DNA from: a virus
Virus record (IMG/VR): IMGVR_UViG_3300032278_002677
Span: 1 to 48,740 of that record
Strand: one strand, 5' to 3'
Length of the DNA: 48,740 bases
The notes under the pieces were generated by a model. That model did not search any database. It worked only from the letters and a program-made list of their open reading frames with translations, and was not told the origin of the DNA. Made by a program: the position numbers and the translations under genes. Below are positions 1-48,740 of this stretch, piece by piece. The number at the start of each line of letters is the position of its first letter. The stretch's first letter is position 1.

Positions 1-148
1 GCGCGCACTCAGGATCGCCACCCCACACGCTCGGCTCGACGCCGTAGTCCCGGAGCGACCAGTACGGCGGCGACGTCACGGCGAGGTGCACGCTCGCGTC
101 GGCTAGCGGGATGTTACGGACGTCGCCCACCATCACTTCACAACGCAT
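1..148 (-). CDS. DNA methyltransferase, N-terminal part (cut by window edge)
   Basis: The start ATG is at 148 and the frame runs off the left edge after 49 codons. Residues about 28-32 read TSPPYW, motif IV of N4-cytosine/N6-adenine DNA methyltransferases, followed by SLRDYG and GGDPEC as in phage beta-class enzymes. The right end of the window holds a beta-class methyltransferase that lacks motif IV but has motif I (DPFAGAG), so the two pieces are complementary. A direct join of the window ends is out of frame, and beta-class enzymes usually have some 50-70 residues between these parts. A short stretch therefore seems absent. The start overlaps the preceding small gene by 16 nt, which suggests translational coupling. 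Confidence 0.8.
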   Translation of the reverse strand, partial: MRCEVMVGDVRNIPLADASVHLAVTSPPYWSLRDYGVEPSVWGGDPECA

Positions 149-390
149 GCTTTCCCCTCGGCGGTCAACCACACACGTGCCCGATCGGTCCCGAGCACCT
201 TCCACACCAACCCACCATCAATGCACCGCTGTAGCGATTCCATACCCCGGTGGTACATGGCCATGCCCGAACCCATCCCGGTGTGCGGCCGTCGTGGCGA
301 CACCTCATACACCACCTCCAGCACCGCACAGCCCGGATGCGCCCCCACGTACTCAAGCACCCCCAGCATCCGCTTTCCGATCCACGGCAT
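133..390 (-). CDS. Small winged-helix-like protein
   Basis: 85-aa protein with an ATG 390 start behind a strong GGGAGG ribosome site. The C-terminal half (LWxLGT-like turn, then ARVWLTAEGKA) resembles a winged-helix wing and a MarR/PadR-type end, with LTAEG at the usual place. It overlaps the end of the replication initiator gene by 38 nt and the methyltransferase start by 16 nt, so all three are likely translated from one message. It could be a regulator or a replication accessory protein; the family is not identified. Confidence 0.55.
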   Translation of the reverse strand: MPWIGKRMLGVLEYVGAHPGCAVLEVVYEVSPRRPHTGMGSGMAMYHRGMESLQRCIDGGLVWKVLGTDRARVWLTAEGKACVVK

Positions 391-1735
391 CCGGCGCTCC
401 TCCCTCGGTGGTTTTCATATGCGCCTGCACCGCCTCCAGTAACGTCCGCCGGTCCGTTGTGCCGTCTAGCGACGCGCCCAGCGCGGGGTCCATCTCGGTG
501 ACCGCCCCCAGCAGCAACTCCACCGGCAGATACCGCGCCCGCGTGATGAGGTCCGCCATGTCGGAGTAGGTCAGCGGCTCGGGGTCCGGTGCCTGTGCGG
601 CAGGCTGCGTGACCGGTCCGCGCCCCTCAAGGGTCGCCCGCAACCGCTCCCGCTGCATGCCGGGTGGCTCGGCGCGGTACCAGTTGACCAGATGGTCCGC
701 GATCTTGTCGAAGCTGCGCTGGTCGCCCAGCACGTAGTCGTGCAGCTGGTTCTCGCGCAGCTCGTCGGCGATCTGCTGACTGGTGAATCGCCCATCCTCG
801 GCGCGCTCGGTGCACGCCGCCATACACAGCTCGACCTTGCGCCAGTCCGGCACGCCCAGCTCTTGGGCACCGCCATGCACTGCCGCGGTGACCATGCGGT
901 CCAGCTGTATCTGACACGCCGCCAGGCTCGGACGGTTGCCGCGCTTGTCCCGCTCCGAGTCGAGCATCGACCGCACGTGCGTGTCCAAGTCGCCGCGCCG
1001 CTCCTGCGGCACTTGTGTGTCGATCCGCTGGGCCAGCTCACGTAGCAGCTCTGAATCTAGCGGCCCCACCACCAGCTGCCCGGTGTAGTGGAGGTGCCAC
1101 CCCTGCACGATCGCCGCGCCATCGGCGTCCGTCGCCTGTGCTGGTGCATCACCGGCGCGCTCATCCCCAGGCCTAGAGTAGACCAGAGTACTAGGGCGGC
1201 CATCCTGTAGGGCGATTTGGCCGCTAGGTTGGCCGCTAGGTTGGCCGCTAGGTTGGCCGCTAGGATGGCCGCTAGGTTGTCTGGTAGAGGGGTCTGGGTG
1301 GCCTGTAGAGGGGTATGGGTGGCCGGTTAGGTGGCCGGTAACCTGTCCGGTTAGGTGGCCGGTTAGGTGGCCTGTAGGATGGCCGGTCAGCAGGGTATCC
1401 GGCGGGCCGGCCCGGACCAGCTCCACGTCTACGGTATAGATGCGCACATTCCGCTGCGCGGGCCTCAGTACGTGCAGCAACCCGAGGCCTTCCAGCTCCC
1501 GGGTCCACCTGCGGATCGTGCGCACACTCGTCTGGCAGCGCCGACACAGCAGCTCCTGTGGTGCCTGTATGGGCATGCCGAACCGCCGCCGCTCATCTGA
1601 CAGCAGCAGCAGCTCCTTCAGAAGCGCCACGGACGGCCCACAGAGTGTGTCCCAGCCCTGCGCGCTCACCGCCTTGATGTACGCCATCGGGTGTGGGCGG
1701 TCACCCAGCTGCCTGGAAGTCGTCTGGTCGGGCAT
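353..1735 (-). CDS. Lambda-O-like replication initiator with internal iterons
   Basis: Predicted to bind the phage origin and start replication. I chose ATG 1735 (MPDQTTS, 460 aa) because GGGAGG lies 5 nt upstream; an in-frame GTG at 1804 is weaker. Residues about 30-120 form a winged helix-turn-helix (TSVRTIRRWTRELEGLGLL, then a basic wing), as in phage replication proteins. A low-complexity tetrapeptide tract [ST]G[QH][PL] follows, encoded by 12-bp DNA repeats, then a roughly 230-aa helical C-terminal region. DNA iterons inside the initiator gene are the lambda O arrangement. No helicase or helicase loader was recognised next to it. The C-terminal region may contact a host factor, which is inference. 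Confidence 0.7.
   Translation of the reverse strand: MPDQTTSRQLGDRPHPMAYIKAVSAQGWDTLCGPSVALLKELLLLSDERRRFGMPIQAPQELLCRRCQTSVRTIRRWTRELEGLGLLHVLRPAQRNVRIYTVDVELVRAGPPDTLLTGHPTGHLTGHLTGQVTGHLTGHPYPSTGHPDPSTRQPSGHPSGQPSGQPSGQPSGQIALQDGRPSTLVYSRPGDERAGDAPAQATDADGAAIVQGWHLHYTGQLVVGPLDSELLRELAQRIDTQVPQERRGDLDTHVRSMLDSERDKRGNRPSLAACQIQLDRMVTAAVHGGAQELGVPDWRKVELCMAACTERAEDGRFTSQQIADELRENQLHDYVLGDQRSFDKIADHLVNWYRAEPPGMQRERLRATLEGRGPVTQPAAQAPDPEPLTYSDMADLITRARYLPVELLLGAVTEMDPALGASLDGTTDRRTLLEAVQAHMKTTEGGAPDAVDRKADAGGA
1217..1390. repeat. 12-bp iteron array, probable replication origin
   Basis: About 14 tandem 12-bp units lie inside the initiator gene. Plus-strand positions 1217-1264 hold four perfect copies of ttggccgctagg and 1265-1276 a one-base variant. 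Positions 1319-1390 hold six units of a second type close to gtggccggttag, with degenerate units between. The unit length is a multiple of three, so each adds one tetrapeptide to the protein. By analogy with lambda ori inside O, these are candidate initiator-binding iterons. No strongly AT-rich unwinding tract is evident beside them. Confidence 0.7.
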
Positions 1736-1766
1736 ATTCGCCTCCCGTTGGCGCAGCGCGAGCGTA

Positions 1767-2153
1767 TTACGGTTCTGGCGCATCGTGTACCCCCAACGGC
1801 CCACCGACCGCGTCCATGTAGGCGCGGATGATCTTCTCGCGCAGCTGGCGATCGACCCACACGGATTGACTCGCCCATGCGCGCGTCAGCGGCTGCCTGG
1901 CCGGGACGTCCGGTGGGTAGGTCAGGGTGACTTGCCCCACCTGCGTGTCAAGGCGCAGCTCCAAACACCCCACCGTGATGCCCGCCAGCCGCATGCGGCA
2001 CTGCGCGAGCATCTTCAGGTGCCTGCCCGACTTCGGGGCCCGCTCGGTCTCGCAGGAGTAGAACTCCAGCACCCCGCGGGCGCCGCCGTGTCGGAACGGC
2101 ACCCTGTGGTCTGGTCCTTCGGTTGTATTCTCAGCATCGGTTGCAGCTGCCAT
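1767..2153 (-). CDS. Unknown early protein, faintly SpoVG-like
   Basis: 128 aa from ATG 2153, preceded by CACCAAGGAAG, the ribosome-site leader shared by many early genes here. The middle (RMRLAGITVGCLELRL) and the end (WVDRQLREKIIRAYMDAV) have the beta-strand then 'f-D-relRekI' pattern seen in SpoVG-type and related prophage proteins, but the match is weak. It ends 32 nt upstream of the initiator start. No catalytic motif is visible. Confidence 0.6.
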   Translation of the reverse strand: MAAATDAENTTEGPDHRVPFRHGGARGVLEFYSCETERAPKSGRHLKMLAQCRMRLAGITVGCLELRLDTQVGQVTLTYPPDVPARQPLTRAWASQSVWVDRQLREKIIRAYMDAVGGPLGVHDAPEP

Positions 2154-2190
2154 GATCGTCTTCCTTGGTGTGTGTGGCGAAGCCACCGCC

Positions 2191-2445
2191 CTAGATGGGC
2201 CGCCGCTCTTTCGGGTCCACCGGCAGCTCAGCACCGCGCAGTATCTCGCGCAGCGCGTCCACTAGTTTGCTAGCCGATACCACCGCCCCATCGGCGAGGC
2301 CCACCAGCTGATCGCGTCCAGGCTCATCCTTCTGTGCCGCCAGCAGGTTACGCGCACCTTGAAGCTGGCCCCATATTGTCTGCACGCCAGACTTCATCTC
2401 CAGGATCGTGTGCTCCATCGGGGTCAGCGCCCGGTATCGGATCAT
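2191..2445 (-). CDS. Unknown small helical protein
   Basis: 84 aa from ATG 2445, chosen because GGAGGG lies 7 nt upstream; longer in-frame extensions lack a ribosome site. The sequence is mostly amphipathic helix (MEHTILEMKSGVQTIW, then ASKLVDALREIL) with no recognised family. It sits between the SpoVG-like gene and 2571-2897 in the early minus-strand block. Confidence 0.55.
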   Translation of the reverse strand: MIRYRALTPMEHTILEMKSGVQTIWGQLQGARNLLAAQKDEPGRDQLVGLADGAVVSASKLVDALREILRGAELPVDPKERRPI

Positions 2446-2570
2446 CGACCGTCCCTCCATGTGTGCGACCATACACCATACCCTGCCGGAGGCCCTGGCC
2501 CATGGGCGCTCTTCACGCGCCACCTAGCACTGCCGTATCACCCCAGGGCCACCACGGAGCCAGCAGGACG

Positions 2571-2897
2571 CTAATGCAGCAGCACTTCAATCCCCTCCGG
2601 CGAGCGCAGCGATCTGGCCTCTTGCATATTCATACCCTGCGGAGTGATCGACAGCACCAGCCCGGTGCCGGGCCGCTCATCGTCGGATTCTGACAGCCCC
2701 AGGGTGACGCTGCCGCCGCCCGGCAGGTTGACCAGCAGGGTGTTGTCCGTCGCAAGGTCCGCGTACGCCTCCACGTAGGCCGCTTCAGGGCCGCCCCGGC
2801 GCAGGTCCGCCCGTAGGCGCACCGGCTCGCCCGCCGCGGCCATCGTGGCGATCGCTTCGGCGGTCGGTTGATCAATCTCGATTGTGACGTGCGGCAT
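2571..2897 (-). CDS. Unknown early protein
   Basis: 108 aa. It starts at ATG 2897, overlapping the stop of the upstream gene as TAATG, a sign of translational coupling. The pattern is mixed alpha/beta: a first strand-helix (VTIEIDQPTAEAIATMAAAG), then alternating strands with a GGGSVTLGLSES turn. I recognise no family or catalytic residues. Confidence 0.6.
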   Translation of the reverse strand: MPHVTIEIDQPTAEAIATMAAAGEPVRLRADLRRGGPEAAYVEAYADLATDNTLLVNLPGGGSVTLGLSESDDERPGTGLVLSITPQGMNMQEARSLRSPEGIEVLLH

Positions 2898-3364
2898 TAT
2901 GCCTTGTCCCCCTTGGTGATGCTCCGCGCGCGTGATTCGAGCCCACGCACGTATATGGCCCGGTCCGAATCGTCCACCCGGCTGCGCACCGCCTCACGGA
3001 GCGCCCGCTCGGGCAGCGTGAGCCGTGCGGTCACCATCGGCTTGCCGTCATGCGCATATGCACCCTCCAGCACCAGCGCCGCCTGCACTACCGTGGACAG
3101 CTCCGGCATCGGGTCCACCGGGGTCAGCCGTTCCAGATCGCCCTCTGTGAGCTTAGCGCCCTGGGTGCGGAGGCTCACGACCGCCATGCTGGGGTGGGTC
3201 GCGTACATTCGCAGAAGACTCGACCGCTCCGCGCCCACCTTGCCAAGCCGGTCTAACAGCGCCGCGGCCCGCTCTCCGAACTCCGACGCCTCGCCGGGCG
3301 TCATCGCCGTCTCAGGCGGCCACCCAGCGGCAGCCGCCTGCTCCATCGCCACACCCTCAGCCAT
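2897..3364 (-). CDS. Unknown early protein
   Basis: 155 aa from ATG 3364 with GGAAGGG about 8 nt upstream; the upstream gene ends at 3367, just before this start. The protein is acidic and helical, with conserved-looking segments SEFGERAAALLDRLGKV and LTLPERALREAVRSRV. No domain recognised. It is coupled to the next gene by a TAATG overlap. Confidence 0.6.
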   Translation of the reverse strand: MAEGVAMEQAAAAGWPPETAMTPGEASEFGERAAALLDRLGKVGAERSSLLRMYATHPSMAVVSLRTQGAKLTEGDLERLTPVDPMPELSTVVQAALVLEGAYAHDGKPMVTARLTLPERALREAVRSRVDDSDRAIYVRGLESRARSITKGDKA

Positions 3365-3366
3365 AC

Positions 3367-3579
3367 TTATTGCCCTTCCACGGTGGTGTCTATGGTCATC
3401 TGGTCCGCGAGCCCGTTGAGTACCGCCGTCAGCATGTAGAGCGCCGTGTTGAGCGGCACCACCATCGTCTCCGTTGAGCGCCGCCGTTCTTCCAGCGCTT
3501 CGGCGCGCGTCTCGCAGTCGTCGCATAGCCACTCTATCGTCATCACCACGTCCGCCGCCTGTGTGTCCGTCGCTGCCAT
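3367..3579 (-). CDS. Unknown small protein with CETRA motif
   Basis: 70 aa from ATG 3579, behind the shared leader CACCAAGGAAGGGC. Residues about 20-30 read CDDCETRAEALEE; a CETRADAL motif also appears in the protein at 6776-7231, which suggests related short modules. The rest is a hydrophobic helix (LNTALYMLTAVLNGLADQ). It has its own promoter about 50 bp upstream and ends 2 nt before the next start. Confidence 0.65.
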   Translation of the reverse strand: MAATDTQAADVVMTIEWLCDDCETRAEALEERRRSTETMVVPLNTALYMLTAVLNGLADQMTIDTTVEGQ

Positions 3580-3630
3580 CTTGGTGCCCTTCCTTGGTGC
3601 GTTGCCCGGTTCGTTGCTGCCTCTGCCCAT

Positions 3631-3659
3631 ATAGTAGCGTCTAGCGCCTAGCATGTCAA
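3631..3659 (-). promoter_or_regulatory. Sigma70-type promoter with GCTAG spacer element
   Basis: The minus strand reads TTGACA (3659-3654), a 17-bp spacer and TACTAT (3636-3631). The spacer carries GCTAGGCGCTAG, an element that recurs in the other early promoters of this window. It drives 3367-3579 and the coupled genes after it. Confidence 0.85.
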
Positions 3660-3692
3660 TGGCTGTTTGTCGAATCCTGCGCCGTACGTGCC

Positions 3693-3718
3693 GGCGGGCC
3701 GCTCTGTGGCAGCCCGCC
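3693..3718. other. GC hairpin between early genes
   Basis: A perfect 7-bp stem GGCGGGC/GCCCGCC with a 12-nt loop lies between the small gene ending at 3768 and the promoter at 3659. The minus strand lacks a U-tract after it, so it is a weak terminator candidate. The same arms recur at 10810-10829. Confidence 0.5.
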
Positions 3719-3767
3719 CGTCCGCCGTGCATCGGTGGCTCGTGTGTCCACCGCTCTGCCGGCGGCC

Positions 3768-3875
3768 CTACTTCTCGTTCACGGTCGCGTGGTCTGCCAG
3801 CACTTGCAGCACCTCGGCGAGCGCTCGGTTGGGAAGGGCGCCCCGGATAGCCGCCCGCCCTTTGTCCGGCGTCAT
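3768..3875 (-). CDS. Possible 35-aa protein
   Basis: A 35-codon frame starts at ATG 3875, overlapping the stop of the preceding 30-codon frame (ATGA). The sequence MTPDKGRAAIRGALPNRALA continues with a leucine-rich helix (EVLQVLADHATVNEK), which looks like a real amphipathic protein. Only its coupling supports translation. Confidence 0.4.
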   Translation of the reverse strand: MTPDKGRAAIRGALPNRALAEVLQVLADHATVNEK

Positions 3876-3964
3876 CGGGGTCCACAGAACATCGTCCACA
3901 GGTCGGTCGCCGCGTCGCCGGTCGCCGGCACGTGGGGTTCCTGCCCGGGCATGTATACGGTCAT
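3872..3964 (-). CDS. Possible 30-aa leader-type protein
   Basis: A 30-codon frame (MTVYMPGQEPHVPATGD...) starts at ATG 3964 behind CGCACCAAGG, a shortened form of the common early leader, and ends by ATGA overlap with the next small frame. It is too short to assign. It lies just downstream of the restriction-modification pair and could be the remnant of a phage gene displaced by it. Confidence 0.35.
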   Translation of the reverse strand: MTVYMPGQEPHVPATGDAATDLWTMFCGPR

Positions 3965-4081
3965 GTTGCCTTGGTGCGTAGAGAATCTCTCGCCTCCACC
4001 CGTGACGTTCGAACTGGGCGGTGCAGTCGGGACGTTCCGTGTGGATGAGGGAAGATCGCTCGGGATTGGCGACCGGGCGTC

Positions 4082-5350
4082 CTACGACTTCCTGAATAGG
4101 ACCACGCGGTTCGTGTTCGTACCCTTCGTCCGGTTCGTGACGCCCCAGCAGTTGGATGTCTTGGTGAAATCCTGCTCATTGATGAGAACGAGCTGGGGGT
4201 CAAGTCCGGCGTCCATGCCGCACGGTAGGACGATCTCCTCCAAGCGCACCTTGCCTCCTCGCACTTCACCGACCTCGAACGCGACGTGGCCCCCAGGTCG
4301 GAGCACGCGCATCAACTCGACGAAGACCGATGACATGGCCGCCTGCCATCTCGAGATGTCTCCATGCATCGAGATCTGCACGCGCGCGACATCGATCCCG
4401 CAGAACCAGCACCTGAGCCAGTTATCCTGCGCGTAGTCGACTACGTCAAGGAATGGGGGAGAGGTCACGACGAGGTCGACGGTTCCCGAGGGGATCGTGT
4501 CCGTCGACGCGGCGTCTGTGGTGAGGAGGAGACGTTCCCGCGAGGCATGAGCGAGCTTCCGGCGCGTCGCGTCGTCGCAGGCTCGGAGGAGGGACGTAGT
4601 CTTCCGGAGGATGAGGTCGAGGGCGTCGCGACGAGGAGGCGTCTGGTTCCGGCGCGCGTTGATGTTCCGCTGGGACTTGACGGATACGGCCTGGTTGGGC
4701 GGAAGTGTGTAAACGGAGAAGAAGCCAGGGGAATGCCCAGTCAGTCGGTTTATCGCGACCATCCGGACCCACCGGTCTATCGCGTCCGAGAGGCCGTCCT
4801 TCTCGCGTCGGAGAAGGTATCGCCTCAGCGCGGATATCTCGGCGAGGGTGTCGGGATGGTAGAAAACGAGCAGATCCTCGGGGGCATCGTCAACGTCCGC
4901 GAAGTCGATTTCATCCAGCCGTGAGGCGGTTTGGTCGAACGTGGGTGGGTCTAGGCGGGGCTCGACCAGTACCTGGCTGAGCGGATTGACGTCGCATCCG
5001 ATGGGCGTCCGGCCGAGGAGCGCCGCCTCGAGCAGTGTCGTTCCTCGTCCCATGAAGGGGTCGTAGACCACGTCGCCCACCCCAGTCAGCCGTTCGATGA
5101 AGAAGCGCGGGAGCTGAGGCTTGAAGCAGGCTCGGTAGGAGAGCTCGTGCAGGCTGTGCGCGGCACGTTGCTTGGAGGTCCAGAACTCGTTCACGTAGGT
5201 AGATGTGGGGGCGAGGCCGTCAACGGACGTCTCCGTGACCAGGGTCTCTGTGCCGAACTCCTGAAAGGCTGAGAGTTCGGTATGGAGCTCGTCGGCGTTC
5301 CGCCGTGCAGCCGGGGCTCCCGTTTGGAATAGCTCTAGCTGTTCGTCCAA
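4082..5350 (-). CDS. DNA methyltransferase of a type II restriction-modification pair
   Basis: 422 aa with a TTG 5350 start. Motif I DPFMGRGTTLLEAALLG lies near residue 95-110 and motif IV TSPPF near residue 290-300, followed by a RVLRPGGHVAFEVGEV segment. Motif I before motif IV distinguishes it from the beta-class enzyme at the window ends. TSPPF is typical of N4-cytosine enzymes, so modification at cytosine N4 is the best guess; recognition sequence unknown. The gene starts 4 nt after the putative endonuclease gene, a usual RM layout. Base composition looks less GC-extreme than neighbouring phage genes, which suggests transfer as a cassette. Confidence 0.85.
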   Translation of the reverse strand: MDEQLELFQTGAPAARRNADELHTELSAFQEFGTETLVTETSVDGLAPTSTYVNEFWTSKQRAAHSLHELSYRACFKPQLPRFFIERLTGVGDVVYDPFMGRGTTLLEAALLGRTPIGCDVNPLSQVLVEPRLDPPTFDQTASRLDEIDFADVDDAPEDLLVFYHPDTLAEISALRRYLLRREKDGLSDAIDRWVRMVAINRLTGHSPGFFSVYTLPPNQAVSVKSQRNINARRNQTPPRRDALDLILRKTTSLLRACDDATRRKLAHASRERLLLTTDAASTDTIPSGTVDLVVTSPPFLDVVDYAQDNWLRCWFCGIDVARVQISMHGDISRWQAAMSSVFVELMRVLRPGGHVAFEVGEVRGGKVRLEEIVLPCGMDAGLDPQLVLINEQDFTKTSNCWGVTNRTKGTNTNRVVLFRKS

Positions 5351-5354
5351 CGCG

Positions 5355-5945
5355 CTAGGCCTTTCGCAACAGATCCAGGGCCTTACGTCTCGTCACCTTC
5401 GACGCTGATCCAAGCCGGCCGCTGTGCCACCAATCCCTAACGATTGAAACAGGAACTGTCCAAAACGGGATGTCAGGGAACAACTCGATGTCTGCAAGCA
5501 CGTAGCCGTCAATCTGTTCCAGCTTCTGAAGGAAGCCGCCTACTTCGAACTGCCGACCCGAGCCTACCATCCAGCTCGGGCAGAAGTAGATGCCATTGCG
5601 TGTGATGCTCCGCACCTCCCACATTCTACCCTCGCCATTCATCACGTCGAACGCTGCGCCCTCGCTGTCAGGCAGCGTACCGTCGAGTACCTCTGCGGCC
5701 AACCTCCTCTCGACGATGAACGACACACGGCGCCCATCCCGGAAGTACTGAAGGACATCGTCTGAAGAAATCTTCAACGCCCTAGCGAGATCGGAGACAG
5801 TCCCCTGTCTCCTGCTGGACTTCCAGCTGTAGCACTCGGTGCGCGCAATCCCGCAGCTCCACACCCCACTCGCCCACCCGCGAGTTGCTCTTGCCGCCGT
5901 CAAGCGCCGCCACCAACGCCCGCCGCGCCTCACGCGCTGCCTCAC
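5355..5945 (-). CDS. Putative restriction endonuclease, 5' end uncertain
   Basis: The convincing part covers about 150 residues, from TVSDLARALKISSDDVLQYF (helix-turn-helix-like) to the end. It contains AFDVMNGEGRMWEVRS, a possible PD-(D/E)XK-type active site (D then ExR), and a strand-rich region CPSWMVGSGRQFEV. No good start codon precedes the convincing part. The longest frame (GTG 5945) begins with arginine/tryptophan-rich residues that look like an out-of-frame reading of the overlapping gene 5782-6012, so the original start may have been lost on insertion. It sits 4 nt before the methyltransferase. If 5'-truncated it may be inactive. Confidence 0.6.
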   Translation of the reverse strand: MRQRVRRGGRWWRRLTAARATRGWASGVWSCGIARTECYSWKSSRRQGTVSDLARALKISSDDVLQYFRDGRRVSFIVERRLAAEVLDGTLPDSEGAAFDVMNGEGRMWEVRSITRNGIYFCPSWMVGSGRQFEVGGFLQKLEQIDGYVLADIELFPDIPFWTVPVSIVRDWWHSGRLGSASKVTRRKALDLLRKA

Positions 5946-6012
5946 GGGCTTTCAACAGCATGCGCGTGGCCTGCTCTGAGTTCGCCCGCCGTTGGCCCTC
6001 CGTTAGCGTCAT
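5782..6012 (-). CDS. Unknown small protein, perhaps truncated at the RM insertion
   Basis: 76 aa from ATG 6012 behind AAGGGGAG. An arginine/alanine-rich helix (ATRMLLKAREAAREARRALV) is followed by VGEWGVELRDCAHRVLQLEV. Its last residues are read across the start of the endonuclease region, so the C-terminus may be an artefact of cassette insertion near 5800-5850. No family recognised. Confidence 0.55.
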   Translation of the reverse strand: MTLTEGQRRANSEQATRMLLKAREAAREARRALVAALDGGKSNSRVGEWGVELRDCAHRVLQLEVQQETGDCLRSR

Positions 6013-6057
6013 CGTGCTCCCCTTTCTCTGGTTGGCGGGCCCGCCGGGCCGGTCCGG

Positions 6058-6291
6058 TTACACCGCCGTCGCGTCGTCCGCCAGCGCGTTAAACTCGACC
6101 ACCACGGTGGTATTCGGCACCGTTGCCGTCAGCAGGTCGATCGCGTCCTGCAACCCGTGCCGCACGCCAGCGTAGTAAGTGTGGCTCTGCGAGTGTAATT
6201 CTGCCATGCCCTGGTAGCGCAGCGCCCGATCGTACTCATCGCGTAGCGTCTGCACCAGCGCCCGCTGCCCTGCGTCCCTGTGCGTTGCCAT
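6058..6291 (-). CDS. Small early protein, paralogue of the 6776-7231 product
   Basis: 77 aa from ATG 6291 behind CACCAAGGAAGGGC. The segment SHTYYAGVRHGLQDAI aligns with GHSYLAGMRNGLQQAI near the C-terminus of the protein at 6776-7231, with a similar 'E-(L/V)-H-S' just before it. A small paralogous family of early proteins is therefore present. Function unknown. Confidence 0.65.
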   Translation of the reverse strand: MATHRDAGQRALVQTLRDEYDRALRYQGMAELHSQSHTYYAGVRHGLQDAIDLLTATVPNTTVVVEFNALADDATAV

Positions 6292-6316
6292 CCGGCTCGC
6301 CCTTCCTTGGTGGCCT

Positions 6317-6616
6317 CTACGCCTCGCGCATGTACACCATGCCCCGGTCGTCCACGCCGTCAAAGCGTCCTTCGTCCACCGCCACCTGGACCCGGCGCGT
6401 CAGCTCCGCGTCCGCTTCCGCGTAGGTGTCAAACTCAAACTCGGTGCCAATCTCGTTGAGGTCGCTGCGGTCGTGGTGCATGTCCGTCACGTCGTATGCC
6501 CGCACCCCGTCGTCTGCCCAAGTCACACCACGCGCCGCCAGTTCCTCGGCGGTCAGCACACCGTTGGGTCCTAGGTACTGGTTGTCGTTGTGCTTCCTTA
6601 TTCGCCACGTCTTCAT
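6317..6616 (-). CDS. Unknown small acidic early protein
   Basis: 99 aa from ATG 6616 with AAGGGAAGG upstream. It opens with a basic segment (MKTWRIRKHNDNQYLG), then LTAEELAARGVTWADDG and an acidic tail ending in DDRGMVYMREA. No family recognised. It is the first gene after the promoter at 6671-6699. Confidence 0.6.
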   Translation of the reverse strand: MKTWRIRKHNDNQYLGPNGVLTAEELAARGVTWADDGVRAYDVTDMHHDRSDLNEIGTEFEFDTYAEADAELTRRVQVAVDEGRFDGVDDRGMVYMREA

Positions 6617-6670
6617 TGTGCTGCCTTCCCTTGGGTTCCGTCGCCCGGTTCGTTGCTTGCTTCAATCAAG

Positions 6671-6699
6671 ATCGTAGTGCCTAGCTGCTAGCGGCGCAA
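6671..6699 (-). promoter_or_regulatory. Sigma70-type promoter with GCTAG spacer element
   Basis: The minus strand reads TTGCGC (6699-6694), a 17-bp spacer and TACGAT (6676-6671). The spacer CGCTAGCAGCTAGGCAC carries two GCTAG copies 7 bp apart. Confidence 0.75.
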
Positions 6700-6713
6700 G
6701 GGTAATGAGCGAG

Positions 6714-6727
6714 TTTCTTGCAAGAAA
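6714..6727. promoter_or_regulatory. Perfect 14-bp palindrome upstream of promoter
   Basis: The sequence tttcttgcaagaaa is fully self-complementary and lies 15 bp upstream of the -35 box of the promoter at 6671-6699. It could be an operator. A GC stem (ggcccgc/gcgggcc, 6740-6757) lies just beyond it and may end transcription of the preceding gene, with a weak U-rich stretch following on the minus strand. Confidence 0.45.
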
Positions 6728-6775
6728 GTAGCACGGGCAGGCCCGCCAGCGCGGGCCCGCCGTCCTGCTGCGCCG

Positions 6776-7231
6776 CTAGACCGCCGGCCGGTCACCATCG
6801 CACCACTGCACCGCCGCGAACGCCGCCGCGTCCTCGCTGGCCAACTCCCGCACCGGGGTGCCGCACGCCAGCGCGTTGATCGCCTGCTGTAGCCCGTTCC
6901 GCATGCCCGCGAGGTAGCTGTGCCCCGCCGAGTGCACTTCCGCCTCGCAGTGCTGGAGCGAGACCCTGTGGTGCAGCTCACGCAGCATCGTGAGCGTCCT
7001 TGCCGTGTCGGCGGCCCGTGAGGCGCGCGCCTTGCCTACCTTGACCTCCCGCACGCCGAGTGCGTCCGCCCGGGTCTCACACACCGCCAGCACCACATGC
7101 GCCTCGATCGACTCGCCGCAGCACACGTCAATGTCCTTGCCCGGGTCGCCGGTCGCAATACTGCCGGTCCGCTGTATCACGTGCCATGTGGGGTTGCCGC
7201 CTGCCGTCTGGTTCAGGTCCTGCGCTGCCAT
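6776..7231 (-). CDS. Unknown early protein with CETRA and GLQxAI modules
   Basis: 151 aa from ATG 7231 behind CCAAGGAAGGAC. The N-terminal half has cysteine-containing strands (DVCCGESIEAHVVLAVCETR). CETRADAL matches the CETRAEAL motif of the 3367-3579 protein, and the C-terminal segment GHSYLAGMRNGLQQAI matches the 6058-6291 protein. It thus looks like a two-part protein whose parts also exist as separate small genes. Function unknown. Confidence 0.65.
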   Translation of the reverse strand: MAAQDLNQTAGGNPTWHVIQRTGSIATGDPGKDIDVCCGESIEAHVVLAVCETRADALGVREVKVGKARASRAADTARTLTMLRELHHRVSLQHCEAEVHSAGHSYLAGMRNGLQQAINALACGTPVRELASEDAAAFAAVQWCDGDRPAV

Positions 7232-7279
7232 CGTGCTGTCCTTCCTTGGTGCGTTGCCTCGTCGCTCGGTTCTGCCTCG

Positions 7280-7308
7280 ATAATAGTGTATAGCGCATAG
7301 CGCCGCAA
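7280..7308 (-). promoter_or_regulatory. Sigma70-type promoter with GCTAT spacer element
   Basis: The minus strand reads TTGCGG (7308-7303), a 17-bp spacer CGCTATGCGCTATACAC and TATTAT (7285-7280). The GCTAT repeats replace the GCTAG repeats of sister promoters. It follows directly after an intrinsic terminator. Confidence 0.8.
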
Positions 7309-7329
7309 GGGTAATCGGCACATTAGAGC

Positions 7330-7368
7330 AAAGAAAACGGTCGGCCCGGAGCAACAGCCGGACCGACC
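7330..7368 (-). terminator. Intrinsic terminator
   Basis: On the minus strand an 11-bp stem GGTCGGTCCGG/CCGGGCCGACC (one wobble pair) with an 8-nt loop is followed by GTTTTCTTT. It ends transcription of 7384-7647 just before the next promoter and is the clearest terminator in the window. Confidence 0.85.
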
Positions 7369-7383
7369 TTGGCAGCGTGGCAA

Positions 7384-7647
7384 CTAGTGTCCTGTCCGCT
7401 CTTTCAACCGGTGCCGCCTACGGCAGCGGTCGCCCACCGGGAAGCCCCCCTGGGACTCCGGGCCACCGCTTCGCGGGTCGCCCTCGGGCAGCACTTCGCC
7501 GCTGGTGTTGATCTCGTAGTAGGTGGCGCGCCCCCGGTTCTTGATCGCCCGCCCGCACACCATACACGGCTCGTGCGGGCCCACCTGTGCCTCGTTATCG
7601 TAGTAGTCCTGTGTCCGCAGCTCGAACAGGTTCACCGCCTCGGCCAT
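7384..7647 (-). CDS. Small zinc-ribbon-like protein
   Basis: 87 aa from ATG 7647. Cysteines in CMVCGR and a later GDRCRRRH suggest a partial zinc-binding site. Its start lies 8 nt after a run of 12 G on the coding strand and overlaps the end of the preceding gene by 16 nt. A one-base gain in the G-run would fuse the two proteins in frame. It is followed by a strong terminator. Confidence 0.6.
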   Translation of the reverse strand: MAEAVNLFELRTQDYYDNEAQVGPHEPCMVCGRAIKNRGRATYYEINTSGEVLPEGDPRSGGPESQGGFPVGDRCRRRHRLKERTGH

Positions 7648-8234
7648 GGTGCCGCCCCCCCCCCCCAGAACTGGTCCGTGGTGCCGGTCGCCGGGTCCGG
7701 CTCGACGCTGCCCTCGGCCGCGCGTTCGGCTGCGTGGCGTTCCTCCACTTCCGCCTTATCACGTTCCGCCCTTGCGGCACGCTCAATCACCAGTGCGGCC
7801 CGCAGGTCGTCGCTCAGGTTGTAGTCAATAAGGCACCCCCACAGGGTGCTGGCGAACCCGCGCGCCAGCGCGGCCACCCGTGGGTCCTGTGCAGTCCGCA
7901 GGACCGCCAGGTGGGCCATGGCACCCCGAGCCTGCTTAAGTGCCGCGCGGAACGCCGCATGGTCGTGTGCCGCGTTCACGGCCCGCTCATGGCCGCGCAG
8001 CTCTGCGAGCGGTGCCGCCAGGGCCCGGTACACGTTGCGCCCTATCTCCGCTCGCCACGCATCGGCGTCCTCGCCCACGTTGAACTGCTCGGCGGTAAGT
8101 TTGATCGCCCGCCGGTTCACCCATGCGCGCCGCTCGGCCAGCGTCACCATCGTGGTCGGCCATGCCTGCTGCGCGATCAGTTCCCGCCCCATGGTGCGCC
8201 CGTATTCTCGCTCATCCGCCGTCGTGGCTGCCAT
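7632..8234 (-). CDS. Unknown early protein ending in a poly-G tract
   Basis: 200 aa from ATG 8234 behind GAGGAAGGGC. Largely helical and alanine/arginine-rich, with a charged helix near residues 160-180 (ERAARAERDKAEVEERHAAE). No domain recognised. The last codons are read through G12 (FWGGGAAPWPRR-stop); with G13 the frame would continue into the 7384-7647 protein. Confidence 0.6.
   Translation of the reverse strand: MAATTADEREYGRTMGRELIAQQAWPTTMVTLAERRAWVNRRAIKLTAEQFNVGEDADAWRAEIGRNVYRALAAPLAELRGHERAVNAAHDHAAFRAALKQARGAMAHLAVLRTAQDPRVAALARGFASTLWGCLIDYNLSDDLRAALVIERAARAERDKAEVEERHAAERAAEGSVEPDPATGTTDQFWGGGAAPWPRR
7655..7666. repeat. 12-bp C/G homopolymer
   Basis: Twelve consecutive C on the plus strand, read as G12 by the gene ending at 7632. 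Homopolymers this long are slippage-prone in replication and can cause ribosomal or polymerase slippage. It could also be a sequencing-length error. Confidence 0.9.
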
Positions 8235-8255
8235 GCCGCTGCCCTTCCTCGGTGT

Positions 8256-8278
8256 GGCGGCCGGTTCGTCCGGCCGCC
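8256..8278. other. Perfect 9-bp GC hairpin in leader
   Basis: Arms ggcggccgg/ccggccgcc with loop ttcgt. On the minus strand it lies directly upstream of the ribosome site of the 7632-8234 gene and after the stop of the ArdC-like gene. It may act as an mRNA end or processing element; there is no U-tract. Confidence 0.6.
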
Positions 8279-8290
8279 GGTCTGCCTGTG

Positions 8291-9160
8291 TTACGCGGCC
8301 ACCGCCTGCTGCTGCTCGGCCTGCACCGCCAGTATGGTCGCCACAGTGCCGGTGACTTCCTTCGCCAGGCCCATCAGGGTCCGCACCACGTTGCCCTCGC
8401 CCACGTAGTGCTCTATGTAGGCCCACGCGTTGCCGGTCTGGTCCACGTCGTACATCCCTGCGATCACCGCCGCGGCAGCCTCTGCCACCGCCTCGGCGTT
8501 CGCGGTCGGCTCTGCCAGTATCGCGCGCCCTTGCGCGTGCAGCCACTGGTCGTGCGCCGCGTGCGCCAGCTCGTGCCACCAGGTCCGCTGGTCCGTCGTG
8601 TACAGCCGCACCAGGTTGGCGCTCGGCCGGTACAGCCCGCGCGCACCACCACCGCTGTAGCCTGCATACTCGACCGTCAGGCCCATCGCCTCAGCGACCT
8701 CGGCCAGCGGTGGCGCGGTCGCGGGTTCGTAGTCGTAGCTGGGCAGCGGGTCGCCCTCGGTGGCGCTTAAGTCAAACACCGCCTGCGGCCTGAATCCCGT
8801 CACTATCGTGTGTTCCGTTTCCTCGCCGCCCTCGTCGGTGTCCTTGACGGTGCGCGTGTTCGGCGCCCATATCCACACCGCGTGCGCGCCCTGTGTCACG
8901 TTGCGCCCCACCTGCTGCCATGCACCATACCCACGCGCGTCCGTCGCTCCCTGCATCAGGAGCATCCACTGGTTGCCAGCGCTCAGGTTGTGCATCGGGG
9001 TCACGTCGTCGGGGTGCCGCTCTATCAGGGTCTGCTCGATCAGGTCAGCAATCTGCCCTGTGCGGAACCGCTCGATCAGCGCGTCGGTCGCCTTGGTGAC
9101 TGCTGCCTCACGGCGCTCGCGGGCTGCTGCCTGTGCTGGGGTCTGCTTCCGTGCTGCCAT
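8291..9160 (-). CDS. ArdC-like antirestriction protein
   Basis: 289 aa from ATG 9160. Residues about 15-130 match the ArdC N-terminal single-strand-DNA-binding domain (GNQWMLLMQGA, WQQVGRNVTQGAHAVWIWAP). The C-terminal part is a zincin-like domain with HELAH at residues 196-200 and a downstream glutamate-rich helix (NAEAVAEAAAAVI) that can supply the third zinc ligand. ArdC proteins protect incoming DNA from host restriction. The gene has its own promoter at 9216-9245 and lies in the early block, fitting immediate expression on entry. Confidence 0.85.
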   Translation of the reverse strand: MAARKQTPAQAAARERREAAVTKATDALIERFRTGQIADLIEQTLIERHPDDVTPMHNLSAGNQWMLLMQGATDARGYGAWQQVGRNVTQGAHAVWIWAPNTRTVKDTDEGGEETEHTIVTGFRPQAVFDLSATEGDPLPSYDYEPATAPPLAEVAEAMGLTVEYAGYSGGGARGLYRPSANLVRLYTTDQRTWWHELAHAAHDQWLHAQGRAILAEPTANAEAVAEAAAAVIAGMYDVDQTGNAWAYIEHYVGEGNVVRTLMGLAKEVTGTVATILAVQAEQQQAVAA

Positions 9161-9215
9161 GCCGCTGCCCTTTCCTTTTCCTTGGTGCGTCGCCTTGTTG
9201 CTCGGCCGTGCTTAT

Positions 9216-9245
9216 ATACTAGCGCATAGCCCATAGCCGTGTCAA
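9216..9245 (-). promoter_or_regulatory. Sigma70-type promoter of the ArdC-like gene
   Basis: The minus strand reads TTGACA (9245-9240), an 18-bp spacer with GGCTATGGGCTATG and TAGTAT (9221-9216). The 234 bp upstream, to 9480, hold no convincing gene. Confidence 0.8.
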
Positions 9246-9479
9246 GGGCAGCACGGCACTAGGTTGCGTCACGTGTCTTGGTTTCTCGTCTTTTTTCGAC
9301 GCGCCCCGCGCGGAATCCCGCCACCACCGGGCCAGCGCGTGCCGTAGATTCCACCGGCGTGCCGCGCAGCGCCCTGGTGTCGTCGTGGTGATCCCCGAGC
9401 CTGCCCTGCTATCGCATAGCCCTCCCCGTACGTGGCGACGCCGCCCCGGATGGCGGCCGCCGTCTGTGCGCCCTACTGA

Positions 9480-9707
9480 TCACCACCTACCCCGGATCAC
9501 CTGGCGCACCACGTAGCCCACGCGCCGTCGATCGAAAACCCACCAGATCAGCCGCATCGCCGACCACCACGGGCGTATCTCGATCCGATACACCGCCAGC
9601 GGGTTCCCCGCGTAGGCGCACCGGCCCGCATAGGTCACCCACCACACCTCACCGGCACCCGCCGGTATGCTCGCCACGGCCGCTATCCGATCCCACCGCG
9701 TACTCAT
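9480..9707 (-). CDS. Unknown tryptophan-rich small protein
   Basis: 75 aa, start ATG 9707 overlapping the upstream stop (ATGA). Aromatic- and arginine-rich (VWWVTYAGRCAYAGNPLAVY, WWSAMRLIWWVFDRRRVGY), perhaps a small membrane-associated or beta-rich protein. No family recognised. Confidence 0.5.
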   Translation of the reverse strand: MSTRWDRIAAVASIPAGAGEVWWVTYAGRCAYAGNPLAVYRIEIRPWWSAMRLIWWVFDRRRVGYVVRQVIRGRW

Positions 9708-9916
9708 GATCGGTCCCCCAGCGCTGCTGATATCGCAGTCTCCACGAACCGCGCGACCTTGGTCGCCAGGTCACCCTCGATTTCGCCCGTGCTGCGCAGA
9801 ATCACATCCACGTCATCATCGGTTAGCAGATACGCCACCGCATGGCCGTTGGCGACCCACGCGCCGCCCGTCTCGACCGCCCGCAGCTCCACCTGCACGG
9901 ACCCCTCTATCTTCAC
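9704..9916 (-). CDS. Unknown small protein
   Basis: 70 aa if it starts at GTG 9916, chosen because GGAGG lies 9 nt upstream and the upstream gene stops 4 nt before. An ATG at 9937 would add 7 residues. The sequence has strand-forming segments and an acidic DDDVDVIL motif, then a helix ARFVETAISAAL. No family recognised. Confidence 0.55.
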   Translation of the reverse strand: MKIEGSVQVELRAVETGGAWVANGHAVAYLLTDDDVDVILRSTGEIEGDLATKVARFVETAISAALGDRS

Positions 9917-9920
9917 GGCC

Positions 9921-10205
9921 TCACCCCTCCCCGCCATCTGGTGGGTACCCGACCAGCGCCCCGGACACGCACAGCCAACACCCACACTCCTGTGGGGCAG
10001 AGCAACCCAAGACCGTGCGGGTCCGCTCCCAGCGCCTGCCCGCGTGGCCCTGCTCGACTATCAGCACATAGTCCGCCGGATCGTCGCCCATCAGCTGGGT
10101 CTCCACGTACCCCTTCACCTCCGCTGCAGTCCCGAAATTATCGCCGCCGGCATAAACATCATGAGTCTGACCCGTCCGCCACACCACATGCACCTCGAAG
10201 CTCAT
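9921..10205 (-). CDS. Unknown small early protein
   Basis: 94 aa from ATG 10205 behind CACCAAGGAAGGAC. It opens with strands (MSFEVHVVWRTGQTHDVY) and ends with a cysteine cluster (CSAPQECGCWLC) that could bind a metal. First gene of the unit driven by the promoter at 10252-10281. Confidence 0.6.
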   Translation of the reverse strand: MSFEVHVVWRTGQTHDVYAGGDNFGTAAEVKGYVETQLMGDDPADYVLIVEQGHAGRRWERTRTVLGCSAPQECGCWLCVSGALVGYPPDGGEG

Positions 10206-10251
10206 CAGGTCGTCCTTCCTTGGTGTTTCGGTTCTCGTCGCATCTGTGGGC

Positions 10252-10281
10252 AGTATAGCGCCTAGCGCGCAGCGGTGTCAA
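10252..10281 (-). promoter_or_regulatory. Sigma70-type promoter with GCTAG spacer element
   Basis: The minus strand reads TTGACA (10281-10276), an 18-bp spacer with GCGCTAGGCGC and TATACT (10257-10252). This is the closest to consensus of the set. Confidence 0.85.
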
Positions 10282-10324
10282 CCCCTATCGCCTACACCCA
10301 CGCACTATTCCCACGATCCGCCCG

Positions 10325-10762
10325 CTACACTCCATGCACTGCATGATCCGCCCGTCCCTCGTACGAGTCCCAGTCACGGCGGTCGTCCGCGCACCGGCGG
10401 TAGAGCCTGCCCGAGTCTGAGTGTTCGTCTGGTTCGGCCCCGTGTCGCACCACCACGCCCCAGAGGGCGTCCAGGCGGGCCTTGAGCATGCTTTGGGTCG
10501 CCAGGCGGTGCGTGGCGGCCAGATAGCCGACATCGCACCGGTAGGTCCGCCACGCACCGTCATAGCAGCCCTGCTCGTGGATATCCTCGGAGCCATCAGG
10601 CACCGCGCTACCGATCGAATGTGCGTCGGCCAGCAACTCCCGGATGTCCTCGCTGGAGATGTGCACCCATTGCGTGGTGGCATCCCACCGGAGGGCGTGC
10701 CAACAGTACCGCGCGCGCTGCCGTTGGTCTCTATATGTGAGAAGTCGTGTCCTATCGCTCAT
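10325..10762 (-). CDS. Unknown early protein
   Basis: 145 aa from ATG 10762; GGAGG lies about 12 nt upstream. Rich in arginine and tryptophan, with ISSEDIRELLADAHSIG and a C-terminal RRCADDRRDWDSYEGRADH. No family recognised. A GGCGGGC/GCCCGCC hairpin (10810-10829) lies between this gene and the one before it. Confidence 0.55.
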   Translation of the reverse strand: MSDRTRLLTYRDQRQRARYCWHALRWDATTQWVHISSEDIRELLADAHSIGSAVPDGSEDIHEQGCYDGAWRTYRCDVGYLAATHRLATQSMLKARLDALWGVVVRHGAEPDEHSDSGRLYRRCADDRRDWDSYEGRADHAVHGV

Positions 10763-10840
10763 CGTGGTGTCTCGCCTCCTGGGGTTCGTGTCTCGGTTCT
10801 CTCAGCGTCGGCGGGCCCGGATGCCCGCCCGGCCGCCGTG

Positions 10841-11116
10841 CTACTCTGGCACCTCAATGCCGTATCGTCTGTGAGCCACCTGTGCGGTGATCCGCGCTAG
10901 GCTGTTAATGTAGTGGTTCATCGAGCCGGCGCCGCCCGCCGCCTCGTGCAGCCACGCAGCCAGCCGCCCCAGCGCATACTCGGTGCCCTCGTCGCCGAGC
11001 TCGCGGGCGTCCCGCTCTGCCAGTTCCACGCTCTCCATCGCTTCCCACAGCTGCCGCTTCGCCGCTACCAGGGCATCGCATAGCCCATCCTGTGTGTTGG
11101 TTATCGTGTAGCTCAT
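10841..11116 (-). CDS. Unknown small helical early protein
   Basis: 91 aa from ATG 11116 behind ACCAAGGAAGGAC. A coiled helix (AAKRQLWEAMESVELAERDA) is followed by ALGRLAAWLHEAAGGAG. No family recognised. Confidence 0.6.
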   Translation of the reverse strand: MSYTITNTQDGLCDALVAAKRQLWEAMESVELAERDARELGDEGTEYALGRLAAWLHEAAGGAGSMNHYINSLARITAQVAHRRYGIEVPE

Positions 11117-11169
11117 CCTGCTGTCCTTCCTTGGTTCGTGGCCCATATGGCCGCCCGTCGAGCGCTGCG

Positions 11170-11430
11170 CTAGCTCCTGCGCAGCACCATCACATCTACC
11201 CAATCACTCACCAGCACGTCGCCCACGTGCAGCGGCAGCGCGGCAGCGGCCATCTGAACCTCGCACACCGTCACGTCGCCGCTCCGGTATTGGCGGCCTG
11301 CGATCGCCAGCGCGTCGGTCCACCGCATCCGCGCGTCCACCAACGCCAGCTTGCCCGCCCGCACCTGGTCTGCCACCTGCGCCGCGTCCGTCGTCCCTAT
11401 CCTGCGGTACTGTGCTGTCCGGGTTGCCAT
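11170..11430 (-). CDS. Unknown small early protein
   Basis: 86 aa from ATG 11430 behind CACCAAGGAAGGGC. Contains AAQVADQVRAGKLALVDARM and a strand-rich C-terminus ending VSDWVDVMVLRRS. It is the first gene transcribed leftward from the divergent regulatory region. Confidence 0.6.
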   Translation of the reverse strand: MATRTAQYRRIGTTDAAQVADQVRAGKLALVDARMRWTDALAIAGRQYRSGDVTVCEVQMAAAALPLHVGDVLVSDWVDVMVLRRS

Positions 11431-11487
11431 CCTGCTGCCCTTCCTTGGTGTTCGGTGCTGCTGGGTTCGTTGCTCGTCCCTGTGCAT

Positions 11488-11516
11488 ATACTAGCAGCTA
11501 GCCGCTAGCGTGTCAA
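11488..11516 (-). promoter_or_regulatory. Leftward promoter of the divergent region
   Basis: The minus strand reads TTGACA (11516-11511), a 17-bp spacer CGCTAGCGGCTAGCTGC and TAGTAT (11493-11488). The plus-strand reading of the spacer contains GCCGCTAG, the core of the iterons at 1217-1276. Confidence 0.85.
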
Positions 11517-11886
11517 GAGTTATTCGGGGAAATCTTGGAGGGGAGCACCAACGTGAGCACAAACGAGCCGCCAGCGTTGCGGTGGCAGTGTCAAGCCCGC
11601 GCGGTGGAGTCGCGCCGAACATACGACCGGCCACCCCCGCGCTGGTAGGTGGCCGATCCCAAGGAAAGACCCGCCCTGTGTTGGCAGCAGAACGGTAGGC
11701 TGCACCCCGGCCAGGACGGCCGCCGGCGGTGCAGTTCATCCTCATGATGTCATGCTCCACCCCGTGTGGCAAGGTTGACACGCTAGCCGCCATCCGCTAT
11801 CCTCAGGGCAGACATAGACCGCCGGGCAGGCAGCACGACGGCGATCACCCCTGCCCGGCCACTCCACCACCAAGGAAGGGTTTCTC
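11517..11886. promoter_or_regulatory. Divergent early control region
   Basis: 370 bp between leftward and rightward transcription units. It holds the rightward promoter at 11775-11803 and a leader with CACCAAGGAAGGG before ATG 11887. A possible 31-codon plus-strand frame starts at GTG 11553 behind GGAGGGGAG and stops at an in-frame TAG (11646-11648), then reopens at GTG. It lies upstream of the only visible plus promoter, so I do not call it a gene. Confidence 0.6.
11775..11803 (+). promoter_or_regulatory. Rightward promoter for the recombination/clamp operon
   Basis: The plus strand reads TTGACA (11775-11780), a 17-bp spacer CGCTAGCCGCCATCCGC and TATCCT (11798-11803). It shares the CGCTAG spacer element with the leftward promoters, so one regulator could control both directions. 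Confidence 0.8.
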
Positions 11887-13107
11887 ATGGGCACCCCCGA
11901 TCCTCCGACACTCGAACCGGACGAAGCCGCGGCACTCGCTGACGAGATGGCCGCAGGTGCGCCCGGCTCCGATGATGAGTTCGCTGCGATCGACCAGATG
12001 GACAGCGAGCAGATCGACGCACACCTTGACGGCACCCACCCGCTGCTCGGCGCGCTGTTTTACCGGTTCACGATCAAGCGCGGGAAGTCCAAGGGCAAGG
12101 AAGTCGTGGGAATCAGCTGGGCCGCGGTGAACGCCGCCGCGCTCCACATGGGCCGCCACGGCAACGCGATCCACATGAGCGACCTGCGCGTGGAAGAAAC
12201 GGTCGATGACATGAGGGTCACCGTGCTGGCGACGTGCAAGGAAGGCAGCCGCTATGGCGGATTCAACGAGCCGCTGCTGGAGCCGGGCGACCCTAAGTCG
12301 AGCTTCACATTCCGGTACGCGCTGTCCAAGGCGCAGCGAAACGCGATCAAGCCCTTGATCCCGATGGAGCTGCTGGTGCAGCTGTATGCGGCCTGGAAGG
12401 CATCGCAGCAGCGCCCCGCGCGGGAGATTACCGTGCAGGACGACCGCACCGCGGTGGCGGACTCACCCGGCCAGATGGGCACTGGCAGAGAGCCGCCCGT
12501 GGCGCAGCGGGCAGCCTTCACCCTCTGGTCCACGGTGGCGAAGCGCATGGGTGACGCGGCGCCGACCGCGGACGAGTGGGCCGCGTACCTCCATGACAAG
12601 TACGGGGTGGAGTCGCGCACCGAGATGAGCGCCGAGCAGTGGACGGACCTGCGGAACTCGCTTGAACACGCGAAGTTGGCGACCGACGGTGCCCTGTTGA
12701 AGCTGGCAGCCCGGATCAAGCAAGGGAGCTTCGACCTGCCCGGCGACGGCTTCGGGATCGTGGACGCTGAGGCGGTGTGTTGGTTGACCCCCGCGGGTGT
12801 CCTGCACTACTCCGGCGGGCTCAACGGTGGCTTGGCAGACCAGGCCGCCTACCTGCGCGAGATGAGCCGGTACAACGCCAGCCGCAACGCAAACTTTGAC
12901 GGCGCGCTGGATGCGCGTGCCGGCGAGGTGCTACCTAACTCGCCGGACGCTCCCGCGATGCTAAAGTTGATCGCTGACCCCTCGAAGCGCGTCCACGCCC
13001 ATGCGCTGCTCCTGTTGGTGCCGGAGGAGTGGGCCAGCGCCTATGGCGACAGCGCTGCGGACGTGATCCGCACCTACCTGCCCGCCAACGGGAGGGCGAC
13101 CGCATGA
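11887..13107 (+). CDS. Putative single-strand annealing recombination protein
   Basis: 406 aa from ATG 11887. Residues about 55-180 have the arrangement of Rad52/Erf-type phage annealing proteins: a helix ISWAAVNAAALHMGRHG, strands SDLRVEETVDDMRVTVLATC, then YALSKAQRNAIKPLIPMELL. The C-terminal half has no recognised fold. It is followed by the sliding clamp with an ATGA overlap, consistent with recombination-coupled replication. The assignment rests on pattern, not on a clear motif. Confidence 0.5.
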   Translation: MGTPDPPTLEPDEAAALADEMAAGAPGSDDEFAAIDQMDSEQIDAHLDGTHPLLGALFYRFTIKRGKSKGKEVVGISWAAVNAAALHMGRHGNAIHMSDLRVEETVDDMRVTVLATCKEGSRYGGFNEPLLEPGDPKSSFTFRYALSKAQRNAIKPLIPMELLVQLYAAWKASQQRPAREITVQDDRTAVADSPGQMGTGREPPVAQRAAFTLWSTVAKRMGDAAPTADEWAAYLHDKYGVESRTEMSAEQWTDLRNSLEHAKLATDGALLKLAARIKQGSFDLPGDGFGIVDAEAVCWLTPAGVLHYSGGLNGGLADQAAYLREMSRYNASRNANFDGALDARAGEVLPNSPDAPAMLKLIADPSKRVHAHALLLLVPEEWASAYGDSAADVIRTYLPANGRATA

Positions 13108-14462
13108 AGATACGTGTGGAACGCGATGCCCTCCGGGATGTAGTTGAGCGCTGCCAGCGCGCCATCCGCGGCGCGTCCTTCTTGCCCGCACTCGACCACC
13201 TGCACCTGGTGGCGGAAGATGAGCGCCTGACCGTCCACGCGACGGACCAAAGCCTGGCGATCGTGGCGCGGTGCGATGCCGATATCGAAGAGCCCGGCGA
13301 GCGCCTACTGCCGGCCAAACGCATGGCCGCGCTGCTGCGCGCGATGCCCGGCGACACCATCACGATGGCCCCCTACGGTGCCCATGGGACGCTGCTGCGA
13401 TGTGGTGGAGGCCGCTGGCACCTCAATGCCGTGCCGGTGGATGAATTCCCACCGATGCCCGAGATGGGCGACACCCCCTGGGAGGTGGACGGGCAGGCAC
13501 TTCTGCGAATGACCCGCATGGTCGAGTACGCCGCCAACGAGTCGTACGGGCAGTACTTCACTAGCGTGGTGATGATCCACCAGGACGCCGACGCGGTAGA
13601 CGTGGTGGCACTCGAAAGCCGCCGCATCGCCTGGGTGCGCCGCCCCTATGATGACGCGATGCCGTGCCCAGACACGCTCGGCGATATTCTCCTGCCGGTT
13701 GCGGATGTCAGGCTGCTCCCGGCGGTGTTCCAGGGTGCCACCCGGCTGCGCATCGACCGGCAGGACAATATGGTGGTGGTCGAAGATACAAGCGCCCTGC
13801 ACACCACCATGGGGATCAGGCAGGTGGATGGCGAATTCCCAACCTACGCGCAGCTGTACCCGGCCGACTCCCCGGTGATCCTGCACGTGGACGCGCAGGA
13901 ACTCCGGCAGGTGCTGCGCCGCGTGATGCTCTTCGCCAACCCCAAGACGGCGAGCGTGGTGCTGGTAGCGATGCCGGACTGCTTGAGTGTGGGCGCCGAC
14001 ACCGCCGACTTTGGGAAAGCAATCGAAACACTGCCGTGCGAGTACCAAGGCGATAAGCCCTACGTGTGCGGCCTCCGGGCCAGCTTCCTGATTGACATTA
14101 TAGCGGCACTGCCCCAGGGTAGCATCACCCTGCGGGCACCCCACCCACTCTACGCGCAGGAGATTGGACCGGTGGAGCCTCTGCCTGACAACCAGATCAC
14201 CCGGCACCTAGTCATGCCCGTACGGATCGAAGGCCCCGATGTGGCGCTCGCGCAGGAGCAGGCTGCTGCTGTGATGGGCGACGACATCAAGGCCACAATA
14301 CAGGAGATGGTCCAAGATGCCGAGCAAAACCACGCCGACCGACGGCACACCCAACGCGAAGCCGCCGAAGCCGAGCGCGAAGCCGAAGGCGAGCAGGACG
14401 CGCGCGAAGCCGACGCCGACGACGAAGCCAGCCCCGACAGCGAAGGCTACCCCGGCGAATGA
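13104..14462 (+). CDS. dnaN: DNA polymerase III beta sliding clamp
   Basis: 452 aa from ATG 13104, overlapping the previous stop (ATGA). The opening MKIRVERDALRDVVERCQRA and later blocks LHLVAEDERLTVHATDQSLA, RLRIDRQDNMVVVEDTSALH and GEFPTYAQLYP match the three repeated domains of bacterial beta clamps. The rest of the clamp ends near residue 390. A highly charged Glu/Asp/Arg tail of about 60 residues is not part of known clamps and is read over the start of the next gene. No DNA polymerase is seen in the window, so the clamp may recruit a host polymerase (inference). Confidence 0.9.
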   Translation: MKIRVERDALRDVVERCQRAIRGASFLPALDHLHLVAEDERLTVHATDQSLAIVARCDADIEEPGERLLPAKRMAALLRAMPGDTITMAPYGAHGTLLRCGGGRWHLNAVPVDEFPPMPEMGDTPWEVDGQALLRMTRMVEYAANESYGQYFTSVVMIHQDADAVDVVALESRRIAWVRRPYDDAMPCPDTLGDILLPVADVRLLPAVFQGATRLRIDRQDNMVVVEDTSALHTTMGIRQVDGEFPTYAQLYPADSPVILHVDAQELRQVLRRVMLFANPKTASVVLVAMPDCLSVGADTADFGKAIETLPCEYQGDKPYVCGLRASFLIDIIAALPQGSITLRAPHPLYAQEIGPVEPLPDNQITRHLVMPVRIEGPDVALAQEQAAAVMGDDIKATIQEMVQDAEQNHADRRHTQREAAEAEREAEGEQDAREADADDEASPDSEGYPGE

Positions 14463-14709
14463 CCCCGGCGCAGTGTTCGACGCGCTGGAACTCACCGACA
14501 CACTGGTATTGTGGCCGCACGGTGGCAAGCCCATCGAGGTGGCCATCCAGTGGATACGCGACGGGAACGTGCAGGCGTACGATTACGCGAACCGGGCGAC
14601 CTACACGATTGGGCGCCACGCGTTCGTGGATGGCAGATGTGAGGTGAGGGATACGGCCGCCAAGCGTCAGCCCACGGGGGGCCCCGATGGCGGCGGCGAT
14701 CAGGGATAG
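14317..14709 (+). CDS. Lysine/proline/alanine-rich protein overlapping the clamp gene
   Basis: 130 aa from ATG 14317 with AGGAG 10 nt upstream. The first 50 residues are a Lys/Pro/Thr/Ala low-complexity tail resembling histone-H1-like tails. They are encoded in a different frame within the last 146 nt of the clamp gene. Residues 50-110 are a small folded region (VFDALELTDTLVLWPHGGKP, then VQAYDYANRATYTIG). It ends tail-to-tail with the minus-strand methyltransferase (10-nt overlap). The basic tail might bind nucleic acid or the acidic clamp tail. Confidence 0.65.
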   Translation: MPSKTTPTDGTPNAKPPKPSAKPKASRTRAKPTPTTKPAPTAKATPANDPGAVFDALELTDTLVLWPHGGKPIEVAIQWIRDGNVQAYDYANRATYTIGRHAFVDGRCEVRDTAAKRQPTGGPDGGGDQG

Positions 14710-15296
14710 GGGTCAGTAGCGGGGTCACGCACAACCCCATACCAGGTACGCGTATCGTTCGGTGGCCGCTGATCGAAGAACCCGCCCGCGAAAACAGCCT
14801 GCCGGCGCTCGATCGCCGCCGCCGGCTCGCCACCCTCCCCGGCGTCGTGGGCGATCACCACCCCCCCGGGCGCCACCATGGGCACGTAGTGCCTAAAGTC
14901 ATTCTCCGGCACCCCGCCGCCGTGCTGGCCGTCGATGAACAGCACCCCCAGGGTCATGCCGGCCAGGTATCGCCACGCCTCCCTCGAACTCATAACGAGG
15001 TATCGTGGCACACCCCCCGCCTGCTGGATTTCTCCAACGCGGCCGCTAAACGCATCGCGGAACATCTGGTCGGACCCATCATCTATCCCCCACACCTCGT
15101 ATGGCAGCTTCTGCTCCTGCTCCAGCTCCCGTGCCAGCGTGTGATAGTGGGCCTGCCACGCGGCATGCCCGACACCGATCTCCAACATCCTGCGGGGCAG
15201 GCCGTTGCGGGCTGTGAGCCGCATCAGATCGCAGATTGCCGCCGGATACTCACTCGGTGGTGTAGCTGCCACGATCCCACGGACCGCCTCGATCAT
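14700..15296 (-). CDS. SAM-dependent methyltransferase, glycan-type
   Basis: 198 aa, start ATG 15296 by ATGA overlap with the glycosyltransferase. Residues about 38-46 MLEIGVGHA correspond to the SAM-binding motif I. FIDGQHGGGVPENDF followed by APGGVVIAHD matches the Methyltransf_24/CmcI-like class of sugar and natural-product methyltransferases. As the last gene of the heptose operon it probably methylates the finished sugar or its anchor. Confidence 0.75.
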   Translation of the reverse strand: MIEAVRGIVAATPPSEYPAAICDLMRLTARNGLPRRMLEIGVGHAAWQAHYHTLARELEQEQKLPYEVWGIDDGSDQMFRDAFSGRVGEIQQAGGVPRYLVMSSREAWRYLAGMTLGVLFIDGQHGGGVPENDFRHYVPMVAPGGVVIAHDAGEGGEPAAAIERRQAVFAGGFFDQRPPNDTRTWYGVVRDPATDPYP

Positions 15297-16387
15297 AGCC
15301 CCCCGACCCTCCCGTCTGGTTGCAGCGTCTTGCCGGCTGCCGCGAATATCTGCCCCACGACGCGCCGCGTGGCGCCCATCGTATACTGTTTAGATAACGC
15401 GTGTACCCGCCGCGACTCAACGTCCCATGAGATCGGGTCACTCAGCCACTGGGTGCCTAACTCCAGGGCGTCGTCCATGCACAGCGCACTCGACACGCCA
15501 ATGCCGAGGTCCTGCGATGACTGCGGCACGTCTGTGGCTATAATTGGCGTACCACACGCCGCTGCCTCGTAGTTGAATTGGCCGCGAACCTGGCTGCCGT
15601 CCAGATTGACCACCAATTTGCTGCGCGTCAGAGCAGCCGCTAGGTTGTGCCAATCGAACGGGAACGCCGGCATCAGCATCGTCTCGGTGAGGCCGAGCCG
15701 CGACAGCAGACGGTCCTCTCGGATGTCTATAAGGTTCTGGGGGTCCGCGCCAGCAGTGCACACGTGGAAGGTGTAATCAGGGAACCGGCGCACTAGTTCG
15801 GCAGCGACCAGGATTGAGTGTGCTGCGCCCTTGGAGGCGCGTTCTGGCGCCCCTCGGTGGTTGACTCGAACCGATATGAGGTCACGCTCCCCGTCTGGGT
15901 ATGGTTTGTCGTGCAGTTGGCGACAGAGTTCTGACGCGTCCCGCCAGCGGTACGCTGGCGTGGACGTGAGGCGCTTGCAGGTCTGGAGCATGTAGTCGTA
16001 GTGGCACAATAGCGCATCGTACTGGTCGAACATGTCAAAACACCAAAACATGAACTCCTGCTCGGCGTTCAAAAACGAGCCATGTATGTCGTCCAGCTGG
16101 ATAGTTGCAATGATTCCACGTCTGCGGCACTCGCGCCCTAGCGCGAGCATGTGCGCCCGGCATTCCACCGGGTGTGCTTCCCATGGGAGCAGCGTGATGA
16201 CGAAGTCGGGATGGTAGATGTCCAGCGCCTCGACGGCACCACGGGAGCCCGAAAACCCTGTCCGCTGCCCCGGGAACAGGCACGCGTTTATCTCGGTGTG
16301 GGTGCGCCGTGAGGGGTCATCTGCCGCCACGTCCCAATGGTTGTTGTCGAGGTCCGCCGGCAGAGGCCACACGTATAGCAGATTCAT
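15293..16387 (-). CDS. Glycosyltransferase, GT-B-like
   Basis: 364 aa from ATG 16387 (ATGA overlap with upstream gene). The C-terminal half has the nucleotide-sugar-binding pattern of GT-B enzymes: RSKLVVNLDGSQVRGQFNYE, then AACGTPIIATDVPQSSQDLG, with E and the G-T-P-I turn in usual places. The N-terminal half (PDFVITLLPWEAHPVECRAH) is the acceptor domain. No signal peptide. It probably adds a sugar after the heptosyltransferase has acted. Confidence 0.75.
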   Translation of the reverse strand: MNLLYVWPLPADLDNNHWDVAADDPSRRTHTEINACLFPGQRTGFSGSRGAVEALDIYHPDFVITLLPWEAHPVECRAHMLALGRECRRRGIIATIQLDDIHGSFLNAEQEFMFWCFDMFDQYDALLCHYDYMLQTCKRLTSTPAYRWRDASELCRQLHDKPYPDGERDLISVRVNHRGAPERASKGAAHSILVAAELVRRFPDYTFHVCTAGADPQNLIDIREDRLLSRLGLTETMLMPAFPFDWHNLAAALTRSKLVVNLDGSQVRGQFNYEAAACGTPIIATDVPQSSQDLGIGVSSALCMDDALELGTQWLSDPISWDVESRRVHALSKQYTMGATRRVVGQIFAAAGKTLQPDGRVGGL

Positions 16388-16866
16388 CTCGGCAGCCCCT
16401 TGATGCGCGCGATGATTGCGGTGGTGTGTTCTCGGTCGGGCCTGCCGTGCACAATGCACCTGCCGCCTATACGGGCCATGATGGCAGCCTCCGGGAACCG
16501 GCCGGGCGTGTACTCTCCTCCACGCACGTAGATGTCCGGCAGGACAGCCGCGATGGCCGCCTCCTTGCGGACGGCGCTATCCATGAGCACTACGTGATCG
16601 ACGCAGGCCAGCGCGTGGACAATAGCGACGCGGTCCCCCTCGGCGATGACGGGACGGCCGGGCCCTTTGCTGCGCCGGCACTCCGCGTCATCCCCCATGT
16701 CCACGATCAGGGTATCGCATAGCTCGGACGCTGCCTCCAGCAGGTCCAGGTGGCCCCGGTGGAGCAGGTCCCCGAAGGTCGCGGCCATCCCTATCCGCAG
16801 GCCCTGCTCGCGGGCTGCCGTCGCGTAGGTGGATATCCTACCAAGTTCTCGGCATCCGAATACCAT
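16384..16866 (-). CDS. HldE-like sugar-1-phosphate nucleotidyltransferase
   Basis: 160 aa from ATG 16866. Residues about 30-45 ATFGDLLHRGHLDLLE carry the HxGH nucleotide-binding motif of cytidylyltransferase-fold enzymes. KGPGRPVIAEGDRVAIVHAL matches the HldE C-terminal domain, which makes ADP-heptose from heptose-1-phosphate. The usual Cys-Phe-Asp before LLH is replaced by TFGD. It overlaps the kinase gene by 29 nt; in most bacteria the two activities are fused as HldE, so here they are split. Confidence 0.8.
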   Translation of the reverse strand: MVFGCRELGRISTYATAAREQGLRIGMAATFGDLLHRGHLDLLEAASELCDTLIVDMGDDAECRRSKGPGRPVIAEGDRVAIVHALACVDHVVLMDSAVRKEAAIAAVLPDIYVRGGEYTPGRFPEAAIMARIGGRCIVHGRPDREHTTAIIARIKGLPR

Positions 16867-17797
16867 AGGTGTCTTCCATGGCGTGGGCGAGGGTGTGCCC
16901 CATGTGCTGTGCGCGTGACATGAACAGGTCGAACCCGCACACAATCCCCGCGTACAGGTTGGCAAGCCGCACCGCGTCGCTCAACGACATGCTGCGGGCG
17001 ACAGACATGCTGAACGCCAGCCCCAGCGCATCCCCCGCACCGTTATGGGACACTACTTCCGCTGCCTCGGCCTTCAGATATTCGCGGCAGCCGTCAGGAT
17101 ACAGCACCACCAGACCATCGCGGCCCAGCCCAATGATGGCCACACGGACACCACCTCGGTGGAGCTCGGCCAACGCGGCCATCGCGTCCTCGTGGGTCAC
17201 GATAGTCCGTTGCAGCGTCGCCTCCGCCTCGGACCGATTCAAAAAAACGGAGTCAGCAGCGCGCAGCATGGGCGCCCATTCCCACGCGCGGTCTACCATC
17301 TGCCCATCGTCAGCAATCGCCTGGAAGTTGCGATGGGGGTCCACATGGACCCATGCCGTCGGGAAGTGGGCCTGCAATTCGCCGACTAGCGTTGGTGCGA
17401 CCGCGCCCACGTCGCCGCCGTTGACCAAAATGACCTCGATGCCCGTGCCGACGAACCGCCGCAGGTGGTCCATCGTGACAGGCACCGCGGGTCGGTTCGC
17501 ATACGCCGTGTCCGTCCCGTCCTGGTGGAATACTGCCCGGTGGTAGTTAGTCTCAGCAACCCCAACGATCCCGATTGAGTTGAACCGGATGCCATACCTG
17601 GACTGCATGGCCTCCGCCCACGGGCGCACTTCATCTCGGGCGAGCGTGCACACCGGCGTGAACTCGTCGCAGTCCAGGGCGAAGGGCGCCCACGCCGCCA
17701 TGGTGCCCTCAAGGCACCCGGCCCAACCGGCCTGCGTCGTGCCGCTTGCGACGACCAGCTCGCCCTGCACTACTGAGCCGACCATCAGCACCTGCAT
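16838..17797 (-). CDS. PfkB-family sugar kinase, HldE N-domain-like
   Basis: 319 aa from ATG 17797. The C-terminal signature SHNGAGDALGLAFSMSVA is the PfkB catalytic motif (GAGD with base Asp). VFLNRSEAEATL corresponds to the conserved N-x-x-E region. Its neighbour is an HldE-like nucleotidyltransferase, so phosphorylation of a heptose-7-phosphate or a similar sugar is the likely role. The isomerase GmhA and phosphatase GmhB are absent from the window and would come from the host. Confidence 0.75.
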   Translation of the reverse strand: MQVLMVGSVVQGELVVASGTTQAGWAGCLEGTMAAWAPFALDCDEFTPVCTLARDEVRPWAEAMQSRYGIRFNSIGIVGVAETNYHRAVFHQDGTDTAYANRPAVPVTMDHLRRFVGTGIEVILVNGGDVGAVAPTLVGELQAHFPTAWVHVDPHRNFQAIADDGQMVDRAWEWAPMLRAADSVFLNRSEAEATLQRTIVTHEDAMAALAELHRGGVRVAIIGLGRDGLVVLYPDGCREYLKAEAAEVVSHNGAGDALGLAFSMSVARSMSLSDAVRLANLYAGIVCGFDLFMSRAQHMGHTLAHAMEDTYGIRMPRTW

Positions 17798-17937
17798 CTA
17801 GCGCCTCCGCGTAACTCGCGCACGCAGGACCACACGGCGGGCGGCCCGTCGGCGGTGCCGGGCCAGCCGGCAAGCGTGGTGCCGTTCGGGGTGGTGAGTG
17901 CAGACTTATGGGCTGACGCTATCAGGAGCAGGTGCAT
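17785..17937 (-). CDS. Possible 50-aa coupled protein
   Basis: A 50-codon frame from ATG 17937 with GGAGGG 5 nt upstream, overlapping the end of the heptosyltransferase gene and the start of the kinase gene. It opens with MHLLLIASAHKS, then GWPGTADGPPAVWSCVRELR. It fills the only gap in an otherwise overlapping operon, which supports translation, at least for coupling. No family recognised. Confidence 0.45.
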   Translation of the reverse strand: MHLLLIASAHKSALTTPNGTTLAGWPGTADGPPAVWSCVRELRGGARCRC

Positions 17938-19309
17938 GCAGACCCTCCAGCATCGGTATTGCCTTGTCGATCACGTCCTGGGGTGTTAGCGACGTCAGGC
18001 ACACCCGCCCCCAGCCGTTCGGGCACGACTCCATCCACTCCGGCGCCTTCCAGAAGCAGGGCTCGCACGCCACACCACACACGGCCGCGTTGCCGGGCAG
18101 CCCGTACAGGCTCGGAGCGGTGGGCCCGTATATTACCACCGAGCGCGTGCCCATCATGTGCGCCAATCGGGCGGACCCGCCCTCGTTGCAGATGTGCAAG
18201 CTGCTCCGATGGAGCACCTGCGCCGCCCCGGGCAGCGTGGTCTCGCCCAACAGGCTTGTGCAGTATGGTATGGGCTCGTCGTCCAGGGTGCCCACCTGCA
18301 CGATGGTGAGCGTCGGGTACTGCTCCCGGATCGCACCCGCCACCCCGGCGAGCAGATCGTGCGGTAGCTCCTTGGTCTGTGGCTTTTGGCTGACGCTGCG
18401 GTCGCTGCCGTTGGACATCGTGATGTACGTCGGCGATAGCCCGACAACTGCCTCCGGTGTGTCCCACACCGCCCGCAGGTCTGACATCGTCACGTCGGGC
18501 AACCCCATGGTGAGCAGCCCCAGCTCATGCACCGATCGCGCATCGTGCTGCAACGCGTTCACCGATGCCTGTAGCGGGCTGTCGTAGACGCGGTTATACA
18601 GCGGGTCATCTAACTGGAAGAACACCCGGCCGCGCTGGTACACCTTGCCCACGTAGGGCCTCCAGTCGAAGAGCAACCCCCAGCGCTGCGCCTCCACGGC
18701 CACATCGTACTGCAGGCCGCCCGCCCACGGCAGCACGGCATCGAATATAGGACGCCCTCGGTGATGGAACGCCTGCGCGAACGTCGCCAGCGTGCCCATC
18801 CGGGGTTGCTCGATGTAGAGCGCAAACCATGCCGGCTCGACGTGCGCCCGGATGGCGGCCCCCATCTTGATCGCGTCGCACACGTCGCCCATCGCACCCA
18901 GGTGCAGCAGGCCCACACGGGCGCCCTTGGGCGCGTCGATTAGCGTCTTGGAGGTGTTGCGGGTCATCTCGGGTGCAGGATCGTCCGCGCCGCGGACCAC
19001 CGCCTCATGCTTCGCGGGGTCGCACCCCAAGCTGTGCAACAGCCGAACGTCCCCCAGGCCGGTGACCTGCGAGCGCGGCACCTCCGTGGACAACACCAGC
19101 GTGCCGCTCGCCAGGTCGAACACCGACACAGTGCAGGTCTCTGTGGATTCTTGACCGGGCCGCAGCAGCTCGCTGGTGGTGGGGTCTAATTTGAGCCGGC
19201 GCAGGAGTGCGTCGTCTGGTAGCCCGATGTCGCTGTACGGCACCGACACCTTGCGCATCTGACCGGTCTGCCGGTCTAGGACTCGGACCTGTACGCGGGA
19301 GTCATTCAT
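17906..19309 (-). CDS. GT9-family heptosyltransferase-like protein
   Basis: 467 aa from ATG 19309. Residues about 130-440 follow the ADP-heptose:LPS heptosyltransferase pattern: an N-terminal VGLLHLGAMGDVCDAIKMGA, then the C-terminal donor-site region ICNEGGSARLAHMMGT, SVVIYGPTAPSLYG and CEPCFW. About 120 extra N-terminal residues (RQTGQMRKVSVPYSDIGLPD and onward) are not part of the family and may bind an acceptor. It heads the operon with the kinase and nucleotidyltransferase. The acceptor could be host lipopolysaccharide or a virion protein; the sequence does not decide. Confidence 0.8.
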   Translation of the reverse strand: MNDSRVQVRVLDRQTGQMRKVSVPYSDIGLPDDALLRRLKLDPTTSELLRPGQESTETCTVSVFDLASGTLVLSTEVPRSQVTGLGDVRLLHSLGCDPAKHEAVVRGADDPAPEMTRNTSKTLIDAPKGARVGLLHLGAMGDVCDAIKMGAAIRAHVEPAWFALYIEQPRMGTLATFAQAFHHRGRPIFDAVLPWAGGLQYDVAVEAQRWGLLFDWRPYVGKVYQRGRVFFQLDDPLYNRVYDSPLQASVNALQHDARSVHELGLLTMGLPDVTMSDLRAVWDTPEAVVGLSPTYITMSNGSDRSVSQKPQTKELPHDLLAGVAGAIREQYPTLTIVQVGTLDDEPIPYCTSLLGETTLPGAAQVLHRSSLHICNEGGSARLAHMMGTRSVVIYGPTAPSLYGLPGNAAVCGVACEPCFWKAPEWMESCPNGWGRVCLTSLTPQDVIDKAIPMLEGLHAPAPDSVSP

Positions 19310-19574
19310 GGTCACGGTGTGGACCGTGTGTATTGGCAATTATGCCTTTGATGTAGTTCAGGTCCTCTGTAATTTTGTTCAGCTCCTGAATCGAGCGGTC
19401 ATGACGTCTATCGCGCATCTCGTCGGACCTATTCCAGCGGTCGATCAACTTGATTACTATATCCTCAATCTCTTTTAGCTTGCCCATCATCGTGGTACGC
19501 AGGAACGAGATCATCCCAACAAACAGTAGTGCGATTATCCCGACCGCTCCGTATTCCGCGTAGGATTCCACCAC
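19302..19574 (-). CDS. Small membrane protein, holin-like, copy 1
   Basis: 90 aa with a GTG start. One N-terminal membrane helix (GAVGIIALLFVGMISFL) is followed by a charged coiled coil (KLKEIEDIVIKLIDRW, then RSIQELNKITEDLNYIKG). This layout resembles BhlA/UviB-type holin-like peptides. A near-identical copy lies at 19881-20150. Base composition is lower in GC than the flanking genes. It overlaps the heptosyltransferase start by 8 nt. Confidence 0.65.
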   Translation of the reverse strand: MVESYAEYGAVGIIALLFVGMISFLRTTMMGKLKEIEDIVIKLIDRWNRSDEMRDRRHDRSIQELNKITEDLNYIKGIIANTHGPHRDHE

Positions 19575-19584
19575 TGCCCGCCAA
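19353..19584. repeat. Direct repeat, copy 1 (about 232 bp)
   Basis: Nearly identical to 19932-20163 with only a few substitutions; it covers most of the holin-like gene and its ribosome site. The spacing is 579 bp. The high identity points to a recent duplication or gene conversion. Confidence 0.9.
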
Positions 19585-19616
19585 CTTCCCCGCCCTATAC
19601 AGAGGAGTAGACAAGA

Positions 19617-19877
19617 CTACAGCACGCTGCGAGAATTGAAGAAGCTTCCCAACGTCCTAGAATAGCCCCCCATAAAGAGCCTCCTAGAAGCCTCGTCGAG
19701 GCAAACGCCCACCACATTGGCAATGATGAGGGCCTCCTGGTCCTCGTTAACATCCGGTATGTCCACCCTCGAGTTGACACGCCGCACGATCTCGGCACGA
19801 AACTCTTCTGAGGACAACATCTCGCGGGCAATGTCTTGTGGCTTACGTACAAACGTCAACGCGGAGAAGAACCCCAT
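19617..19877 (-). CDS. Unknown small protein between the holin-like copies
   Basis: 86 aa from ATG 19877. Charged N-terminal half (MGFFSALTFVRKPQDIAREM, then FRAEIVRRVNSRVDIPDVNE), followed by IIANVVGVCLDEASRRLFMG. No clear membrane segment and no recognised family. Its place between two membrane-protein copies suggests a lysis or tail-associated accessory role, by position only. Confidence 0.55.
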   Translation of the reverse strand: MGFFSALTFVRKPQDIAREMLSSEEFRAEIVRRVNSRVDIPDVNEDQEALIIANVVGVCLDEASRRLFMGGYSRTLGSFFNSRSVL

Positions 19878-19880
19878 ACC

Positions 19881-20150
19881 TTACTCTCGCCTCCCACGAT
19901 TATCATTTGTATTGGAAATTCTTCCTTTTAAGTAGTTCAGGTCCTCTGTAATTTTGTTCAGCTCCTGAATCGAGTGGTCATGACGTCTATCGCGCATCTC
20001 GTCGGACCTATTCCAGCGGTCGATCAACTTGATTACTATATCCTCAATCTCTTTTAGCTTGCTCATCATCGTGGTACGCAGGAACGAGATCATCCCAACA
20101 AACAGTAGTGCGATTATCCCGACCGCTCCGTATTCCGCGTAGGATTCCAT
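19881..20150 (-). CDS. Small membrane protein, holin-like, copy 2
   Basis: 89 aa from ATG 20150 (the equivalent codon in copy 1 is GTG). Same N-terminal membrane helix and coiled coil as copy 1; the C-terminus differs (KGRISNTNDNRGRRE). A pair of nearly equal small membrane proteins recalls holin/antiholin pairs, but both have the same topology. Weak family evidence. Confidence 0.65.
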   Translation of the reverse strand: MESYAEYGAVGIIALLFVGMISFLRTTMMSKLKEIEDIVIKLIDRWNRSDEMRDRRHDHSIQELNKITEDLNYLKGRISNTNDNRGRRE

Positions 20151-20163
20151 CACTGCCCGCCAA
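19932..20163. repeat. Direct repeat, copy 2 (about 232 bp)
   Basis: Partner of 19353-19584, same orientation. Confidence 0.9.
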
Positions 20164-20236
20164 CCACTAGTCACTACTTAGACGACCCCTACTTCTCGCA
20201 TCGGCGCCTCATCTTCATAGAGACTCGCTTCCCCGT

Positions 20237-22201
20237 CTAGGTATAGAGCTGGGCTGCCCGTTGGATTCGGCCACTCGCGTGCCACGCGATGAACGCCTTG
20301 TAGTCGTTGGTGCCGCCGACCTGCTGATAGTGGATTGTAATAGACCGCTCGCCCCGTGTCACATTAACCACCTCGATCTGCGTAGCACTCCCGTGCGCGC
20401 TGTAGAATGTGCCCGCCGTGGTGTCCTCCACCTCCGCAACCCACGCGGACGCCACGATGGGCCGGAAATCGAGCGGCACCGTCACGGTGTGGACCGACTG
20501 ATCGGTCTGTTCCGGCGTCCACAGGGTGTCCATCTCGGTGTGCTCGATGCTGCGGCCGACCGCCCCGCGCAGGTCGTTGATCGACCTCGCGAGCTTGCGC
20601 AGGAACCGCTTGGGCTTCGTCTCCAAATTCAGCTCGACCGACACACCGGTGGAGGTCTCAAGGCGCCGCTCGCCCAGCACCCGGAACGTCTCATCGACCA
20701 GCACACCATCATGGTCGAGTGTGTCACCGGACACGATGCGCACCAGATCGCCCGGCTCGAACGTCCACGTGTCGTCGGGCGTGCGCACCACCCGCACGGT
20801 CATCCTGATGCCGGGGTCCTTGTGGCTCGCCAGGTACTCGGCCGCACGGTCGTTCAGCTCATCGACGGTATCCTCGTGGAACTGCACCACCTTCTGCCGC
20901 ACCCCGTAGGCGGTCTGCGAGGCGGCATCTTGCAGCACCACCTCGATGGCGTTCAGCCCGCCACCGGTCCCCTGGGCGATCACGTAGTTGGCCAGCTCCG
21001 AATCGTCCGCGCTGTATTCGGTGATTTCGGCGTGGTGTCCTTCTATGAGGTTGTATGGTCCGGCGGCCACGTGGTCGGTGCCCCACACGGTGCCCACCGC
21101 GCCCGCCGCCGGCACCGCTTGCACGTCCAGCACCCCGGCAGTGCTAACCCGCCACTCCAGCTCATAGGTCTCGCACAGCCGATCGAGCGCGCTGATGAGC
21201 GCCTGGCCACCGACCGTCAGGTTGTCCTCGATGTCCGTGCTGGGGAACGTGCCGACCGTGATACCCGTAACGGCACGCTGCCCAAGGAACTCGAACCACG
21301 TCACCACCGGAGTCAAGTCGTTCGGGTTGATCGCGTCCATGGCGAACTCGACCGCCACGTAGCGCCGCCCCACGGGCAACAAGGCACTGATGTCCTCCCC
21401 GATACCCTCCGGCTGCGATGGGGTCTGCTGCCCACCCGAGAATGCGCGCGAGCCGCCCTTGGCTGCGAACTCACCCACGCGGAAGGTCAGCTCGGTTGAC
21501 TGCCAGCCACCCCCGATGCGTAACCGATCCCACACGGTCAGCGCGCTGCCGAAGTCCAGCACGGGCGATTCATACACCCCGGCGACGTTGTCCCAGGGTG
21601 GTATGTAATCGGACCCGCTCGCGGTGCCGTTGAGGGTCAGGATGCCGCCGGCTTCGTCCACGTCGCCGGACTCGATCCGATCCCACAACACCAGGTTGTC
21701 GCGCCCACCCGTCTGGTCAATAAGCAGGTAGTCGTCTGTGTCACCACTGCCGGTGTCGCCGGTGAATGACTGGACTTCATCGCCGTCCCAGGTGATGGCC
21801 GCGGGCAGCACTGCCGTGACGCGCCGCCAATGGTGCGACCGCACGAACGAGCTCTTGTTGTCAGCCAGGGCGCCGCTCAGCATGTACTCGGGCGGGAAGA
21901 TGACGTGCCGCAGACGGGCCGACAAACCGACACAGTTCACCACCACCCACCCGGCGGTGCTGATGTTCAACGGGCCGGCCACGACCCCAGCGGCGAGCAC
22001 CGCATCATCGACGGTGTCGTGGACGCGCACCACCGATCCGAGCGTCAGGTTGGCAATATCGGGGTCGTCACGCGGAAGCGCAAAGGTGATGGACTCCGTG
22101 CCGTTCATCGTCCGCGTGAACCCCACCCCGGTGGCGTTCGCAACGTCGCCGGTCTTCGTTGCGTTCGCCGCATTGTACCGCTCGATGATGAGGCGGGCCA
22201 T
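20237..22201 (-). CDS. Tail hub / endopeptidase-type tail protein
   Basis: 654 aa; ATG 22201 overlaps the stop of the distal tail gene (TAATG). The N-terminal part (RTMNGTESITFALPRDDPDI, GSVVRVHD) and the region around residues 430-520 (NDRAAEYLASHKDPGIRMTV, FEPGDLVRIV) are characteristic of siphophage hub/Tal proteins. A central insertion (residues about 150-300) is strand-rich and Gly/Asp-rich and may be a carbohydrate-binding domain. It forms the tip below the distal tail protein and contacts the host surface. Confidence 0.75.
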   Translation of the reverse strand: MARLIIERYNAANATKTGDVANATGVGFTRTMNGTESITFALPRDDPDIANLTLGSVVRVHDTVDDAVLAAGVVAGPLNISTAGWVVVNCVGLSARLRHVIFPPEYMLSGALADNKSSFVRSHHWRRVTAVLPAAITWDGDEVQSFTGDTGSGDTDDYLLIDQTGGRDNLVLWDRIESGDVDEAGGILTLNGTASGSDYIPPWDNVAGVYESPVLDFGSALTVWDRLRIGGGWQSTELTFRVGEFAAKGGSRAFSGGQQTPSQPEGIGEDISALLPVGRRYVAVEFAMDAINPNDLTPVVTWFEFLGQRAVTGITVGTFPSTDIEDNLTVGGQALISALDRLCETYELEWRVSTAGVLDVQAVPAAGAVGTVWGTDHVAAGPYNLIEGHHAEITEYSADDSELANYVIAQGTGGGLNAIEVVLQDAASQTAYGVRQKVVQFHEDTVDELNDRAAEYLASHKDPGIRMTVRVVRTPDDTWTFEPGDLVRIVSGDTLDHDGVLVDETFRVLGERRLETSTGVSVELNLETKPKRFLRKLARSINDLRGAVGRSIEHTEMDTLWTPEQTDQSVHTVTVPLDFRPIVASAWVAEVEDTTAGTFYSAHGSATQIEVVNVTRGERSITIHYQQVGGTNDYKAFIAWHASGRIQRAAQLYT

Positions 22202-23502
22202 TAGGCATACTCATCCCGGTGCTCTACCGTGACGGCGAGCGAGCCAGTGTCTGGTGCGTGCACGTATAGATGATTCAGTCCAGGCAGCAGATCGAACAAC
22301 ACTCCGTTACAGTTGTCACCATCCTCGACCCACGTGCCCCCCTCGTGCCGCCGGTAGCGCCCCAGCTTGGCGTCGATGAGCCAGTCGGTCTCGTTGCCGG
22401 CGGTGTCCAGGTCGCTCGATCGGGTGATGCTTCGATGCTTGTAGCGCGGCAGGCTCGTGTTGACGAACTGCGTAGCGGCCGATCCCTTCTCCATCTGCGC
22501 GTCGTCGAGGTCAATGGCGCCGTTGTTGGTATTGCAGAAGAACTGCACCCGGCAGTACGCACAATCCGCCGGCATCGTGAACGACGCAGAGAATCGGGTC
22601 CACGTCGGGAGCGTGATGCTGGTGTTGGATTGCTCCGTGGACGTTGGCCCGCACGCTAGGCCGGCGACGGTCCAATAGTAGACCCGGGTGCGTAAGTCGT
22701 TGGTCCCGCTGTCCGTTCTGGCGTAGACGCTGACTGTGTACTCAGTGCTGGCGTCCACGGCCATCGAGGTGGTACTACTCACACCGAACTGCAACCAGTT
22801 ATAGGTACCACCGCTGCGACTGATCTTGATACTGCGACTCCCTGATCGCCCGAAGTGCTGGTTGATACCCGGGGTGGCATTCTTCGTCCACCCGGTCGGG
22901 AAGTCGGCGCCGTCCTCCAGGGACGAGTTCGGGAATAGGTTGCGCCCCCGCCATTCAACCTCGGGATTGTTCCAGTCGGTGCCGCCGCTGTTGAGCTCCA
23001 CGTGAATTCTAGGCCAGCACGCCGCGCTCCCCGCGTAGGTCACGTTGACGTACCGCACCGGCGTCGCGCTCCCATCGTTGGTGATGGTCGCCGCGGTGGT
23101 GTTGGGCGCCCCGTCGGGGTCATCCACCCATATGCCGTCCGTGACCAGCAGCCCCAGGGTTACGTCGTATATATTTGGCGGTGCTGTGGTCCGAGACACG
23201 GACTCCACCTGGACCTCGCACCATCTATCCGTGTTGCTGTTCTCTAGCACCAGCGTGCCGCTGTGCAGGAGTTCCGCCATGGCGTCCCACAGGGTGTTCA
23301 GGTTCGCCCCGCTGGTGCCGACGATTAGCCCCTGGAGCGTCAGCTGCTGCGGCCCGGCGGTTTGACCACGCGCCTGCACGACCGCGCCGCGCCGCCCCAC
23401 GATCCCACCACGCGGCCCGAGGTCCCGGCCCTGCCTCACCTGCCGGCACGTCCAGTTCGTCAGCGTGGCGGAATTACCAGCGCCGCGGAGCACCAGCGCC
23501 AT
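22201..23502 (-). CDS. Distal tail protein with an inserted carbohydrate-binding-like domain
   Basis: 433 aa, TGATG overlap with the tape measure stop. Residues 1-170 and about 370-433 look like the two halves of a Dit protein (N-terminal ring domain, LTLQGLIVGTSGANLNTLWD; C-terminal GLNHLYVHAPDTGSLAVTVE). Between them lies an insertion: GRNLFPNSSLEDGADFPTGW, then a beta-sandwich ending DDAQMEKGSAATQFV, a typical CBM-like jelly-roll. Dit proteins with such insertions help bind host glycans. Confidence 0.75.
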   Translation of the reverse strand: MALVLRGAGNSATLTNWTCRQVRQGRDLGPRGGIVGRRGAVVQARGQTAGPQQLTLQGLIVGTSGANLNTLWDAMAELLHSGTLVLENSNTDRWCEVQVESVSRTTAPPNIYDVTLGLLVTDGIWVDDPDGAPNTTAATITNDGSATPVRYVNVTYAGSAACWPRIHVELNSGGTDWNNPEVEWRGRNLFPNSSLEDGADFPTGWTKNATPGINQHFGRSGSRSIKISRSGGTYNWLQFGVSSTTSMAVDASTEYTVSVYARTDSGTNDLRTRVYYWTVAGLACGPTSTEQSNTSITLPTWTRFSASFTMPADCAYCRVQFFCNTNNGAIDLDDAQMEKGSAATQFVNTSLPRYKHRSITRSSDLDTAGNETDWLIDAKLGRYRRHEGGTWVEDGDNCNGVLFDLLPGLNHLYVHAPDTGSLAVTVEHRDEYA

Positions 23503-26500
23503 CAGGCGGCCCCCCGTTCGTTCAGCTCACGTTCAAACTCCTGCCCCATACGGTCATCCATACCGCCTGCGCCCATCTGACCCGGCGCCACCCCCACCAG
23601 CTGCTGCCCTGCGCCCATCAGGTCGCGGATCGTATACAGCGCGTCCCGCACCTGCTCCATGACGCTGACCTGCTTGGCGAACGCCTCCACCAGTATGTCG
23701 CGGGTCGCCCCGCTGATGACCGACACCCTCAACCCGGCAGCACGTGCTTCATCGCCCGCATCGGCCAGCCGGTTGCCCTTGAGTGCCCCGAGGGTGACCG
23801 CCTGATCTGTAGCCCGGATGGACAGCCCACGATCGAAGTTTCGGTTGAGCTCCTGGATGGCATCGTACAGATCACGGCTCGCTGCCCCGAGGTCCTCCAT
23901 GGCGGCCCGCCTACGCTCGCTGGCTGTTATCGTGGCGATACCGGTGGCTTGGGCAGCGGAACCCCCACGTTGGCGCGCAAAGACCTGTTGTGGGGAGTCC
24001 TTGGACACGAACGCCGACGCTAGGTTGCTCAGCGGGTCTTTAAGGATTTCCTCAGCGACCCGCACAGTCGCCAGTTGGAGCACCATGTGGTTGACGAACT
24101 TGTCCACCGCATCGAAGATAGCCGTGTCGGATAGCCCATCCCGGATGCCGCTGCTGATAATATCGCCGATGCCCTGGAAGCTCCCCTTGATGCTCTCGGC
24201 GAGCTTCTTGGCGACCGCGTTGGCTCGATCCAGCACCCCTAGCAGCTCTATACCCAGCTGGACCCCACCACCAATCACAGCCCCAACGGGCCCTCCCGTC
24301 ATAGCGCCCAGCGCTGCCGCGCCACCCACACGGCCCGCCCCCTGGGCGAACTGCGCCCAGGCGCCCTCGCCAGGCACCGCCTGCAATACCCTAGACGCTG
24401 CCAGCCCCTTCGCACCCGTGGGGTCCATGTTGGGGTTCTGCCGGTCGGCATCCAGCTGGCGCATCACGCCCGCTATGTTGGCCGCAAACTGGCTCGTCGG
24501 ACCGGACACCGCCTGCCGCTGGATAGTCGCCTGCTGGAAGGCCACCCAGCGCCGTGTCGCCCCCTCGGTGCGCTCGCCGACCACGCGCAGCCGCTCGCCT
24601 GACCTGTGCAGCGCCTCAGACAGTGACTCCGCTTCGGACCTCAGCTCCGCATATGACATCGCCAGGACGCTTGATTGTTTCGTCGCCATGCCGGCCGCCG
24701 CTGCCTCTTTGCGCAGAAACGTCACGCGGTTGGCTTGCATCTGTATCTGGCCGGACATTATCTGCCCCGGCCCGGGCGCCCCAAAGGCTGCCGCCATGGC
24801 CGCCTCCTTGGACCCCTGCCGGCGTGCCATCTCGCGGAATACTGTCGCCTGCGGCACGTCGAGTCCGGGACCCATACGCACGGGGTCCCTCGACCCCATG
24901 GCCACCCATGTGTTGTGCGCCTTTTTCCAGAAGTCGTCTAGCTCGTGGCTCGCCTTGGCTGCCGTCTCCAAGGTGCCCCCGAATTCCTCCGCGATATCCC
25001 GGAGGCTCCCTACAACCTGTTTCACGCCGCGTGGCGCGGGACTGTCGAACGGCAGCGCGATGTCCCGTTCGCCCATGCTGATGGGCCCGCCCCGGCGGCT
25101 GAACCGCGCGGCCGCCTTGACAATCGCCTCCCGGCGCCCCCGCATATTCTCGTTGAACGCACCCGCTGCTTGCAGCTCCTGTAGGACATCCCGCTCGTTT
25201 TGCCTGTTAGCTGCCGCCGCGGTGGATCGCGCCTTCTCGGCGTCGGCGACCGCTTGGATTTCGGCGCGCAAGGTGGCCGCATACTCGGTGAGGCCGATCA
25301 AGTCGGCGCGCACCCGCGCCGCCGCACCCTCGAAGCCCCCAGGGCCTGGCTCGAGTTCTCGAATCCGTGCGCGCGCCTCCTGGCGCCCGAAGATGCCTTG
25401 GATTGAGAAGTCCAGGGGCTTACTCGCCCTCTCCAGCAACGCGGTGCGCTTGCGAATCGTGCCCTCGGTACGAGTCAGTGCCTGCTGGGCATCCGTCTTG
25501 CCCGCGTTCAACGTCAGCAGGCTCACGATCCGGTTCCACGGCAGCTCCGCGATCGCCTTGGACATACGGCCGGCTGCCTCTGCGATTTCGACCAGCGCCG
25601 ACACGATGCTGTCCTTGTTCCTATCGAGCGCGGATGCTATCGACCCGACGGCAGCTTCCAGGCCCTTGCTTCCGGTCACCCGGTCGGTAACGCCCTCGAA
25701 CACCTCGGACATCGCCTTGCCGATCTTGCCGACCGCCGGCAGGGTGCTGTCCAGCAGCGACCGCTGCATGATCTCGAACTCGTCTTGCATGTTCCGCAGC
25801 GAACCGCCCACCGTCTTGCTGACCGCCTCAGCGGCCCCCGCAATACCACTCGATGGGTCCATGAACGCCTGCACCATCACCTTGCGGAACTCGCCGATCT
25901 TCAGCTTGGTGAGGTCGAGTCCACCGGCGAAGTCCGTGATGGCACCGAGTACGCCCGTCTCCCTGAAGATGTCTGCCGCGCCCGCTCCTGCGGCGAAGGC
26001 GCGACCCATCGCGGATGCCGCCTCGGTGATGTCCCGCTTCATGTAGGACGCCACATCGGCGAGCACGGGAATAAGGCCCGTCACGGCATCCCGCGACTTG
26101 CCCATGAATGCGCTCATCGTGGCGGTGGCCTGCGCTACCCCCGACAGGCTCTCCGGGGTCAGCTTGGCGATCCGCTGCACCTCACCGAGCACCGACGCCG
26201 CCTTTTCGGCACTGCCGAACATCGTGGTCATGCGCGCGGTCAAGCTCTCGAACTCCAGCCCGAGCCGAACACCGCCCACCAGCACGCCCTGGAAGCCCCG
26301 ATTGAGCGCCTTGATGCCGTTCAGCACCTGCCCGACAGCGCGGTCCACCAGGCTGAACTGGACCGCCAGCTTGGTGACCGAACCGGCCAGGCGGGCCGTC
26401 TGGGTCTGCGTGCGGTCGGACTGTTTTCCGAACTGCTGCACGGCGGTGCTGGCGCGGTCTATCCCCCGACCTGCCCCCCGTTCTGCCGCCTGGCCGGTCT

Positions 26501-26603
26501 CCCGCATAGTACGGCCGAAGCGGGTCGCCTCAGCGGACGCTGCACGCGTCCCGCGAGTAAACCCGCTGGTCTCGGCACCAATTGTTATTTCGATGTCCGG
26601 CAT
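23502..26603 (-). CDS. Tail tape measure protein
   Basis: 1033 aa from ATG 26603 behind GGGGGG. Long helical protein with Gly/Ala-rich hydrophobic stretches (FAQGAGRVGGAAALGAMTGG) and the N-terminal pattern of TP901-type tape measure proteins (SLSGVAQATATMSAFMGKSR, DVASYMKRDITEAASAMGRA). Length sets tail length; 1033 aa implies a tail of roughly 150 nm by the usual rule of about 1.5 angstrom per residue. It follows the chaperone frameshift pair, as in most siphophages. Confidence 0.9.
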   Translation of the reverse strand: MPDIEITIGAETSGFTRGTRAASAEATRFGRTMRETGQAAERGAGRGIDRASTAVQQFGKQSDRTQTQTARLAGSVTKLAVQFSLVDRAVGQVLNGIKALNRGFQGVLVGGVRLGLEFESLTARMTTMFGSAEKAASVLGEVQRIAKLTPESLSGVAQATATMSAFMGKSRDAVTGLIPVLADVASYMKRDITEAASAMGRAFAAGAGAADIFRETGVLGAITDFAGGLDLTKLKIGEFRKVMVQAFMDPSSGIAGAAEAVSKTVGGSLRNMQDEFEIMQRSLLDSTLPAVGKIGKAMSEVFEGVTDRVTGSKGLEAAVGSIASALDRNKDSIVSALVEIAEAAGRMSKAIAELPWNRIVSLLTLNAGKTDAQQALTRTEGTIRKRTALLERASKPLDFSIQGIFGRQEARARIRELEPGPGGFEGAAARVRADLIGLTEYAATLRAEIQAVADAEKARSTAAAANRQNERDVLQELQAAGAFNENMRGRREAIVKAAARFSRRGGPISMGERDIALPFDSPAPRGVKQVVGSLRDIAEEFGGTLETAAKASHELDDFWKKAHNTWVAMGSRDPVRMGPGLDVPQATVFREMARRQGSKEAAMAAAFGAPGPGQIMSGQIQMQANRVTFLRKEAAAAGMATKQSSVLAMSYAELRSEAESLSEALHRSGERLRVVGERTEGATRRWVAFQQATIQRQAVSGPTSQFAANIAGVMRQLDADRQNPNMDPTGAKGLAASRVLQAVPGEGAWAQFAQGAGRVGGAAALGAMTGGPVGAVIGGGVQLGIELLGVLDRANAVAKKLAESIKGSFQGIGDIISSGIRDGLSDTAIFDAVDKFVNHMVLQLATVRVAEEILKDPLSNLASAFVSKDSPQQVFARQRGGSAAQATGIATITASERRRAAMEDLGAASRDLYDAIQELNRNFDRGLSIRATDQAVTLGALKGNRLADAGDEARAAGLRVSVISGATRDILVEAFAKQVSVMEQVRDALYTIRDLMGAGQQLVGVAPGQMGAGGMDDRMGQEFERELNERGAA

Positions 26604-26605
26604 CG

Positions 26606-27243
26606 TTACCCCCCGGCGGGCCGGATCATCCGCAGATGCTCAGGGAAGTCGAGGTACTGCTTCGACATACCCGGCGCCACCACGTACGGCAGCCGCGACA
26701 GCAGCATCAGGGTCATCTGCGGGGTCTGGTCAGGCACTTCCTCGGGCCGCACCGCGAAGTGCGCCGCGATCACGACCGCCACCGTGTCGAGGTCGATTAC
26801 ATCGTCGCCTCTGGTGGGTTGGGGCTTTCCGGCCCAGGCGAATTTCCCTCGGCGTCCGCATCTTCCGGCTCTGCCTCCGGCTCCGGGTCCGGCTCGGGGT
26901 CCATCTCGCCCGTCTCGGCGATGTTGACGATGGTGCGCATCAGCGCCCGGGATTCCGCCTCGGTGGTGAACCAGTTGGACACCTCGTCAAACGTTGCCTC
27001 GGGCCTCGTCTGCTGGACCGCCGCCACCACCATGCAGACGGTGCGCAGCCCCGGCTCCATAACGTCCGAGTCGCCATCGTCCGGCTCCACGGTCGGGATG
27101 CCGAGCGCACGGCATTGTTTGTAATAGTTCTGGATGTCCCGCCATGACATCTGCTGGAACGTGATGAGGCCCGCGCCCGGAACGTCCAGGTCCACTGTCG
27201 CCTTGGATATGATCGCCTTTTGCTCGAATTGTGCGCCCTGCAT
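26606..27243 (-). CDS. Tail assembly chaperone, long form by -1 frameshift
   Basis: A 78-codon frame without its own start lies between the chaperone stop and the tape measure start. It joins the 0 frame at GGGAAAT (26848-26842), read in phase as G GGA AAT. After a -1 slip the protein continues FAWAGKPQPTRGDDVIDLDT and ends at TAA 26606-26608, about 212 aa in all. This is the lambda G/GT arrangement; the long form bridges the tube and tape measure during assembly. Confidence 0.85.
26797..27243 (-). CDS. Tail assembly chaperone, short form
   Basis: 148 aa from ATG 27243. The fold region (ITFQQMSWRDIQNYYKQC, then FDEVSNWFTTEAESRALM) is followed by an acidic Pro/Glu/Asp tail (MDPEPDPEPEAEPEDADAEG) that carries the slip site at its end. 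An acidic linker before the shift site is common in gpG-type proteins. Confidence 0.8.
   Translation of the reverse strand: MQGAQFEQKAIISKATVDLDVPGAGLITFQQMSWRDIQNYYKQCRALGIPTVEPDDGDSDVMEPGLRTVCMVVAAVQQTRPEATFDEVSNWFTTEAESRALMRTIVNIAETGEMDPEPDPEPEAEPEDADAEGNSPGPESPNPPEATM
26842..26848 (-). promoter_or_regulatory. -1 ribosomal slippery heptamer GGGAAAT
   Basis: Minus-strand GGGAAAT in the correct phase (X XXY YYZ) at codons 133-134 of the chaperone gene. It differs from the lambda site GGGAAAG only in the last base. No downstream pseudoknot was assessed. Confidence 0.85.
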
Positions 27244-27254
27244 TCGCCCTGCTC

Positions 27255-27920
27255 CTATGTGTCAACGTCCCGGCTGTAGAGGTCGCCCCAGCCGCGCAGC
27301 GTGATGCCCTCGCGCTGTATGTCAACCCCCGGCGACAGCACCTCGACTCCTTCGATCGTGACAAACCCCACATGCCTGTGGGCGTTCGCCACCGCGACGT
27401 CAGTAAACACCTCCACGACGAACCGGTTGCCCTGCATCTGCTGCATGGTAGCCTGCACGTCTACGGTGAAGTTTTCGTCTATCCACAGCCGGTCCACATC
27501 GACCGACCAGCCCAGGATCACATCGGTGAACTTGCGCGACGTGTCGCCGTGTTCGGTCACGTCCACCTGCACGCTCTCGATGTTCAGCCGGATGCCCTGC
27601 ACGCCCCCGACGTTCGCCAGCGTGGCGACCTTAGAGCTGCTGCTGGTGACGTAGAACGGCGGGGTCTTGCCCGCCACGGTCAGGCTCAGCTGTAACGTTG
27701 CCAATTCCACGGCGGTCACCGTGGTGGCAGCCGATAGGGCGTCCACCACCGAGAAGTTGCCCACCACGGCATCGTAGGTGCACGCCCGCAGGATACGGGT
27801 CGCCACCGCGTCGATCACGAAGGTGTCGCTGGTGCCGATCTCCACCAGCAGCACAGACGCCAGGTTGGTCGTCCCGTTGGCCGCGTACAGCCGGGCATCC
27901 TGTCCTGTGAAGTACGCCAT
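27255..27920 (-). CDS. Major tail tube protein
   Basis: 221 aa. Strand-rich with the order expected for tail tube proteins, next to the chaperone gene. It shares the start MAYFT, a TQEG/TEHGD-S-RKFT segment (EHGDTSRKFTDVILGWSVDV) and overall layout with the next upstream protein, so the two are paralogues. It is the larger and closer to the chaperone, so it is the better candidate for the main tube subunit. Confidence 0.7.
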   Translation of the reverse strand: MAYFTGQDARLYAANGTTNLASVLLVEIGTSDTFVIDAVATRILRACTYDAVVGNFSVVDALSAATTVTAVELATLQLSLTVAGKTPPFYVTSSSSKVATLANVGGVQGIRLNIESVQVDVTEHGDTSRKFTDVILGWSVDVDRLWIDENFTVDVQATMQQMQGNRFVVEVFTDVAVANAHRHVGFVTIEGVEVLSPGVDIQREGITLRGWGDLYSRDVDT

Positions 27921-27932
27921 GCCCGGACCCCC

Positions 27933-28412
27933 CTATGCCCCAGCCACGTCTGACTCGATCATGCCGTTCACCACGAAACTGAACTCACACGTCGTCAGAC
28001 CGCCCGGGGTCGTGGCAATATCGGCACTGGTGCCGCGCACCGTCATGCCGTACGCCTTCTTGGACCCGCCTGCCGCGGTGTTGTCCGTGTACAAGAACAG
28101 CGACACATCGCCACCGCTCGGGAGCGTTCCGCCGACCGCCGACAACAGCAGCGTCATCAGCTCATCGTGGTTGACCGCCGTGGTCGGATCGAAGTTGAGC
28201 GTCAGCGACCCCTCACCGCTAATCAGCCCGCTGGTGAACTTCCGCGAGCCGTCGCCCTCTTGGGTCGTTTCCAGCTGGTCCACGTTAATGCGTATGCGGT
28301 GCGCCACACACTGCCCGACCTGGTTGGTGGTGACGGGCGCCGACGGATTGTCCAGGTTGCCACTCGGCGCGAGCACCGCCACATACGAATCTGCACTTGT
28401 GAAATAGGCCAT
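27933..28412 (-). CDS. Second tail-tube-like protein
   Basis: 159 aa. MAYFTSADSYVAVL at the start and QEGDGSRKFTSGLISGEGSL parallel the 27255-27920 protein. It could be a minor tube subunit, a tube-end protein or the main tube protein with the other as decoration; the sequence alone does not decide. Confidence 0.65.
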   Translation of the reverse strand: MAYFTSADSYVAVLAPSGNLDNPSAPVTTNQVGQCVAHRIRINVDQLETTQEGDGSRKFTSGLISGEGSLTLNFDPTTAVNHDELMTLLLSAVGGTLPSGGDVSLFLYTDNTAAGGSKKAYGMTVRGTSADIATTPGGLTTCEFSFVVNGMIESDVAGA

Positions 28413-28427
28413 CTCGTCAGCCCCCCT

Positions 28428-28919
28428 CTAGTCTACCGCCGTGCGCACGACCACGTCGATCTGCGCGCCCCATGTGAACCGCTGCCCGTGTAGCTGCCCG
28501 GTGATAACCTCTGTGCACATCAGGTCGTACCAGAGGGTGTCCGCCTGCAAGTCTCGGTTGTTATGGAGGACCTCTTTGACCCTATCCGCGAGGCCCGCCA
28601 CGCCCTGCTCGATGCCCTGCCAGTCACCGCCCCCGCTGGCGTTGTCGTAGCAGTAGATGCGGAACCGTTGCACCAGGTGCCGCACCGCTGCTATCTCGGT
28701 GTCGCCGTCCACGGTCCGGTGGTGCGCGATGAAGATGATCGGGTATTCGGGCGCCGCCTCGTGGGTGCCCAGCTTGATGTTCGCCGCCGCCACTGTGCGC
28801 CCCTGGGACAGCAGCACCGCCACGTTGGACTGCAAGCACTCCTGTAGCGCCACCATGGTGTCCTTCGTGTAGAGCGCGGCCGCCGCAGCCGCCTCAGTGA
28901 TGTCGGTGTAGGTGGTCAC
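28428..28919 (-). CDS. Tail terminator-like protein
   Basis: 163 aa; its start overlaps the upstream gene end by 4 nt. Pattern of small tail-completion proteins: N-terminal helices, then IIFIAHHRTVDGDTEIAAVR, a strand pair RFRIYCYDN and a helical WQGIEQGVAGLADRVKEVL. Position between the morphogenesis gene and the tube genes fits a gpU-type terminator capping the tail tube. Confidence 0.65.
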   Translation of the reverse strand: MTTYTDITEAAAAAALYTKDTMVALQECLQSNVAVLLSQGRTVAAANIKLGTHEAAPEYPIIFIAHHRTVDGDTEIAAVRHLVQRFRIYCYDNASGGGDWQGIEQGVAGLADRVKEVLHNNRDLQADTLWYDLMCTEVITGQLHGQRFTWGAQIDVVVRTAVD

Positions 28920-29419
28920 AGAACCCTCCGCACCGCCCGTCGTAGGCTCACCGGTATCTCGTCCTCAAACACCCGGCTCACCACCGGCGTCAGCCGTTCA
29001 GCGTCCAGCGGAGGCCGCTTGACCATCTTGCGTGTGCCGCGCTGGTGATAGCCCCCGTAGGATATCGTGCTGCCATAGCTCATATACTGCCGGTCTATCC
29101 GCCGGTGATGCCCCGGCGCGCCCGGCACGGTCAGCGACCGCTTCAACGCGCGGGTCTGTTGCAGGATCGGGTGCCGCGGCCCTACGTCGATGCGGCCGCG
29201 CCGTATTCGTAGCTCCCGCTGGCGCACCGTGCTGGGTCGCAGTTGCGCCCAGCCTGGCCCCTCCTGGTCGAACGTGTGCGCGATCGCCGGCCCGAGCGCG
29301 TCCGCCACCTTCTCGAAGGTCCCCGACAGGTCGACGATCTGCTCATCCAGCATAGGAAACAGGCGGCTCATCAGGCCGCCATCGAAGTCCCACGTGATGT
29401 GCACCCATCGTGCTGCCAT
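28916..29419 (-). CDS. Head-tail completion / virion morphogenesis protein
   Basis: 167 aa from ATG 29419. GPGWAQLRPSTVRQRELRIR followed by HPILQQTRALKRSLTVPGAP and a later SYGGYHQRGTRKM matches the Mu gpG-like/HK97 gp10-like morphogenesis family (W-x-x-L-S-x-x-T, L-x-x-T-G-x-L, H-Q-x-G). It joins tail to connector. Its start lies in a small tandem duplication. Confidence 0.7.
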   Translation of the reverse strand: MAARWVHITWDFDGGLMSRLFPMLDEQIVDLSGTFEKVADALGPAIAHTFDQEGPGWAQLRPSTVRQRELRIRRGRIDVGPRHPILQQTRALKRSLTVPGAPGHHRRIDRQYMSYGSTISYGGYHQRGTRKMVKRPPLDAERLTPVVSRVFEDEIPVSLRRAVRRVL

Positions 29420-29493
29420 CAAAACTCATCCGCCATGATGTGCACCCATCGTGCTGTTATCCGCCATGATGTGCACACATCGCGCTGTCATCA
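29396..29493. repeat. Tandem repeat spanning a gene junction
   Basis: Three copies of gatgtgcacccatcgtgctg (one with two changes) begin near 29396, 29437 and 29470, with gaactcatccgcc-type segments between. The unit contains the end of one gene (MADEF-stop) and the start of the next (MAARWVHI), so it duplicates a stop/start junction and leaves a spurious short frame. Confidence 0.75.
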
Positions 29494-29952
29494 GAACTCA
29501 TCCGCCATCGACACCGGCGGTGCGATCGCGGTGTCGCCGTCCTCGTGGTAACCGGTCACGAACGTGCCACCACCGATGCCCGACCTGGGCGCCGAATCCG
29601 CCGACAGCGCCGCCCGCTCGGGTGCCAACTCCTTGAGAAGTGCCATCGCGCGCCGCTCCCAGCCCTTGCCCGACCCCTGCACCGGCACCCCGGGGTCCTC
29701 GGCCTCGCGGGCCTCCGCGTACAGCACATCCCACACCAGCTGCCCGACCAGCCGGCTGCTAATCAGGCGCAGCGTCAGCAGGTCCTCGGCGTCTGTGATG
29801 GGCAAGGTATAGCTGCCGCGCAGCCGCGCGTCCATGAACTCGTCGGTCTCGGCGATCCACGCCTCCACGTCCGCAATCTTGACCGTCGACGTGGTACTCA
29901 TCTGGTGACTTGGGAACAGCCGCTGCACGTCTGCCATCAACGAGTATGCCAT
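29491..29952 (-). CDS. Head-tail connector protein, Mu gp36-like
   Basis: 153 aa from ATG 29952 (TGATG overlap). MAYSLMADVQRLFP at the start, then KIADVEAWIAETDEFMDARL and a helical middle, resembles DUF1320/Mu gp36-type connector proteins. Low certainty on the exact family; position between the head and tail genes supports it. Confidence 0.65.
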   Translation of the reverse strand: MAYSLMADVQRLFPSHQMSTTSTVKIADVEAWIAETDEFMDARLRGSYTLPITDAEDLLTLRLISSRLVGQLVWDVLYAEAREAEDPGVPVQGSGKGWERRAMALLKELAPERAALSADSAPRSGIGGGTFVTGYHEDGDTAIAPPVSMADEF

Positions 29953-30179
29953 CACTGCCACCCCTGCTCACGGTCACTGCGCATCGGCACCCCGGCGGGC
30001 ACCAACCGGGTCGCATCAAGCGGCCCCACGGCCTCCTCGGGCAGCACCTCGCGGATCGCCCGACGGATCGGCGCCAGCGCCTCAACGTATGCCCCTGGCA
30101 CCTGTATCTCGTCAAACAGCCCCAGCAGCGTTGTGGCGTCCTCCACGGACAGCTCAATGGTCACCACGGGGTCAGTCAC
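29952..30179 (-). CDS. Unknown small structural-region protein
   Basis: 75 aa from GTG 30179 (VTDPVVTIELSVEDATTLLG). Acidic N-terminal strand-helix, then APIRRAIREVLPEEAVGPLD. It overlaps the upstream membrane protein gene by 8 nt. No family recognised. Confidence 0.55.
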   Translation of the reverse strand: MTDPVVTIELSVEDATTLLGLFDEIQVPGAYVEALAPIRRAIREVLPEEAVGPLDATRLVPAGVPMRSDREQGWQ

Positions 30180-30453
30180 CACGCCGCGCCTCCAATGCCA
30201 ACTCAACCTTCACCGTCAGCCCCTCGACGTTAATAGCGGTATTATGCTGCTGCACGGCGAGCGCCTTCATGTCCTGCACGATCACTTTCTGCTGCACGTC
30301 CACAGAATCTAGCCGTTCCAGGTTTCGCCCGTGGCTCGTCCACACAGCAATCAGGGTAATAAACGCCACCGCCGCCGATAGCAGCGCCGCCAGCAGGTTC
30401 ACCGTGTTGCTTCTCTCTCTGCGCGCCCCTCTGGCCCCGGGCTCCTCCATCAT
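30172..30453 (-). CDS. Small single-pass membrane protein in the head-tail region
   Basis: 93 aa. Basic N-terminus (ARGARRERSNT), one membrane helix (VNLLAALLSAAVAFITLIAV), then a coiled-coil-like stretch with heptad hydrophobics (LERLDSVDVQQKVIVQDMKA). N-in/C-out topology is likely from the positive N-terminus. It could be a holin- or spanin-like lysis protein, distinct from the pair at 19.3-20.2 kb. Confidence 0.6.
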   Translation of the reverse strand: MMEEPGARGARRERSNTVNLLAALLSAAVAFITLIAVWTSHGRNLERLDSVDVQQKVIVQDMKALAVQQHNTAINVEGLTVKVELALEARRGD

Positions 30454-30818
30454 GACTGGCAGACCTCAACTGCCAGCAGGCTGCTCGTGACGGTGCCGGT
30501 CCCTTTGACCATCACCCGGGCCTGCTTGGCGGTAATGATTGGCTCGGGCGTCCAGTAGAACAGCCCGGTGGCAGTTGCGATTTCCGGCTCCAGCGCGGTG
30601 CCGTCGTTGTCGAGCAGATCGTACCAGTCACTCGCGCCAGGGCTGTCTACGTCGCTCAGCTGAACCTTCGCCTCCATGCTGGTGAGCGACCCGATGGTGA
30701 AGTCGAAGAATATGCCGATCTTGCCGTACACAGTCATCGGCACCCCGGTGGTGGCCACATAGGCGGTCGTCAGCACCAGGGAAGCCCGCACCGCGACAGC
30801 ATCAGTCGTTCGGTCCAT
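30450..30818 (-). CDS. Structural protein, unknown
   Basis: 122 aa. Strand-rich beta-sandwich-like sequence: VYGKIGIFFDFTIGSLTSME, then AKVQLSDVDSPGASDWYDLL, as seen in small phage decoration or fibre-associated proteins. Its start overlaps the end of the 30802-31002 frame. Confidence 0.55.
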   Translation of the reverse strand: MDRTTDAVAVRASLVLTTAYVATTGVPMTVYGKIGIFFDFTIGSLTSMEAKVQLSDVDSPGASDWYDLLDNDGTALEPEIATATGLFYWTPEPIITAKQARVMVKGTGTVTSSLLAVEVCQS

Positions 30819-31002
30819 CCGGCAGCTCCTGCACGTGTTCTGGCCTCGATCCAGGCGGCCCGCTGAACGGTTGCGTGATCCCGTCTACGTCCATCACCCA
30901 CCGCCCTGTATTGGGTCCGGGCTGCGGTACCCACTCCGGGCGCAGCCCCACGGTGGTGCCGCACGACACCACGACATCCAGGTGTCCGTGTCGATCATGC
31001 AC
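30802..31002 (-). CDS. Downstream part of a possible frameshifted gene
   Basis: 66 aa if GTG 31002 is used. HLDVVVSCGTTVGLRPEW followed by GRWVMDVDGITQPFSGPP reads as genuine protein. It overlaps the 3' part of the 30894-31244 frame by 109 nt, and the upstream frame loses protein-like character just where this one gains it (VCMIDTDTW joined to DVVVSCGTT). A single gene read by a -1 shift, or a sequence error, is plausible. Confidence 0.45.
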   Translation of the reverse strand: MHDRHGHLDVVVSCGTTVGLRPEWVPQPGPNTGRWVMDVDGITQPFSGPPGSRPEHVQELPDGPND

Positions 31003-31244
31003 ACGTGGCTCGCGTTGGCCGCGAGCGCGTTCTTGCAGAGTGTGTCGCTGTCTTGCGGGCGGAACATATCGGCGGTGCCCGCCACCAACTTGGCATGATG
31101 GCGCACCGCCTCGCCGGGTGTCAGATCAGGGTGCCGTGTGGTCAGCAGAGAGCGCACCGATGCCCCGGCGCTCCGTATCTGTTCTAACTGCTCCCCCACC
31201 GGGTCGAAGCCCGACTCGTCCGCCTTGTTTCTGTCCTTGGCCAT
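30894..31244 (-). CDS. Unknown head-region protein, possible upstream part of a frameshift pair
   Basis: 116 aa from ATG 31244 behind GGGAGCAAGG. N-terminal charged helix (MAKDRNKADESGFDPVGEQL), then LTPGEAVRHHAKLVAGTADM and NALAANASHVCMIDTDTW. After that the frame becomes Trp/Pro/Arg/Cys-rich and looks out of frame, while the overlapping frame looks coding. Confidence 0.5.
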   Translation of the reverse strand: MAKDRNKADESGFDPVGEQLEQIRSAGASVRSLLTTRHPDLTPGEAVRHHAKLVAGTADMFRPQDSDTLCKNALAANASHVCMIDTDTWMSWCRAAPPWGCARSGYRSPDPIQGGG

Positions 31245-31307
31245 CGGTCCTTGCTCCCGGCAGGATACCGACCATTGACTGGCTGCCCACAGCATCCTGC
31301 CTCGCGT

Positions 31308-31931
31308 TTACGTCTCGCTCCCGATGAAGCCGAGCCAGGCTGTGCCGTTACACACCACGATACCATGCTGGTCCTGATCAAGAACGATGATCGTGGTGGT
31401 GTCCGAATCTTCCTTGATGGTTAGCGCCTCAGCGGCATCGGCGGTATTGAAGATGAAGAAGCGCAGCCCGATGCTGGACGCCTCCGCGGGCAGCAGCACA
31501 TCGCGCCCCGCCCCACCCGGGTCAATGAAATGCGTCTCCGGGTCGGTCGCCGCGATGGTCCCCTCGCCGGCGAGTGTGGTGACTTGGACGCTCGTGCGGT
31601 TGCTGCCTGGGCCCTTCCAGCTCGTGCCGTCGCAGTGCAGATGAACCGTCTGGCCTGGGCCGATGATCTCCACGGTGGCCGCGGCATCATCATTGACGGT
31701 CAGATTCTCCAGCGCGTCACCGGTGTTCGATATCAGGAAGTCCAGCCCGTCTGACGTGGCCTCGCTGGGCAGCGTCACCGTGCGGCCCGCGCCGCCCGGG
31801 TCGATGAACTGGATGGTCGGCGAGCTGATATTGAGCGCCACGGTGCCGGTCGCGGTGGTGGTCGCATGTGGGCGGTAGATGCCCTCATTGGCCTGGACCG
31901 GCGCCCCGTTGGCCAGTACTGTGCGCCCCAT
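31308..31931 (-). CDS. Head decoration or fibre protein with two repeats
   Basis: 207 aa with two copies of a roughly 75-aa beta module: QFIDPGGAGRTVTLPSEA and HFIDPGGAGRDVLLPAEA, each followed by a similar LDFLISNTGDALENLTV or LRFFIFNTADAAEALTI segment. Repeated modules of this kind occur in phage head fibres and surface decoration proteins. It directly follows the major capsid gene. Confidence 0.65.
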   Translation of the reverse strand: MGRTVLANGAPVQANEGIYRPHATTTATGTVALNISSPTIQFIDPGGAGRTVTLPSEATSDGLDFLISNTGDALENLTVNDDAAATVEIIGPGQTVHLHCDGTSWKGPGSNRTSVQVTTLAGEGTIAATDPETHFIDPGGAGRDVLLPAEASSIGLRFFIFNTADAAEALTIKEDSDTTTIIVLDQDQHGIVVCNGTAWLGFIGSET

Positions 31932-31946
31932 GGGAATCCCCCTCGA

Positions 31947-32891
31947 TTAGCTGACCACCGTGGTCAGGTGATAGCCGGCGCCCGCAGAGACGATCTTGGC
32001 GTCATACATCGCCTCGCAGCGGAACTGGTCCTTTTCCTCGAGGTCCAGGCCGCGCCCCTGCTTGATGACGAAGTTCTCATCTCGACGCACAAACCACGTC
32101 ATGAACTGCATCGACTCGCGGGTCGGGTTCATGTCCACCTTGACGAGCGCCGCGCTGGTGGTCCAGATGCGCGCCCGTGTGGCCGTAGCGGCACCACGTG
32201 CCGTGGTGGTCTCCATGCCGCGCGGCACCACGATCCTGTCCACCTCGAACAGCCCAGCGACCACGTCCGGCGTGATTACGCCCGCCGTGGTGGTGTACTT
32301 CACCCGGTCCTTGATCTCGTGGTGGTTTTGCACCGCACGCCACACCGCCGGCCCCATGATGAGCCAGTTGGCCGCCTCACCGACCGTTTCCTCGACGGTG
32401 TCGTTGTAGCCCCGAACGGCGTCGATCGGGTTGGAGTTCTGGTCGTCCCACCGGTTGGCAGCCGCCACCGTCAGCGTCGCGCTGTTGGTATAGTTACCCG
32501 CCGTGAACAGTGCAGTCGCGAGCGCCTTCTCGGCGTCCTGGTAGCACAGTTTGGTGACCAGGTCCACGGCACTCTTGGTCAGGTTGAACGGTGTATCTGA
32601 CGTCTTGCGAGCGTCGTCCAGCACCTCACTGGAGAAGCCCTTGGACTTCAACGTGTAGGTCGCGTTGGTGGCGTTCCACTCAACGATCGGCCCCACCGTG
32701 CCGGGCGCCCACTCGGGGTCACCGTAGGTGCGCTGGAAGTCGTCCTGGTCGAACAACCAGTAGCTGTCCGAGTTCTTGTCCACCAGCAGCCGCGGAAACG
32801 TGGTTGCGATGAACGCAGGGTTCTTGTAGGCGACCGAGTAGTTACTCAGCGCCTTGTTTATGTGTAGTGTGCCGGCATTGGCGTTGGCCAT
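31947..32891 (-). CDS. Major capsid protein
   Basis: 314 aa. Order after protease/scaffold and the small cement-like gene, and the body of the protein (YWLFDQDDFQRTYGDPEWAP, TYTLKSKGFSSEVLDDARKT, WLIMGPAVWRAVQNHHEIKD), fit an HK97-fold capsid of the Mu gpT/major capsid E type. The N-terminus MANANAGTLHINKAL is short, as expected when a separate scaffold is used. Confidence 0.8.
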   Translation of the reverse strand: MANANAGTLHINKALSNYSVAYKNPAFIATTFPRLLVDKNSDSYWLFDQDDFQRTYGDPEWAPGTVGPIVEWNATNATYTLKSKGFSSEVLDDARKTSDTPFNLTKSAVDLVTKLCYQDAEKALATALFTAGNYTNSATLTVAAANRWDDQNSNPIDAVRGYNDTVEETVGEAANWLIMGPAVWRAVQNHHEIKDRVKYTTTAGVITPDVVAGLFEVDRIVVPRGMETTTARGAATATRARIWTTSAALVKVDMNPTRESMQFMTWFVRRDENFVIKQGRGLDLEEKDQFRCEAMYDAKIVSAGAGYHLTTVVS

Positions 32892-32924
32892 CGTCCAGCT
32901 CCCCCTCTTGTGCCCGCTGTGCCG

Positions 32925-33302
32925 CTAGACGGTCAGCTGCATGATGTTCATTTGGACGCTGATTTCTTCGCCGTTCGCGCTCGCAGCGGTCAGCGCCTGC
33001 CCGATGATCCAGTCGCCATCCGAGCTCTTCAAGATCGCCCTCCCGGAAGCGTTCGTGCCCACCAGGTTCCCCACGCTAACGGCAGCCCCGGCGATCACCT
33101 GCGTGACCCCGGCGGTCGCCACCCTGGCTGCCTGGTCGGTGTCGGGTGCGTTCTGGAACACGCCGGTGGGCACATCGCCGGCACCGTTGCAGATATCGAC
33201 CTCTCCGGCCGTCGCGCCCTGCTCACATATGTGGTACTGCGAGGCAGTGTTGTCCGTCTCTGACCGCCGGCTGATCTCAGTTAGTGCCTGTCTTGTCGCC
33301 AT
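32925..33302 (-). CDS. Capsid cement / decoration protein (DUF2190-like)
   Basis: 125 aa. Pattern of DUF2190 cement proteins: a small beta-barrel with GDVPTGVFQNAPDTDQAARV, VIAGAAVSVGNLVGTNASGR and IIGQALTAASANGEEISVQM. Located between scaffold/protease and capsid genes, as is typical. Confidence 0.75.
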   Translation of the reverse strand: MATRQALTEISRRSETDNTASQYHICEQGATAGEVDICNGAGDVPTGVFQNAPDTDQAARVATAGVTQVIAGAAVSVGNLVGTNASGRAILKSSDGDWIIGQALTAASANGEEISVQMNIMQLTV

Positions 33303-33337
33303 CGTTTGACCCTCCTGGTCACCCCACTGGATTGCGC

Positions 33338-33988
33338 CTAGCGGGTGCCGCCCATGCGCTCATGCGCTTCCATGTCACCAACCAGCTTCTGGTGCGCCTC
33401 ATCGCCGGACTCATACAGGAACGCGGTTGCGTCGTGCACGTCCAGCTTGTGCTCGGTGCCGACCCGGGCGACCTCTGCCTGGAACAGCGCGGTCGGGTCC
33501 AGCTCGGGTTCGTCGGTGGTGTCGCCGCCATCGCGGGTGCCGCGTTCGCCGACCCGAACCACCACGGGCATGCGGCCCATCTCAAGGTGGAACCGCGCCA
33601 CGTTGGATCGCGCCAGCTCGGCCAGCATGGTGGGCGTCTCATCGTCGTGTGCCAGCATGGCCGGCGTCAGCTGCCCGGAGTCCACGTAGCGCTGGATGGC
33701 CGCCTGCGCAGCATGCTCCCGGTTCTGCTCCTCAAGCGCGTTGACGCGCCCCACCAGCCCCGTGACCTGCTCGCCGGATGCTTCCGCGGTGGCCTTCGCA
33801 GCGTCGCGCTCTTGTAGCGTGGTCGCCAGCGTGGTCTCCGCGCTGGTGCGCGCCTCCTGGATGCCCTCGATGGCCGCCTTGACGGCGTCCATGGTCAGGT
33901 CACCCTCAAGCGCCAGCACCGGCTGCAATACCGCCAGCCCCTCAGTCAGCACCTCTGCGCGTTGCTCGTCGGTGATTGTCTCTGCCAT
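33338..33988 (-). CDS. Scaffold protein from nested internal start
   Basis: ATG 33988 in the protease frame has AGGGAG 8 nt upstream and gives a 216-aa protein beginning MAETITDEQRAEVLTEG, exactly the helical scaffold-like portion. This mirrors Mu gene Z inside I. The start is inferred from the ribosome site and by analogy. Confidence 0.65.
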   Translation of the reverse strand: MAETITDEQRAEVLTEGLAVLQPVLALEGDLTMDAVKAAIEGIQEARTSAETTLATTLQERDAAKATAEASGEQVTGLVGRVNALEEQNREHAAQAAIQRYVDSGQLTPAMLAHDDETPTMLAELARSNVARFHLEMGRMPVVVRVGERGTRDGGDTTDEPELDPTALFQAEVARVGTEHKLDVHDATAFLYESGDEAHQKLVGDMEAHERMGGTR

Positions 33989-34663
33989 GTGATCTGCTCC
34001 CTGGTCTTGGGCCGCCCTACTGGCAGCCACCGCGCGCCACAACCCATCGTCGCCACACTGCCAGTCCGCCCCCGCCTCGATCATACGCGCCGCCTCGTCG
34101 GGTGCCTGCGGACAGAACTCTGAGAAGTTGACCGTCACCGGCTCCATACGCTTGATGAACGGCCGATTGGTCAACGCCGCTCCGAACACCGTCGGGCCAT
34201 GTACGTCCCCCGTCTCGGGGTCCACGTAGTTAAGATCAAACTCGAGGCTTGTATACCTGAACAGCCGCTTACGGACCCGTTCCAACCCTGGCTCGGTCCA
34301 CTCTACCTCGCCCCACAGCTCCTTGCCATCGTTTTCCTCGAATATGCGCGTGAACCAGCCTTGCGCCTCGCCTGCCCCCATATGGTTCAGGTCCAGCGGT
34401 ATCTGCTGGCCGCGCGCCTTCTCCGTGAAGGACACCGCCAGCTGCTCTAGGATCTTAGGGGTCAGCTTGATCTTGCCGTAGACGAAATGTTTGAAGTCGC
34501 CCGTGCGCACCAGTTGTATGCTGCTCCTAGGCGGCTTTCCGTCCTCGGCGTCCTCCCAGCGGATTGCCTGCTCATCTTGCAGGTCGGTCGCCCACTGGCA
34601 GGCACTCCCGGGCACGTCGCGCACCATAGTGGTGCCGTCGGGCTGCTGAAACTCCAGCCGCAT
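33338..34663 (-). CDS. Mu-I-like capsid maturation protease with fused scaffold
   Basis: 441 aa. N-terminal about 200 residues match Mu gpI-type proteases: LTPKILEQLAVSFTEK, IPLDLNHMGAGEAQGWFTRI, YTSLEFDLNYVDPETGDVHG and TNRPFIKRMEPV. The C-terminal part is helical and charged (TTLATTLQERDAAKATAEAS, VGRVNALEEQNREHAAQAAI), a scaffold-like region. In Mu the scaffold gpZ is made from an internal start of gene I, and a well-placed internal start is present here. The 200 bp upstream (34664-34863) show no gene; they hold an inverted repeat CACCGGT/ACCGGTG. Confidence 0.85.
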   Translation of the reverse strand: MRLEFQQPDGTTMVRDVPGSACQWATDLQDEQAIRWEDAEDGKPPRSSIQLVRTGDFKHFVYGKIKLTPKILEQLAVSFTEKARGQQIPLDLNHMGAGEAQGWFTRIFEENDGKELWGEVEWTEPGLERVRKRLFRYTSLEFDLNYVDPETGDVHGPTVFGAALTNRPFIKRMEPVTVNFSEFCPQAPDEAARMIEAGADWQCGDDGLWRAVAASRAAQDQGADHMAETITDEQRAEVLTEGLAVLQPVLALEGDLTMDAVKAAIEGIQEARTSAETTLATTLQERDAAKATAEASGEQVTGLVGRVNALEEQNREHAAQAAIQRYVDSGQLTPAMLAHDDETPTMLAELARSNVARFHLEMGRMPVVVRVGERGTRDGGDTTDEPELDPTALFQAEVARVGTEHKLDVHDATAFLYESGDEAHQKLVGDMEAHERMGGTR

Positions 34664-34863
34664 AATACACGCCCCTGGCCCAATCAGCCCCGTCGGGCTG
34701 CCGCTTGTGTAAGACCTCGCGCGGCATCCGGTGACACCGCGCCAGGCACAAGGCGATCACCACCGGTCAGGCATCACCGGTGGCACAATCCGAGCTTCGA
34801 CTAGAATAACGCCCCACCCCCTGCATCCAGAGCATCGGCGGGCCATATTGCCGCCGAAGGAAA

Positions 34864-35187
34864 TTACGACCACCGCCGCCGGTCGTCCCACCGCTCGTGC
34901 TGCCACGTGGTCAGATCGCTCGCCAGGATCAGCCGGTCACGCGCCCCGTGGGCAGGCAACCCCTCATGGTCAATGTAGTTGCGCACCTGCCTGGGAGTGC
35001 GACCCAGCACCTCGGCGGCCTCCTCGACGGTGATTAGGCGGTCCGGCGTGTCATCGACCATGCGGATCGGGCCGGTCGGTGTGGTCATAGGGCCTTCCTT
35101 CGCTGCGATCACGCGGGCCTGGATAGCCCCGGCAGGTGTGCAGACAACGACCGACTCACCACGCCATAGATTGATGGTCTGCTGCAT
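34864..35187 (-). CDS. Helix-turn-helix (excisionase/MerR-type) DNA-binding protein
   Basis: 107 aa from ATG 35187 behind GGAGGAG. C-terminal half LITVEEAAEVLGRTPRQVRN followed by YIDHEGLPAH and a terminal basic helix is the excisionase-type HTH pattern (T-v-e-E-A-A-e-x-L-g-x-t). N-terminal 45 residues include a short strand domain with PAGAIQARVIAAKEG. Overlaps the portal gene end by 32 nt. There is no integrase, so this may regulate head genes rather than excise a prophage. Confidence 0.75.
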   Translation of the reverse strand: MQQTINLWRGESVVVCTPAGAIQARVIAAKEGPMTTPTGPIRMVDDTPDRLITVEEAAEVLGRTPRQVRNYIDHEGLPAHGARDRLILASDLTTWQHERWDDRRRWS

Positions 35188-37387
35188 GTGCGTGCTCCTC
35201 CAACCGTGGGGTGTCAAGCGGTGGCACCTGATCCACCGTGGTGGTCTCGGGCTGCGGGCTTTCGTCATCCAGGATCGGGATGAGTAAGCACCGGCACAGA
35301 CTGCCCCCCATGCACTTGTCCGGCGGGCCGATCCGCGGTGCGTCGGCCTTCTCGAACACCAGCCCATCAAGGGTCTTGCAGTTGCGGCACACCTTGGCAT
35401 CCAGTACGGCCGACCGCTGCACCTTCACGACACGCGCGTGGTCAAGCACCGTCGCCAGACCCCCATGGATACCCCCGCCGACGGTCGCCTTGCTCACCAG
35501 CGTCGCCTGGGATGCCCGCATGGCCGAGTAGGTGGTGCGCGCGTCCGACAGCACGCGGTCGATGGTCCCCTGGCCAACCGCACCAGCGACCAGGTCCGCT
35601 TGTAGCGGTTGGTCGTGGAGCATCCGCCTCGACAGTGCCGCAGTCACGTTCTCAACCCACCGGCGCACCGCGCTCTGCCAGTTCCACGCCAGGATGGTCC
35701 GCATCCGGGCCGCCAGATCGACCGGCGGCAGCCCCGCCTGCTCGGCGACGAACACCCGCGCCCACTCGACGGCTTGCTCGGTGGCCTCCCGGAACACCGC
35801 CGACAGGTCCGCGATCGCTTTGCGTTCCAGCGCAAGCGTGCGCACCGTCGCCAGCTCGCCCGCACTCAACGCGCGCCGCAGCCGACGCAGGTATGCCTCC
35901 ACAGCCGCGTCGGTCTCCACCACCAGCCTAGTGGACATCGCGCCGACGAACCCATCCCACTCGCTGTTCATCTCGCGAAACTTGTAGGTCTGCTCACGCG
36001 AGGTGAGCGCCCGGCTGAACCCGGACCCGTCGCGGGTGGGGTCGTGGCCGAACTCCTGCAAGCGCAGCGGCTCGATCTGCTTGACCGTTCCGGCGGGCGC
36101 GGGCGCCACCGCGCGCGCAGCCGTCGCCGGTTCGTCCTCGGCGTCCTCGGTACGAGGTGGCAGGTCGATGACCTCACGGACCAGGTCCTCAATGCTCGCG
36201 TCGGGCTTCAACACACCGGCGCGCACGAACACCTCCACGACCTCTGCCAGCTGCTTGCCGTCCGGCTCACGCAGCTTGAACTCCAACCGCGGCATCACCA
36301 CGTTGGGTCCGAAATTCCACCGCACCATCGGCTCAATGATGGCCTCCTGGAACGTTTCGGCCAGCTCGGTGGCGATCCCGTCCAGCGCCACCATATAGAG
36401 GTCGAATCCGGTTTGGGCCAGCGCGTGGCTCCCCACGGTGTTCTCACCCAGCGTCTGGAAGTGCACCAGCCCAGCCTGCGCGATCCGCGCGTCGTGATAG
36501 CCGATATCTTCGATCATGCTGACCCGCTGGGTGGTGTGGAATTCCATCTCGACCTTCGACTTGTCCAGCCGGATGCCGGGCTGCGAACCCGCCCGCAGGT
36601 TGGAGATCGCTGTGTCGAGGTCAGATTCCTCGGTGGGTGACATCGCCCCCAGCGTGTAGGCAATCCACACCCCCACGCCATTGCGGTCCGCCGCCACCAT
36701 GGCGATCTTCTCAAGGACGCCTTTGAGCTCCCAATGCTTCCACACGTCGCGCTTCCAGCCCCGGCCCTCGAAGTCACTTCCCCGCTGGCGGTGCGTGAAG
36801 CGCAGCAGCTTATCGGCGTCTATGAACGTTTCCACCTGCTGCGAGCCGTACACGCGCTGCTCGACCTGCACCAGGTCGCCCACATCATCGGTGTGCCAGC
36901 TGTAGACCGTCTGCGGCAGGCGGCTGCCCAGCTTCTCCAGGACGATCTTGCCATCCCGGTGGCCCCACACGATCTCGAACAGCCGCAGCCCATCGCCCCA
37001 ATACTCGACGGCCTCACTCAGGAACTGCGACCACTTCGGCCGCATCGCGTTGATAACCTCGGTGCAGAACTCGGCGGCCTCTATGCCCCGCTGGTCGGCA
37101 CCCACGCCCGGCTGCACCCTCCACACAGCCGCCTTGATGGGCAACGCAATCACGCGCAGCACCATGGCGACCATGCCGTCGCTCTCCATGCGCTGGTAGG
37201 TGTCCCAGCGCTTACCCTGGAACCCACCGCGCAGCTCGGTCTTGTACTCGACGTCGATCTGGCCGTGCCAGATGTCCGTGCCGGTGGTGCCGAGTTCCTT
37301 CCCAACCGACCCTGACGGTGCCGGTCGTGGCTCCGCGAACGCGCGCGCGGCCCCTGCGATCCTGTCCATGAACGTCGGCGCTCTCAT
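35156..37387 (-). CDS. Portal protein fused to a MuF-like minor head protein
   Basis: 743 aa from ATG 37387. Residues 1-430 are a Mu gp29-type (DUF935) portal: IDVEYKTELRGGFQGKRWDT, YWGDGLRLFEIVWGHRDGKI, GSDFEGRGWKRDVWKHWELK. Residues about 650-720 carry the MuF C-terminal signature (VQRSAVLDAKVCRNCKTLDG, then KCMGGSLCRCLLIPI) with paired cysteines. In Mu these are separate genes (29 and 30). Starting at 37498 would add residues that look out of frame, so ATG 37387 with AGGGG is used. Confidence 0.85.
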   Translation of the reverse strand: MRAPTFMDRIAGAARAFAEPRPAPSGSVGKELGTTGTDIWHGQIDVEYKTELRGGFQGKRWDTYQRMESDGMVAMVLRVIALPIKAAVWRVQPGVGADQRGIEAAEFCTEVINAMRPKWSQFLSEAVEYWGDGLRLFEIVWGHRDGKIVLEKLGSRLPQTVYSWHTDDVGDLVQVEQRVYGSQQVETFIDADKLLRFTHRQRGSDFEGRGWKRDVWKHWELKGVLEKIAMVAADRNGVGVWIAYTLGAMSPTEESDLDTAISNLRAGSQPGIRLDKSKVEMEFHTTQRVSMIEDIGYHDARIAQAGLVHFQTLGENTVGSHALAQTGFDLYMVALDGIATELAETFQEAIIEPMVRWNFGPNVVMPRLEFKLREPDGKQLAEVVEVFVRAGVLKPDASIEDLVREVIDLPPRTEDAEDEPATAARAVAPAPAGTVKQIEPLRLQEFGHDPTRDGSGFSRALTSREQTYKFREMNSEWDGFVGAMSTRLVVETDAAVEAYLRRLRRALSAGELATVRTLALERKAIADLSAVFREATEQAVEWARVFVAEQAGLPPVDLAARMRTILAWNWQSAVRRWVENVTAALSRRMLHDQPLQADLVAGAVGQGTIDRVLSDARTTYSAMRASQATLVSKATVGGGIHGGLATVLDHARVVKVQRSAVLDAKVCRNCKTLDGLVFEKADAPRIGPPDKCMGGSLCRCLLIPILDDESPQPETTTVDQVPPLDTPRLEEHAHAADHQSMAW

Positions 37388-38049
37388 GGTGCTGCCCCTT
37401 TGTCGATCCCGCCCCCTCCACCGGATGCCACATAGTGCATCCAGCCCGGCTCTTGGAAGTGTACCTGCTCCTTGAAGCCCGTCCAGCGCCCAGCCCACTC
37501 AAGCCCGGCTTCCTCGCCGTACTCGCCCATCGCGGTGATCGCCTTCTTGTCGCCCCACATACACTTCCCGTGCAAGTATGGCACCGCATCGAACGCCACG
37601 CCATGCTGGTGCGCCGACGCGAGCGGCAGCGCGTTGGTGACCCGCCGACTGCCCCGCTGCGGACCCACATCGTCGATGACCCACGCCTGGTGTTTCAGGA
37701 ACAGCGCCACCCACTCGCTGTCGCGTTCGGCAAACGAACGGGGCCGGCTTTGGTCGGTGAGTCGCACATCAAACCTCGTGAACTCTAACAGCGCCGACGC
37801 CTTCGCCAGCGCAACCTCCCGATCGGTTGGCAGCTTGGTGCCACGCTCCAGCGCATCGGCACGGTCGTACAGCTGCCGCATCCGGTGCCTGATAAGCCAG
37901 CCGGGCCTGCCATGCCGCCACAGTGCTGCCTGCTCACTCTCATGGCGTGCCGTGCAGTATATCAGGACCTCCCCTGACATCGCCTCGACTAGGCGCTCGG
38001 CCTTCTCGGCCACCACCGGCACCATCCTATCCAACGACCTGCTCGCCAT
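37384..38049 (-). CDS. Peptidoglycan peptidase, M15 family (endolysin-like)
   Basis: 221 aa; ends overlapping the portal start (ATGA). Zinc-site motif S145-A-H147-x-x-G150-x-A152-x-D154 (SAHQHGVAFD) and downstream GLEWAGRWTGFKEQVHF with E184 and H197 are the full M15/VanY-type active site, as in L-alanyl-D-glutamate endolysins. No signal peptide, so it would rely on a holin. Its location between terminase and portal is unusual for an endolysin, so a virion-associated lysin is also possible. Confidence 0.85.
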   Translation of the reverse strand: MASRSLDRMVPVVAEKAERLVEAMSGEVLIYCTARHESEQAALWRHGRPGWLIRHRMRQLYDRADALERGTKLPTDREVALAKASALLEFTRFDVRLTDQSRPRSFAERDSEWVALFLKHQAWVIDDVGPQRGSRRVTNALPLASAHQHGVAFDAVPYLHGKCMWGDKKAITAMGEYGEEAGLEWAGRWTGFKEQVHFQEPGWMHYVASGGGGGIDKGAAP

Positions 38050-38061
38050 GCCGCGCCCCTC

Positions 38062-39552
38062 TCAGAAGCTGTCCGGGAATGCGCTGCCGGTCTGTATCTT
38101 CGCCACCGTGGACACCATACCCTTCTGTGACAGCGCCAGCATAGCGGCATCGCCGTGATCCGGGCTGTTGCCCAGCCGTTTCTCGGTGTCCACCTTCGGC
38201 TCCAGCTTGATCTGGCGCTTGCTCGTGAACTCGTAGCGCGGCGCCGTCAGGTCCGCCGCCAGCATCTCGCCCTCCGGGGTCTTGCTGTCGGGCAGCCGCC
38301 CGGTGGTGCGTATCCACTCGCGCAGGTTCCACCAGAGCTCGGAGCGCCTGTTGAAAAACATCTCGCGGTCCACCGCCGCGTCGCCGACATTGACGGGCTG
38401 CACCGCTACAGGGTGCCACACATTGGGCCGCTCTGGCGTGCCGGGCTCGCTTCGTAGCTCGTTTATGCGGTCCGTCACGCCGCCACCCACACCCACATCG
38501 TCTATCGCCAGCCGCGTTATGCCGCGCTCCGCGACCCGTTCCCCCACGGTGCCCACGGTGCGCATCAAGTCCTTGCCGGCGTAGCTTTCCAACACCTCCA
38601 TCTCGTCACCGAACAGCCCCATCAGGACCGTCCTGTTGCTGCCCCGTCGGGCCACGTCCAGCCCGGCGGCCCGGAAGTCGTGGGCGTTCGGCCCCACCTC
38701 ACGCCGTGTCGCTTCCTCGACCCACGACAGCGGTATCAGGGCGTCCTCGTCTTCCAGCGGTGGCATGCCCAGCACACGCGACCGCCATAGCGGTGAATCC
38801 TCGCCCCATATGCGCCGCTTCTCCGCCACCCACTCCGCATTGACCAACGCTTCCGCCACATCCCCCGGCACCCGCTCGCCGGTGAAGTTGGGCGTGTCCA
38901 GGCACGATATGTGTATCTGGTGCCAGCCCAGCCGAGGGTCACGGCACGCGTTGAAGAAGTGCCCCGATTGGCTCGTCGGGTTGCCAACCTTGACCCACGA
39001 GCAGTCGCCCGCGGAAGTAAGCGAGTCGGCTGCCTCATCAATATCATCACGCACGCCCGGCGCTTCATCGAACACCACCAGAACGTGCCGCTGGTGGTAG
39101 CCCTGGAAGTTCACCGCCTCCCTGGGGCTGATCCCGGTGGCGAACCAGTTGGGCGACTTCTGCATCTTCATAGTCGCGGTGCCAACCCCGGCGTACATCG
39201 TATGGCCTGCCAGCCGCTCCTGGAACAGGCTATTGATCTCCCCCCACAGGACGTTCTTCACCTGCGCGACCGTCGGCGCCGTCGTGACCACCTTGCAGGG
39301 CGAACGCACGAACAGGTACCACAACACCAAGCACGCAAGCACGAACGTCTTGCCGCACCCGTGCCCGCTCGGCACCACCACCTTGCGGTGGCGCGCCACG
39401 CCGTTCAGCACGTCACGCTGCTTCGAGTAAAGGTGCACCCCCATCTGCTCAAGGCACCACAGCACAGGGTTCCACCAGTAGCGGACCCTATAGCCCCAGG
39501 CCGCCTGCTGGTCCTGCGTTATCTCGGATATCTGCCTCGCCGGCATCGCCAT
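38062..39552 (-). CDS. terL: Terminase large subunit
   Basis: 496 aa from ATG 39552 with GAGGAAG upstream; GTG 39573 is an alternative. Walker A SGHGCGKT at residues 62-69; Walker B VLVVFDEAPG near 158-167. RuvC-like nuclease part: AAGLDVARRG near residue 300, LAIDDVGVGGGVTD near 365 and DHGDAAMLAL near the C-terminus. It powers DNA packaging and cuts the genome. Confidence 0.92.
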   Translation of the reverse strand: MAMPARQISEITQDQQAAWGYRVRYWWNPVLWCLEQMGVHLYSKQRDVLNGVARHRKVVVPSGHGCGKTFVLACLVLWYLFVRSPCKVVTTAPTVAQVKNVLWGEINSLFQERLAGHTMYAGVGTATMKMQKSPNWFATGISPREAVNFQGYHQRHVLVVFDEAPGVRDDIDEAADSLTSAGDCSWVKVGNPTSQSGHFFNACRDPRLGWHQIHISCLDTPNFTGERVPGDVAEALVNAEWVAEKRRIWGEDSPLWRSRVLGMPPLEDEDALIPLSWVEEATRREVGPNAHDFRAAGLDVARRGSNRTVLMGLFGDEMEVLESYAGKDLMRTVGTVGERVAERGITRLAIDDVGVGGGVTDRINELRSEPGTPERPNVWHPVAVQPVNVGDAAVDREMFFNRRSELWWNLREWIRTTGRLPDSKTPEGEMLAADLTAPRYEFTSKRQIKLEPKVDTEKRLGNSPDHGDAAMLALSQKGMVSTVAKIQTGSAFPDSF

Positions 39553-40030
39553 CGTCGTCTTCCTCACCGTCACCCATCGGGTCTGGTGGTATCGGGAACT
39601 GCGCCGCGTCGGTCAGCAACGTCTCGACCGTCACCCGCATGCCTGGTGGCGCATCCCCCGGGTCGATCAGCACCTGTGCGCCGCGGCCTTCCAGGACCGC
39701 CAGCAAGCGCGCCGCCGCCGCCACCTGCACCCGTTCATTGCGGCTGCGCAGCTTATTCCGAAGCGTCACCCACACCTCTGGCCACGTCTGCCGCCGAAGC
39801 TCTGCCTTGGCGTCATCCCAATGGGCCACATACTCGGGGTCTCGCTTGTACTCCCAGCGCTCGATAGACTTCGCCGAACACCCCGCCAGCAAGGCGGCCT
39901 TCCTGCGCGACATACCACTCACGCGCGCCACCGCCGCCTTGTACTTCTTAGGGCCGAACAGGATCGGGTCCGGCCCGTCCTGTTCGGCGTTACCCTTGGG
40001 CTGCTGCTTAGGTGCAGGCTTCTTTGCCAT
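39488..40030 (-). CDS. terS: Terminase small subunit
   Basis: 180 aa from ATG 40030 (TGATG overlap). Helix-turn-helix region RRKAALLAGCSAKSIERWEY, followed by a helical oligomerisation region, fits small terminases. Its last 65 nt overlap the large subunit start. Confidence 0.75.
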   Translation of the reverse strand: MAKKPAPKQQPKGNAEQDGPDPILFGPKKYKAAVARVSGMSRRKAALLAGCSAKSIERWEYKRDPEYVAHWDDAKAELRRQTWPEVWVTLRNKLRSRNERVQVAAAARLLAVLEGRGAQVLIDPGDAPPGMRVTVETLLTDAAQFPIPPDPMGDGEEDDDGDAGEADIRDNAGPAGGLGL

Positions 40031-40839
40031 CACACACCCCTAGTCGCCCCACCGGAGGGCGGACGTTGGAGCGGCCGGGTCGGATTTGAACCGCCTTCAT
40101 CCCCGCAGGACGCGGGTGCATCACCACCAATGCTTCGGCCGCGGTACATTCGCGCGTTCAGCTTGTCGATCGTGTCGAACGGCAGCACCGGAACGGTGAG
40201 CCGTTCACGGCATGCCGGGTCAAGGAAATACAGATAGCGGAACTGGTAGCCCTTCACCACCTCGCCACCCAGGAGGCGGGCTACGCCCGGAATGCCCAGC
40301 GCCTTGCCGTGGCTCCGCGCCCGGATATACTTGCGGAGCGCGACCCGCTGCACGCATGCCATCTGGTGCGCCACAGCGCGGCCGCCGTTCAGGTGCCGCA
40401 GGTGTTCAGGCAGCCGCACCATGTTGCCGGTCGAATACCCGGTGAGCACGAACCCCGAGGCCCGATAGATCGTGCCGTCACCACACTGCGCCCCATCGGC
40501 GAACGTCACCACCCAGCCCACGTGCGGTGCATGCTTGCGCAGCAGCCGCATGGCCACCGATATGGCGCGGCTCTCCGAGTTCCTTGGGAGCGCGTCCGAG
40601 AACGCGAGCCGGTTCAACTCCACAAACCCGTTCCACGGCGTTCCCTCCACCAGCCCCACCAGCTTGTTCTTGGACATCGGCGGCCCAAACTGCATCGCGC
40701 CCTCAAGGCTGCCGTTGTAGAACACCCCGATGCTGGTCTGCGAGTTCTGCACCACGGTGCCGCTGTAGTGGATTCGCTTCACCACTGCGTCCGCCTCGGC
40801 GCGCCCTATGGGCCGCAGCACGATGTCTTTAGCCGACAC
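40030..40839 (-). CDS. Mom-like DNA modification protein
   Basis: 269 aa from GTG 40839 (MSAKDIVLRP when read as start). GNAT-like Mom fold: SIGVFYNGSLEGAMQFGPPM, NGFVELNRLAFSDALPRNSE, AISVAMRLLRKHAPHVGWVV, FADGAQCGDGTIYRASGFVL. Mu Mom converts adenine to a carbamoylmethyl derivative that blocks restriction. Mu Mom is 231 aa; this protein has a C-terminal Gly/Pro/Asp-rich extension of about 37 residues that is read through a tRNA-like sequence (40067-40142). Lies next to a ParB-like gene. Confidence 0.85.
   Translation of the reverse strand: MSAKDIVLRPIGRAEADAVVKRIHYSGTVVQNSQTSIGVFYNGSLEGAMQFGPPMSKNKLVGLVEGTPWNGFVELNRLAFSDALPRNSESRAISVAMRLLRKHAPHVGWVVTFADGAQCGDGTIYRASGFVLTGYSTGNMVRLPEHLRHLNGGRAVAHQMACVQRVALRKYIRARSHGKALGIPGVARLLGGEVVKGYQFRYLYFLDPACRERLTVPVLPFDTIDKLNARMYRGRSIGGDAPASCGDEGGSNPTRPLQRPPSGGATRGV
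40067..40142 (-). tRNA. tRNA-like sequence (best fit Gly-TCC), atypical
   Basis: The minus strand folds as a 76-nt tRNA with encoded CCA (40069-40067): perfect 7-bp acceptor stem GCGGCCG/CGGCCGC, U73, D-stem GCAT/ATGC and T-loop GGTTCAAATCC. G1-C72, C2-G71 and U73 match glycine identity. Odd points: U8, A14 and A21 are not conserved, the T-stem has a bulged A, and the anticodon loop lacks U33 if TCC is the anticodon (CCT with U33 is possible but has stem mismatches). Decayed or special tRNA. Confidence 0.5.
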
Positions 40840-41494
40840 GGTTGTAGGTCTCCGTGATACGCGCCAGTGCGTTGCCGTTGCTGTTCTCGTTGCCGGTGTC
40901 CACGAACGGCCCTTCGTCTTGGGCCTTCTTGATTGCCGCCGCCACACCCAGCTGCTGCTCCGGTGACAGCGTGAACGTCATCACCCGCATGCCCGGCTGC
41001 GCACCGTCCGGCAGCCCCATCCCGTCATCCCACCCCTCGTCGCCCGGCACCGTCTGCGCGGCCCGCAGGTCGGCCAGCTCGTCGTCGCCGAACCCGGTGC
41101 CATACAGGTCTGGCAAGTCATCCAGCTGCACCAGCAGCACCTCGGCGTCGAAGCCGCTCTTGTCGGTGAGCCGGTTATTCGCTATGGCGTAGCGCTGCGC
41201 CGCCTGCAAGTCCCCAAACTCCTGCTCGACAACCGGCACCACGTCCATCCCAAGCACTTCCGCGGCAGCGCGCCACCTGCCCTCCCCGGCCACGATCTCG
41301 TGCGGCTCCGGCAGCCGCTCCCCTAGCTGCGTGGCCCACACCTCGATGGGGTCGCGGAAGCCGTTGACCCGGATGCTCTCCGCGATCCCATCAAGGTCGT
41401 GGCCCGTGCGGGCGTTCCACGGTGCCGCAATGATTGACCCACAATGCCGCACAACAGCCACCGGGGTGGCTTCTACCGCCGCCTCATTGGCCAT
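40829..41494 (-). CDS. ParB/Spo0J-like nuclease-domain protein
   Basis: 221 aa from ATG 41494 (SD GGAGG). N-terminal ParB-like domain: PWNARTGHDLDGIAESIRVN (partly conserved), GFRDPIEVWATQ, IVAGEGRWRAAAEVLGMD, AIANNRLTDKSGFDAEVL. C-terminal region unassigned. ParB-domain proteins adjacent to phage DNA-modification genes recur in phages with modified DNA; the role is not settled. Confidence 0.8.
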   Translation of the reverse strand: MANEAAVEATPVAVVRHCGSIIAAPWNARTGHDLDGIAESIRVNGFRDPIEVWATQLGERLPEPHEIVAGEGRWRAAAEVLGMDVVPVVEQEFGDLQAAQRYAIANNRLTDKSGFDAEVLLVQLDDLPDLYGTGFGDDELADLRAAQTVPGDEGWDDGMGLPDGAQPGMRVMTFTLSPEQQLGVAAAIKKAQDEGPFVDTGNENSNGNALARITETYNRVG

Positions 41495-41669
41495 TCGTCG
41501 CCGCCTCCAGTTGCTCCCCGAACTCATATCCACCCTCGTGGACGATCCTGAGTGCCGCCCGCCAGATCGTAATGGTGAGGCGGCCCCACCCGACACGCAC
41601 ACACCACTGCGCGCGCTCGACCGGCAGTTCCGGCGTGTCGCGGAACGGTTCCGCGCATAGTATTCCCAT
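41484..41669 (-). CDS. Unknown small protein
   Basis: 61 aa; ATG 41669 overlaps the HNH gene stop (TGATG) and its end overlaps the ParB-like start by 11 nt, which supports translation. Tryptophan-rich (QWCVRVGWGRLTITIWRAAL). No family recognised. Confidence 0.6.
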   Translation of the reverse strand: MGILCAEPFRDTPELPVERAQWCVRVGWGRLTITIWRAALRIVHEGGYEFGEQLEAATNGQ

Positions 41670-42535
41670 CAGCCCGCCCTTTCGTTCCTGTTCTGGAACA
41701 GTGTGAGCTGGCCCATCCGCGCTGCCAGCCGCGCCTCGTGTCGCTTCCGTCGCCGTTCCGCCTGCCCCTTGGGTCGCACTGCCGCCCGCCGGGCCGCCAG
41801 CGCTGCCGTTTCACCCTTGTGGCACGCCGTACACAACACCCGCAGGTTGTCGCGCCCGAGTGTGCCCCCGCCCTCGATGACCGGCACGATGTGGTCGCAC
41901 TCCCACGCGGCCTCGCCGTCCCGTATCCCCGCTGCCCTGCGGGCATCCTTGACAGACTGCCACACAGGCACCCACGCCACATTCAGTGACCGCGTTAGCT
42001 CGTGCCTGCGGCTCGCCATGGCATCCCAGCCCTCACGGGTGACCGCTTCACAACTCAGGTGGTCCTCACCCCCTGCCTGGGCGCGCCGAATCAGCCAGTG
42101 CATCGCCACATGCCGCCACACCGACGCCCCCGGGGCGTACCGCCCGCTGGCCACCCGGCCGATCGCCAGCAATTCCATAGCGGCTTGCATCTTGTGCTTC
42201 AGCGCGTGCCACGTCGCCATCTCAAGCGGCCGCAAGTCTGTCCCGCACATCTGGCAGATGCCCCGGTCCCGCTCCCACACGAAGTCTCGCGCGCCTTTGG
42301 TATCGAATACGCACAGGTAGTCCGTGATACAGTCCTCGCCGCACCAGCACTTGCGCCCCTTCGGCACCTCGTCGCCGCACCACCGGCACCGCCCGCGGCC
42401 ATTCGGCCCCTTGGGCTGCTGCCGCCCCAGGTCGTATGCCGAGAAGACCCGCCGGTGCTTCATCTGGTCCGCAATACGGTCCAGCAGGTCACGGATCGGC
42501 ACGTCACAAGGGAGGCGGTCCCAAGTGTTCGGCAC
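41669..42535 (-). CDS. HNH endonuclease
   Basis: 288 aa. C-terminal HNH motif WECDHIVPVIEGGGTLGRDN and LRVLCTACHKGETAALAARR. N-terminal zinc-ribbon-like cysteines (CRWCGDEV, CWCGEDC) and a second site (CQMCGTDL). HNH nucleases near terminases often take part in DNA packaging or are free-standing homing-type nucleases; either is possible. Confidence 0.8.
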   Translation of the reverse strand: MPNTWDRLPCDVPIRDLLDRIADQMKHRRVFSAYDLGRQQPKGPNGRGRCRWCGDEVPKGRKCWCGEDCITDYLCVFDTKGARDFVWERDRGICQMCGTDLRPLEMATWHALKHKMQAAMELLAIGRVASGRYAPGASVWRHVAMHWLIRRAQAGGEDHLSCEAVTREGWDAMASRRHELTRSLNVAWVPVWQSVKDARRAAGIRDGEAAWECDHIVPVIEGGGTLGRDNLRVLCTACHKGETAALAARRAAVRPKGQAERRRKRHEARLAARMGQLTLFQNRNERAG

Positions 42536-42543
42536 AGCCCCAC

Positions 42544-42954
42544 CTACCCGAGTTGTAGCTGCTCACGGATTGCAGCCTCGATATCGCCCTTGTGCCCAAG
42601 CCACAGGTATCGCCACGATGACAGCCACCGAGCGTATAGCGCGATCCGCTTGGGAGTTGGGTTCCACCGGCACTGTTCTGCGTACGCCTCGACCTCGTAC
42701 CGTAGGCGCCACTTCCGGCTGACAACGTACTTGAACGCGAAGCGTCTGCCCTCTTTCCGCCACTGACGGACATGCACCTGCTCGTGCCTCAACAGGTCTT
42801 TAAGCGCCAACGTGGGGGTTCCGCTCTCGTGAAGCTGGTACAGCCGTGGCGGTAGATAGATCACGGTCCTAAGCGTGCTCGCGAACCGGTGTCTGCCCGC
42901 CAACGGGACGAGCGACCACCACCAGCCCTTCCCCCGTATACTCCAGTCCAACAC
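42544..42954 (-). CDS. HExxH protein, possible small metallopeptidase
   Basis: 136 aa. LLRHEQVHVRQWRKEG contains HExxH, and a downstream glutamate-rich segment (RYEVEAYAEQCRW) can give a third ligand, as in gluzincin-type peptidases. No signal peptide. The N-terminus is aromatic-rich (WSIRGKGWWWSLVPLAG). Family not identified. Confidence 0.6.
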   Translation of the reverse strand: MLDWSIRGKGWWWSLVPLAGRHRFASTLRTVIYLPPRLYQLHESGTPTLALKDLLRHEQVHVRQWRKEGRRFAFKYVVSRKWRLRYEVEAYAEQCRWNPTPKRIALYARWLSSWRYLWLGHKGDIEAAIREQLQLG

Positions 42955-42955
42955 A

Positions 42956-43840
42956 CTACTGTCCCTTCACCGCGCCCCACGTGACCGGCAGCGGGCTGCC
43001 CGGAACCAACGCCGACAGAGATCCCCCGCCTACTCGCACGTCCGCCTGGTAGTTACTGCCCGGGAGGTGCGTCAGTTGGGTGATGGCCCCGGAACCTGGC
43101 GCAATACTCCATATCTGACTGCGGCCGCTCCGGGAACTCACGAACAGAACCGCCTCCGATCCCCAACTCGGATGCTCCGCATCGCTCGCGAGATGCCGAG
43201 CGCCTTCGCCACCGATCCCGATTAGCCATACCTCCACTGGACCCTGTAGCGCCCTCGTATATGCCAGTGATGCCCCGTCAGGGGCCCACGTTGGCATGCC
43301 GGACCACGAGCCATCGTCCGTGAGTCGAATCGGGTCGCCGCCCAACACCGGAATCACCTCTATATCCTGGCCGCCATATTCCTCGGTGGTGTACGCGACC
43401 CACTCGCCGTCAGGAGAGAATGCCGCATACCACTCCCAATGGGTGCTATTCGTCAGCCGCCGGGCGCCCCCGGTCCACGGCTCAATTATCCATAGGTCCG
43501 CCTGCCCGTCTCGATCGGATGCAACAACGAGCGATTGCCCGTCTGGTGCCCACCCCGGCCAGCCATTGTTCCCCTCGTGGGTCACATCCCACGCTTCATC
43601 ATCATCCAATGCGACCGCCACGACCTGTGTTCGACCGCCGCGTGTGGCCATGTAAGCCACGTCCCCGTTGGTAGATATAGACGGCTGCATAGCTCCACCA
43701 GGCTCGTCGGTGAGCTGGCGCGACACATCACCGCTGTGGTAGAACACCTGCGCCGCGCCGCCTGTGTAGTGCATGAATACGAACTCCACCGCCCCGGCGT
43801 CTAGGCACACACACAACAAGACCACGAGCACAACCTTCAT
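42956..43840 (-). CDS. Secreted TolB-like beta-propeller protein
   Basis: 294 aa. An N-terminal signal peptide (MKVVLVVLLCVCLDAGA) is followed by at least three PD40-type blades: GWAPDGQSLVVASDRDG, AFSPDGEWVAYTT and TWAPDGASLAYTR, plus degenerate ones. This is the pattern of TolB-like propellers. It probably acts in the periplasm or outside the cell. Phages use Tol proteins as entry partners, so a secreted mimic could block superinfection or help lysis; this is inference. Confidence 0.7.
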   Translation of the reverse strand: MKVVLVVLLCVCLDAGAVEFVFMHYTGGAAQVFYHSGDVSRQLTDEPGGAMQPSISTNGDVAYMATRGGRTQVVAVALDDDEAWDVTHEGNNGWPGWAPDGQSLVVASDRDGQADLWIIEPWTGGARRLTNSTHWEWYAAFSPDGEWVAYTTEEYGGQDIEVIPVLGGDPIRLTDDGSWSGMPTWAPDGASLAYTRALQGPVEVWLIGIGGEGARHLASDAEHPSWGSEAVLFVSSRSGRSQIWSIAPGSGAITQLTHLPGSNYQADVRVGGGSLSALVPGSPLPVTWGAVKGQ

Positions 43841-43969
43841 TGACGCCCCCTACGTCTGCTGCTCCGTCACCGTCAGATATGCTCCACGGCGGTCTCGGGC
43901 AACAACGTGGTCGAATCCAGTATCCTGATGGTCACGCTGACGTTCGTGCTGCCTGTAGCATGGTCCTAC

Positions 43970-44452
43970 CTATCCCAGTTGCCCCTGCTCGCGCAGGGTT
44001 GCCCCCAGGGCGATCGCCGCCGCCAGGGCATCATACCTGTGAGACTCCCACGTGGTAGGGACGTCTAGCAGGCCCACGACCTCCGCACGGACACGGTCCT
44101 TCTTTGCATTTCCGGGCGCGCCGACCGCCTTCTTTATCGCGCTGGGCGTATAATCCACCACCAGCAGCCCTTGCCGCGTCAGCCCGATCACCATCGCGCC
44201 GTAGGCCTTTCCGACCTTGACGGCAGATGTGATCACCCGCGGGCTGACGAACATATCCTCAATCGCCACCGCCTCCACGTGGAACCTGCCCTTCAGCGTG
44301 CCCACCTCGTATGCCAGGTCCGCCAGTTTGTCGTGCAGGTGCGCCCCATAGCCGGTGTGGCCGCCGCCTGCAATGTAGCGGTCGCCATCGGGCAGCGCCT
44401 CGATGACCCCCCAGCCGATGGTCAGCCCCGGGTCGATCCCTAAGAGTTTCAC
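43970..44452 (-). CDS. ruvC: RuvC-family Holliday-junction resolvase
   Basis: 160 aa. GIDPG with D7, VAIEDM with E65, and SHRYDALAAAI with H138 and D141 occupy the RuvC catalytic positions. Probably resolves recombination junctions before packaging. Start ATG 44452 overlaps the sigma gene end (ATGA). Confidence 0.88.
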   Translation of the reverse strand: MKLLGIDPGLTIGWGVIEALPDGDRYIAGGGHTGYGAHLHDKLADLAYEVGTLKGRFHVEAVAIEDMFVSPRVITSAVKVGKAYGAMVIGLTRQGLLVVDYTPSAIKKAVGAPGNAKKDRVRAEVVGLLDVPTTWESHRYDALAAAIALGATLREQGQLG

Positions 44453-45045
44453 CTGCGCCCCTCCAGTAGCAACCTGCGCGCCACCCCGAGCCGGTATTGC
44501 AGTGCCGGCACGGTCACGTGCAGCCGCGCGGCCAGCTCGGCAAGCGTGTCAGTCGGGTGATCGCCGCGCGCCTCCATGGCCTCGATGATCGACCCGCGCC
44601 CCTCGTGGTGCAGCTGCTCCCTCGCCTTAGTAACGCAACGCACCGCCCTCGACAGCACCGCCACACCGCCCGAGGGTACCGCGGTGCCGTCCAGCCAGTG
44701 CGACAAGTCGCGCAGGGTCCGGTCATACGTTCGCCGCCGTCGTACCCTGTCGGTACGCTTCGCCCGCAGGATCAGGAACGCCCACCTGCGGAACCCACCG
44801 GGCCGACGCTGCTCGAACGCCGGCAGCCGCTCCCACATCGTCAGCAGTGCATCCTGCACCGCATCCTCCAAGTCGGGCCCCACGGCCCCGCCGGCAGCAC
44901 CCCACAGGAGCATCAGCCCACGGTACCGCATGAACAGTACCGCAGCCGCGGACTCGTCGCCTCCCTGCACCGCCATGACCAGCTGCGTATCGTCATCATC
45001 ATGGGCAGCACCTGCTGGGGTCTCCACGGCGGTGCCGCCAATCAC
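44449..45045 (-). CDS. ECF-type sigma factor
   Basis: 198 aa. Region 2: QGGDESAAAVLFMRYRGLML followed by DLEDAVQDALLTMWERLPAF and WAFLILRAKRTDRVRR. Region 4-like helix-turn-helix: TDTLAELAARLHVTVPALQY followed by RLGVARR. A phage-encoded alternative sigma factor; likely controls middle or late genes. Confidence 0.8.
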   Translation of the reverse strand: MIGGTAVETPAGAAHDDDDTQLVMAVQGGDESAAAVLFMRYRGLMLLWGAAGGAVGPDLEDAVQDALLTMWERLPAFEQRRPGGFRRWAFLILRAKRTDRVRRRRTYDRTLRDLSHWLDGTAVPSGGVAVLSRAVRCVTKAREQLHHEGRGSIIEAMEARGDHPTDTLAELAARLHVTVPALQYRLGVARRLLLEGRR

Positions 45046-46016
45046 CTGAGGCCGTGCACACCCTTCTGCGGGTCATACCGTACTGGTGGCAACTCGTCGC
45101 GCATCGGCAGATCAAACCACCCCCGCGACAGCAGCAGCCCAAGCACGGCGTGCTCCGCTACGGCGGTCCAGCCACCCTCACTCATGGTGTCGTCGTGCTC
45201 TGAGACACGCGCGCCCAGCTCGCCCCGGAGTGTGCCCAACACGCGAACCAGATCATGCTGGGTTACAAGCGTAAGGGCACCTGACACCTCGATGCCGTTC
45301 AGAAGTCCCGTCACATGGTCGCCGCGCATGCCATTGCGCAGCCCATCCAGCACCAGCCCGACCGCGTCCTCCATGCACTCCGGTGGGTCCGTGACCGGCA
45401 CCACCATCTGCCCCACGTGGACCTGCTGGTCGGCACGGTAGAGCTCCCCGGTGGTGCGATCCTTGCGCATGCCCTTATGGGCCAGCTCGGCGTCCTCTCG
45501 TCGGTGCCGCACGATGCACTGCGCCATCCGGGCGCACCAGCTGACCGCCGGCACCAGGTGCGCGCCGCCAAATTCGGCCATTATGCACTCGGACACCAAC
45601 GGGTGGGCCGCATTCGGGTCGTCCTCGTGGCCAATAACCGCACACACTGGTTTACCTAGCCCGTGGGCCAGTGCCATCTCCACGATGGTGCCCGTGCTGC
45701 GCTTGTTCACCATCGACAGGTTAGCCAGCACCACGTCGCACGCCCGGACATCCTGGTGGTCGCGCATAGCGACCGCGTCGGGGTGGAGCCTCGCCTCGTC
45801 GGCGCCCGGGATGTCGCGGTACTCGTCGCCCGACAGGCTCGGCAGCGGTTGGTCGCCATAGTGGGCCCGCAGGCACTCCTTGCCACGCATCGGGTCCAGC
45901 GACACCACCGCATTGTCACGCCGAAGTTGCTCCGCGGCCCTGTGGCGCCATTCGGTAGCCTCGTCGTACGTGATGCCGGAGATGTGGCCGGCCAGGTACA
46001 CGGTCGGATGGTTCAC
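45042..46016 (-). CDS. Nucleoside 2-deoxyribosyltransferase-like protein with C-terminal extension
   Basis: 324 aa from GTG 46016 (leader AAGGGAAGGG). The N-terminal domain begins TVYLAGHISGITYDEATEWR and has CDVVLANLSMVNKRSTGTIV and EMALAHGLGKPVCAVIGHED, the core of nucleoside 2-deoxyribosyltransferases. Residues from about 170 on form a separate helical part (CARMAQCIVRHRREDAELAH, then VTDPPECMEDAVGLVLDGLR). It could recycle nucleosides or supply an altered base. Confidence 0.7.
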   Translation of the reverse strand: MNHPTVYLAGHISGITYDEATEWRHRAAEQLRRDNAVVSLDPMRGKECLRAHYGDQPLPSLSGDEYRDIPGADEARLHPDAVAMRDHQDVRACDVVLANLSMVNKRSTGTIVEMALAHGLGKPVCAVIGHEDDPNAAHPLVSECIMAEFGGAHLVPAVSWCARMAQCIVRHRREDAELAHKGMRKDRTTGELYRADQQVHVGQMVVPVTDPPECMEDAVGLVLDGLRNGMRGDHVTGLLNGIEVSGALTLVTQHDLVRVLGTLRGELGARVSEHDDTMSEGGWTAVAEHAVLGLLLSRGWFDLPMRDELPPVRYDPQKGVHGLR

Positions 46017-46072
46017 GTGTCATGCCCTTCCCTTGGTGGTGTGCCGTTCGAGGTCTCGTGCCGCCCTGGTGA

Positions 46073-46954
46073 CTAGCTCATCGTGCGCCACTGCTGACCC
46101 GATTCCGCCGTCGCCTGCACCATCTTCCGCAGCGCATCTTGCCTAATCTGCCACACCCGCTGCCTCGACACCTCAGACCGCCTCGGCCGTGTGTCACGCA
46201 CCACCTCGGGGTCAGAGCGCATCTGCTGCGCGGTGCGCCGCTCCATGCCTAACACACCGTAGTGGTGGCCCACGATGTGTCGCTCCCGCGCGGACAAGCA
46301 CTGCATGGCCACCTCCAGGGTCGCTACATCGGCAATCTGCCCCTCCGGGTTATCGACCCGCAGCGCAGGGTCTAGCTCCCACGGTCCCGCGTCCCCGTAG
46401 TCCGGCGGTGTCACGTCCCCGGGCCCCACACTCCATGGACGCACAACCCGCCGCTGTGTGGGCAACGACACCACCGCCATCGAAGCCTCGATACCCCAGC
46501 CGAACACCTCCGAGAGCACCTGCGCGGCCCCGTCGCTCTCCACGGTCATGCCCCGCCGCCCCAGCTCGTGCGCCGCCTGGCACATGCGATGGTAAATGTG
46601 GCGCGGGAACCGTATCAGATATTCATAGTCACACAACCCCTGGCGCACGGCCTTCCTGATATGCCAGCTCGCATACGTGAGCAGCCGGCAGGAGTACCTG
46701 CCTGCATCGAATGCGTCGATACCATCCAGCAGGCCCATGACGGCGTACTGCCGCAGGTCTTCCACGTCCGCGCCCACATAGCGACGTGCCATCCGGTAAG
46801 CGAACGGCAGGCATGCCGCTACCAGGCGGTCACGGGCAGCATCGTCGCCTGCATGCGCTTGCTCGATCATCGCCTTTTCCTGGGATCGCGACAGCCGCTC
46901 CCGCCGGTCCATGAAGCGCTGCACGCTCGCCGATGCCGGTGCACTACCCGCCAT
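46073..46954 (-). CDS. Sigma-70 family sigma factor
   Basis: 293 aa. Region 2: DAARDRLVAACLPFAYRMAR, VEDLRQYAVMGLLDGIDAF and LLTYASWHIRKAVRQG. Region 4: LSARERHIVGHHYGVLG followed by SRQRVWQIRQDALRKM. Closer to group 2-3 sigma factors than the ECF protein nearby. Its start and ribosome site lie inside the 70-bp repeat shared with the methyltransferase end. Confidence 0.82.
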   Translation of the reverse strand: MAGSAPASASVQRFMDRRERLSRSQEKAMIEQAHAGDDAARDRLVAACLPFAYRMARRYVGADVEDLRQYAVMGLLDGIDAFDAGRYSCRLLTYASWHIRKAVRQGLCDYEYLIRFPRHIYHRMCQAAHELGRRGMTVESDGAAQVLSEVFGWGIEASMAVVSLPTQRRVVRPWSVGPGDVTPPDYGDAGPWELDPALRVDNPEGQIADVATLEVAMQCLSARERHIVGHHYGVLGMERRTAQQMRSDPEVVRDTRPRRSEVSRQRVWQIRQDALRKMVQATAESGQQWRTMS

Positions 46955-47000
46955 TGTGTAGCTCCATGCTTAGCTGCTCCGACACGGACCCATCGGGGTG
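46931..47000. repeat. 70-bp direct repeat, copy 1
   Basis: Identical to 47683-47752. It contains the sigma gene's ribosome site and first codons and the last 18 codons of the methyltransferase reading frame. Confidence 0.92.
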
Positions 47001-47141
47001 CTAGGTTGGTCCCTTGCTGCACAGGAACCAGTACTCGTGCGAGGTAGTCGGGCGGTATCGGGTACTGTCTGACATCCCGTTGCGCTTCACCCACACAAGG
47101 TCCTGCCGGACCCACCAGCCGTCCGCAGAGTCCGACATCAT
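47001..47141 (-). pseudogene. Methyltransferase remnant, middle part
   Basis: Reads MMSDSADGWWVRQDLVWVKRNGM onward to EYWFLCSKGPT then TAG. It aligns with residues about 55-95 of the intact enzyme (ADGWWCRADVPWVKRNGM). After the stop the frame continues in register with the enzyme's last 18 codons inside the repeat, so a large internal segment (including motif I) was deleted. Confidence 0.8.
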
Positions 47142-47152
47142 AGTCTCCCGCA

Positions 47153-47533
47153 CTAGTCGGTGGGGTACGGGGTGGCGTTGCCGCTGTCGAGCAGGTCGGC
47201 GTTCAAGCAGTGGGCGCCCTCCAGCCCAGACCAGATGATTCCAAGCGCTCTTCCGTACTTGCCCGCACGGTCCATTATGGTCTGTAGGACGATTTTTGGG
47301 TGTCGTTCTAGCCACTCCGTAGTGTAGATAGACGCCTGCTTCCCACGCGCTTTTTCATCCAAGTCGCGGGTCCGAACCTCCGGCGTATCCACGCCGTAAA
47401 GCCTGACACGGACCGTGTGGTACATTCTAAACCCCAGATCGACGGTCACGTCTACTGTGTCTCCGTCTACCACCTTATCCACGGATGCCGAGTAACAGTA
47501 CTGGCCCAGGCCCTTCTTCGAGAAATGATCCAT
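47153..47533 (-). CDS. Thermonuclease (SNase-like) family nuclease
   Basis: 126 aa from ATG 47533 (TGATG overlap). VVDGDTVDVTVDL, VRLYGVDTPEVR and AGKYGRALGIIW carry the metal and catalytic residues of staphylococcal-nuclease-type enzymes (Asp pair, Arg, Asp-Thr-x-Glu, Arg). No signal peptide. It is inserted between two pieces of a second methyltransferase copy. Confidence 0.88.
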   Translation of the reverse strand: MDHFSKKGLGQYCYSASVDKVVDGDTVDVTVDLGFRMYHTVRVRLYGVDTPEVRTRDLDEKARGKQASIYTTEWLERHPKIVLQTIMDRAGKYGRALGIIWSGLEGAHCLNADLLDSGNATPYPTD

Positions 47534-47706
47534 CACCCCGTCCCCTTCTGCATGGCGATCGCCACCCGGTGTGGCAGTAACAGCTTATCCTTGGGCTTGG
47601 CGTTCTCTGGCGACTTCCGGTTCCGGCCTTCGTACTTGATCCCGCCCGTGTGCTTCTTTCCGTACTGTGTGCCGGAACCACCCGATGCCGGTGCACTACC
47701 CGCCAT
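47533..47706 (-). pseudogene. Methyltransferase remnant, N-proximal part
   Basis: 57 aa: MAGSAPASGGSGTQYGKKHT onward to KPKDKLLLPHRVAIAMQKGT. It aligns with the intact enzyme from ASGGAGSQYGVKHRRG to PHRAAIALQ. The first codons come from the sigma-type start inside the 70-bp repeat. It ends exactly where the thermonuclease begins. Confidence 0.8.
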
Positions 47707-47752
47707 TGTGTAGCTCCATGCTTAGCTGCTCCGACACGGACCCATCGGGGTG
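47683..47752. repeat. 70-bp direct repeat, copy 2
   Basis: Identical to 46931-47000. Here it is the true end of the intact methyltransferase gene (stop 47696-47698) plus the start of the remnant. Confidence 0.92.
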
Positions 47753-48740
47753 CACGGTGCTGCCCTCGGCGGCCCGCAACCGCTGGTTGGCCTGCCGGAC
47801 GTATTCCTCGCAGCACTCGAATCCCACGAACCGTCGCCCCTCCTGGGCTGCCACCAGCCCGACGGTGCCCGCCCCGGCGAACGGATCTATGACCAGCCCC
47901 GGCACCCACTCGTCGCCGCCACATTGGCACGACGGTGCCGGGTCCGCGTACTCGTAAACGTTCTCGGTGCTGCCCTGCTGGTTGTATGGCGACCCCTCAG
48001 CGTTCTGAGTAGACCACCGGCGATTGCGCTCGCCCACCTTAACGCGCCCCTGCCGCCACGGCGCCTCGCAGGCCGCACACACCCGTGCCGGACACGCCGC
48101 CCGGACCCACGGCTCAACCAGCGCAGGCGGAAACGTCGCGAAGTGTGCCCCCGGGTAGCCGCGAGTGTTGCACACCTGTACGAGCGGCAGCCCGTCCTCG
48201 GCAAGCACCAGATCGCTCGTGCGGAAGTTGCGCCCCGCCGGGTTTGGCGGCGCGTAGTGTCCCGATCCGTCGCCGACGTCCGGTGATTTCGCAATCGCCG
48301 CCGCCGGCCCGCGGCCGTACATGTACGCGGAGCGGTCTATACTCGCCTGCGTATACGGCGCGCGGATCGCGCCGGCGTCCCAATAATATCGGGGAGAGCG
48401 CGTGAGCAAAAACCAGTATTCATGCGACGTGGCGGGTCTGTCGGTTACGCTCTCGGGCATGCCGTTCCGCTTGACCCACGGGACATCGGCGCGGCACCAC
48501 CAGCCGTCCGCTTGCAACGCGATCGCGGCGCGGTGAGGGACCATGAGCTTGTCCTTTGGCTTCGACTTTGGCGGCGCGATACGTTTTTGGCCATCGTATG
48601 CAATCCCTCGCCTGTGCTTGACGCCGTACTGGCTCCCGGCACCACCGGATGCGGCGTAACTGTCACCGAGGTTCAAGAGAAAACACCCGTCCGGGCGCAG
48701 CACGCGCCGGATCTCTCGACAGCACTCGACCAGATGCTCG
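47696..48740 (-). CDS. DNA methyltransferase, beta class, C-terminal part (cut by window edge)
   Basis: Reads EHLVECCREIRRVLRPDG from the edge, then CFLLNLGDSYAASGGAGSQY; the rest includes SHEYWFLLTRSPRYYWD, a cysteine pair ACPARVCAACEAPW and motif I DPFAGAGTVG about 50 residues before the end. Motif IV is missing here and present at the left window end, so both are probably one gene. Beta-class enzymes methylate N4-cytosine or N6-adenine. No partner endonuclease is next to it, so it is probably an orphan protecting phage DNA. Confidence 0.88.
   Translation of the reverse strand, partial: EHLVECCREIRRVLRPDGCFLLNLGDSYAASGGAGSQYGVKHRRGIAYDGQKRIAPPKSKPKDKLMVPHRAAIALQADGWWCRADVPWVKRNGMPESVTDRPATSHEYWFLLTRSPRYYWDAGAIRAPYTQASIDRSAYMYGRGPAAAIAKSPDVGDGSGHYAPPNPAGRNFRTSDLVLAEDGLPLVQVCNTRGYPGAHFATFPPALVEPWVRAACPARVCAACEAPWRQGRVKVGERNRRWSTQNAEGSPYNQQGSTENVYEYADPAPSCQCGGDEWVPGLVIDPFAGAGTVGLVAAQEGRRFVGFECCEEYVRQANQRLRAAEGSTVHPDGSVSEQLSMELHNGG

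Follow-up and report, generated by a model that had tools for sequence, protein, structure and literature searches.

Organization of the gene module

The minus strand of this 49-kb phage carries five open reading frames at positions 14700-19309 of the window, by which we mean the whole 48,740-nt stretch of DNA that was analysed. All five had been placed there in a preliminary description, and their presence at these coordinates was confirmed (Table 1). Matches to PF01075, PF00294, PF01467 and PF13578 passed their Pfam cut-offs, while the GT4-like protein fell below its own (21.8 versus 26.4 bits). The same description had called the five genes overlapping, which holds for the kinase, nucleotidyltransferase, GT4-like and methyltransferase genes, successive members of which share 29, 4 and 4 nt, but not for the GT9 and kinase genes, which lie 108 nt apart and are bridged only if a putative 50-codon ORF is counted. 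The GT9 gene also shares 8 nt with an upstream holin-like gene.

Table 1. Genes and sequence features of the module and its upstream flank, with the evidence for each assignment.
Feature	Coordinates	Strand	Evidence
Tail protein, directly upstream of the small genes preceding the module	20237..22201	-	phrog_1887 tail protein 1e-4
Duplication, first copy (257 nt, 97% identical)	19908..20164	-	
Duplication, second copy (257 nt, 97% identical), ending ~20 nt before the GT9 ATG	19329..19585	-	
GT9-like glycosyltransferase, 467 aa	17906..19309	-	PF01075 5e-7; relatives A3; Foldseek; repeat test
Candidate 50-codon ORF that would bridge GT9 and kinase	17785..17937	-	Read from sequence
PfkB-superfamily sugar kinase, 319 aa	16838..17797	-	PF00294 4e-19, residues 165-287; best genome matches HldE; tree
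HldE C-terminal domain/HldC-type nucleotidyltransferase, 160 aa	16384..16866	-	TIGR02199 2.3e-32; PDB 5x9q 2e-20; alignment
GT4-like (GT-B) glycosyltransferase, 364 aa	15293..16387	-	PF00534 1.5e-4, sub-threshold
Class I SAM methyltransferase, 198 aa	14700..15296	-	PF13578 1.1e-8, above cut-off

As previously described, the module is situated at the end of the tail region, directly downstream of the tape measure and tail genes. Its codon usage resembles that of the other genes of the phage, and the codon-usage test gave no support to a recent foreign acquisition. No transporter or acceptor gene attributable to the module was found. RNA families and tRNAs were not detected in the window, and consensus promoter and terminator scans gave results near shuffled expectation.

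Single-protein scans of IMG/VR with the nucleotidyltransferase, GT9, kinase and TerL sequences returned no close relative and a megablast search of phages with the first 25 kb as query gave no match, so no sister phage was available for comparison; tblastn of the kinase, GT9 and GT4-like proteins against GenBank phages was likewise empty. TerL gave no support for an Acetobacterales host, as the matches in 7 of 150 genomes (33-34% identity) were no closer than those to other phages.

HldE ancestry of the nucleotidyltransferase and kinase

The nucleotidyltransferase and kinase had been proposed to correspond to the two halves of HldE, and for the nucleotidyltransferase this was supported. It aligned with positions 4-143 of the 144 in TIGR02199 at 111.8 bits, which does not reach the curated cut-off of 181.5, while the best NCBIfam model other than HldE scored 39 bits. 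It also matched a PDB entry deposited as 'putative cytidylyltransferase' (5x9q) and Acetobacterales HldE proteins, reaching 88.9 bits and 41% identity. By sequence, the protein belongs with the HldE C-terminal domain/HldC. The HxGH and KG..RP motifs are kept as HRGH and KGPGRP, the NG(C)FD motif that precedes HxGH is missing with ATFGD in its place, and the STT and GGDY motifs are altered.

For the kinase, the earlier assignment stands with regard to ancestry but not to the sugar site. When Acetobacterales genomes were ranked by their kinase match, 29 of the top 30 had that match in the same ORF matched by the nucleotidyltransferase, and in the remaining genome (L124) the match was another HldA-type kinase. 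A tree of the kinase C-terminal half, built from a trimmed alignment after an earlier tree was discarded for HldE-only columns in its alignment, grouped the phage protein with HldE (support 95/93), apart from 17 further PfkB kinases from the same order, although its long branch (2.3) makes this placement weaker than the support suggests. NCBIfam ranked ribokinase slightly above rfaE_dom_I with scores that fail to separate the two. In the genome searches and the tree, HldE kinases and not ribokinases are nearest to the phage kinase, and neither enzyme of the pair groups away from HldE.

The kinase combines an HldE-related catalytic half, in which the GAGD catalytic/anion-hole motif is kept (G253-D256), with a diverged sugar-binding half. 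The HldA sugar-site motifs GD..D, RISPEAPVP, GGxxN and SDY.KG are all absent; S8, G12, C28 and NG at 127-128 occupy sugar-site positions and the RISPEAPVP segment is deleted. The pair resembles HldE (RfaE) or split HldA and HldC in that both halves are present, match these proteins best and retain HxGH, KG..RP and GAGD, and differs from HldE in being encoded by two separate overlapping genes, kinase first, and in the loss of the HldA sugar-site motifs and NG(C)FD. Since these motifs are lost from both enzymes, the earlier statement that the pair makes ADP-heptose was overstated, and such a product is suggested by ancestry.

These losses raise the alternative that the sugar activated and transferred by the module is another one, the HldE-derived kinase and nucleotidyltransferase having switched substrate through remodelling of the kinase sugar half and the NG(C)FD loop. 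Hardly any HldA sugar-site motif is left, NG(C)FD, lost here, is carried by 88 of 94 viral relatives of the nucleotidyltransferase, and TFGDLLHxGH occurs in no IMG/VR contig other than this one. Foldseek searches with the kinase model also placed pseudouridine kinase, ribokinase and myo-inositol kinase level with or above HldA. However, this predicted fold ranking is weak because the model (pTM 0.75) is poor in its N-terminal half (pLDDT 32-57 over residues 11-100), and the GT9 protein and nucleotidyltransferase still indicate heptose families. We regard a change of sugar as unlikely, albeit worth weighing.

The GT9 protein and possible acceptors

PF01075 matched the C-terminal part of the GT9 protein only, with 29.7 bits against a gathering score of 22. 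The N-terminal stretch of about 120 residues had been noted as lying outside the family, and it proved to consist of two ~48-aa repeats. The GT9 domain that follows carries the motifs GAMGD, TK and NEGG...GPT together with a Cys4 cluster spaced C-x2-C-x10-C-x7-C. The C-terminal part is 32-38% identical to a subfamily present in Acetobacterales/Rhodospirillales and Rhizobiales, members of which lie within 10 kb of HldE in four loci (L100, L104, L109 and L112), and 11 of 12 genomes with such relatives have an HldE above the curated cut-off. The phage protein belongs to this alphaproteobacterial subfamily (L100-L111; NEGG, CWW...WM..C), with which it shares NEGG, C-x2-C-x10-C, W-M and TK, whereas identity over the full length is 19-27% and its N-terminal 120 residues have no counterpart there.

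Comparison with WaaC and WaaF showed similarity in the C-terminal domain and in GT-B fold matches, in contrast to the N-terminal repeat domain, a weak overall sequence similarity, and a donor site where Asp-Thr-Gly is replaced by Glu-Gly-Gly and the next His by Arg. Among the residues that we take to correspond to WaaC donor-site and catalytic residues, D142 and K313 are kept; the D-to-E change is common to the subfamily, and the relatives (A3) retain the TK and GD motifs. The change of H381 to Arg is peculiar to the phage protein, as the bacterial relatives have His381. The proposed heptosyltransferase role is favoured by membership of a subfamily found near HldE and qualified by the donor-site His to Arg change.

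Alternatively, the GT9 protein might be a TibC/AAH-type enzyme that attaches heptose to a tail protein of the phage. TibC was among the best solved structures matched by the predicted GT9 model in Foldseek (with 3tov, WaaF and WaaC), there is an additional domain at the N terminus of the phage protein, which also has a Cys cluster, and the donor of TibC is ADP-D,D-heptose with the L,D form unused (PMC4358343), which needs no HldD and would fit the absence of that enzyme here. Against this, WaaF equals TibC in the Foldseek results, the predicted GT9 structure is of low quality (pTM 0.58), sequence matches include WaaC and WaaF but not TibC, no TibC/AAH model matched in NCBIfam at E up to 1, and there is no autotransporter partner. 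The Cys4 spacing is also unlike that of the TibC iron finger (C339, C342, C358 and C370; PMC4358343), and because other phage GT9 proteins have such a cluster it was dropped as non-specific evidence. A TibC-type enzyme is consequently considered improbable.

Searches of phages, the PDB and 150 Acetobacterales genomes yielded no relative of the GT4-like protein. Modification of phage DNA bases by the two glycosyltransferases would accord with a Mom-like modification protein and two DNA methyltransferases encoded by the phage, but these genes lie at least 9 kb away in other gene blocks and no base-hydroxylating enzyme was identified among the genes searched. To our knowledge, GT9 is not a DNA glycosyltransferase family, and we consider this reading very improbable.

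A less remote alternative to virion glycosylation is that the module alters host LPS or another surface glycan during infection, against superinfection or the sticking of progeny to debris. GT9 is the family of LPS heptosyltransferases, and a published interpretation of phages that carry rfaE and glycosyltransferase genes next to tail-fibre genes is of this kind (PMC7029224). Yet neither a flippase nor a membrane glycosyltransferase was seen adjoining the module, and its place behind the tail genes suggests late expression, when a surface change would be less useful. This possibility is accordingly viewed as rather doubtful.

Proposed pathway and heptose genes in other phages

GmhA (SIS_2) and GmhB had no match in the record, in agreement with their reported lack, and an HldD-type epimerase is absent too (no Epimerase match). 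The core reading of a heptose pathway stands, as the relationships of the nucleotidyltransferase, kinase and GT9 protein point to HldE, and we assign a probability of roughly 60% to a glycan module that is expressed late and has a split, diverged HldE at its core. Because the phage lacks GmhA and GmhB, it would depend on the host for heptose phosphate or a comparable sugar phosphate. The PfkB kinase would phosphorylate this substrate and the nucleotidyltransferase would turn it into a nucleotide sugar, which should be the unepimerised D,D form given the absence of HldD from the record, unless host HldD acts. The GT9 protein may then move the sugar onto an acceptor in the cytoplasm, after which the GT4-like protein would add a second sugar and the methyltransferase would methylate the product.

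The likeliest acceptor is a virion (tail) protein, at somewhat less than even odds, followed by the host LPS core as a tentative second candidate and then by something else. The fullest version, in which the split HldE makes D,D-heptose or a related nucleotide sugar and the GT9 protein, guided by its N-terminal repeats, glycosylates the phage's own tail proteins, is a long shot. Should the module work as proposed, a small phage would convert sugar phosphate from its host into nucleotide heptose and decorate a target on the virion or envelope, and the target and purpose of the many heptose genes on phage contigs would become open to direct tests. As natural variants, the diverged kinase and nucleotidyltransferase may also help in studying sugar choice by HldE-type enzymes.

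A search for other phages with both kinase and nucleotidyltransferase, suggested in the preliminary description, showed that these are common, and at least 496 IMG/VR contigs contain a relative of the nucleotidyltransferase. Heptose genes have also been published in pelagimyophages, cyanophages, huge phages and a cave phage (PMC7029224, PMC7378029, PMC10747093, PMC11671562), where they sometimes lie beside tail-fibre genes, and the present module resembles them in its phage-borne kinase, nucleotidyltransferase or heptosyltransferase. Its setting is therefore less surprising. Phage heptose modules are already known, and the present one looks like a very diverged version in which several conserved substrate-site motifs are changed. 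The viral relatives examined mostly keep the canonical motifs and some have HldD or GmhA, unlike this phage, which has neither. One candidate with HldE and HldD, MT838225.1, was left uncounted as it is collinear with an Agrobacterium plasmid at 82% DNA identity. In two very large phages, the GT9, HldD, nucleotidyltransferase and kinase genes are consecutive.

Module organization and genomic setting

Our analysis upheld the core of the preliminary description, which had read this region as a phage heptose operon, in that a split HldE-type kinase/nucleotidyltransferase pair was found together with a GT9 enzyme, while the substrate of the module is uncertain. All five proposed ORFs were present (see table), and the claimed gene overlaps held for kinase and nucleotidyltransferase (29 nt) and for the next two junctions (ATGA), but GT9 and kinase are separated by a 108-nt gap. 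GmhA and GmhB are missing from the record, as had been claimed, and an HldD-type epimerase was likewise not found in it.

Coordinates of the module and of other features in the phage
Feature	Coordinates	Strand	Remark
GT9 glycosyltransferase	17906-19309	minus	
Putative 50-codon ORF	17785-17937		could bridge GT9 and kinase
Kinase	16838-17797	minus	
Nucleotidyltransferase	16384-16866	minus	
GT4-like protein	15293-16387	minus	
Methyltransferase	14700-15296	minus	
DNA polymerase III beta (sliding clamp) homologue	13107-14462	plus	opposite strand, adjoins module end
Duplication copies	19329-19585; 19908-20164		
Tail-region protein with carbohydrate-binding module (CBM_4_9)	22201-23502		
Mom-like DNA modification protein	40030-40947		
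DNA methyltransferase genes	4082-5350; 47696-48703		
Sigma-70-like proteins	44449-45045; 46073-46954		two in same phage
Nucleoside deoxyribosyltransferase-like gene	45042-46016		

The window represents a tailed phage in one 48,740-base virus record, with a recognisable Mu-like protease, portal, terminase, capsid protein E, tape measure and tail proteins; searches of GenBank phages and IMG/VR yielded no close relative. All five module genes lie on the minus strand, where they follow the tail region and then a run of small genes that includes one duplicated pair. In codon usage the module resembled the rest of the phage's genes (it ranked 0.44 when compared with random sets), so a recent acquisition from outside seems unlikely. 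A 257-nt duplication with 97% identity ends approximately 20 nt before the GT9 start, indicating that the junction upstream of GT9 was rearranged recently, which fits module insertion without proving it. The duplication leaves most of a holin-like gene present twice, with an 86-aa ORF between the copies.

Descent of the kinase and nucleotidyltransferase

NCBIfam assigned the nucleotidyltransferase to TIGR02199 (rfaE domain II; 111.8 bits) and HldE (92.2 bits), with all other families at or below 39.1, and against HldE of Acetobacterales it scored as high as 88.9 bits, with ~41% identity; the best solved relative was 5x9q. It retains HxGH, KG..RP and R79, carries ATFGD in place of NG(C)FD and has changed STT and GGDY motifs. 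A degenerate pattern search of IMG/VR for TFGDLLHxGH returned no contig besides the window.

Pfam and NCBIfam matches to the kinase were limited to its C-terminal half, where NCBIfam gave 50.2 bits to ribokinase and 40.3 to rfaE domain I. Whole-genome searches pointed to HldE instead: among the 30 top Acetobacterales genomes, the best kinase match fell in 29 within an ORF also matched by the nucleotidyltransferase, the remaining one being an HldA-type kinase. Maximum likelihood analysis, restricted to those C-terminal alignment columns that the window kinase itself occupies, grouped the kinase, on a long branch, with bacterial and phage HldE (support 95/93) as opposed to 17 other PfkB kinases of the same order. 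An earlier tree (99/99) was set aside in favour of this trimmed one because its alignment contained HldE-only columns. The AlphaFold model has a PfkB fold (pTM 0.75) with a low-confidence N-terminal half; PsuK, ribokinase, myo-inositol kinase and HldA ranked close together in Foldseek, and the HldA sugar-binding motifs are missing. The kinase likely descended from HldE, though its substrate may have changed.

Glycosyltransferases and methyltransferase

The PF01075 match in GT9 is restricted to residues 350-411. A scan of 84,980 species, one genome each, yielded 15 loci, chiefly from Acetobacterales, Rhodospirillales and Rhizobiales, the closer of which have the NEGG, TK and CWW...WM..C motifs in common with the window protein. 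HldE exceeded the curated cut-off in 11 of 12 genomes with GT9 relatives, and lay within 10 kb of the relative at four bacterial loci (L100, L104, L109 and L112). On an Agrobacterium pusense plasmid, the gene matched by the window GT9 (33% identity, E 2e-12) is clustered with HldE, HldD, another GT9 and a GmhB-like domain. The N-terminal part of the window GT9 consists of two ~48-aa repeats (alignment score 45, a value reached by 0/5000 shuffles, versus a shuffled mean of 19; split-half control 1/500).

Foldseek returned Veillonella GT9, WaaF, TibC and WaaC. TibC is a protein heptosyltransferase using ADP-D,D-heptose (PMC4358343), a donor that would fit the absence of HldD in the window; however, GT9 had no NCBIfam sequence-family match to the TibC type, and Cys4 clusters are also present in other phage GT9 proteins. 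The acceptor of the transferred sugar cannot be read from sequence. The GT4-like protein showed Pfam-level similarity only, below the cut-off, and searches of phages, the PDB and 150 genomes of Acetobacterales gave no relative of it; the methyltransferase showed Pfam-level similarity only.

Heptose-type genes in other phages

Heptose-type genes are already known from phages, including rfaE among pelagimyophage lipopolysaccharide genes, mostly in a host-recognition cluster (PMC7029224), kinase, GmhA and HldD in a cyanophage (PMC7378029), heptosyltransferase I in a huge phage (PMC10747093) and HldE with glycosyltransferases in a cave phage (PMC11671562). For mycobacteriophages, glycosylation of the virion has been reported (Freeman 2023, cited in PMC12691614). 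In cyanophage P-TIM68, carbohydrate kinase, nucleotidyltransferase and phosphoheptose isomerase are present as separate proteins.

When five aligned nucleotidyltransferases were used to search IMG/VR, at least 496 contigs proved to hold relatives, a count unaffected by the inclusion of L002 (MT838225.1), which is doubtful as phage. In fifty records that were examined, PfkB matches occurred in 43 and GT9 matches in 21; a terminase match in 25 indicates that many are genuine phage. In two contigs (242 kb and 293 kb), the genes for GT9, HldD, nucleotidyltransferase and split kinase are consecutive. L002, a GenBank 'Bacteriophage sp.', shares a collinear 4.3-kb stretch (GT, HldE, HldD) with a plasmid of Agrobacterium at 82% DNA identity, and may be bacterial DNA. 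In many phage contigs, among them L012, L018, L020, L026 and further IMG/VR loci, kinase and nucleotidyltransferase are fused into one compact protein that, at ~385 aa, is smaller than the HldE of bacteria.
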